A stretch of 64,000 nt of DNA, taken from Styela clava. Its lineage: Eukaryota; Chordata; Ascidiacea; Stolidobranchia; Styelidae. A program made the translations under genes and the position numbers. The stretch lies in the NCBI RefSeq assembly GCF_964204865.1, contig NC_135251.1, forward strand, positions 17,546,001-17,610,000, read 5' to 3'. Below the pieces are notes generated by a model. It ran no database searches. It worked only from the letters and a program-made list of their open reading frames with translations, and was not told the DNA's origin. Below, one piece after another: positions 1 to 64,000 of the stretch (the stretch's first letter is position 1; each line of letters begins with the position of its first letter).

Positions 1-118
1 TATATTAGGACCTTGTGTGTCGCTGTTCGATTACCAGCTTTAGTACCCCGCCACTTTCCTACCCAGTAAAACTGTGTAATTATCATTTCTGGGTAATTTG
101 TACTCGAGTTTTTTTTTC
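1..118. repeat. Repeat segment also present at 22935-23045
   Basis: The first ~110 bases match 22935-23045 with scattered differences; both begin tatattaggacc and both contain aactgtgtaattatcattt. The segment flanks the orphan collagen-like exon here and lies just left of the tandem array in the other place. It has no coding content that I can support. It may be an interspersed repeat, or flank material of the array copied to both places. Confidence 0.6.
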
Positions 119-444
119 GAGCCCGTTCAAAATAATCTATAATATAATTCTTGGCGTTAATCTGTCTCAGTTCCAGTTGGCTATATTTAGGGCGTAAAAA
201 TGAATGTTAAATTTATAACAAAAAAGCTTACCTTCTAACAATCTTATTTTCGCTTCCAAACGTTCCTTTGTCCCCTGTTCGCCCCGATCACCGTTGTGCC
301 TATTTTAAGTATGGTGAGAAATAAACTACTGATTACTGACTGATTACACCAGGCAGACCCCTCCTACCCTCTGGCCCCCGCTTTCCGGGTCTTCCTTGGC
401 ACTGAGCAGCACATCTATGACTCGATGCAGTTTTGTCAGTCATT
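119..444 (-). pseudogene. Orphan, disrupted collagen-like exon (exon 1 homologue of the discoidin array)
   Basis: Read on the - strand, 119-444 is homologous to exon 1 and the start of intron 1 of array gene B1 (about 32955-33230). It keeps the splice donor (cttacc at 229-234 on the + strand) and the antisense of the GRPGKRGPEGRRGLPG collagen-like run at about 345-400. The copy is broken. About 50 unrelated bases near 292-345 separate the GDRG part from the GLPG part, and the signal-peptide half is missing because homology stops at 444. No other exon of this family is nearby. It is a dead fragment, joined head to head with a receptor exon starting at 449. Confidence 0.75.
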
Positions 445-448
445 GAAG

Positions 449-3424
449 GTTTGTGATGGTATTGTTGACTGTCGTAACGGCTCGGATGAAACAAAAGAAC
501 TTTGCGGCAGTAAAAGATTTTTCTGTCCAGCCTTTCAAGGTTGATATTGTATAGGCTACACTCCGACTGACGTCCAATTTCCAACATTACCTTTGTTGTG
601 GGAGCGGGGGACAAACTTTTCTGCTGCCCAGGGCGAGTTTCTGATAATGATGTACTTTATACCTAAGTTCATGAATACTTCGGAGGTTAACAAATTATAA
701 ATGTTGTTATATATGAGAATGAATAAATTAAAGGGCAATTAAGAATGAATTGTTTGTATTATAGCGCTAAATCACGCAATGGCCAGGGAAGCCCAATAGC
801 GGGAAATTGAGTGGGATATTGAGCAGTTTTTTATTCAAATAAAAAGAGATCAGACAATGATTCCTCTTTGCAGGGCGTTTATTGCTCGAAGGATTTAATT
901 TGGAGATCCAGTACTATATGCACCATACTGGGAGTATTGTCTGTTCTTTTAAGCGAAACTTCAGTTATTACAATGTTGCTGCTGACAAGTTGCCGAACAT
1001 ATTCAATTTATAGGGTGAGACCTTTTATTATCTCACTATAACTGTATGAATGCGGAAAGCAACGTTTTTTATTTATTGCTATGATATAAATATATACTTT
1101 ATTGTCGTTTACATACCAGATCGTATAAAGATTCGTCAATCTTTTCTAACGTATTATTTCAAAAGTACCAGAAAAGCTGGGATGCCGTTTGAACGTGGCT
1201 GTTATCCAATCACAGAACAAATACATTCAAAATGCATTATGATTTTTTTTTTAATTTTTCATTTTTGGCGTAGGCTAAATCAAAGGCAGGGAAGATTTAG
1301 GACACAAATTGGACTGTACATCCAATTCCCGATTCATTTGAGCTTCAGTCGCAGTAACCTCTAGTAGGCATTCATATATTACATTTGAAGACACCCAAGT
1401 CCTCGATTGTCTGTATATATACATCAAATCGTTCATTGTCTATTCGGGAAAAATTATGGAGAAATTTTGCAATTTGACTATTTCACACTCCATATATACA
1501 TGGTTGGCATACGCGGCCAAAGCATAAAACTGCGCTGTTCTGTTTTGTCAACGAGCCTATATTAATTCATTCGCACTTACGGTAAAATAACTACTAAGTG
1601 GCAATTACTAACAAAATTCTATTTATTAACACCCAGCCTTTCAAATCATCTCGTCATCCACAAAAGAAACTGTAGCCTATTTTTGATGATATTGCTTGCC
1701 TGGGGAATATCCTTCTTAATTGCTACACTTCCGCTGTCTACAAGTTTATCTGGAATGTTCGTTAGCCTCGCAGAATTTGAGTATTCTTCATATTCTTCAA
1801 ACGCAACTGTTACACAAGACAACACTAAAAACACTTTTTACGAGTCTTCTTACATATGATCTGAAACCGAATACGACATTTCCAGGTGATGAGTCTAGCA
1901 GACCTCTGCTTCGAAAAGTGTTGTTATTGACTTTAAAAGCCATATTTTTAGACCACAAGAAAAAAAATCAAGATATATATTGCAGTTATGTTCATCAAAT
2001 ATATTTGATCCGAAACATATGAGCAAAAAATTATGCAAAATTCAATCACTTAATTTTTACTCTATTACTAGTCAAACGATGAGTTTAGCCACAATATACT
2101 GTCCTGTAACTGGAAGTATTCCAATATATATTTATTTAGATAACCTCAAAATTATATTTAAACAGGTTTTATAGACGAGTTTGCAGAACTACGCCATTAT
2201 TTTAAAGATCTTCATGAATAGAAAATCGAATCTCGTTCATTAATATTTTGTTTTCAATTTTCGACAAATTTTCAGTCACCAACTTATTCAATCCAAATCA
2301 AAAAAGTATTTTGACCATGAACATTTCAAGATTAAGAGAACATTTGGGTAAAATAATCATCATATATTTTGCATTTTGCACTGTAAACTGTGTGAACACC
2401 ATTATGTTGAAGTAAAAATGTTCGACAACGCGATGTCGTAGCCGGAGTCGATTTTTTTTTTCAATCTGAATCTGGAGTGAAGACGTTGGTCAACTAGTAA
2501 TCTTCTACTTTTTAAAGAATTGGAAGTCAGGAGTGTGAGATGTAACTTCATTCAAACATTCTCTTTCGCTGTTAACGTTTTCAACTTTTTTGCTTTCGTG
2601 TTTGTTGCATTCTCCTACGTCGCAATTTATATCAAATCAAGCGAAAAAAAAAGTTTAAGAAAACCTTCATCGTCTAATGATATAGACCAGGGCTTCTCAA
2701 CTATTTTTATCAATGGCCCGCAAACAAAACTTCAAAATTATTTGGGTCCGGTCTTTCCAGAAATGATATTTCGGCATCCTTAAACGAGCACTTCTTCGAC
2801 CTACTAATGATTAGTAGCAAATTGAAAGTGTTTATTATGGTGGTATAGTTTTTTTCGTATATATTCAAAACTATGAAAGTCATTTTATAATAGGAAATTC
2901 AAAAAGTGGGGCTAATGATCTAAAATAAATAATTAGGTGCGGTCCAAATCCAATATATACTCGAAAGGTCCGGATTCGGACCGCGGTCCGCCAGTTGAGT
3001 AGCCCTGATATAGACGATGGAAATAGAAGGAAGAGAAATTTCAAATTTTTTTTCGTTCTTCATATTTTTAGAGTGTTCTAGCTTTTTTTTTAATAAATTT
3101 TTTTATTCTCGGATATTTTCAGCAATGCAGCGCAAGATTCTCCGACTCATCCTAACTGACTTCTGTTGTTGGATACCGTTCTGCATCCTGGCCTTCTGTA
3201 AACTAGGAGGAGCAAATGTTTCAAATACTGCATATGTCGTCGCAGCAATCGTGCTTCTACCGATCAACAGTGCACTGAATCCAGTTCTGTATTCAGACCT
3301 GCCAGATGCTTTATATAAGAAAGTGACCACTGGATTCAATGAAATCACAAGGTTGACAAGTTTTTTTTTCACCGCGTCGACCAGTATAAACGTGAGAACA
3401 AATGGTGAAGAAAGTACGTTGTAA
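449..3424 (+). pseudogene. Degenerate, partial copy of the LDLa/LGR-type GPCR gene
   Basis: Pieces of the downstream receptor gene appear in the same order. They are an LDLa exon (449-539, matching exon 11 with VCDGIVDC and GSDE), a TM3 exon (874-1014, the same 141 bases as exon 15 and open), a TM4 exon (1637-1885), a short loop exon (about 2265-2343), a TM5 exon (about 2509-2687) and a TM6-TM7-tail exon (3125-3424, with TDFCCWIP and NSALNPVLY). Homologues of exons 12-14 (last LDLa, TM1, TM2) were not found. The TM4 exon has two frameshifts (about +4 near 1665 and +1 near 1830), the loop exon is also shifted, and a hAT element interrupts the TM5 exon, whose donor is changed afterwards. The last exon is open and ends in -ESTL, so decay is uneven. 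A short transcript is possible, but an intact receptor is not. Confidence 0.85.
2688..3007. mobile_element. Non-autonomous hAT-like MITE (320 bp) inserted in a GPCR exon
   Basis: Imperfect terminal inverted repeats (cagggcttctcaact at the left, agttgagtagccctg at the right) enclose 320 bp with no ORF. The flanks are a perfect 8-bp duplication, atatagac at 2680-2687 and 3008-3015. CAGGG ends with 8-bp duplications are typical of hAT elements. The same family occurs at 5769-6073. The target was the TM5/third-loop exon of the receptor copy, whose reading resumes after the second duplication. Confidence 0.9.
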
Positions 3425-3659
3425 GGAAGGATGCTGACTGGCTAAAGGAACAATCTAAAAAAAAAAGTTAAGAAAAAAATCTATCTCATGACGAAATGGC
3501 GGAGACTACTATTTGTTCTACATGTAGTGTTATAAAAAAGTAATATCGTTCAAATTTATTTGTACAAAATTCATAAATGTAAATTATATAATTTTTTTTT
3601 TGTATCAAGAAAATCTAGCTCCCAGACTGCAAATGTGTTGATGATCTGGTATTTCACTC

Positions 3660-3714
3660 AGAGTCTGTAGTTCGTAATTAACGAACGTATACGTACGAAA
3701 CGTATACAGACTCT
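3660..3714. repeat. Compact palindrome cluster
   Basis: The outer arms agagtctgt (3660) and acagactct (ending 3714) are inverted. Between them lie gttcgtaattaacgaac, itself palindromic, and repeated cgtatac motifs. The segment lies ~240 bp beyond the receptor pseudogene. It may be the remnant of a small element or simply a cruciform-prone sequence. Confidence 0.5.
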
Positions 3715-6700
3715 ATACATTACCTGAAGAACATTGAAATCAAATCAGCAGGCGCCATGGGGCCATTGCAGTCAAGCACCGCAAGACTCAAAATTGTCAG
3801 ATTGTGAAACAATTTTTAGTGATTAAATATTAATACCTGGATGCAACTATCCCCTGCATAAATATATATTTTAAATTTGATTGAAAAGAAGATGATGATA
3901 TGTTTGTTTACATACTATAGAGCGAATGCATTACTCCCGGAAACATTTTGGAATGCTTTACCCAGCATGCCAACATCATAATATTTACGAGTACAGTTCC
4001 ATTTCTGATGGGAGAATGTGCATAATTCTTCAAGGTGGTGCGCTTGAAAATTACAATTCTAGATTCCTACTATGTTGCTTTATTGGATAAACGTGCGGTT
4101 ATTCAATAAATTATTCAGATATTAAAAACAGGATCATCCAAATCCACGGACAAATAGCCATGTATACGTAATTTTACTGTGTGGCCCAGTGATTTTTGGA
4201 TGAATAACAAGAGGTGGGAAATTGTGCTGACTTGCGAGGCACATCGTGATCACTAAAATAAGCTGAGGGCACACTTTTTGATGGAATTATTGATTATATA
4301 TATTTGAATCGCATTTTTAATTCGCTATATATAACTAACAGCCAACAGTTTATTCAAACTGAAATGCAAGCACATTCAATTTTCAAAATCTAGCAATAAG
4401 AAAATGCACCCTATTACTTTGAAAGTTTTCGAGTCATTGAGTTTGAAAGCAGGATTTTTGTTGAGAATCTCATCAAAGGCAGCAAACGTCTGTCAAGGAC
4501 CATTTATATTTAATTTTGTTGACCTTCCTATATACATGGAATTTGTTCTGGTAGAGGGGAATTTTTAAGTCAACCAATGTTTTTTCGTGGAACATAATTT
4601 TTTCATTTCCCCATCCTAAATTGCCAGAAGTATATATTACAAATAATATTTTCAGGTAACAAAACTCTATGCAGAATAGTACGAGTCGAAATTTTAACGC
4701 ATTTTATTTGCTTGTGGCTTCCGCTGGCACTGCACGTTTCGGTGACACGCCGTCCGCTTTTTGCCGCCTTCAACATTAACTATAATGTAGTCTAACCCTA
4801 GTGAGTTTTGTTCTTATCTACAGTAGCTCTAGGAGGGCATCATATATATTGCGTTGAATACTGTTTCATTAAGACATCATTACTTGCTGTTTTGAAACTT
4901 ACGGAATGTATCAGCTCGTTTATAACATCAACAAACATCATTTCAACTATAATGAATAATTAAATTTCTATGTGAATTAATTGAAAGTAATTCAATTTTA
5001 TTTCTTATTTTATTGATTTTGACAATAAAAAATAAAAGATTGAATTGGTGGCATCGCATATAACAACATACTGATTCGTACATACTGGAAGAGGAAAGGT
5101 TGTTTTTGCCAATGAAGCTGCGTTTGATGAATGCTTGCAAGATGTAGATTGTAGAAGGTTGTTTGTTGTTAAAACTTAAGACCATGACCTGGTATTTAGC
5201 GTAGAAAAAGTTGTTGGAAGTCTGGTCGGATTTTTTGAATAGAATAAAGATTAAATTGAGATTTATTGGAAATTATTTAAAGATATCTTTAGTGTATATA
5301 TATATAACATTTCGGGAAGTCTTCAAATATATTGAATTGAAGCGATATTGAATTTCTTTCTATATCGGTATTGAAGTTATTTGAAATATCTTGAAATGTC
5401 ATGGTTAATGAGTTTGGTTCTAAGAATTTCTCAGTAGGAAGTCAAGCACTCAATGCACGTCAGTGCATATCACCGACATATATATCGGTGTTTATGACAC
5501 CGATCAAAACTGTTTTTATATTAAAATTTCCGAAACATCGAAGTTCAGTTTCATAACAACTAATATGGAAACGTCTGGAAAATGAATTTCGTTCCGCTCT
5601 GCTATCATTTATTGTGCTTGAGTTCCTTTGTTGTTTTGTTAGCAATTAAATAAAAGAAATTTTCAAAACGTCTTTCTGATAAACTTTATATCAAATTTTC
5701 ACGGCTTATGACAATAGAAGTGGCCATTGTTACTCAAAAAGATGTAGTGAAGAGCGAGTGCAATAGACCAGGGCTACTCAACTATTTTAACCAAAGGTCC
5801 GTTTAGAAAACTTCAAAATTACTGGGATCCGGACAATACAGAATATTTTTTCATTAAATAAACGAAACGTCAAATGATGGCTCGCAAATATAGACACAAT
5901 TGTCGCATATTGGTACCAGTACGACAAACTGTATAGATGTGTATTTAAATTGTATCAAAATCATCTAAAACTAAAACGATGCTTATGCTGTCAAAAGAAA
6001 CAAGCAGACGCGGTCCAAATTAAATGGTCGAAAGGTCCGGATTGGACCGCGGTCCGCCAGTTGAGTAGCCCTGGAATAGACTGTAGTCTGTACATTACTC
6101 TAACAAGTAAATTTCTAAGGGTTTCATAGTTTGATCGTTGGTAAAAAGTACCAAATCAAGTCTCAGTTATACTGTATATTAACTGTTGTTGGTATATATC
6201 AATTTTACTCGACACGTATATAAATTATGTCTTCACCAACGTGTATTAAAATGTGATAGTGTCTTTCGTAGATCATTTAAATAAAATTAACCAAAATTTA
6301 GTTTAATTACTCTGACATGACAATGTACCATGTAGTGTTGTCAGATTAACCTATATCAGCATATTGGTTCCATATGACGTCAAATTCTAAACTATATTCT
6401 AAATTTAAACTGAATTTTAAATTTTATTTAGTTTCATAGCCAACGGCGTCTTACTCTGTAACAGAAGTCCGGCTTAAATTTCAATAAATGTGTCGGTATG
6501 GATTATATTCTAAGCCGCTGTGCGTAAGAATTATGCAGATTAAGACTGGACACAGAGGAAAATAAGTTTTATGCGCGGAGAATATAAAATATTTGACTAC
6601 TTTAATTGTATTTTGAAGTACGTCGTAATGACGAATACGTATCTATATTTATTACACGTCTGAATGTATGTTTTACGTCTCCAATCGGAGACGACGAGTG

Positions 6701-8578
6701 TTACAAATGTAAATTACATATTAAAGAGGTAAATGCTCAAGAAGTATGCAGTTTTATACCGTTCAATAATATATATAGAATAGATTTAAATAAAGAAACG
6801 AATGTGTCGATTAAAGTGATATGTTATAGATACGTACGAGTATGCTATTGCATTAGATATGAACGTCTTCCGGAACATATCCTGCTAAGTGTCTTTTTCT
6901 GTCATCGAAAAGAGTTAGAATTAGGCTTGCCTTATACCTGAAGCAAAAAAACACGACAGTGCTGATTGGACAGACCAATCTTGGGTCGATTCCGAGGCTT
7001 AGTAATGGTTTAAATGTTTTCCGTAGAATTGTAGATAACTTACGAGTTACGAGCTTCAAAATAGGCCGTAAATCGTATTAAAATATTGGAAATTTTATCT
7101 CCAACTCCTTGGAAAACTTGCATTTTGTTTGCGCCTACAATTCACTCCTCATCGCAATTGTTTGCAGCCCCTGGGACACATTCTTGCCGTACACTGATCG
7201 CATGTTGTCAACCATATCGTTATGTAAAAAGTTAACACAATAATATATACATTGCAAATACAGTGAGTGACGCGGTGATATGTGCATTACTGTCAATGAT
7301 GAATCAATGTTCAAGGCTACGGTTCCCATGGGACAGTCAGATAATTCAGTTAAGCGTTGGTCACTATCAAAAACACGCAGTTGATTGCGTGGAATTTTAG
7401 AGAATTTAATAAATACGTTTTTTTATCAATACAGGAATTTGTAACTGTTTTATAATCACAAGTTTAATGGGATGTTAATCATAAAACCGTTTTAACAGTT
7501 GTCAACGCAAAGCTACTCTTTTATTATATATATTCGTTTCCCGTTGATCACAATTCATTTCCTGATTGAGCATCAGTCGAAGCTTGCGATAGATGACCTT
7601 TGCATTGATGCATAGCGGAAGCGCATGATTTACAATACGCTATCTTTCCAAGTACGCATTATTCGAAGATTATTCGTGTTTTGAAAAACAAAAAAATTTG
7701 AGCAACCTATTTTAAGAAACTGGCGATCTCGAAATACAGAAGATTAGACACAATTGTGGATATCCACCGTTCGTCACACTTGCTGGACACCAATAGTTTT
7801 GTAAAACGATAATATCCTGCTGGATTAAAGCTGAATTTGATCTAGCAGAATTAAGTTTCTGAAAGAGCCATCAAGCATCTATTATAGATGAGCGTATAGG
7901 AAAACTGTACCGTTTTTGTTATTCTATAAAATACAATTACCTGAAAAGCACTGATCAGTGATAAAGATTTTGCAATAACAATTTCTGTGTACTCACATAC
8001 AGAGACACAGTGCAACTGTGTTGTCAAACGAGTTGGTATACGGAAAGAAAATTAGAATGGGCCTAAAAACTTTTCGAGCTGTTTTATTTGAAGTTACGAA
8101 AAATAAAGGGTTAGGAATAATTTATTCGATTGTTTTTTTCGCTTTCATATGACACAGTTTTCATGCGACTGAAGTGCATTAGACTTATTCCAATTATCAT
8201 ACAAATATTAGGAACTGGAAATATTGTTTATTCCTATTATTTGAAGCAGTTTTGATAACAATCATGCAGTGTCTTGCAATATTAATAACTTGCAGTCAAC
8301 ACCTTACAGCTTTTGGTTGATTATTTTGGATATTTGAGAAGAAAATTGTTACTTGAAACCAACAAAATAAGACAACATAAGAGACTCCGTTTCGTAGTAC
8401 CAATATTCTAAATGGACAAACAAAATATAATATTTCCCGATTATTGGTCACAAGTTTTAAAAAAATTTAATTCGCCTATTCATTTACAGGAAATGGTAGC
8501 GAATACAAGAAAGTACTCAGGATTAGGTTAACTTCATGCACATCTCAAATATTGTGGGAAATAATATCTAAAACAAAA
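3715..8578. other. Intergenic stretch between receptor pseudogene and receptor gene
   Basis: AT-rich sequence without an exon I can support, apart from one hAT MITE (5769-6073). Open stretches such as 4943-5185 (-) and 6606-6941 (+) have no recognisable motif, no splice context and no second copy in the window. The receptor promoter should lie near the right end, but I could not fix a TATA box or initiator. Confidence 0.6.
5769..6073. mobile_element. Non-autonomous hAT-like MITE (305 bp), second copy of the family at 2688
   Basis: The ends are cagggctactcaac and gttgagtagccctg. Flanking octamers are caatagac (5761-5768) and gaatagac (6074-6081), an 8-bp duplication with one mismatch. The last ~70 bp, with ggtccggattggaccgcggt, closely match the right end of the element at 2688-3007. 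There is no ORF. Confidence 0.88.
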
Positions 8579-11500
8579 ATGAAACTTACCATTATATGGA
8601 TTATTGTTCACTATATTTTGACGGCGAAATTTACGGCACTTGCTAATATAAACGACACAGGTACACACTTATTTCTTTATATTCAATACTGGTCAATTTT
8701 TGCTGGATTTTTGGTTAATTTAATACAAAGGTCATTTAGGCTAATTCCTCGGTCGATAACTTAGGCATTCCAATCGATATAACTAAAAAAAGTTGAAAAT
8801 ACATTTTATTCTGTGAGCGAAAATTGTATTTTTCATTTTGTTCAGAAATACACGAGGTAATCATGATCAAGCCTAGATGTCTTGAAAATGAAACGGTGTT
8901 TCACGCATTATTTTGCAACGATAAACTAAAATGCAAAGATGGGATTCCAATACAAGATGTTTATGCTGAGTGGCAAATGTAAGTATATTTCTATTGTATA
9001 AATTCTTTCGATCCAAGAATATCATGAATTCAGGATATTATATACAAGCAGTCCGAACCCGTTCTTGGAATGTTGTGATATTAAAGCGAACCCTTCTTGT
9101 TTTTACAGCTATAAGTTTGGGTTCCTAAAATGAGGGAACCTATACTTTTAGTGAGTTCAATACAAAAAGAACCTGATTTCTGAAATTTTAAATCCCATCA
9201 CATTGTTTAACTGCCATTATTCGTTCTGCATTCACATCCCTCCCCATATTGTTCGTTAATTTTCTATCTAGAGATTGAAATTTATAGTCTGAATCTGAGC
9301 TTAAATTAATAATGGAATGGTAAACGAATGCTTATGTGTAAATGAATTATTATATTATATTCGGAGGAATTCTTCCATAAAAATCGGTCACTAAATCTTA
9401 TTTTTTATTGTCATAAACGTGTATCATAACGTCTCAGAAAGAGTCAGTTTGTCCGTAGTGTGAGTGAATGCGATCATGACATGCCGTCCGAATCTGTGTC
9501 TGTGGGCAATGATTTATTGTAGTATTGAACTATCGTTTTCACGTTTTCCATTAACATATTCACATATTTTCAATATCAGATGCGAATTGTTGAGGAACAG
9601 CAAAACGCAGTATTGTGTGGTAGAAAGAGACGAAATATGCAAAGAGAAAGTCGTATGTTCAAACATGAATCCATGTGATGCAAGATGTGATTCTCATTAT
9701 AAATGTCAGGTGAAAGATTCGGACGCTTTTGTCCCAAAGAGAGATTTGAGAGTCTCTGGTGATCTCGGAGTTTTCTAAATGTTCTATAAACAGTTTAATC
9801 CATTAACTCCGGATAAGTTTTGACTTGTCGTATAGGTACTCGGTTTTGTAACGAAAGCTTTTTTGTTTCACTCCTGGTAAATCTATGTTTAGACATTCAG
9901 TTGACCTGTTTAGGAATTAGAGCTAAAGTTGGTAAATTTAAATTCCTGGGCTCACATGACTACGTCAATACATCAACTACTAAATTGTACAGAATTAAAT
10001 AAATGCAATCCGGTCGCTTCAGTATTTCGTACTTTTTTAATGTGAAAAATGTATTGTAGAATTCAGAATGTAAGCTTCGTAGCACTGTGTGCAATAAGAA
10101 TGCTTGTGATGGTTGCACAGAAGAAGATCACGAATGGAATAACGGAATCGGATTCAAATGTCGAAGAAATGGCGAGGATTGTGTCCTGCCTCAGCAATTA
10201 ATTCATGATGACATAGCAGACTGTGATGGAGGTGCAGATCTATGTTTTAAAGCGCAGATTACTCGGAAAACTAGTTTAAGGTGAGTTAATCCATTTTGAA
10301 TCTGCATTAATGGTGACTCGTGACCTTTTGAGGTTCTTCTCACGTGACTCGTGTCTCGCTTGACTCACTTCATTCGCATTGTTCGTTCTGAAATTGACCA
10401 TCTTTGCTGTTGAGATTAAATATAAAACTCTCTTACAGGCAGCCTTTTCCTATATTTTACAATTGCAACATTATTGATGCTTAGTTTAATAAATCAAACG
10501 TTTCTTTCCTACTTGAGTAATATTTGATTTATTCTCGTGTATGACGACATCTATAATCTGTTTATCACCCAAATTATTTTAGAAGTTAGGTTTAAGGGGC
10601 AGCATTATCAGAAACTCGCCCCGGGCAGCAGACTAGTTTGGCACGCCCCTGCCCGCGGGCCACGTGTGACTTGAAGCATCATGATCTGTGACTCGAGTCG
10701 CATTTGCTGGAGGGTAATAACAAAAATCGCATTTTGGTATTGTTACATCACTAGCTGAGACACTCGGCAAAGTTGAATAGTGTGCTTGACTGGTCTAAAT
10801 TGTTAACTAGCTTCCTATATCTTCATCGGGAATATCCGCAACAATATAGGCTACATGGAAAACTAAAAATCGAATAGGGAATCTATTACCCTATTGGTTG
10901 GGTATGCCTACTGAAAGGTGTTTCAACCTAACAATACACTCCGTGCCGTGCCTTTTGCAACCAGGCTGGACATTACCACAAAAACTGCTGTCCATATGTC
11001 AGAAAATTTGTAATAACCCTCCTGTACTTTACATTTGGCATAATTTAGTTATTTTGTAACATGAGTTTGGTGAAAAAGCTGACCAATTCATTAGATTTTT
11101 ATATGGATATGGGAGAGAGAATACCACAATGCTTTATTTGTCTGCATGTTCTGTCGTTGCCAAAAGATTATATATAATCAAAATGGCATTTTGGAATCCT
11201 GTGAGCAATGAGCATTTTCCAAAGTTGAGGGGTTTTGCTTTGTGAATATCGATCTTCAAAATTAATTTCGTGTAATTTCCTCGAGACTGAAATCTAGTTG
11301 ATATATATAGAAAGATTTTTGCACGCGTTAGTGAGTTTTTTGGTGTTTTTTACGTGCTATTGAGTTTTGGTGGTTTTTTCTGCTCGTTTCGGCGAGTTGT
11401 TTGGTGTTTTTATGCATGTTTTCGCTTAAATCAATGACAAAGATTATCAATTTGTATGAACAATAAATGTTTCTGTTTTATATTGCGCTGCTTACCTATT

Positions 11501-14500
11501 CTTGACAATATTGTGGCCTTCAGGTGAATTTTTGTGCTATTCATCTTTGTACTTCTCAAAAAGTGAAAAGAGAGAAAAGTTTCCAAGTTAAATAGTAGGA
11601 ATACTTCCGGTAACGTTATAATTATTACCAAGATAAATGCGGGCTAAAACATGACAACGTAACAGTTAATTTTATGATTAATTTGCAGTGGTGAGAAACT
11701 AGTCTTTTTTCGTAGTAGTACTTGACATTAGAATAGTTTTGACTGGAAGGATTTCAAACTGTTACCTTTGGCTTTTTTTCACCTGTCTTGCTTACAATAC
11801 CAGTGACAAAATACAGGGAAATAAAAGATCAGTATTATATTTTTGCGGAAAATATGCTATAGCAAGTTCTTCGTTAATGTAAAAATCGTTTATTCATAAA
11901 TGACATTTAAAACATACTTGACAGGAGTCCTGGGTGAAATATCAAGGAACGAAAATATTATAACAAACCTATGATCATTATGCAAAGCACAATTTTTTTA
12001 ATAATTTAGAACAGAGCTACAACATCGCGGAGATCTCGATCTTTCTAAATGTTTCATGTGCTTGAATGACGACACTGTGATTGCTTCAACAAGTGTTTGT
12101 GACGGAATAATAGATTGTCCGGATCTATCTGACGAATGTCTTTGTGATAAAAGTCGACCTAGCATTTGTGAACAAGTGATTTCATATGATGAAAATGTGA
12201 GAAAATACTGTTTTTAGTTTGTGTGCGGGTTTAGGAACATAGTACGCCGCATGATACTTATCTATGCCATCAGTACTGTAATATTGTTTGCATTTGTACT
12301 TGGCTAACCATATTCACTTAGCGTACTTGAACGTCTTATTTTAAAATCTAATAAACGTTTTTTTCGTTACTGTATGTTAAATTGTCTAATTTATTGTTAT
12401 TTACAGGGATTTCTTTCTATAACTATGGTTGCTCCACCAACTACAGAGACCGGACTTACCATGACATGGTATGTAGTACATCTAACTATTAGTGCTCTCG
12501 GGTATTTATATGTATTAGATTTATATTCTAAAATTCCGAGTACAAGAGTAATTATTGACAAAACTCCCCATTTAAAAAGCATATTCATTGTACTATTGGC
12601 AACAAATGACTTAAGGGCAAAACATAATAGCCCATACAGCGTAGTTTCTCACGTCATAAAGTAACCCTACTGTTTTACCTCACCAATGGCGCCAGTTCGT
12701 TTTCGCGATTACCCGATCTGCAACCTGTGGGTAAGACATCGCATTGCAGTTTTACTTGCCGCAGAATTACATTACCATACATTTTATGGGTTCAGTCTAT
12801 TCTAGAACTTAAAAGAGATGTCACTAAATTTCTATTAAATGTAATGGTGTATGATATCCATATCCCCAAGACCGAAATCCCGAACAATTTTTAATAAAAT
12901 TTTAAATACCAATTTTGGATACTTAAAGCTTGGCTTGGAAAGCACTAAATGAAGATAGTCAGATTTAACAAGCAATACCAAGCTTTTCATTCTAAATTAG
13001 CTTTCGAGAGTTGCAATATTGGTTGTTGCTGTCATTTAAATCGCACATCTTAAAGTTGCATGTACCAATATCGAAAATAACGTAGCGACAAGTAAGATAA
13101 ATTAACCACTGGCCTGGAAGCAATGCTAATCTGAAACAAATATATCGAATCTTATGTTCAACTCTGAAAAAATATTATTCCATAGATATAGGTAAGATTT
13201 CTTTGATTCACCTCAAATGTTGCGCAGTGTGAAAATGGCATGTTCCAAGTAGAAATTATAATTCTGAAACATTCGGGTTACCAGCCATAGAAAAATAGCG
13301 TTGAGTAGCAATGTTACTTAAACCTTAGACTTTAATAGGATACCAGATATCACCTAATACCTTTCAGTCAATCTTCATCTATAGAGCGCTGGAACAAATA
13401 TTGAAAGGAAATTTATTAGTCCCATCACTTATTCCACTTTCTTTCATTAAGGTTTTCAAGTGGAAAATACACAGATTGTAATGTTGGTAACGTGATTTGC
13501 GCAGGGGGAAATTGCATCAATCCAGAGTCAGTTTGTGACGGTACAATAGACTGCCGAGATGATGAAAAGTATAAACGCATATAAATTTATTTTGGTTTAA
13601 TATTTCTTTGCGTCAATAACCACTTTTATCTGTATATAAATTATTTTCATGTTTAGATACGACTTTTGCCGCGGAACTGTACCTTGTTCCAGCGCCATAA
13701 AATACGAAAAGAAATGCAGGTAGTTTAAACAATTGGGTAAATCAGTATGATGAATTATTTTTTTGAATAGAAACTAGTTGAATAAACAGTGAATTTGTGA
13801 GCGATCTTTGTACATTACCCGCTCGAACTTTATGACAGGTTCAAGTTCATCGGGGATAGTTATGTGCTGGACTCTTCACCGCTGTTGGGTCGTCACGTAA
13901 CCATAAACTAATACTATACGCGGCATGGTCTGGTAACCGGTAGAGAAACCGTGGTTTGCCATATGATAAAGCCGACTCATCCATTTCCTCTTCTCTGTGA
14001 TAAACGTAAAAATCTCATGTTAGAATACCCTAAAGAATTATCATGAGTACAGGGTGTGCTAGATTTGATATCGCGTTGGTAAGGTGCGACACCAACCACA
14101 AGGCTGATTATTTTATCACTTAGTTACTGGACTAATCTGCGAGTTAGAATCAATAGTTTTATTTTCATCGTTTTCCTCTCTTGAGAGATGAATAGGAAAT
14201 GGTGTCTCACATTAAAATTGCAATACTCACGTATACATAAAATTAAATAAAAACATTATCTTTATTCAGATGTTCTCGCGGTAGCCACACTTGTATAAAT
14301 ATTCATGGAGTAGCTTGTGACAGTGTGGCAGATTGCCATATTGGGCCACCTTCTTGGGGTTCTATTGTTTCTGCAACTCAAAATTCGTTTCCTGATGATG
14401 AGTGCGAAGCTAGCTGCTTTGAAACCTTTACAAATTTCACGTGTATTCATGAATCAATACAATTGGTAGGGGTTCCAGAGGCATATATCCCATGCGAACA

Positions 14501-17500
14501 TCATTTGGAATTGGATGCCAACGAAAGTATAATAATAACCAAGGTAAGCATCAATTTTTGAAGTATATATTACTTGGTTACTTTGTTCAAAAGATGAGAT
14601 ATCTAATGCAATTTACTCACCAGATATTGCTATATTACTGTCAATACTAGACAGAAATATCAAAACCGATAAATTAGCGAAGTAGGTGAAGATGTAACTG
14701 ATTCCCCGGTTATATGGATTTGAGTGAGCGGAAATCCTATTTATCAACAAATGCCTTTCATTTTATTAAATAACTATGGTATATATAGACTATAGAGTCT
14801 GAATATTTATTTTTGTATGTAAAATATTTTGTTCTGTTGTTTAGCATCTGGAATCGAAGTTTGTCTGTGATGGAAGACTACATTGTCAACAGGGGGATGA
14901 CGAAAAAAATTGTGATAGATTCTTGTGTGATGGGAAAGAGGAAGGTGTTATAAGTATAGAGTATGACGAGGCACGACAATTTATTTCTTTGTGTATCTAA
15001 ACATAGATTTACTTTACGCTATATTCTTTTGTCCAAATCTTTGCAATACATAACTTGATTCCCTATTGTAAACATAGATTTTCTAAACAGTCATTTTCAG
15101 AGTGTTATATCCAGCCATATTTCAATAATTATTGGACACGAAATGGACCTATACTTTGTTGTGTTATAATGTTGTTGTTCTTGGTATTCCTTCCTTGTTG
15201 TTATAACAAAAATCGTCTTTTTTATTCGAACACTGGACCAATTGCATTGAAATTTTTAGTGGTTAAAGATTGTTATTGTTGCAGAGGGCTATTACTTTTA
15301 TTTATTACAAAAAGTTCTGTGGGCTCTATGAGATTTGTTTCTCTTTGAGTGATGACGTCATCAAAATCAAAAACTGCCCACCTTGTGGCGGTTTAGTGGT
15401 CAGTCGAAGGGGGGTAGAGTTCTGAATTACATCCCGTTTGGGGGTATATTTCGCCATGGAATTTAATCAAATTTAAACGGCTCGGTTTTTAGGCCAGAGA
15501 AAATTTGAATTCGTTTTATATAAACACATTACACATTCAAAATCATGCTTTACATGTAAAACAACTCATGTAGTAAATTAAAGATAATTTATTTGAGCAA
15601 CGATTTCATATTATTTAGGTATGTGATGGAATTGAACATTGTAAAAATGGTTCAGATGAATCGATAGAACTTTGTGCGGGAAAGAGATTTCATTGTCCTG
15701 CTCTAGGAGGAAAAAAGGTTAATGAAATATCGCAGTATTACATTTTCATAGTATTTTGATTAAAACCAAACAAAACTTTCAACATATAGTTTTGGCAGTA
15801 AACCTAAGTTGACTTAGGCGATTTTTCGTGAAGAATTTCCAATTCTATAATTTAGATCCTGTTTTACAGCGATTTATGTGTTAGCTTGCCACTGATAACG
15901 CCGAAATATCATTCATCGACATTAAATCTAAATAACATGATTTATAATCAAACTTATTCGTGTCAGCTATATGGAGTACAAAATCTGACATAAAACCTTC
16001 ATATCAGACGTGGTGCATTCGAATAACGCAGTTAAGGTCACTTTGTCCTTGGGCCGAATCATTTCATGCATGACTAAAGTTCCGCTACTATGTTGTTACC
16101 GCCATATTCACCTACAGCGTCACTGCTTTCTATTCAAAAGGAATTATGGAGCAATAAAAACCTGATATTGTTAACTTAAGCAATAATGTTTGACTAAACC
16201 TTTTGGACAGTTATATTTACTTAACATTTTTGTAACAAGATTTCTGTTACTGTTTTAATAGATCCATCACCATAGGATTGTGTACCCATCGTTTGCTGTT
16301 TATGTCAAACTAATTATATTAAAATATTATATTCGAAGGTTAGCATCGATGTTGGATTGAAATGCGATTTTTTGATAGCTTGTGATGACGAAACAGATGA
16401 AATGAACTGCACTGATGGACGATTTTACTGTGAAAATAAAAAGCCATTATTTGTTCTGGCAAGGCAGGTAAAAATCATCTATAATATGAAAAGCTTCGGA
16501 TTAACGCGACGTTACTTAGATGTTACTGGATTACCGTGGTGGGCACAGAATTTATGGCACTCGACTCCACAATGCCAGGAAATTTTAAATTAATTATTGC
16601 AGAATTTGCGTCAGTAATTAGTTGATATATTATCCGTTATTTGTAAGGACACTTTAAGTTTATTTTATATTCCGGCTGTAGCACATAGGTTCTTCAAGAG
16701 CATTTTTCTTATTTGGTGCATGCATTTTCAGAGATTTGATGGTCGTGGTGACTGCACAGATTGGAGTGATGAATGTCCAACAATTGACCAATCAACTTCA
16801 ACTGATGGTTTTTCGTCAAGATATGAACTCATTGCAAATCCTATATTACGGGCTGTTGTGTGGATCATGGGGTTGTTATCTCTTGGTGGAAATGGGGTAT
16901 GTATTTGTATATATATATATATATATGTGAAAATAATTAGGAGAACAGAGAAGAACATAAAATTAACCACAACCAGACACATATTGATCACTAAATGAAT
17001 TGCACTCGCGAAGTTGTAGAACTCGCAACAGTCGCAAGTACATACGTCAGTTCAGTTCACTAATTATCGAAATCAATTAAGATTAGAATTCGTGAAGTAT
17101 GTATTATTAGTTTAGTAAACAATTCCATTTTCATTTTTCTCGTTGTCTAGGTTGTTATTTTCCATGAAGCAAGAAGACTGAGGAATAGCAACAGAAAATT
17201 GACAGCCATTGTAATAGCAAATAGATTGCTGATTTTAAATCTGGCCTTCTCCGACGTCATCATGGGAATATATCTTCTATCGCTTGGGATTGCTGGCCTC
17301 GCCATGCAGGTATAAAAACTCTTTGCCAATACTAAACCAAACTAAGTCTTCACCTTAATGCGATATGTCTCATCATGTATTATCTGATATTATCGACATT
17401 TATTTTGTAGGGCGTATACTGTTCTAAAGACTTGATTTGGAGATCAAGTACAGCATGCACGACATTGGGAATTCTGTCTGTTATTTCAAGTGAAACTTCG

Positions 17501-20016
17501 GTTATAACAATGGTTCTGCTGACTAGCTGTCGGCTTTACGCAATTTTTCAAGTGAGCATTATAATCTTCTTATGATTTATTCAGATATGAATTAGACTCG
17601 GAGAAGTTATCCGAAATCAGATTTAAGGATGTTCTACGTTGACTAATTACTGCATTTATTCATTTCCAGCCATTTAAATCATCTCGTCACCCCAAAAAGA
17701 AAACAGTGTCTTTGATGATCATGATAGCTTGGACGATATCATTTTTAATCGCCATACTACCGCTTTCTACACATTTGTCTGGAATGTTTGTCAGTCACGC
17801 AGAATTTGAATATTCTCCATACTCTTCAAACGCAACAGTCACATTGGATGAGACTAAATCACTTTTTACAAGGCTGTTGACATATGATCTCAAGCCCAAC
17901 ATGACGTTTCCAGGTAAGTTGCCTTGTTAATCCGCCGAAAGAACAAGCTTACTTTTGGTATTTGAAGCTAATAATGTCACAGGTTAACACGAACATGAGG
18001 TTTTGAGGTATACTAATCTATACGGAATTTTTTTCTTCAAGAGACAAATATTTAATGTCATACATGGGTGATCTCATATGATAAGCAATTCATTCACATT
18101 ACATTTATTCTCACAATTTAGTACGAAGTTGTGTAAAATATACACTGTATATTGTGCCCTGATCAAATCTCGTCTGGTATTACGTTTTCTCGCGGACTTG
18201 TATAACAATTTTGATATAACAAATTCCTTTTTTGTAAATCTCGGTATCAGATATTGGAAGCATCGTCCATCTCTGCAATAGTTGGTAGTACCTCCCATTT
18301 TTAATTTAAAAATCATGAATAAAAATTATGTATGTGGATTTAAACTTGCCAAATTTATTCAACTATCATTAGAATGCCGATTTACACTTTTTGCGAGACA
18401 GCTTGTAGGTTGAGAGTTTGTATTTGAATTTAGTAGCTTTGTGTATCAATAAAACAGCATTTTCATGAAAATCCGTTTTTTTTATGACAGATAAATTTTC
18501 CATGAAAAATTTCCAGTCATGGCAAGACATTGAATCCGAATCAATCAAATATTTTCTTCATGAACATTTCAAGATTCAAAAGAAGTTTGGGTAAATACGT
18601 TGTTGATTTCTCATTCCCGTATGTAATCTGTTCCTCATCAACCGCCGCAAAAATCGGCTTTTACGAACGTGACATTCAAGTGAAAAAAATCAAATAGTTA
18701 GTTTCTCCTTTTACCTTTTTTGTTTCACTTTCGATGTTCCACCTACTTCATTTATATGGAAGCGTTCCTCTTACTCATCGTAATCATATATATTAATATT
18801 ATATCATATTTCAGGTTTATTTAGAGAACTTGTGACATATTTACATGTTTATATCTGTAGGAGCGTATGTAAATAATTAAGTTTCATGTGTATTTTAAAC
18901 TTCAGATTCTCCCCGGATCAAATCTGTTGACGTGAATATTTCTCTTTCTCTTTTATACGATTGCATCAATTGTACTTACAACTTAGACGTAGTGAGCTAC
19001 TAAAATTTGAAATGATCAGACTTTTCCTGATCCGACATAGCCTATCAAATTTGCTACAGCGTGGGTCTTGAAGCCGAGAGCTCTGGCACAAATTATCTAT
19101 ATCCATTAGAAAAGCTCACTACAACCACAGACCCAATGTCTGCACAAGTCATTTTTACGATTTCCAAATATTTTTCAGCCCGAGCATTGGTATTTTTGCG
19201 CTTAAAGAATTACCTATGTTATGAAGAAAAAATTTCTAATATCCGACCTCTTTGCAAACAGCAGTTTTCACTAATTTCGTTTGCCAACAATTCGATAGAC
19301 CATATCAATTGCTTTTGCGCCATTTGGCAATCACTTCCTGGCGTTTATTGTACCAAATACATGATTTAGGACATCGAATAATTAGGATACCAAATAATTT
19401 TGTCTTTTATCCTGTCACTTTTCTAGATATTATAGTGTCGACAGCGTTTGCATTCCGAAATTTTTCGTAACCAAAGATGATCGGGCTTGGCCTTTTTCTT
19501 TCTTTGTTAACCTTTTCAACTTTTGTGCGTTCGTCTTCGTTGCATCATCTTACGTTGCAATTTATGTCGAGTCAAGAGAAGGGTCAAAGATCAGAAGAAC
19601 TGCATCACGTGCGGAGAAAGACGATGGAAATAGATGTATGCATTACTTTAGGTTTCTTTTCATTTGGTTGCTAATATCGAAGATTTTTATTGAAAACATT
19701 TTACTGTTTTTCAGCCTTGCAACGAAAAATTCTCCGACTCATCATAACAGACTTCTGTTGTTGGATACCAATCTGTATCCTGGCCTTCTGCAAACTAGGA
19801 GGAGCAAATGTTTCAAATACTGCATATGTCGTCGCAGCAATCGTGCTTCTACCGATTAACAGTGCACTGAATCCAGTTCTGTATTCAGACCTGCCAGATG
19901 CTTTATATAAAAAGCTAAGCCAAAAATTCCATGGAATTGTGAACTTGCCAAGTTCTCGTTCTACCATGTCGACCGTCGTAAATGGACAAACAGACATAGA
20001 AGATAGCAAATTGTGA
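8579..20016 (+). CDS. LDLa-module, LGR/relaxin-receptor-type seven-transmembrane receptor (19 exons)
   Basis: Predicted 969-residue plasma-membrane receptor. Exons: 8579-8660, 8846-8978, 9580-9709, 10060-10280, 12010-12196, 12407-12468, 13461-13568, 13657-13719, 14270-14543, 14845-14946, 15619-15717, 16339-16467, 16732-16896, 17151-17309, 17411-17551, 17670-17913, 18491-18590, 19427-19635, 19715-20016. All phases close in one frame. The ATG at 8579 opens a signal peptide (MKLTIIWIIVHYILTA). Residues ~170-555 hold about eight LDLa or LDLa-like modules, e.g. SVCDGTIDC, VCDGIEHCKNGSDE and CTDWSDEC. TM1 has GNGVVIF, TM2 NLAFSD, TM3 ends TSCRLYAI, TM6 has TDFCCWIP (881-888) and TM7 NSALNPVLY (918-926), as in LGR/relaxin-type receptors. 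No leucine-rich repeats lie between the LDLa block and TM1. The 5' exons (residues 28-115) are Cys-rich but unassigned. The exon 10 donor is weak (gttata). Ligand unknown. Confidence 0.85.
10604..10680. repeat. Short dispersed repeat in intron 4 of the receptor
   Basis: A ~35-base block with cattatcagaaactcgccc and gggcagcaga is found again in opposite orientation at about 615-650, inside the receptor pseudogene. The neighbourhood is unusually GC-rich (gcccctgcccgcgggcc). It is probably a fragment of a dispersed element; no ends or target duplication were identified. Confidence 0.5.
11318..11415. repeat. Degenerate T/G-rich minisatellite in intron 4
   Basis: Three or four imperfect copies of a unit of about 30 bases with the core gagttttttggtgtttttt, followed by acgtgct, ctgctcg or atgcatg variants. 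No protein-coding signal. Confidence 0.5.
13800..14005 (+). mobile_element. SINE-like element in intron 8 of the receptor
   Basis: Sequence around 13920-13985 (catggtctggtaaccg, then gtttgccatatgataaagcc) matches, in opposite orientation, the SINE-like body in the last intron of the array genes (24235-24530). Upstream aggttcaagttc at about 13838 resembles a tRNA B box. The ends are undefined and the copy is diverged. Confidence 0.5.
16906..16926. repeat. (TA)n microsatellite in receptor intron 13
   Basis: About ten TA dinucleotides start right after the exon 13 donor (gtatgt at 16897). It is a simple-sequence tract near a splice site and likely length-polymorphic. Confidence 0.8.
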
Positions 20017-20284
20017 AATCACTGCTGGTTTTATCTATAATGGTTTCGAAACGCAGACATGGAAGTCAGTACATTAACAGAAACGTTTATTGTTACTCGA
20101 CTGATTTGGTCATAAATTTTTTTATTCCGATGATATTATTTTGTACGTTATTGCTTTTTTTCTTATAAAATTAAACCACGGATCTCTCGTGGATCCTGTA
20201 TCTCCTGTTGATAGTATATACATCTACCTCTACAAAACTTTGCTACCTCAGAACATTGGTGATTCACTATATTACACGGTGTGA

Positions 20285-20290
20285 AATAAA
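20285..20290 (+). promoter_or_regulatory. Candidate polyadenylation signal of the receptor gene
   Basis: Canonical aataaa about 270 bases after the receptor stop codon, the first clear one downstream. No transcript evidence. Confidence 0.45.
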
Positions 20291-20529
20291 ACTCAATTTG
20301 ATTGGCAAGTCAGGATCCAACTGATTGGGGGTATCGTATCTGCTATGCAGTAAAAAAGTTAGGCAGGTAGTTGAGTTTAAAATAAAAATTTTGCGCAGAA
20401 TTTGGTACAAGGTATATCGCGTGCGACACATAAGATCAGCTAACAAATCTTAATAGTAACGATCCTTAAACAAAGATTTGCTTTAACTTATTTAGGTTGT
20501 CAGTTCACTTCTATTCATATATACTTAAC

Positions 20530-21115
20530 TATCACGCATACCTTCAGCCGAAGTCACCAAATCCTCATATGAAATTGCTCTTCCCCAGCATGAATGGCAA
20601 CATCCAATCCACTCTTTGTGGAACTTGAGTGACTTATACCATAAGAGGAATGCGTGCAGTTGCAGCAAGGTATTAGGATACAGTCTTTTGGTAGTAGATT
20701 GAAAAGGGTTTGATATAAAACATTGAAGACGCCAATTTGGTATTTACGTGACTGCAATAGATTATTAGCTTTGTTTTGAATGATGATATCAAAAATATTT
20801 GTCAAATTTGTAATTGCTGAGACTTCTATAAATCGTGTTCCAGTGCAAGAATGACTCATATATAGTAAAGTTATGCATGGCGAAATTGGAATGATGAAAC
20901 GAAGAATTTTTGAGCACTCATTGGGAAACATTCTGAATTTTCTTTCTCATAGAATTCATCCGCTAAGACTTGGTTTCCTCGCTTGCGACTCCAACCTAGT
21001 GCTGAACTTAGTTTTTCCCGGTCGCCTGGGTCAAATTTTGAATGATATATTTCTTGGACCCTTTTTCTGCGTAATGCTCGACATATGTGTCACCATCCTC
21101 CTTCAAGTCCATATC
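20530..21115 (-). pseudogene. Frameshifted coding remnant, identity unknown
   Basis: On the - strand, open blocks with coding-like composition follow one another in different frames. 21115-21008 reads MDLKEDGDTYVEHYAEKGSK onward to a stop. The next block continues with LGWSRKRGNQVLADEFYEK. A third is a 125-codon frame (20931-20554) with FIEVSAITNLTNIFDIII. A fourth frame near 20560-20660 reads WYKSLKFHKEWIGCC. The alternation of plausible frames without splice sites suggests a decayed intronless gene or transposon protein. I do not recognise the family. Confidence 0.4.
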
Positions 21116-21545
21116 GTGGCATATCGAGTGGTTTCAAGGTCAGCCGTCTGAAGTTATCATCACATGCATTATGCAACTATTCAGGTATGAACACTTGTTA
21201 CGTGCTTGTTTTAGTACCATATGTATCGCTCTTGCTCGGATCACCAGACAACAGCAGTAAAAAACATTAGAGTTAGACGGTTGATAGAAAAAAAAAATGG
21301 AGTTGTTTAGTCTTTACAGTGATACAAATTTTTATAAAGGCAAATAAAAATATTTTGCGACTTCTTCATATCCTGCCGTGGTTATGATTTTGATTTTTCT
21401 TTATTTCCAAGCAATTTCAATATCCTACTAAATTAAATCCCATGTTCCTGAGTTTGTTTGATAATTTAATCCCTTCATAAACCATGGATCAGCGATGTCT
21501 AGTCCGCGGGAGGATTTGCTGCCGTATCTCAACTATACTATAAAC

Positions 21546-22355
21546 CAGTGGTCGGCAACCTTTTTCAAGTGACGGACCGGTAAAGCCTGACCAAACTTTC
21601 GGTGGTCCACCTTTATACAAACGGACTAAGCCTATGCAATAAATTATACACATTAGGAAATTCATGTTGACAATATACTAAAAAACGAAAGTGATGCTAT
21701 TTGATGCGATATCTGTATTTGTTTGCTGGCCATTAACTGTTCCCATATGGTCGACATTGACGCACTACATCCAGACTACTTTGATATTTCCTTTTTGTAG
21801 TTGTCATTATCAATATTGAAAACCAGGCCTCACATTAATAAGATTTCGGGAAAGGTACCGATGCCTATAGTGTAAACCTTCTGACTCTGGTCTGGGTATT
21901 GATTGATGTTTGTTTTGCCAAAACTATTTTTGCCCGATGTGCTAACTTTATGATTATCCGGATTCTGAAGTATAAAATTAGCACTGACTAGGCATGGCCG
22001 GTTAGCAATGAGCCAGTAGTGAAGTAGTCACGTTCTTAGCGAGAATTATTTTGTTGCAGATATCTTATATATACCTAATGAGCATATATGCTCATCGCTT
22101 GTACGGACTGATGAGAAACATTCTTTTAGGGGCGTAGTGGAAACAATTGACCCAGCATTATTGCGACATACTAACATAGCAATTGTTTGTGAATTGTTTG
22201 TCTGGTTGGCTGTTGTTTATTAATCGTAGGGTTTGTGTTTATATTGTAGAAATTTTATTACGGTCTTGTCTGTTTTTGTGTCACCTCTCTGCGGACCGAC
22301 GGTAACCTTTCCGCGGACCGGCGCTGGGCCGCGGCCCGGTGGTTGCCGACCGCTG
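21546..22355. mobile_element. hAT-like element, 810 bp, with perfect 8-bp target duplication
   Basis: The left end cagtggtcggcaacc and right end ggttgccgaccgctg are perfect 15-base inverted repeats. The target duplication ctataaac is present at 21538-21545 and 22356-22363. GC-rich ends (gcggaccggcgctggg) flank an AT-rich interior with no transposase frame, so the element is non-autonomous. It is a different family from the cagggc elements at 2688 and 5769. Confidence 0.92.
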
Positions 22356-22934
22356 CTATAAACCATATAATGAAATTTAGGAGTGAATCTAAGCGTATCT
22401 CGAATGCAAAAACCTTCTTGTATTTGTATTTTCACTATTACACAAAAATCACGCAATCGAAGCATATTATGAGCTTGATGGCACAGAAACAAGGGTTCTG
22501 TTAGGCATACGTCTAAAACAACAAGAGAGGACGAAATTCGACAATACCGAAAAACTATAAAAAATGTATTTTTTATTCGAGTTAACGGCATGGCCGTACT
22601 TTATAAATCTTTATCGACCTTCAAGTGTTAGATATTTGAAAAAACTTTTCGAGTTCACGCGCAATAAATGTACGGGGAAAAAGGAGCCGACAAGCGAAAA
22701 GTTGATTTATTATCGCTGAAAAGCGGTTTAAAGCAACACCAAAATGCTTTACTTAGTCCAATTACAAATATCAAAAACTAACTGTTTGTTTGAATCTTTC
22801 TTATTTCTAAAAAATGTCAAATATTACTGACCAATTACGTGGGACAGCATCAAAGATTCCATTCGATAATAAAAAAATGTGGAAATGACACTAAAGGTTT
22901 CGCTATAGAGGGAAAATAAACTCCCATGCTTGTA

Positions 22935-23045
22935 TATATTAGGACCGTGGGTGTCGCTGTTGGATAACCAGTATTGGTTCGCTGCGACTTTCTTCCCCAC
23001 TAAAACTGTGTAATTATCATTTCTAGTAATTTGTACTCGAGTGAT
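22935..23045. repeat. Second copy of the repeat at the left end of the window
   Basis: Matches 1-110 with scattered changes. It lies just left of the first array unit, so the same sequence borders both the orphan exon at 119-444 and the array. Confidence 0.6.
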
Positions 23046-23129
23046 TCGTCTATATTGTATTTCTTCTTGAAACCATTTATTTTTCACATTCGTCATATTC
23101 CACTAAATTAAACTCCAATTCGTGGTATA

Positions 23130-23886
23130 ATGTGTGACCCCAGGCAAAACTGTAATGTAATTCGGAACCCCAGAAGGCATTTGTGTTGAAAATGGCTGCC
23201 CTGGAGTAATGGCACAATTTGCTACATTGCGGCTTTCGTATTTTGCGCACTATCGTTGCATATTACCATTTTGTTTAATTCCTAAACTGCCTGGGTGTTT
23301 TTGTCAAATTTGTGACACCAAAAAACGAATAACGTACACTGATATCTCTGGATTGACCGTTCGATCAACGTTGGAATCAGAATTTATTATCAAAGATATT
23401 TATGTTTTCAAATTTGTATCCTTGTTGGCGACTTTTTGACTATATCCACCGGGACCTCTACCAATTTTATACACGACCTAACACAAGTCAAACGCGTTTT
23501 ATTGAAAAAACTAATGCGTTACGCTTATATTTACGAAATTCAAATTTAACACATGATGAAAATAATACAATACTTAAATGCTCATGCACACGGATACGAA
23601 AGTTAATTGGCACCATTTTTTTCGTACGTTAGCAACATCTGAAGCAGTCTACAAAATTTGAAAACTTATCAAAATAAACAACATATTTTATCTACTGTAC
23701 TGATAACAATTGCTGCAAAACTAAACATTTGAAACGCGATTCAGTAGTGAAAATGAGAAAACTAATCGATTTAGTGTTTGATATTGAGCCAAAAGTTGGC
23801 TTTATCTTTCAGTAAAATTTTGTAAATCCTGTAAAGGCTTTTCTCGGTCGTTTGTAAGCCTATTCAATGTCGAATAGCATGGATTC
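23130..23886 (-). repeat. 3' flank of array gene A0, shared by all array copies
   Basis: Homologous to 30436-31167, 42697-43428 and 54959-55692, and in its inner part also to 28670-29160. It holds the presumed 3' untranslated region of A0; tttatt at 23498-23503 is an aataaa on the - strand, ~385 bases past the stop. Left of ~23790 it differs from the later A copies, which marks the left edge of the near-identical 12.26-kb block. Confidence 0.65.
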
Positions 23887-26477
23887 TTAGAACATGTCGT
23901 GACATTCGCCTCGAATTACTTCCATTCTCATGCATGGGTGATTATTCCATGATAATGGGTACAAACGAATAAGGCGACAAATCAGAGGTTTGGGAAACAT
24001 GTTAATCACTTTAGAATCCTCATCCGTGTTTCCTACAAAGACCTAAAGTAAAAAAACACATCATTTTGCAAAACACGACAAACGTTATTGTTATGATACC
24101 AATATCAAAAAGATTATAAGGGGAATAGAAATTGATAAATAGAAATGAATAATACAAATTTTGTTGTAATTTCCAGTTTCATCCTGCTTGTATACTTGGG
24201 AACCTGCGAATGAATTATTAGTATAGGATAGGATTTACATATTTATTTCTGGGGAGAGGAAAGCCGATACGGTGGCTTAATCATATGAAAAACCGCGGTC
24301 TCTCGTTCGGTTATCAGACCATGTCAGGTACGGGATTGTTAGCCAGTTATTCTTTTCAGATGCATGGAATTGATAGTGGTGAAAGCCGTAACCGACCAGG
24401 GGTTAAGTTAATCACTCTACGACAGAGAGGAGTCCCGCAATCATCTTACACATAGCTATTCTCGCATGGGATTCGAAACTGCGAACCCACGCAAGGTAAT
24501 CAGAGATGCGGTGGCGGGCGTATTTCTATATACCAATGTTTTTTGTTTAGTTGTTTAATTTCTATAGTGGGGTTACGGGCGATCACTGTAATAGCTTGTT
24601 ATACCGTAGTGATTGCGTGTAGCCAGATTGGTTTTTACCAAATAGAAGCAGCAGATTTTTTTGAATACAATAGCCCTTCATCGTATTATTTTGTTTTTCA
24701 TCCCTCGTGTACGATTATATAAAAGAAAATTGTGCGATACATACTTTGTCGACAGAATTATCCGTTATAGTTCTCAGAGTAGAAGTTGAATTCCCACACG
24801 CTACTTTGTATGTTTTTACCCACTGATTGTGATCCCATCCATATTTAATTGGGCGTCCCTGAGTTACTATTCCACCTATAAATCTCGGACGTTGAAAATC
24901 AACCTGAATCCACGGATGATTTGCTGAAAAATAATACTTTATAAATTTATTAGGATTTTTTTGAAAACTGTATACATGTTTTTACGTGTTTAACGCGAAT
25001 ATTTGCCACCGGATGTTGTTGGACTTGTCAAAATTATCGTTTATTTTTATTTATTTTTTTATTTACCTGATTCAGAGGTTATAATCAAAAAGAGATAGAG
25101 AACCGTTGATTGAGTATACAATTTTACATTCAAATAATGGGACATCGTACTCTTACTAATAATTTAAGTTAGAAAGGGCATGCAATGGTACTCATTTAAA
25201 AAACCTGGAGGGCCTAATTGGAAAGTAAAAAAACTGCAAAGATACAATGGATTATCAAGTGGAATTCAACACAGAAATACTTACTATCGTGTGTGGGGCA
25301 CCAAGCACCTATACTAAATCCAGTTGAAGCTGTATAGAAAACAGCATTTTCATCCATTCGTCCATGATGAGCGGCATGTCGGTAATCATAATCAGATGAT
25401 GCAGTAATCGCATGATCTGGAATATCCCTGTTCTTCATTCCCAATCCACAGTATGATACTGCAATGAATATGAAAGGATTTTCCATTTTATAAATAAGTA
25501 CTTCGATTATGTTCTACTGATCATCTGAGTATTTTCACGGAGTATTAGTTTCCATCGAATTGATCAATTGCAAACAACAATCGTCGCTTCGATCGAACTG
25601 TTGTATTCGATAACTGACTATAGTACTGCATATTTTGAAAATGGCGAATATGAAATATTATATATACGAATAATATAATTTATTTGCTTGACCCCTCTAC
25701 AAATAAGCTCACGACCGACTATGGCTTATATAGAATAGACCATAAGTCATTAACTATTTTCTCATTTCAGTTCCTTTCCTGGGTAAAATGAAATGTAAAA
25801 AATATATTGAATTGTAAATATCTTACGTTTTGGAATAATGTCAACGGTTTTCTTCATTTTTTCTAAAGTATAAATGCAAGAAGAAGAGCTCAATTATCTT
25901 TATTTTCCTATACGTATGTTGTATAATTAATGTTTTAATTTATTCAAATAAACTTCGTTGATAAACACTGTTTTATTATCTACTGGACCTGGTCTAGTAA
26001 AAATTCATTGCCAATTAAAAAACTCGTTCGTTTTTCCAAAATGGTATTTATTCTGTAAATATAAGTTCTGGACAAGTAATAAGCTTGGGTTTCACGCGAT
26101 TCCATAGCGAGCCGTCCGAAATAATCTAAAATGTGATTCATGACGTCAACGTGTCTCGTTTCCAGTTGGCTATATTTAGGACGTAGGAAATGAAATTTCT
26201 ATGCAAAAAATTTACCTTCTAACAATCTTATTTTATCTTCCAGGCTTTCCGTTGTCCCCTCTTGGCCTCTGTCACCTTTTACACCAGGCAGACCCCTCCT
26301 ACCCTCTGGCCCTCGCTTTCCAGGCCTTCCCTGGCACTGATCAGCACAGCTATGACTCGATGCAGTTTTGTCAGTCATTAGAGCAGAACAAAACTCGTAT
26401 ACGTTCGGTATGTCACCTAAAACTGCAGGTATGATCACGACACAGCACCATAATACGACAAAAGATTTATGCGGCAT
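23887..26477 (-). CDS. Array gene A0: secreted collagen-like/F5-8 type C (discoidin) protein, 268 aa
   Basis: Five exons on the - strand: 26477-26216, 25862-25827, 25458-25285, 24923-24745, 24042-23887, all with GT/AG borders and consistent phases. A signal peptide (residues 1-21, MPHKSFVVLWCC...) leads to a linker with Cys30, Cys44 and Cys48. Eight Gly-X-Y triplets (50-73, starting GRPGKRGPE) and a short helical neck (75-99, ending TVDIIPK) follow. The F5/8 type C domain spans Cys103-Cys264 and shows IPDHAITASS, GAW, WIQVDFQRPRFIGGIVTQGR, QWVKTYKVACG, VGNTD and CMRMEV. The parts resemble defence collagens, so a secreted trimer or larger oligomer is expected, binding surface glycans or lipids through the domain. 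The ligand is unknown. The spliced start is the ATG at 26477; the longer open frame upstream has no ATG. Confidence 0.85.
24235..24530 (-). mobile_element. tRNA-derived SINE-like element in intron 4 of A0
   Basis: On the - strand a B-box-like gtttcgaatccc lies near 24470, followed by a body with ggtcggttacggctttc and taagccaccgtatcggc. Related sequence sits at the same intron position in the other copies (e.g. 36496-36790, 48757-49050, 29510-29765, 31375-31480). It was therefore present before the array amplified. Confidence 0.6.
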
Positions 26478-27100
26478 ATCTATTTTATTTAATATTAACC
26501 GCAATAAAAAAAAGTATATTGTAGAAAATTTGGGCAAATATTTTCATCTTTGAAAAGCTTCCATATGTCCTGATAAATGTAATTTAAAATTGAAATGAAC
26601 ATATCGTTATACGGTTATACCCTCTGTTCAATATGTCAAACATTGTAGTTAACGGCTTTGTTGTATCTTAACTTCCAAACTATTATTTTGCATCATTCCG
26701 AATTTACAAATACTACTCCATGACTAGATGCCGCTAATGTTTTTTTGACTTTGCCATCTTATATATATATATAAATATTAGGTCATCAGGGAAATAACGT
26801 TATATTTCACATTTTTTTCAAATTGAAATGACAATGGTTTTAATGTGTGAATTGAATGAGCTTCAGTATTTTCTCGTGGGAAACTTACATAGCGCTGATT
26901 TTCCTAACCACATCGTATGATTAGATATTATGTTAAAGGCATTTACCGAGCCACTAATAATCCAATAGGTTGGTGGTGATTGATTTGATATTTTAAATCA
27001 GTGCTTACGCTAATAAATGTAATTTGTTGAAATCCAAGTAAGACTGGTTACAAACACTCATTTAGTTCAATACCCAAGCACCGCTTATTTTGTGTTTCAG

Positions 27101-27196
27101 GGAGGCGAATACTGTGCGTGCGGGAAAGACGATATGTCTGGGCGCATGCTTGACCAAGCTTATTTTTACGAAAAAGTTCACAAGTTTCGTCGCTAA
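27101..27196 (+). other. Conserved 32-codon open segment in the array spacer
   Basis: Reads GGEYCACGKDDMSGR onward to TAA and here directly follows tgtttcag, a good splice acceptor. It recurs at 35474-35569, 39362-39457, 47735-47830, 51623-51718, 58423-58518 and 63918 to the window end, always open, with substitutions (Cys5 to Tyr, Glu-Lys to Ile-Thr or Glu-Thr). In the diverged copies the acceptor AG is shifted by a base, so a last exon is not consistent across copies. The - strand is also open. Function unknown. Confidence 0.35.
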
Positions 27197-28610
27197 TAAT
27201 TATAAGAAACAAACGGGCCGACACGGATGCCTTGACCAATGAACGATCCGTCAACGCAAACTACGATGAACCCGGCATAGGTGATTATATTCGCGGCACT
27301 CCCAGAGAATCGTAGTCTTCTCTCATTGGGCAGTGATAGACCTCCCTTGGGACACACAATAAGACAAAAGTGACCCAATGAGTGCGTTGACGCTTAAGTT
27401 GAGAAACATATAAAATTTTTGCAAATTCCAACTAAACGGTTAAGTACTTATAGGCCTTGAATCTAAAATTCAGTGTAAACTAAGTTCGGTTCAAAGTGGT
27501 AGGCCTATTGCAAGGATGGCATTCGATGGAGAAATTTCTAACAATCAGTCGATCGCAAGATATTAAGAAAATGTTAATCGATCTCGGCGATCCGCTGCGC
27601 ATATCCATATATTGTAAACTGTAGTAGTTTTTAGGATAAAAGCTTTGGAATCGTGTGGTAATTGTCACAGCTCAAAAAAGCAACAGAAAGTCATAGCTAT
27701 TTAAAGATGAGAATCACTCAAAAAAATTCAGAAACCCGAAAATCTGCATGCGTGCTTTTTCCGTTCGGCATTCTTTTTTTCGATAAATATTACTATCCAA
27801 ATAAAAGGTTATGAATATTTCTTTGTTTAAACCAGAAAACTGTAAAGAACAGTATAATATTCCTGAGTTCACCTTGACACCCATGAATTTGTTGCGACGC
27901 TGCAGGTGGCTACGAGACGCACAACAAAGTAGGGACCGCAGTGATCTTTACCGGGTGAGGCACAGCAGGATTTTGAGCCTGGTGCGAAGTTCGCAAGGAC
28001 ATTCTCATTGTAATATAAATTCATTTTTTTTGAAGCATTGATCAACTGCAGAGGCATTGATATAATGAACCCAATGAAAATTTTACTTTACAGTCCAGAT
28101 TTATAAAAGAATCATTGTCACAATTCATTCTTGGGCTCTCTTGATAACGTTTACCCATCGATAAGTATACGAGCATTTAAACTGTTGTCCGAATTTTCAA
28201 CCAGTTACTTCTAGCTTCAATTAAAACGAAACAAATAAATCGACTGTGAGCCGCTGCGGAGCTTTGTGTTGCAAAACCTTTTTTAGATGCCTCGTTTGCA
28301 GTCCTGTATTGAAAACGACACAGTAGCAAAATTCTCCCTGGAGTTATATGATTTGACATCTGCATGTTTTTATGTGAGATGTGTACCTTTTTTACGCATA
28401 ATGCGTGCCCAGCACTGCATCTTATTACGGAAATATAAGTTATTAATTTATATTCCACCCATTTCAATTTTTGTCGGCACATTATTTGATAGTTTTTCCT
28501 CATGCGAAATGTTTTTAGGGGGTGCCTTTTTTTTCTAAAGGCATAGTGATTGCTCGACATTACGCAAATATATGTTATTATTTTCTTTTCCACTAATTTC
28601 AGTTTTTGCC

Positions 28611-28663
28611 GGTCCGCAAAGACATTTTATTTTACCGGTCCGCCAGGGTAGAAAGGTTGGGAA
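28611..28663. mobile_element. hAT-like terminal fragment
   Basis: Ends in ggttgggaaccactg, preceded by a doubled accggtccg motif, typical of hAT MITE termini. The opposite end and target duplication were not found. Copies at 40872-40924, 53133-53185 and 59945-60007. Confidence 0.5.
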
Positions 28664-29162
28664 CCACTGTTCTAGAGACATATCGGTGGATTGACCGCTC
28701 AACCAATCTCAATGTTGGAATCAGAAGTTATTATCAAAGATTATTATGCTTTTCATTTATTTTTTCCCTTTTATGTATTTTGTTGGCGGCTTTTTGATTA
28801 TCTCTACTTTGGATCTCTATCAATTTCATACACGATCTAACACAAGTTGAACGAGTTTTATTGAAAATCATTAATGCGTAATGCCTACTTATGAAATTTA
28901 TAAGTGTTATGAAGAACAACAACAAGAAGCAACATCTGAAGCAGTCTACAAAATTTGAAAACTTTGAAAAAAAGAAACAACATATTTTATGATTGCTGAT
29001 AAAACTGAAAATTTGAAACGCGGTTCAATAGTGAAAAGAAAAACAACTAGTCGATTTAGTGTTTGATAATGAGCCAAAAGTTAGCTCAATATTTCAGTAA
29101 AATTCTGAAAAGGCGTTCCTAGGTCGGTTGTAAGCCTATTCAAAGTCGAATAGCATGGATTC

Positions 29163-30051
29163 TTAGAACAAGTCGTGACATTCGCCTCGAATTACTTCCA
29201 TTCTCATGCATTGGTGATATTTCCATGATAATGGGTACAAACAAACAAAGCGACAAATCAGAGGTTTGGGAAACATGTTAATCACTTTAGAATTCTCATC
29301 CGTGTTTCCTGAAAAGACCTATAGTAAAACATAAATAAAAATATTATTTTACAAAATACGACAAACATTATTGTTATACTTTCGATATAAAAAAGCACAA
29401 AAGAAATAGATGAATAGGAAAATAACTGAAAAGTTTATTGTAATTTCCAGATTAATCTTGCTTATATACTTGGAACCTTACGAAGGAAATATTAAGATAG
29501 GATTTGCATATTTAACCCGGGGAGAGGTAAACTGATAAGACGGCTTAATCATATGTCGAACCCCGGCCTCGAGTACGGCTACCAGTCCGCGTCGGGAATG
29601 AAATTAGTTGGCCAGTTATTTGTTTCCGGTTTATAGACTTGTTAGTGGAGAAAGCCGTAACCGACCGGCGCTTACGTGAACCACCCTATACGGCAGCGAA
29701 AAGTTTAGCAATTTTCTCGCACATTTGATACGAATATGCGAACCCACGAATTAGTAACTAATATAGGTAATAATGAATAGCTAATATATTTATATATATA
29801 ATAGTTCTTCATCGTATTACTTTTTTTATCCCTAGTGTGCGTTTATATACAAGAATATTGTACGATACATACTTTGTCAATAGCATTATCCGTTATAGTT
29901 CTCAGAGTAGAAGTTGAATTCCCACACGCTATTTTGCATGTTTTTACCCACTGATTGAAGTCCCATACGTATTTAATTGGGCGTCCCTGTGTTACTATTC
30001 CACCTATAAATCTCGGGCGTTGAAAATCAACCTGAATCCACTGATCATTTG
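29163..30051 (-). pseudogene. C1: orphan exons 4 and 5 of the discoidin family (possible alternative 3' cassette)
   Basis: Two exons, 30051-29873 and 29318-29163, with exactly the lengths (179 and 156), phases and splice sites of exons 4-5 of the complete genes, and open to the normal stop. They encode the second half of an F5/8 domain with its own loop residues (IKYVWDFNQW, SWKYHQC) and two unusual Cys (positions 196 and 243 in A0 numbering). Exons 1-3 are deleted; the break lies just before where the exon 3 donor would be (about 30388). It lies 1.1 kb downstream of B1 on the same strand, so B1 exon 3 could splice to it in frame. Either a truncated pseudogene or an alternative-exon pair. Confidence 0.75.
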
Positions 30052-30435
30052 CTGATAAATATTAATTCGCAAATTCAGTATGATTTTCCTTTTTTTGAAA
30101 CTGTATCAAATTTTTACGTGTTTAACGCAAAATAGTTTCCTCCGGATATTATTGAAGTTGTTATAGTAATCGCTGGCTTTTATAAAATATTTACCTGATT
30201 TGATGGTTATACTCAGAAAAAGATAGATAATCTGTTGGTTCATTACAATTTTTACATGCAAATAATGATACGTCGTACTCCTATTAAAAAATATAGTGCA
30301 TGGAAGGGGCATGGCAAAGGTACTCGCTATATATATATGGAGGGCCTCGTTTAAAAAATAAAACAAAAATGTTGAGATACATCGATTGGAAGTGATCGTT
30401 TTGCAAATTGTTGGACTGAGAGTCATTACTTGAGG

Positions 30436-31167
30436 AATTATAGGGACCCCAGGAGGCATTTGTGTTAAAAATGGCTGCCCTGGAGTAATGACACAATTCT
30501 CTACATTGCAGCTTTCGTATTTTGCGCACTATCGTTGCATATTACCATTTTATTTAATTCCTAAACTGCCTGGGTGTTTTTGTCAAATTTGTGACACCGA
30601 AAAAACGAATAACATACACTGATATCTCTGGATTGACCGTTCGATCAACGTTGGAATCAGAATTTATTATCAAAGATATTTATGTTTTCAAATTTGTATC
30701 CTTGTTGGCGACTTTTTGACTATATCCACCGGGACCTCTACCAATTTTATACACGACCTAACACAAGTTAAACGAGTTTTATTAAAAAAACTAATGCGTT
30801 ACGCTTATATTTACGAAATTCAAGTTTTAACACATGATGAAAATAGTACAATACTTAAATGCTCATGCACACGAATACGGAAGTTAATTGGCACCATTTT
30901 TTTCGTACGTTAGCAACATCTGAAGCAGTCTACAAAATTTGAAAACTTATCAAAATAAACAACATATTTTATCTACTGTACTGATAACAATTGCTGCAAA
31001 ACTAAACATTTGAAACGCGATTCAGTAGTGAAAATGAGAAAACTAATCGATTTAGTGTTTGATATTGAGCCAAAAGTTGGCTTAATCTTTCAGTAAAATT
31101 GTGTAAATCCTGTGAAGGCTTTTCTAGATCGTCTGTAAGCCTATTCGAAGTCGAATAGCATAGATTC
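30436..31167 (-). repeat. 3' flank of B1, between B1 and the C1 cassette
   Basis: Homologous to 23150-23886. It contains no exon. Its left end joins directly to a fragment of intron-1-type sequence (cgttttgcaaattgttgg, 30398), the scar of the deletion that removed exons 1-3 of C1. Confidence 0.6.
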
Positions 31168-33331
31168 TTAGAACATGTCGTGACATTCGCCTCGAATTAC
31201 TTCCATTCTCATGCATATGCCAATATTCCAGGACATTGGATATAAACGAACAAAACGACAAGACAGAGGTTTGGGGAACATGTTAATCACTTTAGAATCC
31301 TCATCCGTGTTTCCTACAAAAACCTAAAGGAAAAACAACATCATTTTACAAAAGAGACGAGAAATTCAGTAATCCCCTCGCACATAATTATCTCACGTGG
31401 GATTCGTACCCACGCAGATAATCAGAGGTGCGGTGGCGAACGTACTCGTAAAGCATAGCACGTTGCGCCACAAATCTAAATCGTAAGAAAATTTCAAAAG
31501 CAACTAATTTCAATACGAATGTTTGCTGTTCAGTTATTTAATTTCCATAGCGGTGTTACGGGCACCATTGAAATGGCATGGTCTGTCGCTGTCAATGTGT
31601 GTAGCTAGATTGGTTTTTACCAGTGAAGTAGTATATTTATTCAAATATAATACCCCTTTTTCGTATTGCTGTTTGTTTTTCATCCTTTGTCTACAATCAT
31701 ATAAAAGAAAATTATACGATACATACTTTGTCGATCTCATTATCCGTTATAGTTCTCAGAGTAGAAGTTGAATTCCCACACGCTACTTTGTATGTTTTTA
31801 CCCGCTGATTGTAGTTCCATCTGTATTTAATTGGGCGGCCCTGAGTTACTATTCCACCTATAAATCTCGGACGTTGAAAATCAATCTGAATCCACTCACC
31901 ATTTGCTGATAAATATTAATTCGCAAATTTAGTATGAGTTTTATATTTTTTAGAAACTGTTAAAATATTTTTACGTTTAATCGTTTACTTTTCAAAATGT
32001 CTACCTGATTGGAAGATTAGAAAAAGGTGAAGAATCGACTGTTAATTCATTACAATTTTACATGGGAATAATAGTACATCGTGCTCCTTAGAAGTGGCAT
32101 GCTATGGGGCTCGTTTAAAAAATATAGAGGGCTTCGTTTGAAATATAAAACGAAATGTTAGGATCCACTTGATGTTAAGATATATCAAGTGAAAGTGAAC
32201 ACAAAAATACCTACTGTTTTGTCCGGAGCACCAGGCACCTACACTAAATCCAGATGAAGCTGTATGGAAAACAGCATTTTCATTCATTCGTCCATGATGA
32301 GCGGCATGTCGGTAATCAGAAACAGATGATGCAGTAATCACATGATCTGGAATATCCCTGCTCTTCATTCCCATTCCACAGTAGGATACTGCAATGGATA
32401 TAAAAGAAATTTTCTATTTATAAATAAGTGCTTCGATTATATTCTACTGATCATCTGATTATTTTTATGGTATGGATATAGAACAAATTTTATTTACCTG
32501 ATTATTTAATTTCGTAGGCCAATAGTCATTATTTTTCTATTTCAGTACCTATCCAGAGTAAAATGAAATGTAAAAAAATACATTGAATTTTAAATTACTT
32601 ACGTTTTGGAATAATGTCAACGGTTTTCTTCATTTTTTCTGAAGTAAAAATCAAGAAGATGCGCTCAGATTATCCTTAATTTCCTTTTTGTATTTTGTAG
32701 AATTAAACAGTTTTAATTTATTCAAATAAATTCTAATAAAATTCCTTGTGTCTCACTGTTTTATTATCCACTGGACACGGCCCAGAAAAAATTAATTGCC
32801 GTTTCAGGAACTTGTTTTACGAATTGTCGGACCGAAAGTCACTGCTCGATGAATTATATCAAAACAATTCATTTTTCATAAAATGTATTCATTCTGTGCA
32901 ATATAAGTTCTGAAAATGTAATATGCTTGGGTTTCACGCAATTCCATATCAAACCCGTCCAAAATAATTCAAAATGTAATGTCCAAAATGTAAATGTAAT
33001 GTCTCAGTTCCAGTTGGCTATATTTAGGGCGTAAAAAATGAATGTTAAATGCATAACAAAAAAGCTTACCTTCTAACAATCTTATTTTCTCCTCCAAGCG
33101 TTCCGTTGTCCCCTCTTCGCCTCTGTCACCTTTTACACCAGGCAGACCCCTCCTACCCTCTGGCCCCCGCTTTCCGGGCCTTCCCTGGCACTGAGCAGCA
33201 CAGTTATGACTCGATGCAGTTTTGTCAGTCATTAGAGCAGAACAAAACTCGTATACGTTCGGTATGTCACTTAAAACTGCAGGTATGATTACGACACAGC
33301 ACCATAATACGACGAAAGATTTATGCGGCAT
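31168..33331 (-). CDS. Array gene B1: secreted collagen-like/F5-8 type C protein, 268 aa
   Basis: Exons 33331-33070, 32638-32603, 32388-32215, 31905-31727 and 31323-31168; lengths equal those of A0. Signal peptide, Cys-rich linker (SSHNCAAQC), eight Gly-X-Y triplets with GDRGEEG in place of GDRGQEG, neck (RLEEKIRLLE), then the F5/8 domain. It differs from A0 mainly in loops: ASSVSDY for ASSDYDY, CSGQNTNGEW for CPTHDTNHPW, IKYRWNYNQR for IKYGWDHNQW, and SWNIGIC for SWNNHPC. Trp192 is Arg here, an unusual change next to a conserved strand. The C1 cassette follows downstream. A likely secreted recognition protein, sister to the A type. Confidence 0.85.
31400..31475 (-). mobile_element. tRNA-like head of a SINE in intron 4 of B1
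   Basis: On the - strand gtggcgcaacgtgct resembles an A box and gggtacgaatcccac a B box, about 45 bases apart, followed by a tail of the family seen at 24235-24530. Copies at about 43661-43736 and 55920-55998. It is not a functional tRNA: no clean cloverleaf can be folded by eye. Confidence 0.6.
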
Positions 33332-33359
33332 ATCTATTTTATTCAATATTAATTGCAAT

Positions 33360-36146
33360 TAAAAAAAGTATATTGTAGAAAATTTGGGCAAATATTTTCA
33401 TCTTTGAAAGGCTTCCATATGTCCTGATAAATGTAATTTAAAATTGAAATGAACATATCGTTATACCCTCTGTTTAATATCAAACATTGTAGTTAACGGC
33501 TTTGTTGTATCTTAACTTCCAAACTATTGTTTAGCATCATCCCGAATTTACAAATACCACTCCATGACTAGACGCCGCTAATGTTGTTTTGACCTTGCCA
33601 TCTTATATATATAGAGAGAGAGAGAAATATTAGGTCATCAGGGTACTAACGTTATATTTCACATTTTAGTTTTTCGAAACTGAAATGGAAGTTCAAAAAA
33701 TGCCGAGACAATGGTTTTAATGTGTAAATTGAACGAGCTTCAGTATTTTCTCGTGGGAAACTTACATTGCGCTGTTTTTCCCAACCACATCGCCTGATCG
33801 TAAAGAGATTATATTTTGAAAACATTTACCAAACCACTAAGCCAATAAAGCTTGGTGGTGACTAATTGATATTTTAAATCAGTGCTAACGCTAATAAATG
33901 TAATTTGTTGAGATCCAAGTGAGACTGGTTACAAATACTCATTTATTTCAGTATCCAAGCACCGCTTATTTTGAGTCCCTATGCTTACTCTAATCTGGAA
34001 AGAAGTATTCATCAATATCACCTATATGTATCAGAGTTGGATCAATTGTAATTTGTAATTGTAATTGATGTAATTAATTACAGTTTTTCATGTAATTGTA
34101 ATGTAATCGAGGCATTTTCATTCTGTGTAATTGTAAATGTAATTGTAATTTGCTAAAATTTCGGCTCAATTACACTTTCAAGTACACCAGGGGTCACCAA
34201 ACTAGGGCGTCCTTTCATCTGGCAAATAACACGAAAAAGGGCGAAATATTTTTCCAAGGGGCGTTTCCGAGAATCGCCTTCCTTTTTTTTATTTCGTAAC
34301 ATTAGCCAATCAGCAAGATGCGAAAAAGAGACGTAACAATATGCCTTTTCGCATCCGTTAAGACACTCGGACAGATTTTCAGTCGTGGTTGTAAACATTA
34401 CCTCATTTTGCGATTTCGAATGCTATTCGTTAGATTTTAGTTGTGTTTCGGAAATTTAAGTTTGAATCAAATAAGTGAATCCTCATATTGCCTTCTTAGG
34501 AGTTATAGTTTAATTATAAGTAGTTATCAAAATTAGTCTAGAAATAGCTGTGATAAAATAGGCTAAATCCATGGGAACACTGGCTGTCTGGTTTGATTCT
34601 GTAAATTCTTGCTACGCGAAACTCGGAAATTTTTTGAGGGTAGCGGTAGCATCAAGGGTAAACTGCTTCGCTCTGTGTAACGTGTCCATATATTTGAGCA
34701 TTGCTCTGTTGTAATTGTAAATGTAATGTAATTGTATTTTGATACTTTTTGCACGGAGTAATTGTAATGTAATTGAAATATTTAAGGAAGTAATTGCAAT
34801 TGTAATTGAACTGAATTAATGTAATTGATCCAACTCTGATATGTATCATTTTTTCTTTTGCCTGGAAGGTTTGATAGTTAGACAGTTTGAATGCAAATTA
34901 TATTCAAATTTGTCATTTTTTAAAGAATAAATAATTTAGAATTAAAATGAACATATCGGTATACCCACTGTTCAATGTGTCAAACATTGAAGTTAACGAC
35001 TTTGTTCGTCTGTATCTTAATTTCCCAACTAACATTTTGCATCATCCCGATTTTACAAATACTACTCCTATAACTAGACGCCGCTAATGTTTTTTTGACT
35101 TTGCCATCTTATATGTATATATATAAATATTCGGTCATCAGGGAACTAACGTTATATTTCACATTTTTTTTTAAATTGAAATGGAAGTTCAAAAAATGCC
35201 GAGACAATGGTTTTAATGTGTGAATTGAACGAGCTTCAGTATTTTCTCGTGGGAAACTTACATTGCGCTGATTTTCCTAACCACATCGTACGATTAGATA
35301 ATATGTTAAAGGCCATTACCGAGCCACTAATAATCCAATAGGTTGGTGGTGATTGATTTGATATTTTAAATCAGTGCTAACGCTAATAAATGTAATTTGT
35401 TGAGATTCAAGTGAGCCTGGTTACAAATACTCATTTAGTTAAATATCCAAGAAGCTCTTATTTTGTGCTCCAAGGAGGCGAATACTATGCGTGCGGGAAA
35501 GACGATATGTCTGGGCGCATGCTTGACCAAGCTTATTTTTACATAACAGTTTACAAGTTCCGTCACTAATAATTATAATAAACATGTAACTACGATGAAA
35601 CCCATAGGTAATTATATTCACGGCACTCCTAGAGAATCGTAGTCCACTTCATTGGAAAGATAGCCTTCCTTTGGCTATGTCACAATAAGACAAACGTAAC
35701 CCAATGAGTGACGTCTAAAGTTGAGAAGCATATAAAACTTTTCAAATTCCAAATAAACGGTGTAGTTAGTGAAGTTATCAAGGTTAGTGTAGTAAACTAA
35801 GTTCGAGTCAAAGTGGGAAAGACAGAAATGCTCATGCACACGAATACGAAAGTCAATTGTCACCATTTTCCTCGTACTTTTAGCAACATCTGAAGTAGTA
35901 TAATTATACAGATTGAAAAAATTTACAAAATTAAACATTATATTCTATCTACTGTAATGATTCTGATTGCTGCTGAAACTGAAAATTTAAAACGCGGATC
36001 AACAGTGAAAAAGAGAAGCAACTGGTCGATTTAATGTTTGATAATGAGTCAAAAGTTGGCTTTATCTTTCAGTAAAATTTTGTAAATCCTGTAAAGGCTT
36101 TTCTCGGTCGTTTGTAAGCCTATTCAATGTCGAATAGCATGGATTC
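33360..36146. repeat. Spacer between B1 and A2, with two spacer copies in tandem
   Basis: The first spacer copy (33360-33975) breaks off, a hAT element follows (34032-34838), then a second copy of the same spacer (about 34930-35570) and the 3' flank of A2. The second spacer has no gene in front of it, so a whole gene copy has been lost here. A GA/TA microsatellite lies at 33606-33627. Repeated at 45621-48407. Confidence 0.7.
34032..34838. mobile_element. hAT-like element, 807 bp, with perfect 8-bp target duplication (unit 1)
   Basis: The left end cagagttggatcaatt and right end aattgatccaactctg are inverted repeats, flanked by atatgtat at 34024-34031 and 34839-34846. Both subterminal regions are rich in repeated gtaattgtaat. 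The interior carries caggggtcaccaaac at 34189, the start of another hAT-type end, so the element may be composite. No transposase frame. Confidence 0.92.
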
Positions 36147-38738
36147 TTAGAACATGTCGTGACATTCGCCTCGAATTACTTCCATTCTCATGCATGGGTG
36201 ATTATTCCATGATAATGGGTACAAACGAATAAGGCGACAAATCAGAGGTTTGGGAAACATGTTAATCACTTTAGAATCCTCATCCGTGTTTCCTACAAAG
36301 ACCTAAAGTAAAAAAACACATTATTTTGCAAAACACGACAAACGTTATTGTTATGATATCAATATCAAAAAGATTATAATGGGAATAGAAATTGATAAAT
36401 AGAAATGAATAATACAAATTTTGTTGTAATTTCCAGTTTCATCCTGCTTGTATACTTGGGACCCTGCGAATGAATTATTAGTATAGGATAGGATTTACAT
36501 ATTTATTTCTGGGGAGAGGAAAGCCGATACGGTGGCTTAATCATATGAAAAACCGCGGTCTCTCGTTCAGTTATCAGACCATGTCAGGTACGGGATTGTT
36601 AGCCAGAAATTTGTTTCAGATGCATGGAATTGATAGTGGTGAAAGCCGTAACCGACCAGGGGTTAAGTTAATCACTCTACGACAGAGAGGAGTCCCGCAA
36701 TCATCTTACACATAGCTATTCTCGCATGGGATTCGAAACTGCGAACCCACGCAAGGTAATCAGAGATGCGGTGGCGGGCGTATTTCTATATACCAATGTT
36801 TTTTGTTTAGTTGTTTAATTTCTATAGTGGGGTTACGGGCGATCACTGTGATAGCTTGTTATACCGTAGTGATTGCGTGTAGCCAGATTGGTTTTTACCA
36901 AATAGAAGCAGCAGATTTTTTTGAATACAATAGCCCTTCATCGTATTATTTTGTTTTTCATCCCTCGTGTACGATTATATAAAAGAAAATTGTGCGATAC
37001 ATACTTTGTCGACAGAATTATCCGTTATAGTTCTCAGAGTAGAAGTTGAATTCCCACACGCTACTTTGTATGTTTTTACCCACTGATTGTGGTCCCATCC
37101 ATATTTAATTGGGCGTCCCTGAGTTACTATTCCACCTATAAATCTCGGACGTTGAAAATCAACCTGAATCCACGGATGATTTGCTGAAAAATAATACTTT
37201 ATAAATTTATTAGGATTTTTTTGAAAACTGTATACATGTTTTTACGTGTTTAACGCGAAATAATTGCCACCGGATGTTGTTGGACTTGTCAAAATTATCG
37301 TTTATTTTTATTTTATTTTTTATTTACCTGATTCAGAGGTTATAATCAAAAAGAGATAGAGAACCGTTGATTAAGTATACAATTTTACATTCAAATAAGG
37401 GGACATCGTACTCTTACTAATAATTTAAGTTAGAAAGGGCATGCAATGGTACTCATTTAAAAAACCTGGAGGGCCTAATTGGAAAGTAAAAGAACTGCAA
37501 AGATACAATGGATTATCAAGTGGAATTCAACACGGAAATACTTACTATCGTGTGTGGGGCACCAAGCACCTATACTAAATCCAGTTGAAGCTGTATGGAA
37601 AACAGCATTTTCATCCATTCGTTCATGATGAGCGGCATGTCGGTAATCATAATCAGATGATGCAGTAATCGCATGATCTGGAATATCCCTGTTCTTCATT
37701 CCCAATCCACAGTATGATACTGCAATGAATATGAAAGGATTTTCCATTTTATAAATAAGTACTTCGATTATGTTCTACTGATCATCTGAGTATTTTCACG
37801 GAGTATTAGTTTCCATCGAATTGATCAATTGCAAACAACAATCGTCGCTTCGATCGAACTGTTGTATTCGATAACTGACTATAGTACTGCATATTTTGAA
37901 AATGGCGAATATGAAATATTATATATACGAATAATATAATTTATTTGCTTGACCCCTCTACAAATAAGCTCACGACCGACTATGGCTTATATAGAATAGA
38001 CCATAAGTCATTAACTATTTTCTCATTTCAGTTCCTTTCCTGGGTAAAATGAAATGTAAAAAATATATTGAATTGTAAATATCTTACGTTTTGGAATAAT
38101 GTCAACGGTTTTCTTCATTTTTTCTAAAGTATAAATGCAAGAAGAAGAGCTCAATTATCTTTATTTTCCTATACGTATGTTGTATAATTAATGTTTTAAT
38201 TTATTCAAATAAACTTCGTTGATAAACACTGTTTTATTATCTACTGGACCTGGTCTAGTAAAAATTCATTGCCAATTAAAAAACTCGTTCGTTTTTCCAA
38301 AATGGTATTTATTCTGTAAATATAAGTTCTGGACAAGTAATAAGCTTGGGTTTCACGCGATTCCATAGCGAGCCGTCCGAAATAATCTAAAATGTGATTC
38401 ATGACGTCAACGTGTCTCGTTTCCAGTTGGCTATATTTAGGACGTAGGAAATGAAATTTCTATGCAAAAAATTTACCTTCTAACAATCTTATTTTATCTT
38501 CCAGGCTTTCCGTTGTCCCCTCTTGGCCTCTGTCACCTTTTACACCAGGCAGACCCCTCCTACCCTCTGGCCCTCGCTTTCCAGGCCTTCCCTGGCACTG
38601 ATCAGCACAGCTATGACTCGATGCAGTTTTGTCAGTCATTAGAGCAGAACAAAACTCGTATACGTTCGGTATGTCACCTAAAACTGCAGGTATGATCACG
38701 ACACAGCACCATAATACGACAAAAGATTTATGCGGCAT
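36147..38738 (-). CDS. Array gene A2: secreted collagen-like/F5-8 type C protein, 268 aa
   Basis: Exons 38738-38477, 38123-38088, 37719-37546, 37183-37005 and 36302-36147. Near-identical copy of A0, shifted by 12,261 (exons 1-3) or 12,260 bases (exons 4-5). Coding differences seen against A0: His for Tyr141 (AVFHTAS) and Glu for Gly132 (AAHHERM). Gly132 is kept in every other copy and lies in the usual GR motif of F5/8 domains, so A2 may fold less well. Asp188 has a synonymous change. Loops are otherwise A type. Confidence 0.83.
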
Positions 38739-38800
38739 ATCTATTTTATTTAATATTAACCGCAATAAAAAAAAGTATATTGTAGAAAATTTGGGCAAAT

Positions 38801-41423
38801 ATTTTCATCTTTGAAAAGCTTCCATATGTCCTGATAAATGTAATTTAAAATTGAAATGAACATATCGTTATACGGTTATACCCTCTGTTCAATATGTCAA
38901 ACATTGTAGTTAACGGCTTTGTTGTATCTTAACTTCCAAACTATTATTTTGCATCATTCCGAATTTACAAATACTACTCCATGACTAGATGCCGCTAATG
39001 TTTTTTTGACTTTGCCATCTTATATATATATATAAATATTAGGTCATCAGGGAAATAACGTTATATTTCACATTTTTTTCAAATTGAAATGACAATGGTT
39101 TTAATGTGTGAATTGAATGAGCTTCAGTATTTTCTCGTGGGAAACTTACATAGCGCTGATTTTCCTAACCACATCGTATGATTAGATATTATGTTAAAGG
39201 CATTTACCGAGCCACTAATAATCCAATAGGTTGGTGGTGATTGATTTGATATTTTAAATCAGTGCTTACGCTAATAAATGTAATTTGTTGAAATCCAAGT
39301 AAGACTGGTTACAAACACTCATTTAGTTCAATACCCAAGCACCGCTTATTTTGTGTTTCAGGGAGGCGAATACTGTGCGTGCGGGAAAGACGATATGTCT
39401 GGGCGCATGCTTGACCAAGCTTATTTTTACGAAAAAGTTCACAAGTTTCGTCGCTAATAATTATAAGAAACAAACGGGCCGACACGGATGCCTTGACCAA
39501 TGAACGATCCGTCAACGCAAACTACGATGAACCCGGCATAGGTGATTATATTCGCGGCACTCCCAGAGAATCGTAGTCTTCTCTCATTGGGCAGTGATAG
39601 ACCTCCCTTGGGACACACAATAAGACAAAAGTGACCCAATGAGTGCGTTGACGCTTAAGTTGAGAAACATATAAAATTTTTGCAAATTCCAACTAAACGG
39701 TTAAGTACTTATAGGCCTTGAATCTAAAATTCAGTGTAAACTAAGTTCGGTTCAAAGTGGTAGGCCTATTGCAAGGATGGCATTCGATGGAGAAATTTCT
39801 AACAATCAGTCGATCGCAAGATATTAAGAAAATGTTAATCGATCTCGGCGATCCGCTGCGCATATCCATATATTGTAAACTGTAGTAGTTTTTAGGATAA
39901 AAGCTTTGGAATCGTGTGGTAATTGTCACAGCTCAAAAAAGCAACAGAAAGTCATAGCTATTTAAAGATGAGAATCACTCAAAAAAATTCAGAAACCCGA
40001 AAATCTGCATGCGTGCTTTTTCCGTTCGGCATTCTTTTTTTCGATAAATATTACTATCCAAATAAAAGGTTATGAATATTTCTTTGTTTAAACCAGAAAA
40101 CTGTAAAGAACAGTATAATATTCCTGAGTTCACCTTGACACCCATGAATTTGTTGCGACGCTGCAGGTGGCTACGAGACGCACAACAAAGTAGGGACCGC
40201 AGTGATCTTTACCGGGTGAGGCACAGCAGGATTTTGAGCCTGGTGCGAAGTTCGCAAGGACATTCTCATTGTAATATAAATTCATTTTTTTTGAAGCATT
40301 GATCAACTGCAGAGGCATTGATATAATGAACCCAATGAAAATTTTACTTTACAGTCCAGATTTATAAAAGAATCATTGTCACAATTCATTCTTGGGCTCT
40401 CTTGATAACGTTTACCCATCGATAAGTATACGAGCATTTAAACTGTTGTCCGAATTTTCAACCAGTTACTTCTAGCTTCAATTAAAACGAAACAAATAAA
40501 TCGACTGTGAGCCGCTGCGGAGCTTTGTGTTGCAAAACCTTTTTTAGATGCCTCGTTTGCAGTCCTGTATTGAAAACGACACAGTAGCAAAATTCTCCCT
40601 GGAGTTATATGATTTGACATCTGCATGTTTTTATGTGAGATGTGTACCTTTTTTACGCATAATGCGTGCCCAGCACTGCATCTTATTACGGAAATATAAG
40701 TTATTAATTTATATTCCACCCATTTCAATTTTTGTCGGCACATTATTTGATAGTTTTTCCTCATGCGAAATGTTTTTAGGGGGTGCCTTTTTTTTCTAAA
40801 GGCATAGTGATTGCTCGACATTACGCAAATATATGTTATTATTTTCTTTTCCACTAATTTCAGTTTTTGCCGGTCCGCAAAGACATTTTATTTTACCGGT
40901 CCGCCAGGGTAGAAAGGTTGGGAACCACTGTTCTAGAGACATATCGGTGGATTGACCGCTCAACCAATCTCAATGTTGGAATCAGAAGTTATTATCAAAG
41001 ATTATTATGCTTTTCATTTATTTTTTCCCTTTTATGTATTTTGTTGGCGGCTTTTTGATTATCTCTACTTTGGATCTCTATCAATTTCATACACGATCTA
41101 ACACAAGTTGAACGAGTTTTATTGAAAATCATTAATGCGTAATGCCTACTTATGAAATTTATAAGTGTTATGAAGAACAACAACAAGAAGCAACATCTGA
41201 AGCAGTCTACAAAATTTGAAAACTTTGAAAAAAAGAAACAACATATTTTATGATTGCTGATAAAACTGAAAATTTGAAACGCGGTTCAATAGTGAAAAGA
41301 AAAACAACTAGTCGATTTAGTGTTTGATAATGAGCCAAAAGTTAGCTCAATATTTCAGTAAAATTCTGAAAAGGCGTTCCTAGGTCGGTTGTAAGCCTAT
41401 TCAAAGTCGAATAGCATGGATTC
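38801..41423. repeat. Spacer between A2 and the C2 cassette
   Basis: Copy of 26540-29162 with no difference that I noticed, including the open segment at 39362-39457 and the hAT-like end at 40872-40924. Confidence 0.6.
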
Positions 41424-42312
41424 TTAGAACAAGTCGTGACATTCGCCTCGAATTACTTCCATTCTCATGCATTGGTGATATTTCCATGATAATGGGTACA
41501 AACAAACAAAGCGACAAATCAGAGGTTTGGGAAACATGTTAATCACTTTAGAATTCTCATCCGTGTTTCCTGAAAAGACCTATAGTAAAACATAAATAAA
41601 AATATTATTTTACAAAATACGACAAACATTATTGTTATACTTTCGATATAAAAAAGCACAAAAGAAATAGATGAATAGGAAAATAACTGAAAAGTTTATT
41701 GTAATTTCCAGATTAATCTTGCTTATATACTTGGAACCTTACGAAGGAAATATTAAGATAGGATTTGCATATTTAACCCGGGGAGAGGTAAACTGATAAG
41801 ACGGCTTAATCATATGTCGAACCCCGGCCTCGAGTACGGCTACCAGTCCGCGTCGGGAATGAAATTAGTTGGCCAGTTATTTGTTTCCGGTTTATAGACT
41901 TGTTAGTGGAGAAAGCCGTAACCGACCGGCGCTTACGTGAACCACCCTATACGGCAGCGAAAAGTTTAGCAATTTTCTCGCACATTTGATACGAATATGC
42001 GAACCCACGAATTAGTAACTAATATAGGTAATAATGAATAGCTAATATATTTATATATATAATAGTTCTTCATCGTATTACTTTTTTTATCCCTAGTGTG
42101 CGTTTATATACAAGAATATTGTACGATACATACTTTGTCAATAGCATTATCCGTTATAGTTCTCAGAGTAGAAGTTGAATTCCCACACGCTATTTTGCAT
42201 GTTTTTACCCACTGATTGAAGTCCCATACGTATTTAATTGGGCGTCCCTGTGTTACTATTCCACCTATAAATCTCGGGCGTTGAAAATCAACCTGAATCC
42301 ACTGATCATTTG
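41424..42312 (-). pseudogene. C2: orphan exons 4 and 5 of the discoidin family
   Basis: Exons 42312-42134 and 41579-41424; same sequence as C1 as far as I can see, open, with intact acceptors and donor. It lies 1.1 kb downstream of B2 on the same strand, the same possible cassette relation as C1 to B1. Confidence 0.75.
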
Positions 42313-43428
42313 CTGATAAATATTAATTCGCAAATTCAGTATGATTTTCCTTTTTTTGAAACTGTATCAAATTTTTACGTGTTTAACGCAAAATAGTTTC
42401 CTCCGGATATTATTGAAGTTGTTATAGTAATCGCTGGCTTTTATAAAATATTTACCTGATTTGATGGTTATACTCAGAAAAAGATAGATAATCTGTTGGT
42501 TCATTACAATTTTTACATGCAAATAATGATACGTCGTACTCCTATTAAAAAATATAGTGCATGGAAGGGGCATGGCAAAGGTACTCGCTATATATATATG
42601 GAGGGCCTCGTTTAAAAAATAAAACAAAAATGTTGAGATACATCGATTGGAAGTGATCGTTTTGCAAATTGTTGGACTGAGAGTCATTACTTGAGGAATT
42701 ATAGGGACCCCAGGAGGCATTTGTGTTAAAAATGGCTGCCCTGGAGTAATGACACAATTCTCTACATTGCAGCTTTCGTATTTTGCGCACTATCGTTGCA
42801 TATTACCATTTTATTTAATTCCTAAACTGCCTGGGTGTTTTTGTCAAATTTGTGACACCGAAAAAACGAATAACATACACTGATATCTCTGGATTGACCG
42901 TTCGATCAACGTTGGAATCAGAATTTATTATCAAAGATATTTATGTTTTCAAATTTGTATCCTTGTTGGCGACTTTTTGACTATATCCACCGGGACCTCT
43001 ACCAATTTTATACACGACCTAACACAAGTTAAACGAGTTTTATTAAAAAAACTAATGCGTTACGCTTATATTTACGAAATTCAAGTTTTAACACATGATG
43101 AAAATAGTACAATACTTAAATGCTCATGCACACGAATACGGAAGTTAATTGGCACCATTTTTTTCGTACGTTAGCAACATCTGAAGCAGTCTACAAAATT
43201 TGAAAACTTATCAAAATAAACAACATATTTTATCTACTGTACTGATAACAATTGCTGCAAAACTAAACATTTGAAACGCGATTCAGTAGTGAAAATGAGA
43301 AAACTAATCGATTTAGTGTTTGATATTGAGCCAAAAGTTGGCTTAATCTTTCAGTAAAATTGTGTAAATCCTGTGAAGGCTTTTCTAGATCGTCTGTAAG
43401 CCTATTCGAAGTCGAATAGCATAGATTC

Positions 43429-45592
43429 TTAGAACATGTCGTGACATTCGCCTCGAATTACTTCCATTCTCATGCATATGCCAATATTCCAGGACATTGG
43501 ATATAAACGAACAAAACGACAAGACAGAGGTTTGGGGAACATGTTAATCACTTTAGAATCCTCATCCGTGTTTCCTACAAAAACCTAAAGGAAAAACAAC
43601 ATCATTTTACAAAAGAGACGAGAAATTCAGTAATCCCCTCGCACATAATTATCTCACGTGGGATTCGTACCCACGCAGATAATCAGAGGTGCGGTGGCGA
43701 ACGTACTCGTAAAGCATAGCACGTTGCGCCACAAATCTAAATCGTAAGAAAATTTCAAAAGCAACTAATTTCAATACGAATGTTTGCTGTTCAGTTATTT
43801 AATTTCCATAGCGGTGTTACGGGCACCATTGAAATGGCATGGTCTGTCGCTGTCAATGTGTGTAGCTAGATTGGTTTTTACCAGTGAAGTAGTATATTTA
43901 TTCAAATATAATACCCCTTTTTCGTATTGCTGTTTGTTTTTCATCCTTTGTCTACAATCATATAAAAGAAAATTATACGATACATACTTTGTCGATCTCA
44001 TTATCCGTTATAGTTCTCAGAGTAGAAGTTGAATTCCCACACGCTACTTTGTATGTTTTTACCCGCTGATTGTAGTTCCATCTGTATTTAATTCGGCGTC
44101 CCTGAGTTACTATTCCACCTATAAATCTCGGACGTTGAAAATCAATCTGAATCCACTCACCATTTGCTGATAAATATTAATTCGCAAATTTAGTATGAGT
44201 TTTATATTTTTTAGAAACTGTTAAAATATTTTTACGTTTAATCGTTTACTTTTCAAAATGTCTACCTGATTGGAAGATTAGAAAAAGGTGAAGAATCGAC
44301 TGTTAATTCATTACAATTTTACATGGGAATAATAGTACATCGTGCTCCTTAGAAGTGGCATGCTATGGGGCTCGTTTAAAAAATATAGAGGGCTTCGTTT
44401 GAAATATAAAACGAAATGTTAGGATCCACTTGATGTTAAGATATATCAAGTGAAAGTGAACACAAAAATACCTACTGTTTTGTCCGGAGCACCAGGCACC
44501 TACACTAAATCCAGATGAAGCTGTATGGAAAACAGCATTTTCATTCATTCGTCCATGATGAGCGGCATGTCGGTAATCAGAAACAGATGATGCAGTAATC
44601 ACATGATCTGGAATATCCCTGCTCTTCATTCCCATTCCACAGTAGGATACTGCAATGGATATAAAAGAAATTTTCTATTTATAAATAAGTGCTTCGATTA
44701 TATTCTACTGATCATCTGATTATTTTTATGGTATGGATATAGAACAAATTTTATTTACCTGATTATTTAATTTCGTAGGCCAATAGTCATTATTTTTCTA
44801 TTTCAGTACCTATCCAGAGTAAAATGAAATGTAAAAAAATACATTGAATTTTAAATTACTTACGTTTTGGAATAATGTCAACGGTTTTCTTCATTTTTTC
44901 TGAAGTAAAAATCAAGAAGATGCGCTCAGATTATCCTTAATTTCCTTTTTGTATTTTGTAGAATTAAACAGTTTTAATTTATTCAAATAAATTCTAATAA
45001 AATTCCTTGTGTCTCACTGTTTTATTATCCACTGGACACGGCCCAGAAAAAATTAATTGCCGTTTCAGGAACTTGTTTTACGAATTGTCGGACCGAAAGT
45101 CACTGCTCGATGAATTATATCAAAACAATTCATTTTTCATAAAATGTATTCATTCTGTGCAATATAAGTTCTGAAAATGTAATATGCTTGGGTTTCACGC
45201 AATTCCATATCAAACCCGTCCAAAATAATTCAAAATGTAATGTCCAAAATGTAAATGTAATGTCTCAGTTCCAGTTGGCTATATTTAGGGCGTAAAAAAT
45301 GAATGTTAAATGCATAACAAAAAAGCTTACCTTCTAACAATCTTATTTTCTCCTCCAAGCGTTCCGTTGTCCCCTCTTCGCCTCTGTCACCTTTTACACC
45401 AGGCAGACCCCTCCTACCCTCTGGCCCCCGCTTTCCGGGCCTTCCCTGGCACTGAGCAGCACAGTTATGACTCGATGCAGTTTTGTCAGTCATTAGAGCA
45501 GAACAAAACTCGTATACGTTCGGTATGTCACTTAAAACTGCAGGTATGATTACGACACAGCACCATAATACGACGAAAGATTTATGCGGCAT
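43429..45592 (-). CDS. Array gene B2: secreted collagen-like/F5-8 type C protein, 268 aa
   Basis: Exons 45592-45331, 44899-44864, 44649-44476, 44166-43988 and 43584-43429. Identical layout to B1, shifted by 12,261 bases. Within exon 4 two nearby base changes against B1 make Pro182 into Arg (GRRIKY for GRPIKY), with a synonymous change at Gly180. All loops are otherwise B type. The Arg adds charge at the base of the IKY loop. Confidence 0.84.
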
Positions 45593-45620
45593 ATCTATTT
45601 TATTCAATATTAATTGCAAT

Positions 45621-48407
45621 TAAAAAAAGTATATTGTAGAAAATTTGGGCAAATATTTTCATCTTTGAAAGGCTTCCATATGTCCTGATAAATGTAATTT
45701 AAAATTGAAATGAACATATCGTTATACCCTCTGTTTAATATCAAACATTGTAGTTAACGGCTTTGTTGTATCTTAACTTCCAAACTATTGTTTAGCATCA
45801 TCCCGAATTTACAAATACCACTCCATGACTAGACGCCGCTAATGTTGTTTTGACCTTGCCATCTTATATATATAGAGAGAGAGAGAAATATTAGGTCATC
45901 AGGGTACTAACGTTATATTTCACATTTTAGTTTTTCGAAACTGAAATGGAAGTTCAAAAAATGCCGAGACAATGGTTTTAATGTGTAAATTGAACGAGCT
46001 TCAGTATTTTCTCGTGGGAAACTTACATTGCGCTGTTTTTCCCAACCACATCGCCTGATCGTAAAGAGATTATATTTTGAAAACATTTACCAAACCACTA
46101 AGCCAATAAAGCTTGGTGGTGACTAATTGATATTTTAAATCAGTGCTAACGCTAATAAATGTAATTTGTTGAGATCCAAGTGAGACTGGTTACAAATACT
46201 CATTTATTTCAGTATCCAAGCACCGCTTATTTTGAGTCCCTATGCTTACTCTAATCTGGAAAGAAGTATTCATCAATATCACCTATATGTATCAGAGTTG
46301 GATCAATTGTAATTTGTAATTGTAATTGATGTAATTAATTACAGTTTTTCATGTAATTGTAATGTAATCGAGGCATTTTCATTCTGTGTAATTGTAAATG
46401 TAATTGTAATTTGCTAAAATTTCGGCTCAATTACACTTTCAAGTACACCAGGGGTCACCAAACTAGGGCGTCCTTTCATCTGGCAAATAACACGAAAAAG
46501 GGCGAAATATTTTTCCAAGGGGCGTTTCCGAGAATCGCCTTCCTTTTTTTTATTTCGTAACATTAGCCAATCAGCAAGATGCGAAAAAGAGACGTAACAA
46601 TATGCCTTTTCGCATCCGTTAAGACACTCGGACAGATTTTCAGTCGTGGTTGTAAACATTACCTCATTTTGCGATTTCGAATGCTATTCGTTAGATTTTA
46701 GTTGTGTTTCGGAAATTTAAGTTTGAATCAAATAAGTGAATCCTCATATTGCCTTCTTAGGAGTTATAGTTTAATTATAAGTAGTTATCAAAATTAGTCT
46801 AGAAATAGCTGTGATAAAATAGGCTAAATCCATGGGAACACTGGCTGTCTGGTTTGATTCTGTAAATTCTTGCTACGCGAAACTCGGAAATTTTTTGAGG
46901 GTAGCGGTAGCATCAAGGGTAAACTGCTTCGCTCTGTGTAACGTGTCCATATATTTGAGCATTGCTCTGTTGTAATTGTAAATGTAATGTAATTGTATTT
47001 TGATACTTTTTGCACGGAGTAATTGTAATGTAATTGAAATATTTAAGGAAGTAATTGCAATTGTAATTGAACTGAATTAATGTAATTGATCCAACTCTGA
47101 TATGTATCATTTTTTCTTTTGCCTGGAAGGTTTGATAGTTAGACAGTTTGAATGCAAATTATATTCAAATTTGTCATTTTTTAAAGAATAAATAATTTAG
47201 AATTAAAATGAACATATCGGTATACCCACTGTTCAATGTGTCAAACATTGAAGTTAACGACTTTGTTCGTCTGTATCTTAATTTCCCAACTAACATTTTG
47301 CATCATCCCGATTTTACAAATACTACTCCTATAACTAGACGCCGCTAATGTTTTTTTGACTTTGCCATCTTATATGTATATATATAAATATTCGGTCATC
47401 AGGGAACTAACGTTATATTTCACATTTTTTTTTAAATTGAAATGGAAGTTCAAAAAATGCCGAGACAATGGTTTTAATGTGTGAATTGAACGAGCTTCAG
47501 TATTTTCTCGTGGGAAACTTACATTGCGCTGATTTTCCTAACCACATCGTACGATTAGATAATATGTTAAAGGCCATTACCGAGCCACTAATAATCCAAT
47601 AGGTTGGTGGTGATTGATTTGATATTTTAAATCAGTGCTAACGCTAATAAATGTAATTTGTTGAGATTCAAGTGAGCCTGGTTACAAATACTCATTTAGT
47701 TAAATATCCAAGAAGCTCTTATTTTGTGCTCCAAGGAGGCGAATACTATGCGTGCGGGAAAGACGATATGTCTGGGCGCATGCTTGACCAAGCTTATTTT
47801 TACATAACAGTTTACAAGTTCCGTCACTAATAATTATAATAAACATGTAACTACGATGAAACCCATAGGTAATTATATTCACGGCACTCCTAGAGAATCG
47901 TAGTCCACTTCATTGGAAAGATAGCCTTCCTTTGGCTATGTCACAATAAGACAAACGTAACCCAATGAGTGACGTCTAAAGTTGAGAAGCATATAAAACT
48001 TTTCAAATTCCAAATAAACGGTGTAGTTAGTGAAGTTATCAAGGTTAGTGTAGTAAACTAAGTTCGAGTCAAAGTGGGAAAGACAGAAATGCTCATGCAC
48101 ACGAATACGAAAGTCAATTGTCACCATTTTCCTCGTACTTTTAGCAACATCTGAAGTAGTATAATTATACAGATTGAAAAAATTTACAAAATTAAACATT
48201 ATATTCTATCTACTGTAATGATTCTGATTGCTGCTGAAACTGAAAATTTAAAACGCGGATCAACAGTGAAAAAGAGAAGCAACTGGTCGATTTAATGTTT
48301 GATAATGAGTCAAAAGTTGGCTTTATCTTTCAGTAAAATTTTGTAAATCCTGTAAAGGCTTTTCTCGGTCGTTTGTAAGCCTATTCAATGTCGAATAGCA
48401 TGGATTC
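45621..48407. repeat. Spacer between B2 and A3, with two spacer copies
   Basis: Copy of 33360-36146: truncated spacer, hAT element, second spacer with an open segment at 47735-47830, then the 3' flank of A3. No gene. Confidence 0.65.
46293..47099. mobile_element. hAT-like element, 807 bp (unit 2 copy)
   Basis: Same ends and same atatgtat flanks as 34032-34838, shifted by 12,261. It was copied with the block, not inserted independently. Confidence 0.92.
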
Positions 48408-50999
48408 TTAGAACATGTCGTGACATTCGCCTCGAATTACTTCCATTCTCATGCATGGGTGATTATTCCATGATAATGGGTACAAACGAATAAGGCGACA
48501 AATCAGAGGTTTGGGAAACATGTTAATCACTTTAGAATCCTCATCCGTGTTTCCTACAAAGACCTAAAGTAAAAAAACACATTATTTTGCAAAACACGAC
48601 AAACGTTATTGTTATGATATCAATATCAAAAAGATTATAATGGGAATAGAAATTGATAAATAGAAATGAATAATACAAATTTTGTTGTAATTTCCAGTTT
48701 CATCCTGCTTGTATACTTGGGACCCTGCGAATGAATTATTAGTATAGGATAGGATTTACATATTTATTTCTGGGGAGAGGAAAGCCGATACGGTGGCTTA
48801 ATCATATGAAAAACCGCGGTCTCTCGTTCAGTTATCAGACCATGTCAGGTACGGGATTGTTAGCCAGAAATTTGTTTCAGATGCATGGAATTGATAGTGG
48901 TGAAAGCCGTAACCGACCAGGGGTTAAGTTAATCACTCTACGACAGAGAGGAGTCCCGCAATCATCTTACACATAGCTATTCTCGCATGGGATTCGAAAC
49001 TGCGAACCCACGCAAGGTAATCAGAGATGCGGTGGCGGGCGTATTTCTATATACCAATGTTTTTTGTTTAGTTGTTTAATTTCTATAGTGGGGTTACGGG
49101 CGATCACTGTGATAGCTTGTTATACCGTAGTGATTGCGTGTAGCCAGATTGGTTTTTACCAAATAGAAGCAGCAGATTTTTTTGAATACAATAGCCCTTC
49201 ATCGTATTATTTTGTTTTTCATCCCTCGTGTACGATTATATAAAAGAAAATTGTGCGATACATACTTTGTCGACAGAATTATCCGTTATAGTTCTCAGAG
49301 TAGAAGTTGAATTCCCACACGCTACTTTGTATGTTTTTACCCACTGATTGTGGTCCCATCCATATTTAATTGGGCGTCCCTGAGTTACTATTCCACCTAT
49401 AAATCTCGGACGTTGAAAATCAACCTGAATCCACGGATGATTTGCTGAAAAATAATACTTTATAAATTTATTAGGATTTTTTTGAAAACTGTATACATGT
49501 TTTTACGTGTTTAACGCGAAATAATTGCCACCGGATGTTGTTGGACTTGTCAAAATTATCGTTTATTTTTATTTTATTTTTTATTTACCTGATTCAGAGG
49601 TTATAATCAAAAAGAGATAGAGAACCGTTGATTAAGTATACAATTTTACATTCAAATAAGGGGACATCGTACTCTTACTAATAATTTAAGTTAGAAAGGG
49701 CATGCAATGGTACTCATTTAAAAAACCTGGAGGGCCTAATTGGAAAGTAAAAGAACTGCAAAGATACAATGGATTATCAAGTGGAATTCAACACGGAAAT
49801 ACTTACTATCGTGTGTGGGGCACCAAGCACCTATACTAAATCCAGTTGAAGCTGTATGGAAAACAGCATTTTCATCCATTCGTCCATGATGAGCGGCATG
49901 TCGGTAATCATAATCAGATGATGCAGTAATCGCATGATCTGGAATATCCCTGTTCTTCATTCCCAATCCACAGTATGATACTGCAATGAATATGAAAGGA
50001 TTTTCCATTTTATAAATAAGTACTTCGATTATGTTCTACTGATCATCTGAGTATTTTCACGGAGTATTAGTTTCCATCGAATTGATCAATTGCAAACAAC
50101 AATCGTCGCTTCGATCGAACTGTTGTATTCGATAACTGACTATAGTACTGCATATTTTGAAAATGGCGAATATGAAATATTATATATACGAATAATATAA
50201 TTTATTTGCTTGACCCCTCTACAAATAAGCTCACGACCGACTATGGCTTATATAGAATAGACCATAAGTCATTAACTATTTTCTCATTTCAGTTCCTTTC
50301 CTGGGTAAAATGAAATGTAAAAAATATATTGAATTGTAAATATCTTACGTTTTGGAATAATGTCAACGGTTTTCTTCATTTTTTCTAAAGTATAAATGCA
50401 AGAAGAAGAGCTCAATTATCTTTATTTTCCTATACGTATGTTGTATAATTAATGTTTTAATTTATTCAAATAAACTTCGTTGATAAACACTGTTTTATTA
50501 TCTACTGGACCTGGTCTAGTAAAAATTCATTGCCAATTAAAAAACTCGTTCGTTTTTCCAAAATGGTATTTATTCTGTAAATATAAGTTCTGGACAAGTA
50601 ATAAGCTTGGGTTTCACGCGATTCCATAGCGAGCCGTCCGAAATAATCTAAAATGTGATTCATGACGTCAACGTGTCTCGTTTCCAGTTGGCTATATTTA
50701 GGACGTAGGAAATGAAATTTCTATGCAAAAAATTTACCTTCTAACAATCTTATTTTATCTTCCAGGCTTTCCGTTGTCCCCTCTTGGCCTCTGTCACCTT
50801 TTACACCAGGCAGACCCCTCCTACCCTCTGGCCCTCGCTTTCCAGGCCTTCCCTGGCACTGATCAGCACAGCTATGACTCGATGCAGTTTTGTCAGTCAT
50901 TAGAGCAGAACAAAACTCGTATACGTTCGGTATGTCACCTAAAACTGCAGGTATGATCACGACACAGCACCATAATACGACAAAAGATTTATGCGGCAT
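48408..50999 (-). CDS. Array gene A3: secreted collagen-like/F5-8 type C protein, 268 aa
   Basis: Exons 50999-50738, 50384-50349, 49980-49807, 49444-49266 and 48563-48408. Differs from A2 by regaining Gly132 (AAHHGRM) and shares His141 with it. All splice sites are intact. Of the three A copies this one has the most canonical residues. Confidence 0.84.
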
Positions 51000-51061
51000 A
51001 TCTATTTTATTTAATATTAACCGCAATAAAAAAAAGTATATTGTAGAAAATTTGGGCAAAT

Positions 51062-53684
51062 ATTTTCATCTTTGAAAAGCTTCCATATGTCCTGATAAAT
51101 GTAATTTAAAATTGAAATGAACATATCGTTATACGGTTATACCCTCTGTTCAATATGTCAAACATTGTAGTTAACGGCTTTGTTGTATCTTAACTTCCAA
51201 ACTATTATTTTGCATCATTCCGAATTTACAAATACTACTCCATGACTAGATGCCGCTAATGTTTTTTTGACTTTGCCATCTTATATATATATATAAATAT
51301 TAGGTCATCAGGGAAATAACGTTATATTTCACATTTTTTTCAAATTGAAATGACAATGGTTTTAATGTGTGAATTGAATGAGCTTCAGTATTTTCTCGTG
51401 GGAAACTTACATAGCGCTGATTTTCCTAACCACATCGTATGATTAGATATTATGTTAAAGGCATTTACCGAGCCACTAATAATCCAATAGGTTGGTGGTG
51501 ATTGATTTGATATTTTAAATCAGTGCTTACGCTAATAAATGTAATTTGTTGAAATCCAAGTAAGACTGGTTACAAACACTCATTTAGTTCAATACCCAAG
51601 CACCGCTTATTTTGTGTTTCAGGGAGGCGAATACTGTGCGTGCGGGAAAGACGATATGTCTGGGCGCATGCTTGACCAAGCTTATTTTTACGAAAAAGTT
51701 CACAAGTTTCGTCGCTAATAATTATAAGAAACAAACGGGCCGACACGGATGCCTTGACCAATGAACGATCCGTCAACGCAAACTACGATGAACCCGGCAT
51801 AGGTGATTATATTCGCGGCACTCCCAGAGAATCGTAGTCTTCTCTCATTGGGCAGTGATAGACCTCCCTTGGGACACACAATAAGACAAAAGTGACCCAA
51901 TGAGTGCGTTGACGCTTAAGTTGAGAAACATATAAAATTTTTGCAAATTCCAACTAAACGGTTAAGTACTTATAGGCCTTGAATCTAAAATTCAGTGTAA
52001 ACTAAGTTCGGTTCAAAGTGGTAGGCCTATTGCAAGGATGGCATTCGATGGAGAAATTTCTAACAATCAGTCGATCGCAAGATATTAAGAAAATGTTAAT
52101 CGATCTCGGCGATCCGCTGCGCATATCCATATATTGTAAACTGTAGTAGTTTTTAGGATAAAAGCTTTGGAATCGTGTGGTAATTGTCACAGCTCAAAAA
52201 AGCAACAGAAAGTCATAGCTATTTAAAGATGAGAATCACTCAAAAAAATTCAGAAACCCGAAAATCTGCATGCGTGCTTTTTCCGTTCGGCATTCTTTTT
52301 TTCGATAAATATTACTATCCAAATAAAAGGTTATGAATATTTCTTTGTTTAAACCAGAAAACTGTAAAGAACAGTATAATATTCCTGAGTTCACCTTGAC
52401 ACCCATGAATTTGTTGCGACGCTGCAGGTGGCTACGAGACGCACAACAAAGTAGGGACCGCAGTGATCTTTACCGGGTGAGGCACAGCAGGATTTTGAGC
52501 CTGGTGCGAAGTTCGCAAGGACATTCTCATTGTAATATAAATTCATTTTTTTTGAAGCATTGATCAACTGCAGAGGCATTGATATAATGAACCCAATGAA
52601 AATTTTACTTTACAGTCCAGATTTATAAAAGAATCATTGTCACAATTCATTCTTGGGCTCTCTTGATAACGTTTACCCATCGATAAGTATACGAGCATTT
52701 AAACTGTTGTCCGAATTTTCAACCAGTTACTTCTAGCTTCAATTAAAACGAAACAAATAAATCGACTGTGAGCCGCTGCGGAGCTTTGTGTTGCAAAACC
52801 TTTTTTAGATGCCTCGTTTGCAGTCCTGTATTGAAAACGACACAGTAGCAAAATTCTCCCTGGAGTTATATGATTTGACATCTGCATGTTTTTATGTGAG
52901 ATGTGTACCTTTTTTACGCATAATGCGTGCCCAGCACTGCATCTTATTACGGAAATATAAGTTATTAATTTATATTCCACCCATTTCAATTTTTGTCGGC
53001 ACATTATTTGATAGTTTTTCCTCATGCGAAATGTTTTTAGGGGGTGCCTTTTTTTTCTAAAGGCATAGTGATTGCTCGACATTACGCAAATATATGTTAT
53101 TATTTTCTTTTCCACTAATTTCAGTTTTTGCCGGTCCGCAAAGACATTTTATTTTACCGGTCCGCCAGGGTAGAAAGGTTGGGAACCACTGTTCTAGAGA
53201 CATATCGGTGGATTGACCGCTCAACCAATCTCAATGTTGGAATCAGAAGTTATTATCAAAGATTATTATGCTTTTCATTTATTTTTTCCCTTTTATGTAT
53301 TTTGTTGGCGGCTTTTTGATTATCTCTACTTTGGATCTCTATCAATTTCATACACGATCTAACACAAGTTGAACGAGTTTTATTGAAAATCATTAATGCG
53401 TAATGCCTACTTATGAAATTTATAAGTGTTATGAAGAACAACAACAAGAAGCAACATCTGAAGCAGTCTACAAAATTTGAAAACTTTGAAAAAAAGAAAC
53501 AACATATTTTATGATTGCTGATAAAACTGAAAATTTGAAACGCGGTTCAATAGTGAAAAGAAAAACAACTAGTCGATTTAGTGTTTGATAATGAGCCAAA
53601 AGTTAGCTCAATATTTCAGTAAAATTCTGAAAAGGCGTTCCTAGGTCGGTTGTAAGCCTATTCAAAGTCGAATAGCATGGATTC
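51062..53684. repeat. Spacer between A3 and the C3 cassette
   Basis: Third copy of the spacer at 26540, with the open segment at 51623-51718 and the hAT-like end at 53133-53185. No gene. Confidence 0.6.
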
Positions 53685-54574
53685 TTAGAACAAGTCGTGA
53701 CATTCGCCTCGAATTACTTCCATTCTCATGCATTGGTGATATTTCCATGATAATGGGTACAAACAAACAAAGCGACAAATCAGAGGTTTGGGAAACATGT
53801 TAATCACTTTAGAATTCTCATCCGTGTTTCCTGAAAAGACCTATAGTAAAACATAAATAAAAATATTATTTTACAAAATACGACAAACATTATTGTTATA
53901 CTTTCGATATAAAAAAGCACAAAAGAAATAGATGAATAGGAAAATAACTGAAAAGTTTATTGTAATTTCCAGATTCATCTTGCTTATATACTTGGAACCT
54001 TACGAAGGAAATATTAAGATAGGATTTGCATATTTAACCCGGGGAGAGGTAAACTGATAAGACGGCTTAATCATATGTCGAACCCCGGCCTCGAGTACGG
54101 CTACCAGTCCGCGTCGGGAATGAAATTAGTTGGCCAGTTATTTGTTTCCGGTTTATAGACTTGTTAGTGGAGAAAGCCGTAACCGACCGGCGCTTACGTG
54201 AACCACCCTATACGGCAGCGAAAAGTTTAGCAATTTTCTCGCACATTTGATACGAATATGCGAACCCACGAATTAGTAACTAATATAGGTAATAATGAAT
54301 AGCTAATATATTTATATATATAATAGTTCTTCATCGTATTACTTTTTTTATCCCTAGTGTGCGTTTATATACAAGAATATTGTACGATACATACTTTGTC
54401 AATAGCATTATCCGGTTATAGTTCTCAGAGTAGAAGTTGAATTCCCACACGCTATTTTGCATGTTTTTACCCACTGATTGAAGTCCCATACGTATTTAAT
54501 TGGGCGTCCCTGTGTTACTATTCCACCTATAAATCTCGGGCGTTGAAAATCAACCTGAATCCACTGATCATTTG
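53685..54574 (-). pseudogene. C3: orphan exons 4 and 5 with a frameshift
   Basis: Exons 54574-54395 and 53840-53685. Like C1 and C2, but one extra base (tccggttat for tccgttat at about 54413) makes exon 4 180 bases long and shifts its last ~6 codons out of frame. If C exons are used, this one would give a shifted tail. The change could also be a sequencing error. Confidence 0.75.
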
Positions 54575-55692
54575 CTGATAAATATTAATTCGCAAATTCA
54601 GTATGATTTTCCTTTTTTTGAAACTGTATCAAATTTTTACGTGTTTAACGCAAAATAGTTTCCTCCGGATATTATTGAAGTTGTTATAGTAATCGCTGGC
54701 TTTTATAAAATATTTACCTGATTTGATGGTTATACTCAGAAAAAGATAGATAATCTGTTGGTTCATTACAATTTTTACATGCAAATAATGATACGTCGTA
54801 CTCCTATTAAAAAATATAGTGCATGGAAGGGGCATGGCAAAGGTACTCGCTATATATATATGGAGGGCCTCGTTTAAAAAATAAAACAAAAATGTTGAGA
54901 TACATCGATTGGAAGTGATCGTTTTGCAAATTGTTGGACTGAGAGTCATTACTTGAGGAATTATAGGGACCCCAGGAGGCATTTGTGTTAAAAATGGCTG
55001 CCCTGGAGTAATGACACAATTCTCTACATTGCAGCTTTCGTATTTTGCGCACTATCGTTGCATATTACCATTTTATTTAATTCCTAAACTGCCTGGGTGT
55101 TTTTGTCAAATTTGTGACACCGAAAAAACGAATAACATACACTGATATCTCTGGATTGACCGTTCGATCAACGTTGGAATCAGAATTTATTATCAAAGAT
55201 ATTTATGTTTTCAAATTTGTATCCTTGTTGGCGACTTTTTGACTATATCCACCGGGACCTCTACCAATTTTATACACGACCTAACACAAGTTAAACGAGT
55301 TTTATTAAAAAAACTAATGCGTTACGCTTATATTTACGAAATTCAAGTTTTAACACATGATGAAAATAGTACAATACTTAAATGCTCATGCACACGAATA
55401 CGGAAGTTAATTGGCACCATTTTTTTCGTACGTTAGCAACATCTGATGCAGTCTACAAAATTTGAAAACTCATCAAAAATAAACAACATATTTTATCTAC
55501 TGTACTGATAACAATTGCTGCTAAAACTAAACATTTGAAACGCGGTTCAGTAGTGAAAATGAGAAAACTAATCGATTTAGTGTTTGATATTGAGCCAAAA
55601 GTTGGCTTAATCTTTCAGTAAAATTGTGTAAATCCTGTGAATGCTTTTCTAGATCGTCTGTAAGCCTATTTGAAGTCGAATAGCATAAATTC

Positions 55693-57866
55693 TTAGAACA
55701 TGTCGTGACATTCGCCTCGAATTACTTCCATTCTCATGCATATGCCAATATTCCAGGACATTGGATATAAACGAACAAAACGACAAGACAGAGGTTTGGG
55801 GAACATGGTAATCACTTTAGAATCCTCATCCGTGTTTCCTACAAAAACCTGAAGTAAAAAAAACATCATTTTACAAAAGAGACGAGAAATTCAGTAATCC
55901 CCTCGCACATAATTATCTCACGTGGGATTCGTACCCACGCAGATAATCAGAGGTGCGGTGGCGAACGTACTCGTAAAGCTTAGCACGTTGCGCCACAACG
56001 CCGAGAACAAATCTAAATCCTAAGAAAATTTCAAAAGCAACTAATTTCAATACGAATGTTTTCTGTTCAGTTATTTAATTTCCATAATGGTGTTACGGGC
56101 ACCATTGAAATGGCATGGTCTGTCGCTGTCAATGTGTGTAGCTAGATTGGTTTTTACCAGTGAAGTAGAAAATTTATTCAAATATAATACCCCTTTTTCG
56201 TATTGCCGTTTGTTTTTCATCTTTTGTCTACAATCATATAAAAGAAAATTATACGATACATACTTTGTCGATCTCATTATCCGTTATAGTTCTCAGAGTA
56301 GAAGTTGAATTCCCACACGCTACTTTGTATGTTTTTACCCACTGATTGAAGTCCCATCCGTATTTAATTGGGCGTCCCTGAGTTACTATTCCACCTATAA
56401 ATCTCGGACGTTGAAAATCAATCTGAATCCACTCACCATTTTCTGATAAATATTAATTCGCAAATTTAGTATGAGTTTTCTATTTTTTAGAAACTGTTAA
56501 AATATTTTTACGTTTAATCGTTTACTTTTCAAAATGTCTACCTGATTGGAAGGTTAGAAAAAGGTGAAGAATCGGCTGTTAATTCATTACAATTTTACAT
56601 GGAAATAATAGTACATCGTGCTCCTTAGAAGTGGCATGCTATGGGGCTCGCTTAAAAACTATGGAGGGCTTCGTTTGAAATATAAAACAAAATGTTAGGA
56701 TCCACTTGATGTTAAGATATATCAAGTGGAAGTGAACACAAAAATACCTACTGTTTTGTCCGGAGCACCAGGCACCTACACTAAATCCATTTGAAGCTGT
56801 ATGGAAAACAGCATTTTCATCCATTCGTCCATGATGAGCGGCATGTTGGTAATTAAAATCAGATGATGCAGTAATCACATGATCTGGAATATCCCTGCTC
56901 TTCATTCCCATTCCACAGTAGGATACTGCAATGGATAAAAAAGAAATTTTCTATTTATAAATAAGTGCTTCGATTATATTCTACTGATCATCTGATTATT
57001 TTTATGGTATGGATATAGAACAAATTTTATTTACCTGATTATTTAATTTTGTAGTCCAATAGTCATTATTTTTCTATTTCAGTACCTATCCAGAGTAAAA
57101 TGAAATGTAAAAAAATACATTGAATTTTAAATTACTTACGTTTTGGAATAATGTCAACGGTTTTCTTCATTTTTTCTGAGGTAAAAATGCAAGAAGATGC
57201 GCTCAGATTATCCTTAATTTCCTTTTCGTATTTTGTAGAATTAAACAGTTTTAATTTATTCAAATAAATTCTAATAAAATTCTTTGTGTCTCACTGTTTT
57301 ATTATCCACTGGACACGGCCCAGAAAAAATTAATTGCCGTTTCAGGGACTTGTTTTGCGAATTGTCGGACCTAAAGTCACTGCTCGATGAATTATATCAA
57401 AACAATTCATTTTTCATAAAATGTATTTATTCTGTGCAATATAAGTTCTGAAAAAGTGATATGCCTGGGTTTCACGCAATTCCATACCAAACCCGTCCAA
57501 AATAATTCAAAATGTAATGTCCAAAATGTAAATGTAATGTCTCAGTTCCAGTTGGCTATATTTAGGGCGTAAAAAATGAATGTTAAATGCATAACAAAAA
57601 AGCTTACCTTCTAACAATCTTATTTTCTCCTCCAAGCGTTCCGTTGTCCCCTCTTCGCCTCTGTCACCTTTTACACCAAGCAGACCCCTCCTACCCTCTG
57701 GCCCCCGCTTTCCGGGCCTTCCCTGGCACTGAGCAGGACAGTTATGACTCGATGCAGTTTTGTCAGTAATTAGAGCAGAACAAAACTCGTATACGTTCGG
57801 TATGTCACCTAAAACTGCAGGTATGATCACGACACACCATAATACGACAAAAGATTTATGCGGCAT
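55693..57866 (-). CDS. Array gene B3: diverged B-type collagen-like/F5-8 type C protein, 267 aa
   Basis: Exons 57866-57608, 57175-57140, 56925-56752, 56442-56264 and 55848-55693. All five are open with GT/AG borders. One codon is missing in the signal peptide (single Cys after Trp10). Other changes: CPAQC linker, GLLGVKG in the collagen-like run (still Gly-X-Y), and ASSDFNYQ, CSGQNKNGEW and IKYGWDFNQW loops. It is a mosaic: spikes 1 and 3 look like D or C, the rest like B1. Its upstream flank is of the A type and lacks the hAT element. Confidence 0.83.
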
Positions 57867-57949
57867 ATCTATTTTATTTAATATTAACTGCAATAAAAAA
57901 AGTATATTGTAGAAAATTTGGGCAAATATTTTCATCTTTGAAAGGCTTC

Positions 57950-60557
57950 CATATGTCAAACATTGTAGTTAACGGCTTTGTTGTATCTTAACTTCCAAAC
58001 TATTATTTTGCATCATTCCGAATTTACAAATACTACTCCATGACTAGATGCCGCTAATGTTTTTTTGACTTTGCCATCTTATATATATATATAAATATTG
58101 GGTCATCAAGAAACTAACGTTACATTTCACTTTTGTTTTTTAAATTGAAATGACAATGGTTTTAATGTGTGAATTGAACGAGCTTCAGTATTTTCTCGTG
58201 GGAAACTTACATTGCGCTGATTTTCCTAACCACATCGTACGATTAGATAATATGTTAAAGGCCATTACCGAGCCACTAATAATCCAATAGGTTGGTGGTG
58301 ATTGATTTAATATTTTAAATCAGTGCTAACGCTAATAAATGTAATTTGTTGAGATCCAAGTAAGACTGGTTACAAATACTCATTTAGTTCAATATCCAAG
58401 CACAGCTTATTTTATGTTTCAAGGAGGCGAATACTGTGCGTGCGGGAAAGACAATATGTCTGGGCGCATGCTTGACCAAGCTTATTGTTACGAAAAAGTT
58501 CACAAGTTTCGTCACTAATAATTATAAGAAACAAACGGGCCGACACGGATGCCCTGACCAATGAACGATCCGTCAACGCAAACTACGATGAACTCCATAG
58601 GTGAATATATTCGCGGCACTCCTATAGAATCGGTAGTCTTCTTTCATTGGGCAGTGATAGACCTCCCTTGGGACACACAATAAGACAAAAGTAACCCAAT
58701 GAGTGCGTTGACGCTTAAGTTGAGAAACATAAAACTTTTGCAAATTCCAACTAAACGGTTAAATACTTATAGGCCTTGAATCTAAAATTCAGTGTAAACT
58801 AAGTTCGGTTCAAAGTGGGAGGATTATTGGAAGGATGGCATTCGATGGAGAAATTTCTAACAATCAGTCGATCGCAAGATATTAAGAAAATGTTAGTCGA
58901 TCTCGGCGATCCGCTGCGCATATTCATATATTGTAAACTGTAGTAGTTTTTAGGATAAAAGCTTTGGAATCGTGTGGTAATTGTCACAGCTCAAAAAAGC
59001 AACAGAAAGTCATAGCTATTTAAAGATGAGAATCACTCAAAAAAATTCAGAAACCCGAAAATCTGCATGCGTGCTTTTTCCGTTCGGCATTCTTTTTTTT
59101 CGATAAATATTACTATCCAAATAAAAGGTTATGAATATTTCTTTGTTTAAACCAGAAAACTGTCAAGAACAGTATAATATTCCTGAGTTCACCTTGACAC
59201 CCATGAATTTGTTGCGACGCTGCAGGTGGCTACGAGACGCACAACAAAGCATGGACCGCAGAGATCTTTACCGGGTGAGGCACAGCAGGATTTTGAGCCT
59301 GGTGCGAAGTTCGCAAGGACATTCTCATTGTAATATAAATTCTTTTTTTTTTTGAAGCATTGATCAACTGCAGAGGCATTGATATAATGAACCCAATGAA
59401 ACTTTTACTTTACAGTCCAGATTTATAAAAGAATCATTGTCACAATTCATTCTTGAGCTCTCTTGATAACGTTCACCCATCGATAAGTATACGAGCATTC
59501 AAACTGTTTTCCGAATTTTCAACCAGTTACTTCTAGCTTCAATTAAAACGAAATAAATAAATCGACTGTGAGCCGCTGCAGAGCTTTGTGTTGCAAAACC
59601 TTTTTTAGATGCCTCGTTTGAAATCCTGTATTGAAAACGACACAGTAGCAAAATTCTCCCTGGAAGGTATTTGTGTTTGTACATGATTTGACATCTATAT
59701 ACATATATTTATGTGAGATGTGTGCCTTTTTACACATAATCCGTGCCCAGCACTGCATTTTATTACGCAAATATAAGTTATTAATTTATATTCCACCCAT
59801 TCAAATATTTGTCGGCACATTAGTCGATAGTTTTTCCTCATGCGAAATGTTTTTAGGGAGTGCCTTTTTTTTCTAAAGGCATAGTGATTGCTCGACATTA
59901 CGCAAATATATGTTATTATTTTCTTTTCCACTAATTTCAGATTTTGCCGGTCCGCAAGTACATTTTATTTTACCGGTCCTCCAGGGTAGAAAGGTTGGGA
60001 ACCACTGTTCTAGAGACATATCGGTGGATTGACCGTTCAACCAATCTCAATGTTGGAATCAGAAGTTATTATCAAAGATTATTATGCTTTTCATTTATTT
60101 TTTCCCTTTTATGTATTTTGTTGGCGGCTTTTTGATTATCTCTACTTGGACCTCTATCAATTTCATACACGATCTAACACAAGTTGAACGAGTTTTATTG
60201 AAAATCATTAATGCGTTATGCCTACTTATGAAATTTATAAGTGTTATGAAGAAAAAATACAATACTTAGATGCTCATGCACATGGATACGAAAAGTAATT
60301 GTCATCATTTTTCTCGTAAGTTGGCAACATCTGAAGCAGTCTACAAAATTTGAAAACTTTGAAAAAAAGAAACAACATATTTTATGATTGCTGATAAAAC
60401 TGAAAATTTGAAACGCGGTTCAATAGTGAAAAGAAAAACAACTAGTCGATTTAGTGTTTGATAATGAGCCAAAAGTTAGCTTAATATTTCAGTAAAATCC
60501 TGTAAAGGCTTTTCTAGGTCGTTTGTAAGCCTATTCAATGTCGAATAGCATGGATTC
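57950..60557. repeat. Spacer between B3 and D, of the A type
   Basis: Follows the order of 26640-29160: open segments at 58423-58518, 58802-58950 and 59131-59355, and a hAT-like end at 59945-60007. A short deletion near 57958 removes the first part of the spacer. Differences from unit 1 are scattered over the whole length, so it is an older copy. Confidence 0.65.
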
Positions 60558-62892
60558 TTAGAACATGTCGTGACATTCGCCTCGAATTACTTCCATTCTC
60601 ATGCATGAGTGATTATTCCATGATAATGGGTACAAACAAACAAAGCGACAAATCAGAGGTTTGGGAAACATGTTAATCACTTTAGAATTCTCATCCGTGT
60701 TTCCTAAAAAGACCTATAGTAAAAAATAAAAAAAATATCATTTTACAAAATACGACAAACATTATTGTTATAATTTCGATATAAAAAAAGCACAAAAGAA
60801 ATAGATGAATAGGAAAATAACTGCAAATTTTATTGTAATTTCCAGATTCATCTTGCTTATATACTTGGAACCTTACGAAGGAAATATTAAGATAGGATTT
60901 GCATATTTAACCCGGGGAGAGGTAAACTGATAAGACGGCTTAATCATATGTCGAACCCCGGCCTCGAGTACGGCTACCAGTCCGCGCCGGGAATGAAATT
61001 AGTTGGCCAGTTATTTGTTTCCGGTTTATAGACTTGTTAGTGGAGAAAGCCGTAACCGACCGGCGCTTACGTGAACCACCCTATACGGCAGCGAAAAGTT
61101 TAGCAATTTTCTCGCACATTTGATACGAATATGCGAACCCACGAATTAGTAACTAATATAGGTAATAATGAATAGCTAATATATTTATATATATAATAGT
61201 TCTTCATCGTATTACTTTTTTTATCCCTAGTGTGCGTTTATATACAAGAATATTGTACGATACATACTTTGTCAATAGCATTATCCGTTATAGTTCTCAG
61301 AGTAGAAGTTGAATTCCCACACGCTACTTTGTATGTTTTTACCCACTGATTGAAGTCCCATCCGTATTTAATTGGGCGTCCCTGTGTTACTATTCCACCT
61401 ATAAATCTCGGACGTTGAAAATCAACCTGAATCCACTCACGATTTGCTGATAAATAACAATTCGCAAATTTAGTATAAGTTTTTTATTTTTTTATGAAAC
61501 TGTATAATATTTTTACGTGTTTAATGCAAAATAGTTTCCTCTGGATATTAGTGAAGTTGTTATAGTAATCGTTTACTTTTATAACATATTTACCAGATTT
61601 GATGGTTATACTCAGAAAACGGTAAGTATTCTGTTGGTTCATTACATGTTTAAATGCAAATAATGATACGTCGTACTCCTATTAAAATTAAAGTGTATGG
61701 AAGAGCCATGGCAATGGTACTCGTTATAAAATATGATGGGCCTCGTTTGAAAAATAAAACGAAATGTTGAGATCCAATTGATGTTAAGATACATCGAGTG
61801 GATTTGAACACAAAAATACCTACTGTTTTCTCCGGAGCACCAGGCACCTACACTAAATCCATTTGAAGCTGTATGGAAAACAGCATTTTCATCCATTCGT
61901 CCAGGATGAGCGGCATGTTGGTAATTAGAATAAGATGATGCAGTAATCGCATGATCTGGAATATCCCTGCTCTTCATTCCCATTTCACAGTAGGCTATAC
62001 TGCAATGGATATGAAACAAATTTTAATTTTATATAAATAAGTACTTCGATTTAATTTAACGGATAATCCAACTTATTTTTTTTTTTTGAAAAATTAATTT
62101 CAGTGAAACTAGTCAACTGGCCAAACAACAATCGCCGATTCAGTCGAACAGTTATATTCGATATCAGAAACGTGTGACTAGTAGCCTATATAGCATATTT
62201 TGTTGAAAATAGCGAATGTGAAAAGATTTATTATTAAAAAGGTTCTTGACCCCTTTCGAAAACGCTCATGACCGACTGTGGCGTATAGAGACCATAGGTA
62301 AATAATTTTTCCATTTCAGTTCCTATTCTGGGTAATATGAAATCTAAAAAATATACTGAATTGTGAATATCTTACGTTTAGGAATAATGTCAACGGTTTT
62401 CTTCATTTTTTCTAAAGTAAAAATGCAATAAAAAGTGGTAAGATTATCTTCATTTTCCTATATATACGTATTTTGTATAATTAAACAGTTTTAAGTTTAT
62501 TCAAATAACTTCAAAACAGTAAAATTAATTGTGTCTCACTGTTTTATTATCCACTGGACCTGAGCTAGTAAAAAATCATTGTCGTAAAGGACTCGTTTTG
62601 CAAATTGTTGGACTGAAATTCACTACTTGAGGAATTATAGCGAACAATTCATTTTTCATAAATGATATTTATTCTGTGCAATATAAGTTCTGAACAAGTA
62701 ATATGCCTGGGTTTCATGCGATTCCATAGCGAGCCCGTCCAAAGTAATCTAGAATATAATTCATGGCGTCAACGTGTCTCGGTTTCAGTTGGATAAAGCA
62801 GAACAAAACTCGTATACGTTCGGTATGTTACTTAAAACTGCAGGTATGATCACGACACAGCACCATAATATAACAAAAGTTTTATGCGACAT
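60558..62892 (-). pseudogene. D: discoidin-family gene that has lost its collagen-like region
   Basis: Exons 2-5 are present and open (62411-62376, about 61994-61824, 61446-61268, 60713-60558). Exon 3 carries two extra bases at its start; a shifted acceptor (tatag) would restore the frame with one codon fewer. Exon 1 begins normally at 62892 (MSHKTFVILWCC, signal peptide, NVYEFCSAL) but homology ends at about 62795. The collagen-like triplets, the neck and the splice donor are gone, and the frame soon stops. An internal gtatac at about 62825 could act as a donor, giving a collagen-free secreted protein. Loops: ASSYSNYQ, CSGENTNREW, IKYGWDFNQW, SWNNHSC. Confidence 0.75.
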
Positions 62893-63192
62893 ATCTATTT
62901 CATTTAATAGCAACTGCAACTAATAACAAAGTAGACTGTAGAAAATTGAAGCAAATATTTTTCATCTGTGAAATGCGTCCATATATGTTCTAATATATTA
63001 TGTAATTTAGAATAGAAATGAACATATCAGTATATCCACTGTTCAATGTGTCAAACATTGAAGTTAACGACTTTGTTCGTCTGTATCTTAATTTCCAAAC
63101 TAACATTTTGCATCATCCCGATTTTACAAATACTACTCCTATGACTAGACGCCGCTAATGTTGTTTTGACTTTGCCACATATATATATATAT

Positions 63193-63530
63193 ATACCTTG
63201 TTTCCCCGAAAATAAGACCTACCCTGAAAATAAGACCTAGTCAATAGCGCGAGTTTTTTTTTATTTTTTGACCTAGTTGATAGCAAGAAATCTCTTCAAC
63301 GCGTTTCAAATGATTGATCTAAAACGCGTGAGAGAGGAAAACGTGTTATTTAAGTAAATGGATATCGGTTGTCATATTTTTTATATTTAAAAATCTCGTA
63401 ATTCTCTACTTTGTAACATAGTTTTTGATAAATGAAAATAAAAGACATCCCCCGAAAATAAGCCCTAGTGTTATTTTTCGAAAGAAAATTGAAATAAGAC
63501 ACTGTCTTATTTTGGGGGAAACACGGTATA
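63193..63530. mobile_element. Mariner-like MITE in the upstream flank of D
   Basis: The ends taccttgtttccccgaaaat and tttgggggaaacacggta are inverted repeats flanked by TA, inserted into a TA microsatellite. Inside, the motif gaaaataagacct or gaaaataagccct is repeated. This cgtgtttcccc-type end is common to short Tc1/mariner-related elements in animals. There is no transposase frame. Confidence 0.75.
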
Positions 63531-64000
63531 TATATATACAGGGTGTCCAAAACGTTCCGCCATATTTCATAGCATTACCAATCGCAAATTTGAATAAATT
63601 TGGTTTATGATGAATGGGGACTATAACATTTCATTATAAAGACTTTATAATCGGGCGAAACTTTTTGGTATATTAGGTCATCAGGGAACTGACGTTATAT
63701 TTCACATTTTGTTTTTTTGAAGTTGAAGTTCAAAAAATGCCGAGACAATGGTATAAATGTGTGAATTAGACGAACCTCAGTATTTTCTCGTGGGAAAATC
63801 ACACTGCGCTGATTTTCCTGACCACATTGTCTGTTTTATTCATATAAAATTTTAAAGGCATCATACCTACCCACTAATCCAATAGGTTTGGTGGTGACTG
63901 ATTGATATTTTAAATCAGGAGGCGAATACTATGCGTGTGGGAAAGACGATATGTCTGGGCGCATGCTTGACCAAGCTTATTTTTACGAAACAGTTCACAA
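63531..64000. repeat. Continuation of the array flank to the window end
   Basis: About 130 bases (cagggtgtccaaaacgttcc onward, 63539-63670) are foreign to the other spacers and may belong to another small element. Then tattaggtcatcaggg resumes the array spacer to the open segment at 63918. An internal deletion in ~63900-63918 removes ~90 bases found in other copies. The array probably continues to the right. Confidence 0.6.

Follow-up and report, generated by a model that had tools for sequence, protein, structure and literature searches.

The window analysed here is a stretch of 64,000 nucleotides of Styela clava contig NC_135251.1 (forward strand, positions 17,546,001 to 17,610,000; G+C 35%), and a tblastn search with the exon peptides of copy A showed that its minus strand carries one gene family in ten complete or partial copies, spread from about 23.9 to 62.9 kb. 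When complete, a copy consists of four coding exons (exon 1, Fa, Fb and Fc) with GT/AG splice sites. Exon 1 encodes a signal peptide, cysteines 30, 44 and 48 (A3 numbering), nine Gly-X-Y triplets and a short neck, and it is conserved (A3-B1 dN 0.03, dS 0.11); Fa, Fb and Fc together encode a single F5/8 domain of 169 codons. The Pfam family F5_F8_type_C (PF00754), which takes its name from coagulation factor V/VIII, matches copy A1 with 87 bits against a cut-off of 28.2, over profile positions 2-127 of 127, and the Pfam Collagen match reaches 20.2 bits, under its cut-off of 27.2. F5/8 domains have a terminal disulfide between cysteines near both domain ends; C4 and C165 are present at these places in A3, B1, B3 and D, and would form the predicted disulfide. 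All six cysteines of the domain and W150 are identical across these four copies. The exons of A1 and the other copies are as follows.

26216..26477, minus strand: exon 1 of A1, coding part (signal peptide, Cys-rich segment, 9 Gly-X-Y triplets, neck), from tblastn and splice sites
25285..25458, minus strand: exon Fa of A1, first third of the F5/8 domain, with loop 1 and the first half of loop 2
24745..24923, minus strand: exon Fb of A1, second half of loop 2, and loop 3
23887..24042, minus strand: exon Fc of A1, loop 4, C-terminal Cys and stop codon
29166..30052, minus strand: copy C1, Fb and Fc only
31171..33331, minus strand: copy B1, four exons
36150..38738, minus strand: copy A2, four exons
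41427-42313, minus strand: copy C2, Fb and Fc only
43432..45592, minus strand: copy B2, four exons, introns identical to those of B1
48411..50999, minus strand: copy A3, four exons
53688-54575, minus strand: copy C3, Fb and Fc only, frameshifted
55696..57866, minus strand: copy B3, four exons; introns ~2.5% and loops ~10% different from B1
60561..62892, minus strand: copy D, damaged

The preliminary description compared A, B, B3, C and D; of these, only A and B/B3 are four-exon genes, C consisting of Fb and Fc only and D being damaged. In copy D the 3' half of exon 1, which encodes the collagen part, is gone together with the splice donor, and the Fa acceptor region has 2 extra nucleotides relative to B; in its present state D is probably not functional. 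The reading frames of C1 and C2 are open. Each B gene is followed, 1.1 kb downstream, by the Fb-Fc pair of C, which has the correct splice phase. AATAAA motifs are found ~390-620 bases past the B stop codon. The sequence upstream of exon 1 is present a second time, without exon 1 itself, ~1.6 kb before B (34927-35584 and 47188-47845).

The order A, C, B occurs three times with a step of 12,261 bp (23576-57957). From 25362 to 35825, unit 1 departs from unit 2 at only 3 sites; unit 3 is equally close until ~43184 (unit-2 coordinates), after which its B part, B3, diverges; A2 and A3, and likewise C2 and C3, are also nearly identical, whereas B3 is distinct and the left edge of A1 divergent. The 12,261-bp repeat is either a recent duplication or in part an assembly product. 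Since A, C and B1/B2 are almost unchanged between units, the number of distinct sequences is only about five (A, B1/B2, B3, C and D). Compared with A2/A3 over 23490-26877, A1 is identical in intron 1 and in the 400 bases upstream, differs by 1.4-1.9% in introns 2-3 and by 19.5% in the 400 bases downstream, which points to a recombination or conversion edge within the gene.

Inspection by eye also found at least two LDL-A-repeat, relaxin-receptor-like receptor genes on the plus strand at 344-20016, with last exons near 3014-3424 and 19675-20016 and with weak Pfam matches, under cut-off. A damaged piece of collagen exon (230-443, minus strand) adjoins and partly overlaps plus-strand LDL-A repeat sequence. 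A lineage-specific expansion of LDL-A/relaxin-receptor-like receptors has been described in Ciona (PMC2396169); together with the G+C of 35%, the receptor genes would by themselves suggest a tunicate. The window has no Rfam match at the gathering threshold and no match in a tRNA scan, and there are no inverted repeats of at least 80 bases in 22-64 kb.

Four variable clusters and the neuropilin-1 ligand site

Four clusters of change had been picked out by eye in the preliminary description, and the clusters are real, all the quoted motifs being present in the copies: DYDYR, VSDYR, DFNYQ and YSNYQ in cluster 1; PTHDTNHP, SGQNTNGE, SGQNKNGE and SGENTNRE in cluster 2; GWDHNQW, RWNYNQR and VWDFNQW in cluster 3, with GWDFNQW in addition in B3 and D; and NNHP, NIGI, KYHQ and NNHS in cluster 4. 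The span then given, 24745-25458, covers exons Fa and Fb, whereas cluster 4 lies outside it, at 23946-23935 in exon Fc. Distances from one cluster to the next agree with ours, although the residue numbers were 12 too high for a gene model starting MPHKS, in which DYDYR is 110-114.

The best solved relatives of the domain are neuropilin-1 chains (for example 2orx and 2qqi; E 7e-31 for a b1-b2 chain, with query positions 5-161 aligned), and coagulation factor V/VIII C domains and lactadherin are among the PDB relatives by sequence. Clusters 1 to 4 fall on neuropilin-1 residues 296-300, 317-324, 348-354 and 412-415, these numbers being counted along the aligned chain, where a gap in L3 may move them by one. 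For the analyses below we delimited four loops on A1, numbering codons from the start of the F5/8 domain (F-codons).

25376..25393, minus strand: loop 1, F-codons 23-28, DYDYRH, aligning with neuropilin-1 296-301
25285..25300, minus strand: loop 2, Fa part, F-codons 54-58 and the first base of 59
24913..24923, minus strand: loop 2, Fb part, rest of codon 59 to 62; both parts together align with neuropilin-1 316-324
24820..24849, minus strand: loop 3, F-codons 84-93, IKYGWDHNQW, aligning with neuropilin-1 346-354
23935..23946, minus strand: loop 4, F-codons 151-154, NNHP, after conserved W150, the counterpart of neuropilin-1 Trp411

The ligand site of neuropilin-1 b1 has been located among six loops on the top of the barrel (PMC5947257), and loops L1-L3 are described as forming it, with YSTNW as L1 and 320-322 within L2 (PMC8945599); Trp411 is reported in the pocket (PMC9368954), and a Thr413 contact in docking to 2QQI (PMC9415016). 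In the same domain here, the clusters align on L1-L3 and beside Trp411. By homology, all four would surround one site, consistent with the common face that the preliminary description had proposed. The putative pocket floor is invariant in A3, B1, B3 and D (H28, C54, I84, W88, Q92, W150), and the replacement excess lies on the loop shoulders more than on this floor. The net charge of the loops is -2 in A, +2 in B1 and -1 in B3 and D. The four non-terminal cysteines (F-codons 54, 155, 101 and 140; in A1 in exons Fa, Fc, Fb and Fc, respectively) are constant in the same four copies; as loop 2 has C54 at its base and loop 4 is directly followed by C155, a disulfide may tie these two loops together.

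Among A3, B1, B3 and D (four of the ten copies), amino acid differences occur at 39 of 169 codons, comprising 18 of the 29 loop codons and 21 of the 140 others, so that the earlier statement of a nearly constant framework was too strong. Replacements are enriched in the loops (hypergeometric p = 6e-7; when four segments of the loop lengths were placed at random 20,000 times, 18 was never reached), with the reservation that the loop borders were set when the clusters were already known, which flatters these p values. Synonymous-variable codons show no such enrichment, with 1 of 12 in the loops. Fisher's test of replacement versus synonymous codons in loops and elsewhere gave p = 0.020 for A3, B1, B3 and D, 0.013 for A3, B1 and B3, and 0.059 for five sequences over Fb and Fc only. 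When the loops are ignored, variable codons do not cluster significantly along the sequence (18 close pairs, where 15.6 would be expected; p = 0.20), and we rejected simple linear clustering as proof. Between closely related copies most replacements fall in the loops: 9 of 12 for B1-B3 (p = 0.0005) and 6 of 10 for D-C1 (p = 0.0017).

Rates of change in the loops

Introns and flanks provide a neutral yardstick that is independent of synonymous sites. Between B1 and B3 the loops differ at 9 of 87 sites, all of them replacements, against 35 of 1393 in the introns (p = 7e-4) and 5 of 420 in the framework; between D and C1 they differ at 8 of 54 sites, again all replacements, against 20 of 895 in intron and flank (p = 8e-5). 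In the two youngest pairs, then, loops have changed about 4 (B1-B3) and 7 (D-C1) times faster than introns and flanks, and this is the strongest evidence that we have. The older pairs behave differently, with loop divergence like that of the introns in A3-B1 (22/87 versus 279/1227, p = 0.60) and not above it in B1-D (15/87 versus 207/917, p = 0.28). Framework synonymous divergence for A3-B1 (10/92) is below that same intron figure (p = 0.006), so that dS may be too low a yardstick. Saturation or gene conversion of exons could account for the pattern in the older pairs.

Fixed-site codon models were run in our own implementation (F3x4). The main maximum-likelihood run used A3, B1, B3 and D, and others used A3, B1 and B3 only or added C1; A1, A2, B2, C2 and C3 were left out as near-duplicates, C3 being frameshifted too. 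Codons 1-2 of copy D, uncertain through the extra nucleotides in its acceptor region, were scored as framework changes. Loop and framework w were 4.95 and 0.52 for A3, B1 and B3, 4.39 and 0.63 when D was added, 5.15 and 0.68 with D and C1, and 4.96 and 0.63 for A3, B1, B3 and D on exon-wise trees. In the same order, loop w = 1 was rejected with 2dlnL of 18.0, 20.5, 28.8 and 21.4 (chi-square p = 2e-5, 6e-6, 8e-8 and 4e-6), and none of 200 simulations under loop w = 1 reached 20.5 in the four-sequence run. The preliminary description had asked for an excess of nonsynonymous change at these sites, and the loop dN/dS above 1 in these models supplies it; the opposite outcome, which would have spoken against selection, was not seen.

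With a free loop rate, w > 1 was still preferred (p = 0.014, 0.007 and 0.0015 for three, four and five sequences, and 0.007 on exon-wise trees), the four-sequence run giving a 2dlnL of 7.3, with 4 of 200 null simulations as extreme. The comparison of M1a with M2a, in which no sites are named beforehand, gave a 2dlnL of 17.0, reached by none of 57 simulations, and a class of 22% of sites with w 5.9, which includes the non-loop sites 46, 115, 139 and 148 (P > 0.9). We do not rely on M8a-M8 (0 of 5 null simulations as extreme), nor on a run with the loop borders of the preliminary description itself (w 5.8 versus 0.61, 2dlnL 28.0), which is circular. A strict set, drawn from the neuropilin papers and nothing else, has 19 codons, 8 of which vary; it gave w = 2.6 (p = 0.018), and no support once the loops had a free rate (p = 0.38). 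Loop dN exceeded loop dS in all ten pairs among A3, B1, B3, D and C1, over only 8-16 synonymous sites. The selection reading rests on about five distinct sequences, of which D and C are damaged.

Probable selection on the putative ligand-site loops and its rivals

We consider it probable that the array encodes tandem, secreted and probably trimeric recognition proteins, collectin/ficolin-like and headed by an F5/8 domain, in which selection on the ligand-site loops has led to different ligands for each copy. The build would be that of a Cys-rich start, a short collagen stalk, a helical neck and a globular head of the neuropilin/factor VIII type. Stalk and neck would trimerise the protein; after duplication, selection would favour replacements on the putative ligand-site loops, with the stalk and most of the barrel kept meanwhile, and the copies would come to bind different ligands, which may be microbial, gamete or self surface molecules. 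Selection for different targets had been suggested in the preliminary description. The data show the gene structure, replacements concentrated on loops homologous to those of the neuropilin ligand site, a loop dN above dS and, in the two young pairs, loops that have changed more than introns and flanks; the trimer, the ligand site in the neuropilin position, the differing ligands and the biological role are what we infer.

Short gene-conversion tracts could instead have brought in loop variants as blocks from paralogues inside or outside the window, without point-by-point selection, and we regard this as unlikely. For exon Fa the tree (A,B1),(B3,D) is favoured by 4.2 lnL, in conflict with the tree (A,D),(B1,B3) that is favoured by 45 lnL for Fc and by 9 for Fb, and with introns 1-2, which join B1 with B3 (2-3% versus ~22% to D; the B1-D alignment of intron 3 is poor, at 50%). 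B3 codons 25, 27 and 46 are identical to those of D. This conflict reflects a short conversion tract, which breaks the assumption of a single tree, or else homoplasy, with the same residues selected more than once; the lower divergence of A3-B1 at exon synonymous sites than in introns also fits conversion. Exon-wise trees, however, leave the loop result as it was. Seven replacements, five of them in loops, are private to B1/B2, with no shared private synonymous change, and no donor for these or for the changes private to C was found among the copies in the window, so that exchange within the window fails to explain them. Moreover, imported blocks should bring synonymous changes along, whereas none is seen in the loops of the young pairs, albeit over few synonymous sites. 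A viral_contigs scan for relatives outside the window returned 2 pattern matches, neither related.

A combined reading, to which we give a low probability, takes the array as a diversifying F5/8-headed repertoire shaped by duplication, loop selection and exchange together, in which C could provide B with another possible ending: loop 1 would stay as it is in B, whereas loops 3 and 4 and the latter half of loop 2 would be exchanged.

It is very unlikely, in our view, that assembly created part of the repeated units and that the differences between B1 and B3, or between C and D, are partly alleles or consensus errors. The near-identity of units 1 and 2 would suit the former, and the intron divergence of 2.5% between B1 and B3 would suit alleles of a variable marine animal; against this, the introns of A, B and D clearly differ (~18-30% where alignable), the exons have open frames or definite lesions, and allelic status would lower the copy number only, not the loop excess. 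Relaxed constraint only, with tolerant loops drifting at the neutral rate, is compatible with the older pairs A3-B1 and B1-D and is highly improbable as a whole: drift should not exceed the neutral rate, so it fails to explain the faster loops of the young pairs, and loop w = 1 is rejected; as a sole explanation we rejected it. Barely plausible is a local mutation hotspot in the loop-coding stretches, a high local rate being hard to exclude with only ~15 synonymous loop sites, some free-rate null simulations reaching the observed value and the strict set failing the free-rate test, whereas synonymous-variable codons are not enriched in the loops and the four stretches are spread over three exons.

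Relation to known recognition proteins

The proposed collectin/ficolin-like recognition proteins differ from neuropilin-1 in their gene model, which is of secreted type with a collagen stalk and has neither CUB nor membrane part. Of the eight neuropilin-1 pocket residues listed in one account (Y297, W301, T316, D320, S346, T349, Y353 and W411; PMC9368954), only W411 is kept in all copies compared; the aligned residues here are, in order, Y/S/F, H, C, D/N, I, W, Q and W, with D in A and N in B1, B3 and D at the position of D320. A neuropilin-type C-end arginine pocket was not found in this alignment.

The F-type lectins, such as oyster sperm bindin and eel fucolectins, have a jelly-roll with pocket-ringing loops at the end far from the termini. 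A review (PMC5712786) reports that the loops vary between eel isoforms and that eight pocket sites of oyster bindin repeats are under positive selection; its main text does not contain the word "collagen". A pattern search of A3, B1, B3 and D (four of the ten copies) found no F-type lectin motif HX24RXDX4(R/K).

Collectins and ficolins are secreted proteins with N-terminal cysteines, a collagen stalk, a neck and a recognition head. The family described here has a collagen stalk with N-terminal cysteines, although with only 9 triplets, and Pfam, at E values up to 1, matched neither a C-type lectin nor a fibrinogen head; the family may act in the manner of a collectin or ficolin, while by its head domain it is neither. 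Both collectins and ficolins are present in ascidians (PMC5465252). s/v-Themis and HrVC70, which a review names as known tunicate self-recognition proteins, are other proteins (PMC7344649), and the term "discoidin" is absent from the text of that review. A literature search of titles and abstract openings returned no tandem family combining collagen with F5/8, which is weak evidence of absence as "F5/8" is not literally searchable. On that evidence, a collagen-stalked F5/8 family with a signature of loop selection may be new here, whereas for oyster bindin positive selection on the pockets of duplicated F-type lectin domains has been reported (PMC5712786).

If our reading is true, the neuropilin/factor VIII fold, mounted on a collagen stalk, is put to use as a diversifying recognition head by an animal that lacks antibodies, and selection marks the ligand face of this head, in parallel with the positive selection on the sugar pocket of oyster sperm bindins (PMC5712786). 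The young pairs B1-B3 and C-D, with most of their replacements on the putative ligand face, make this reading directly testable.
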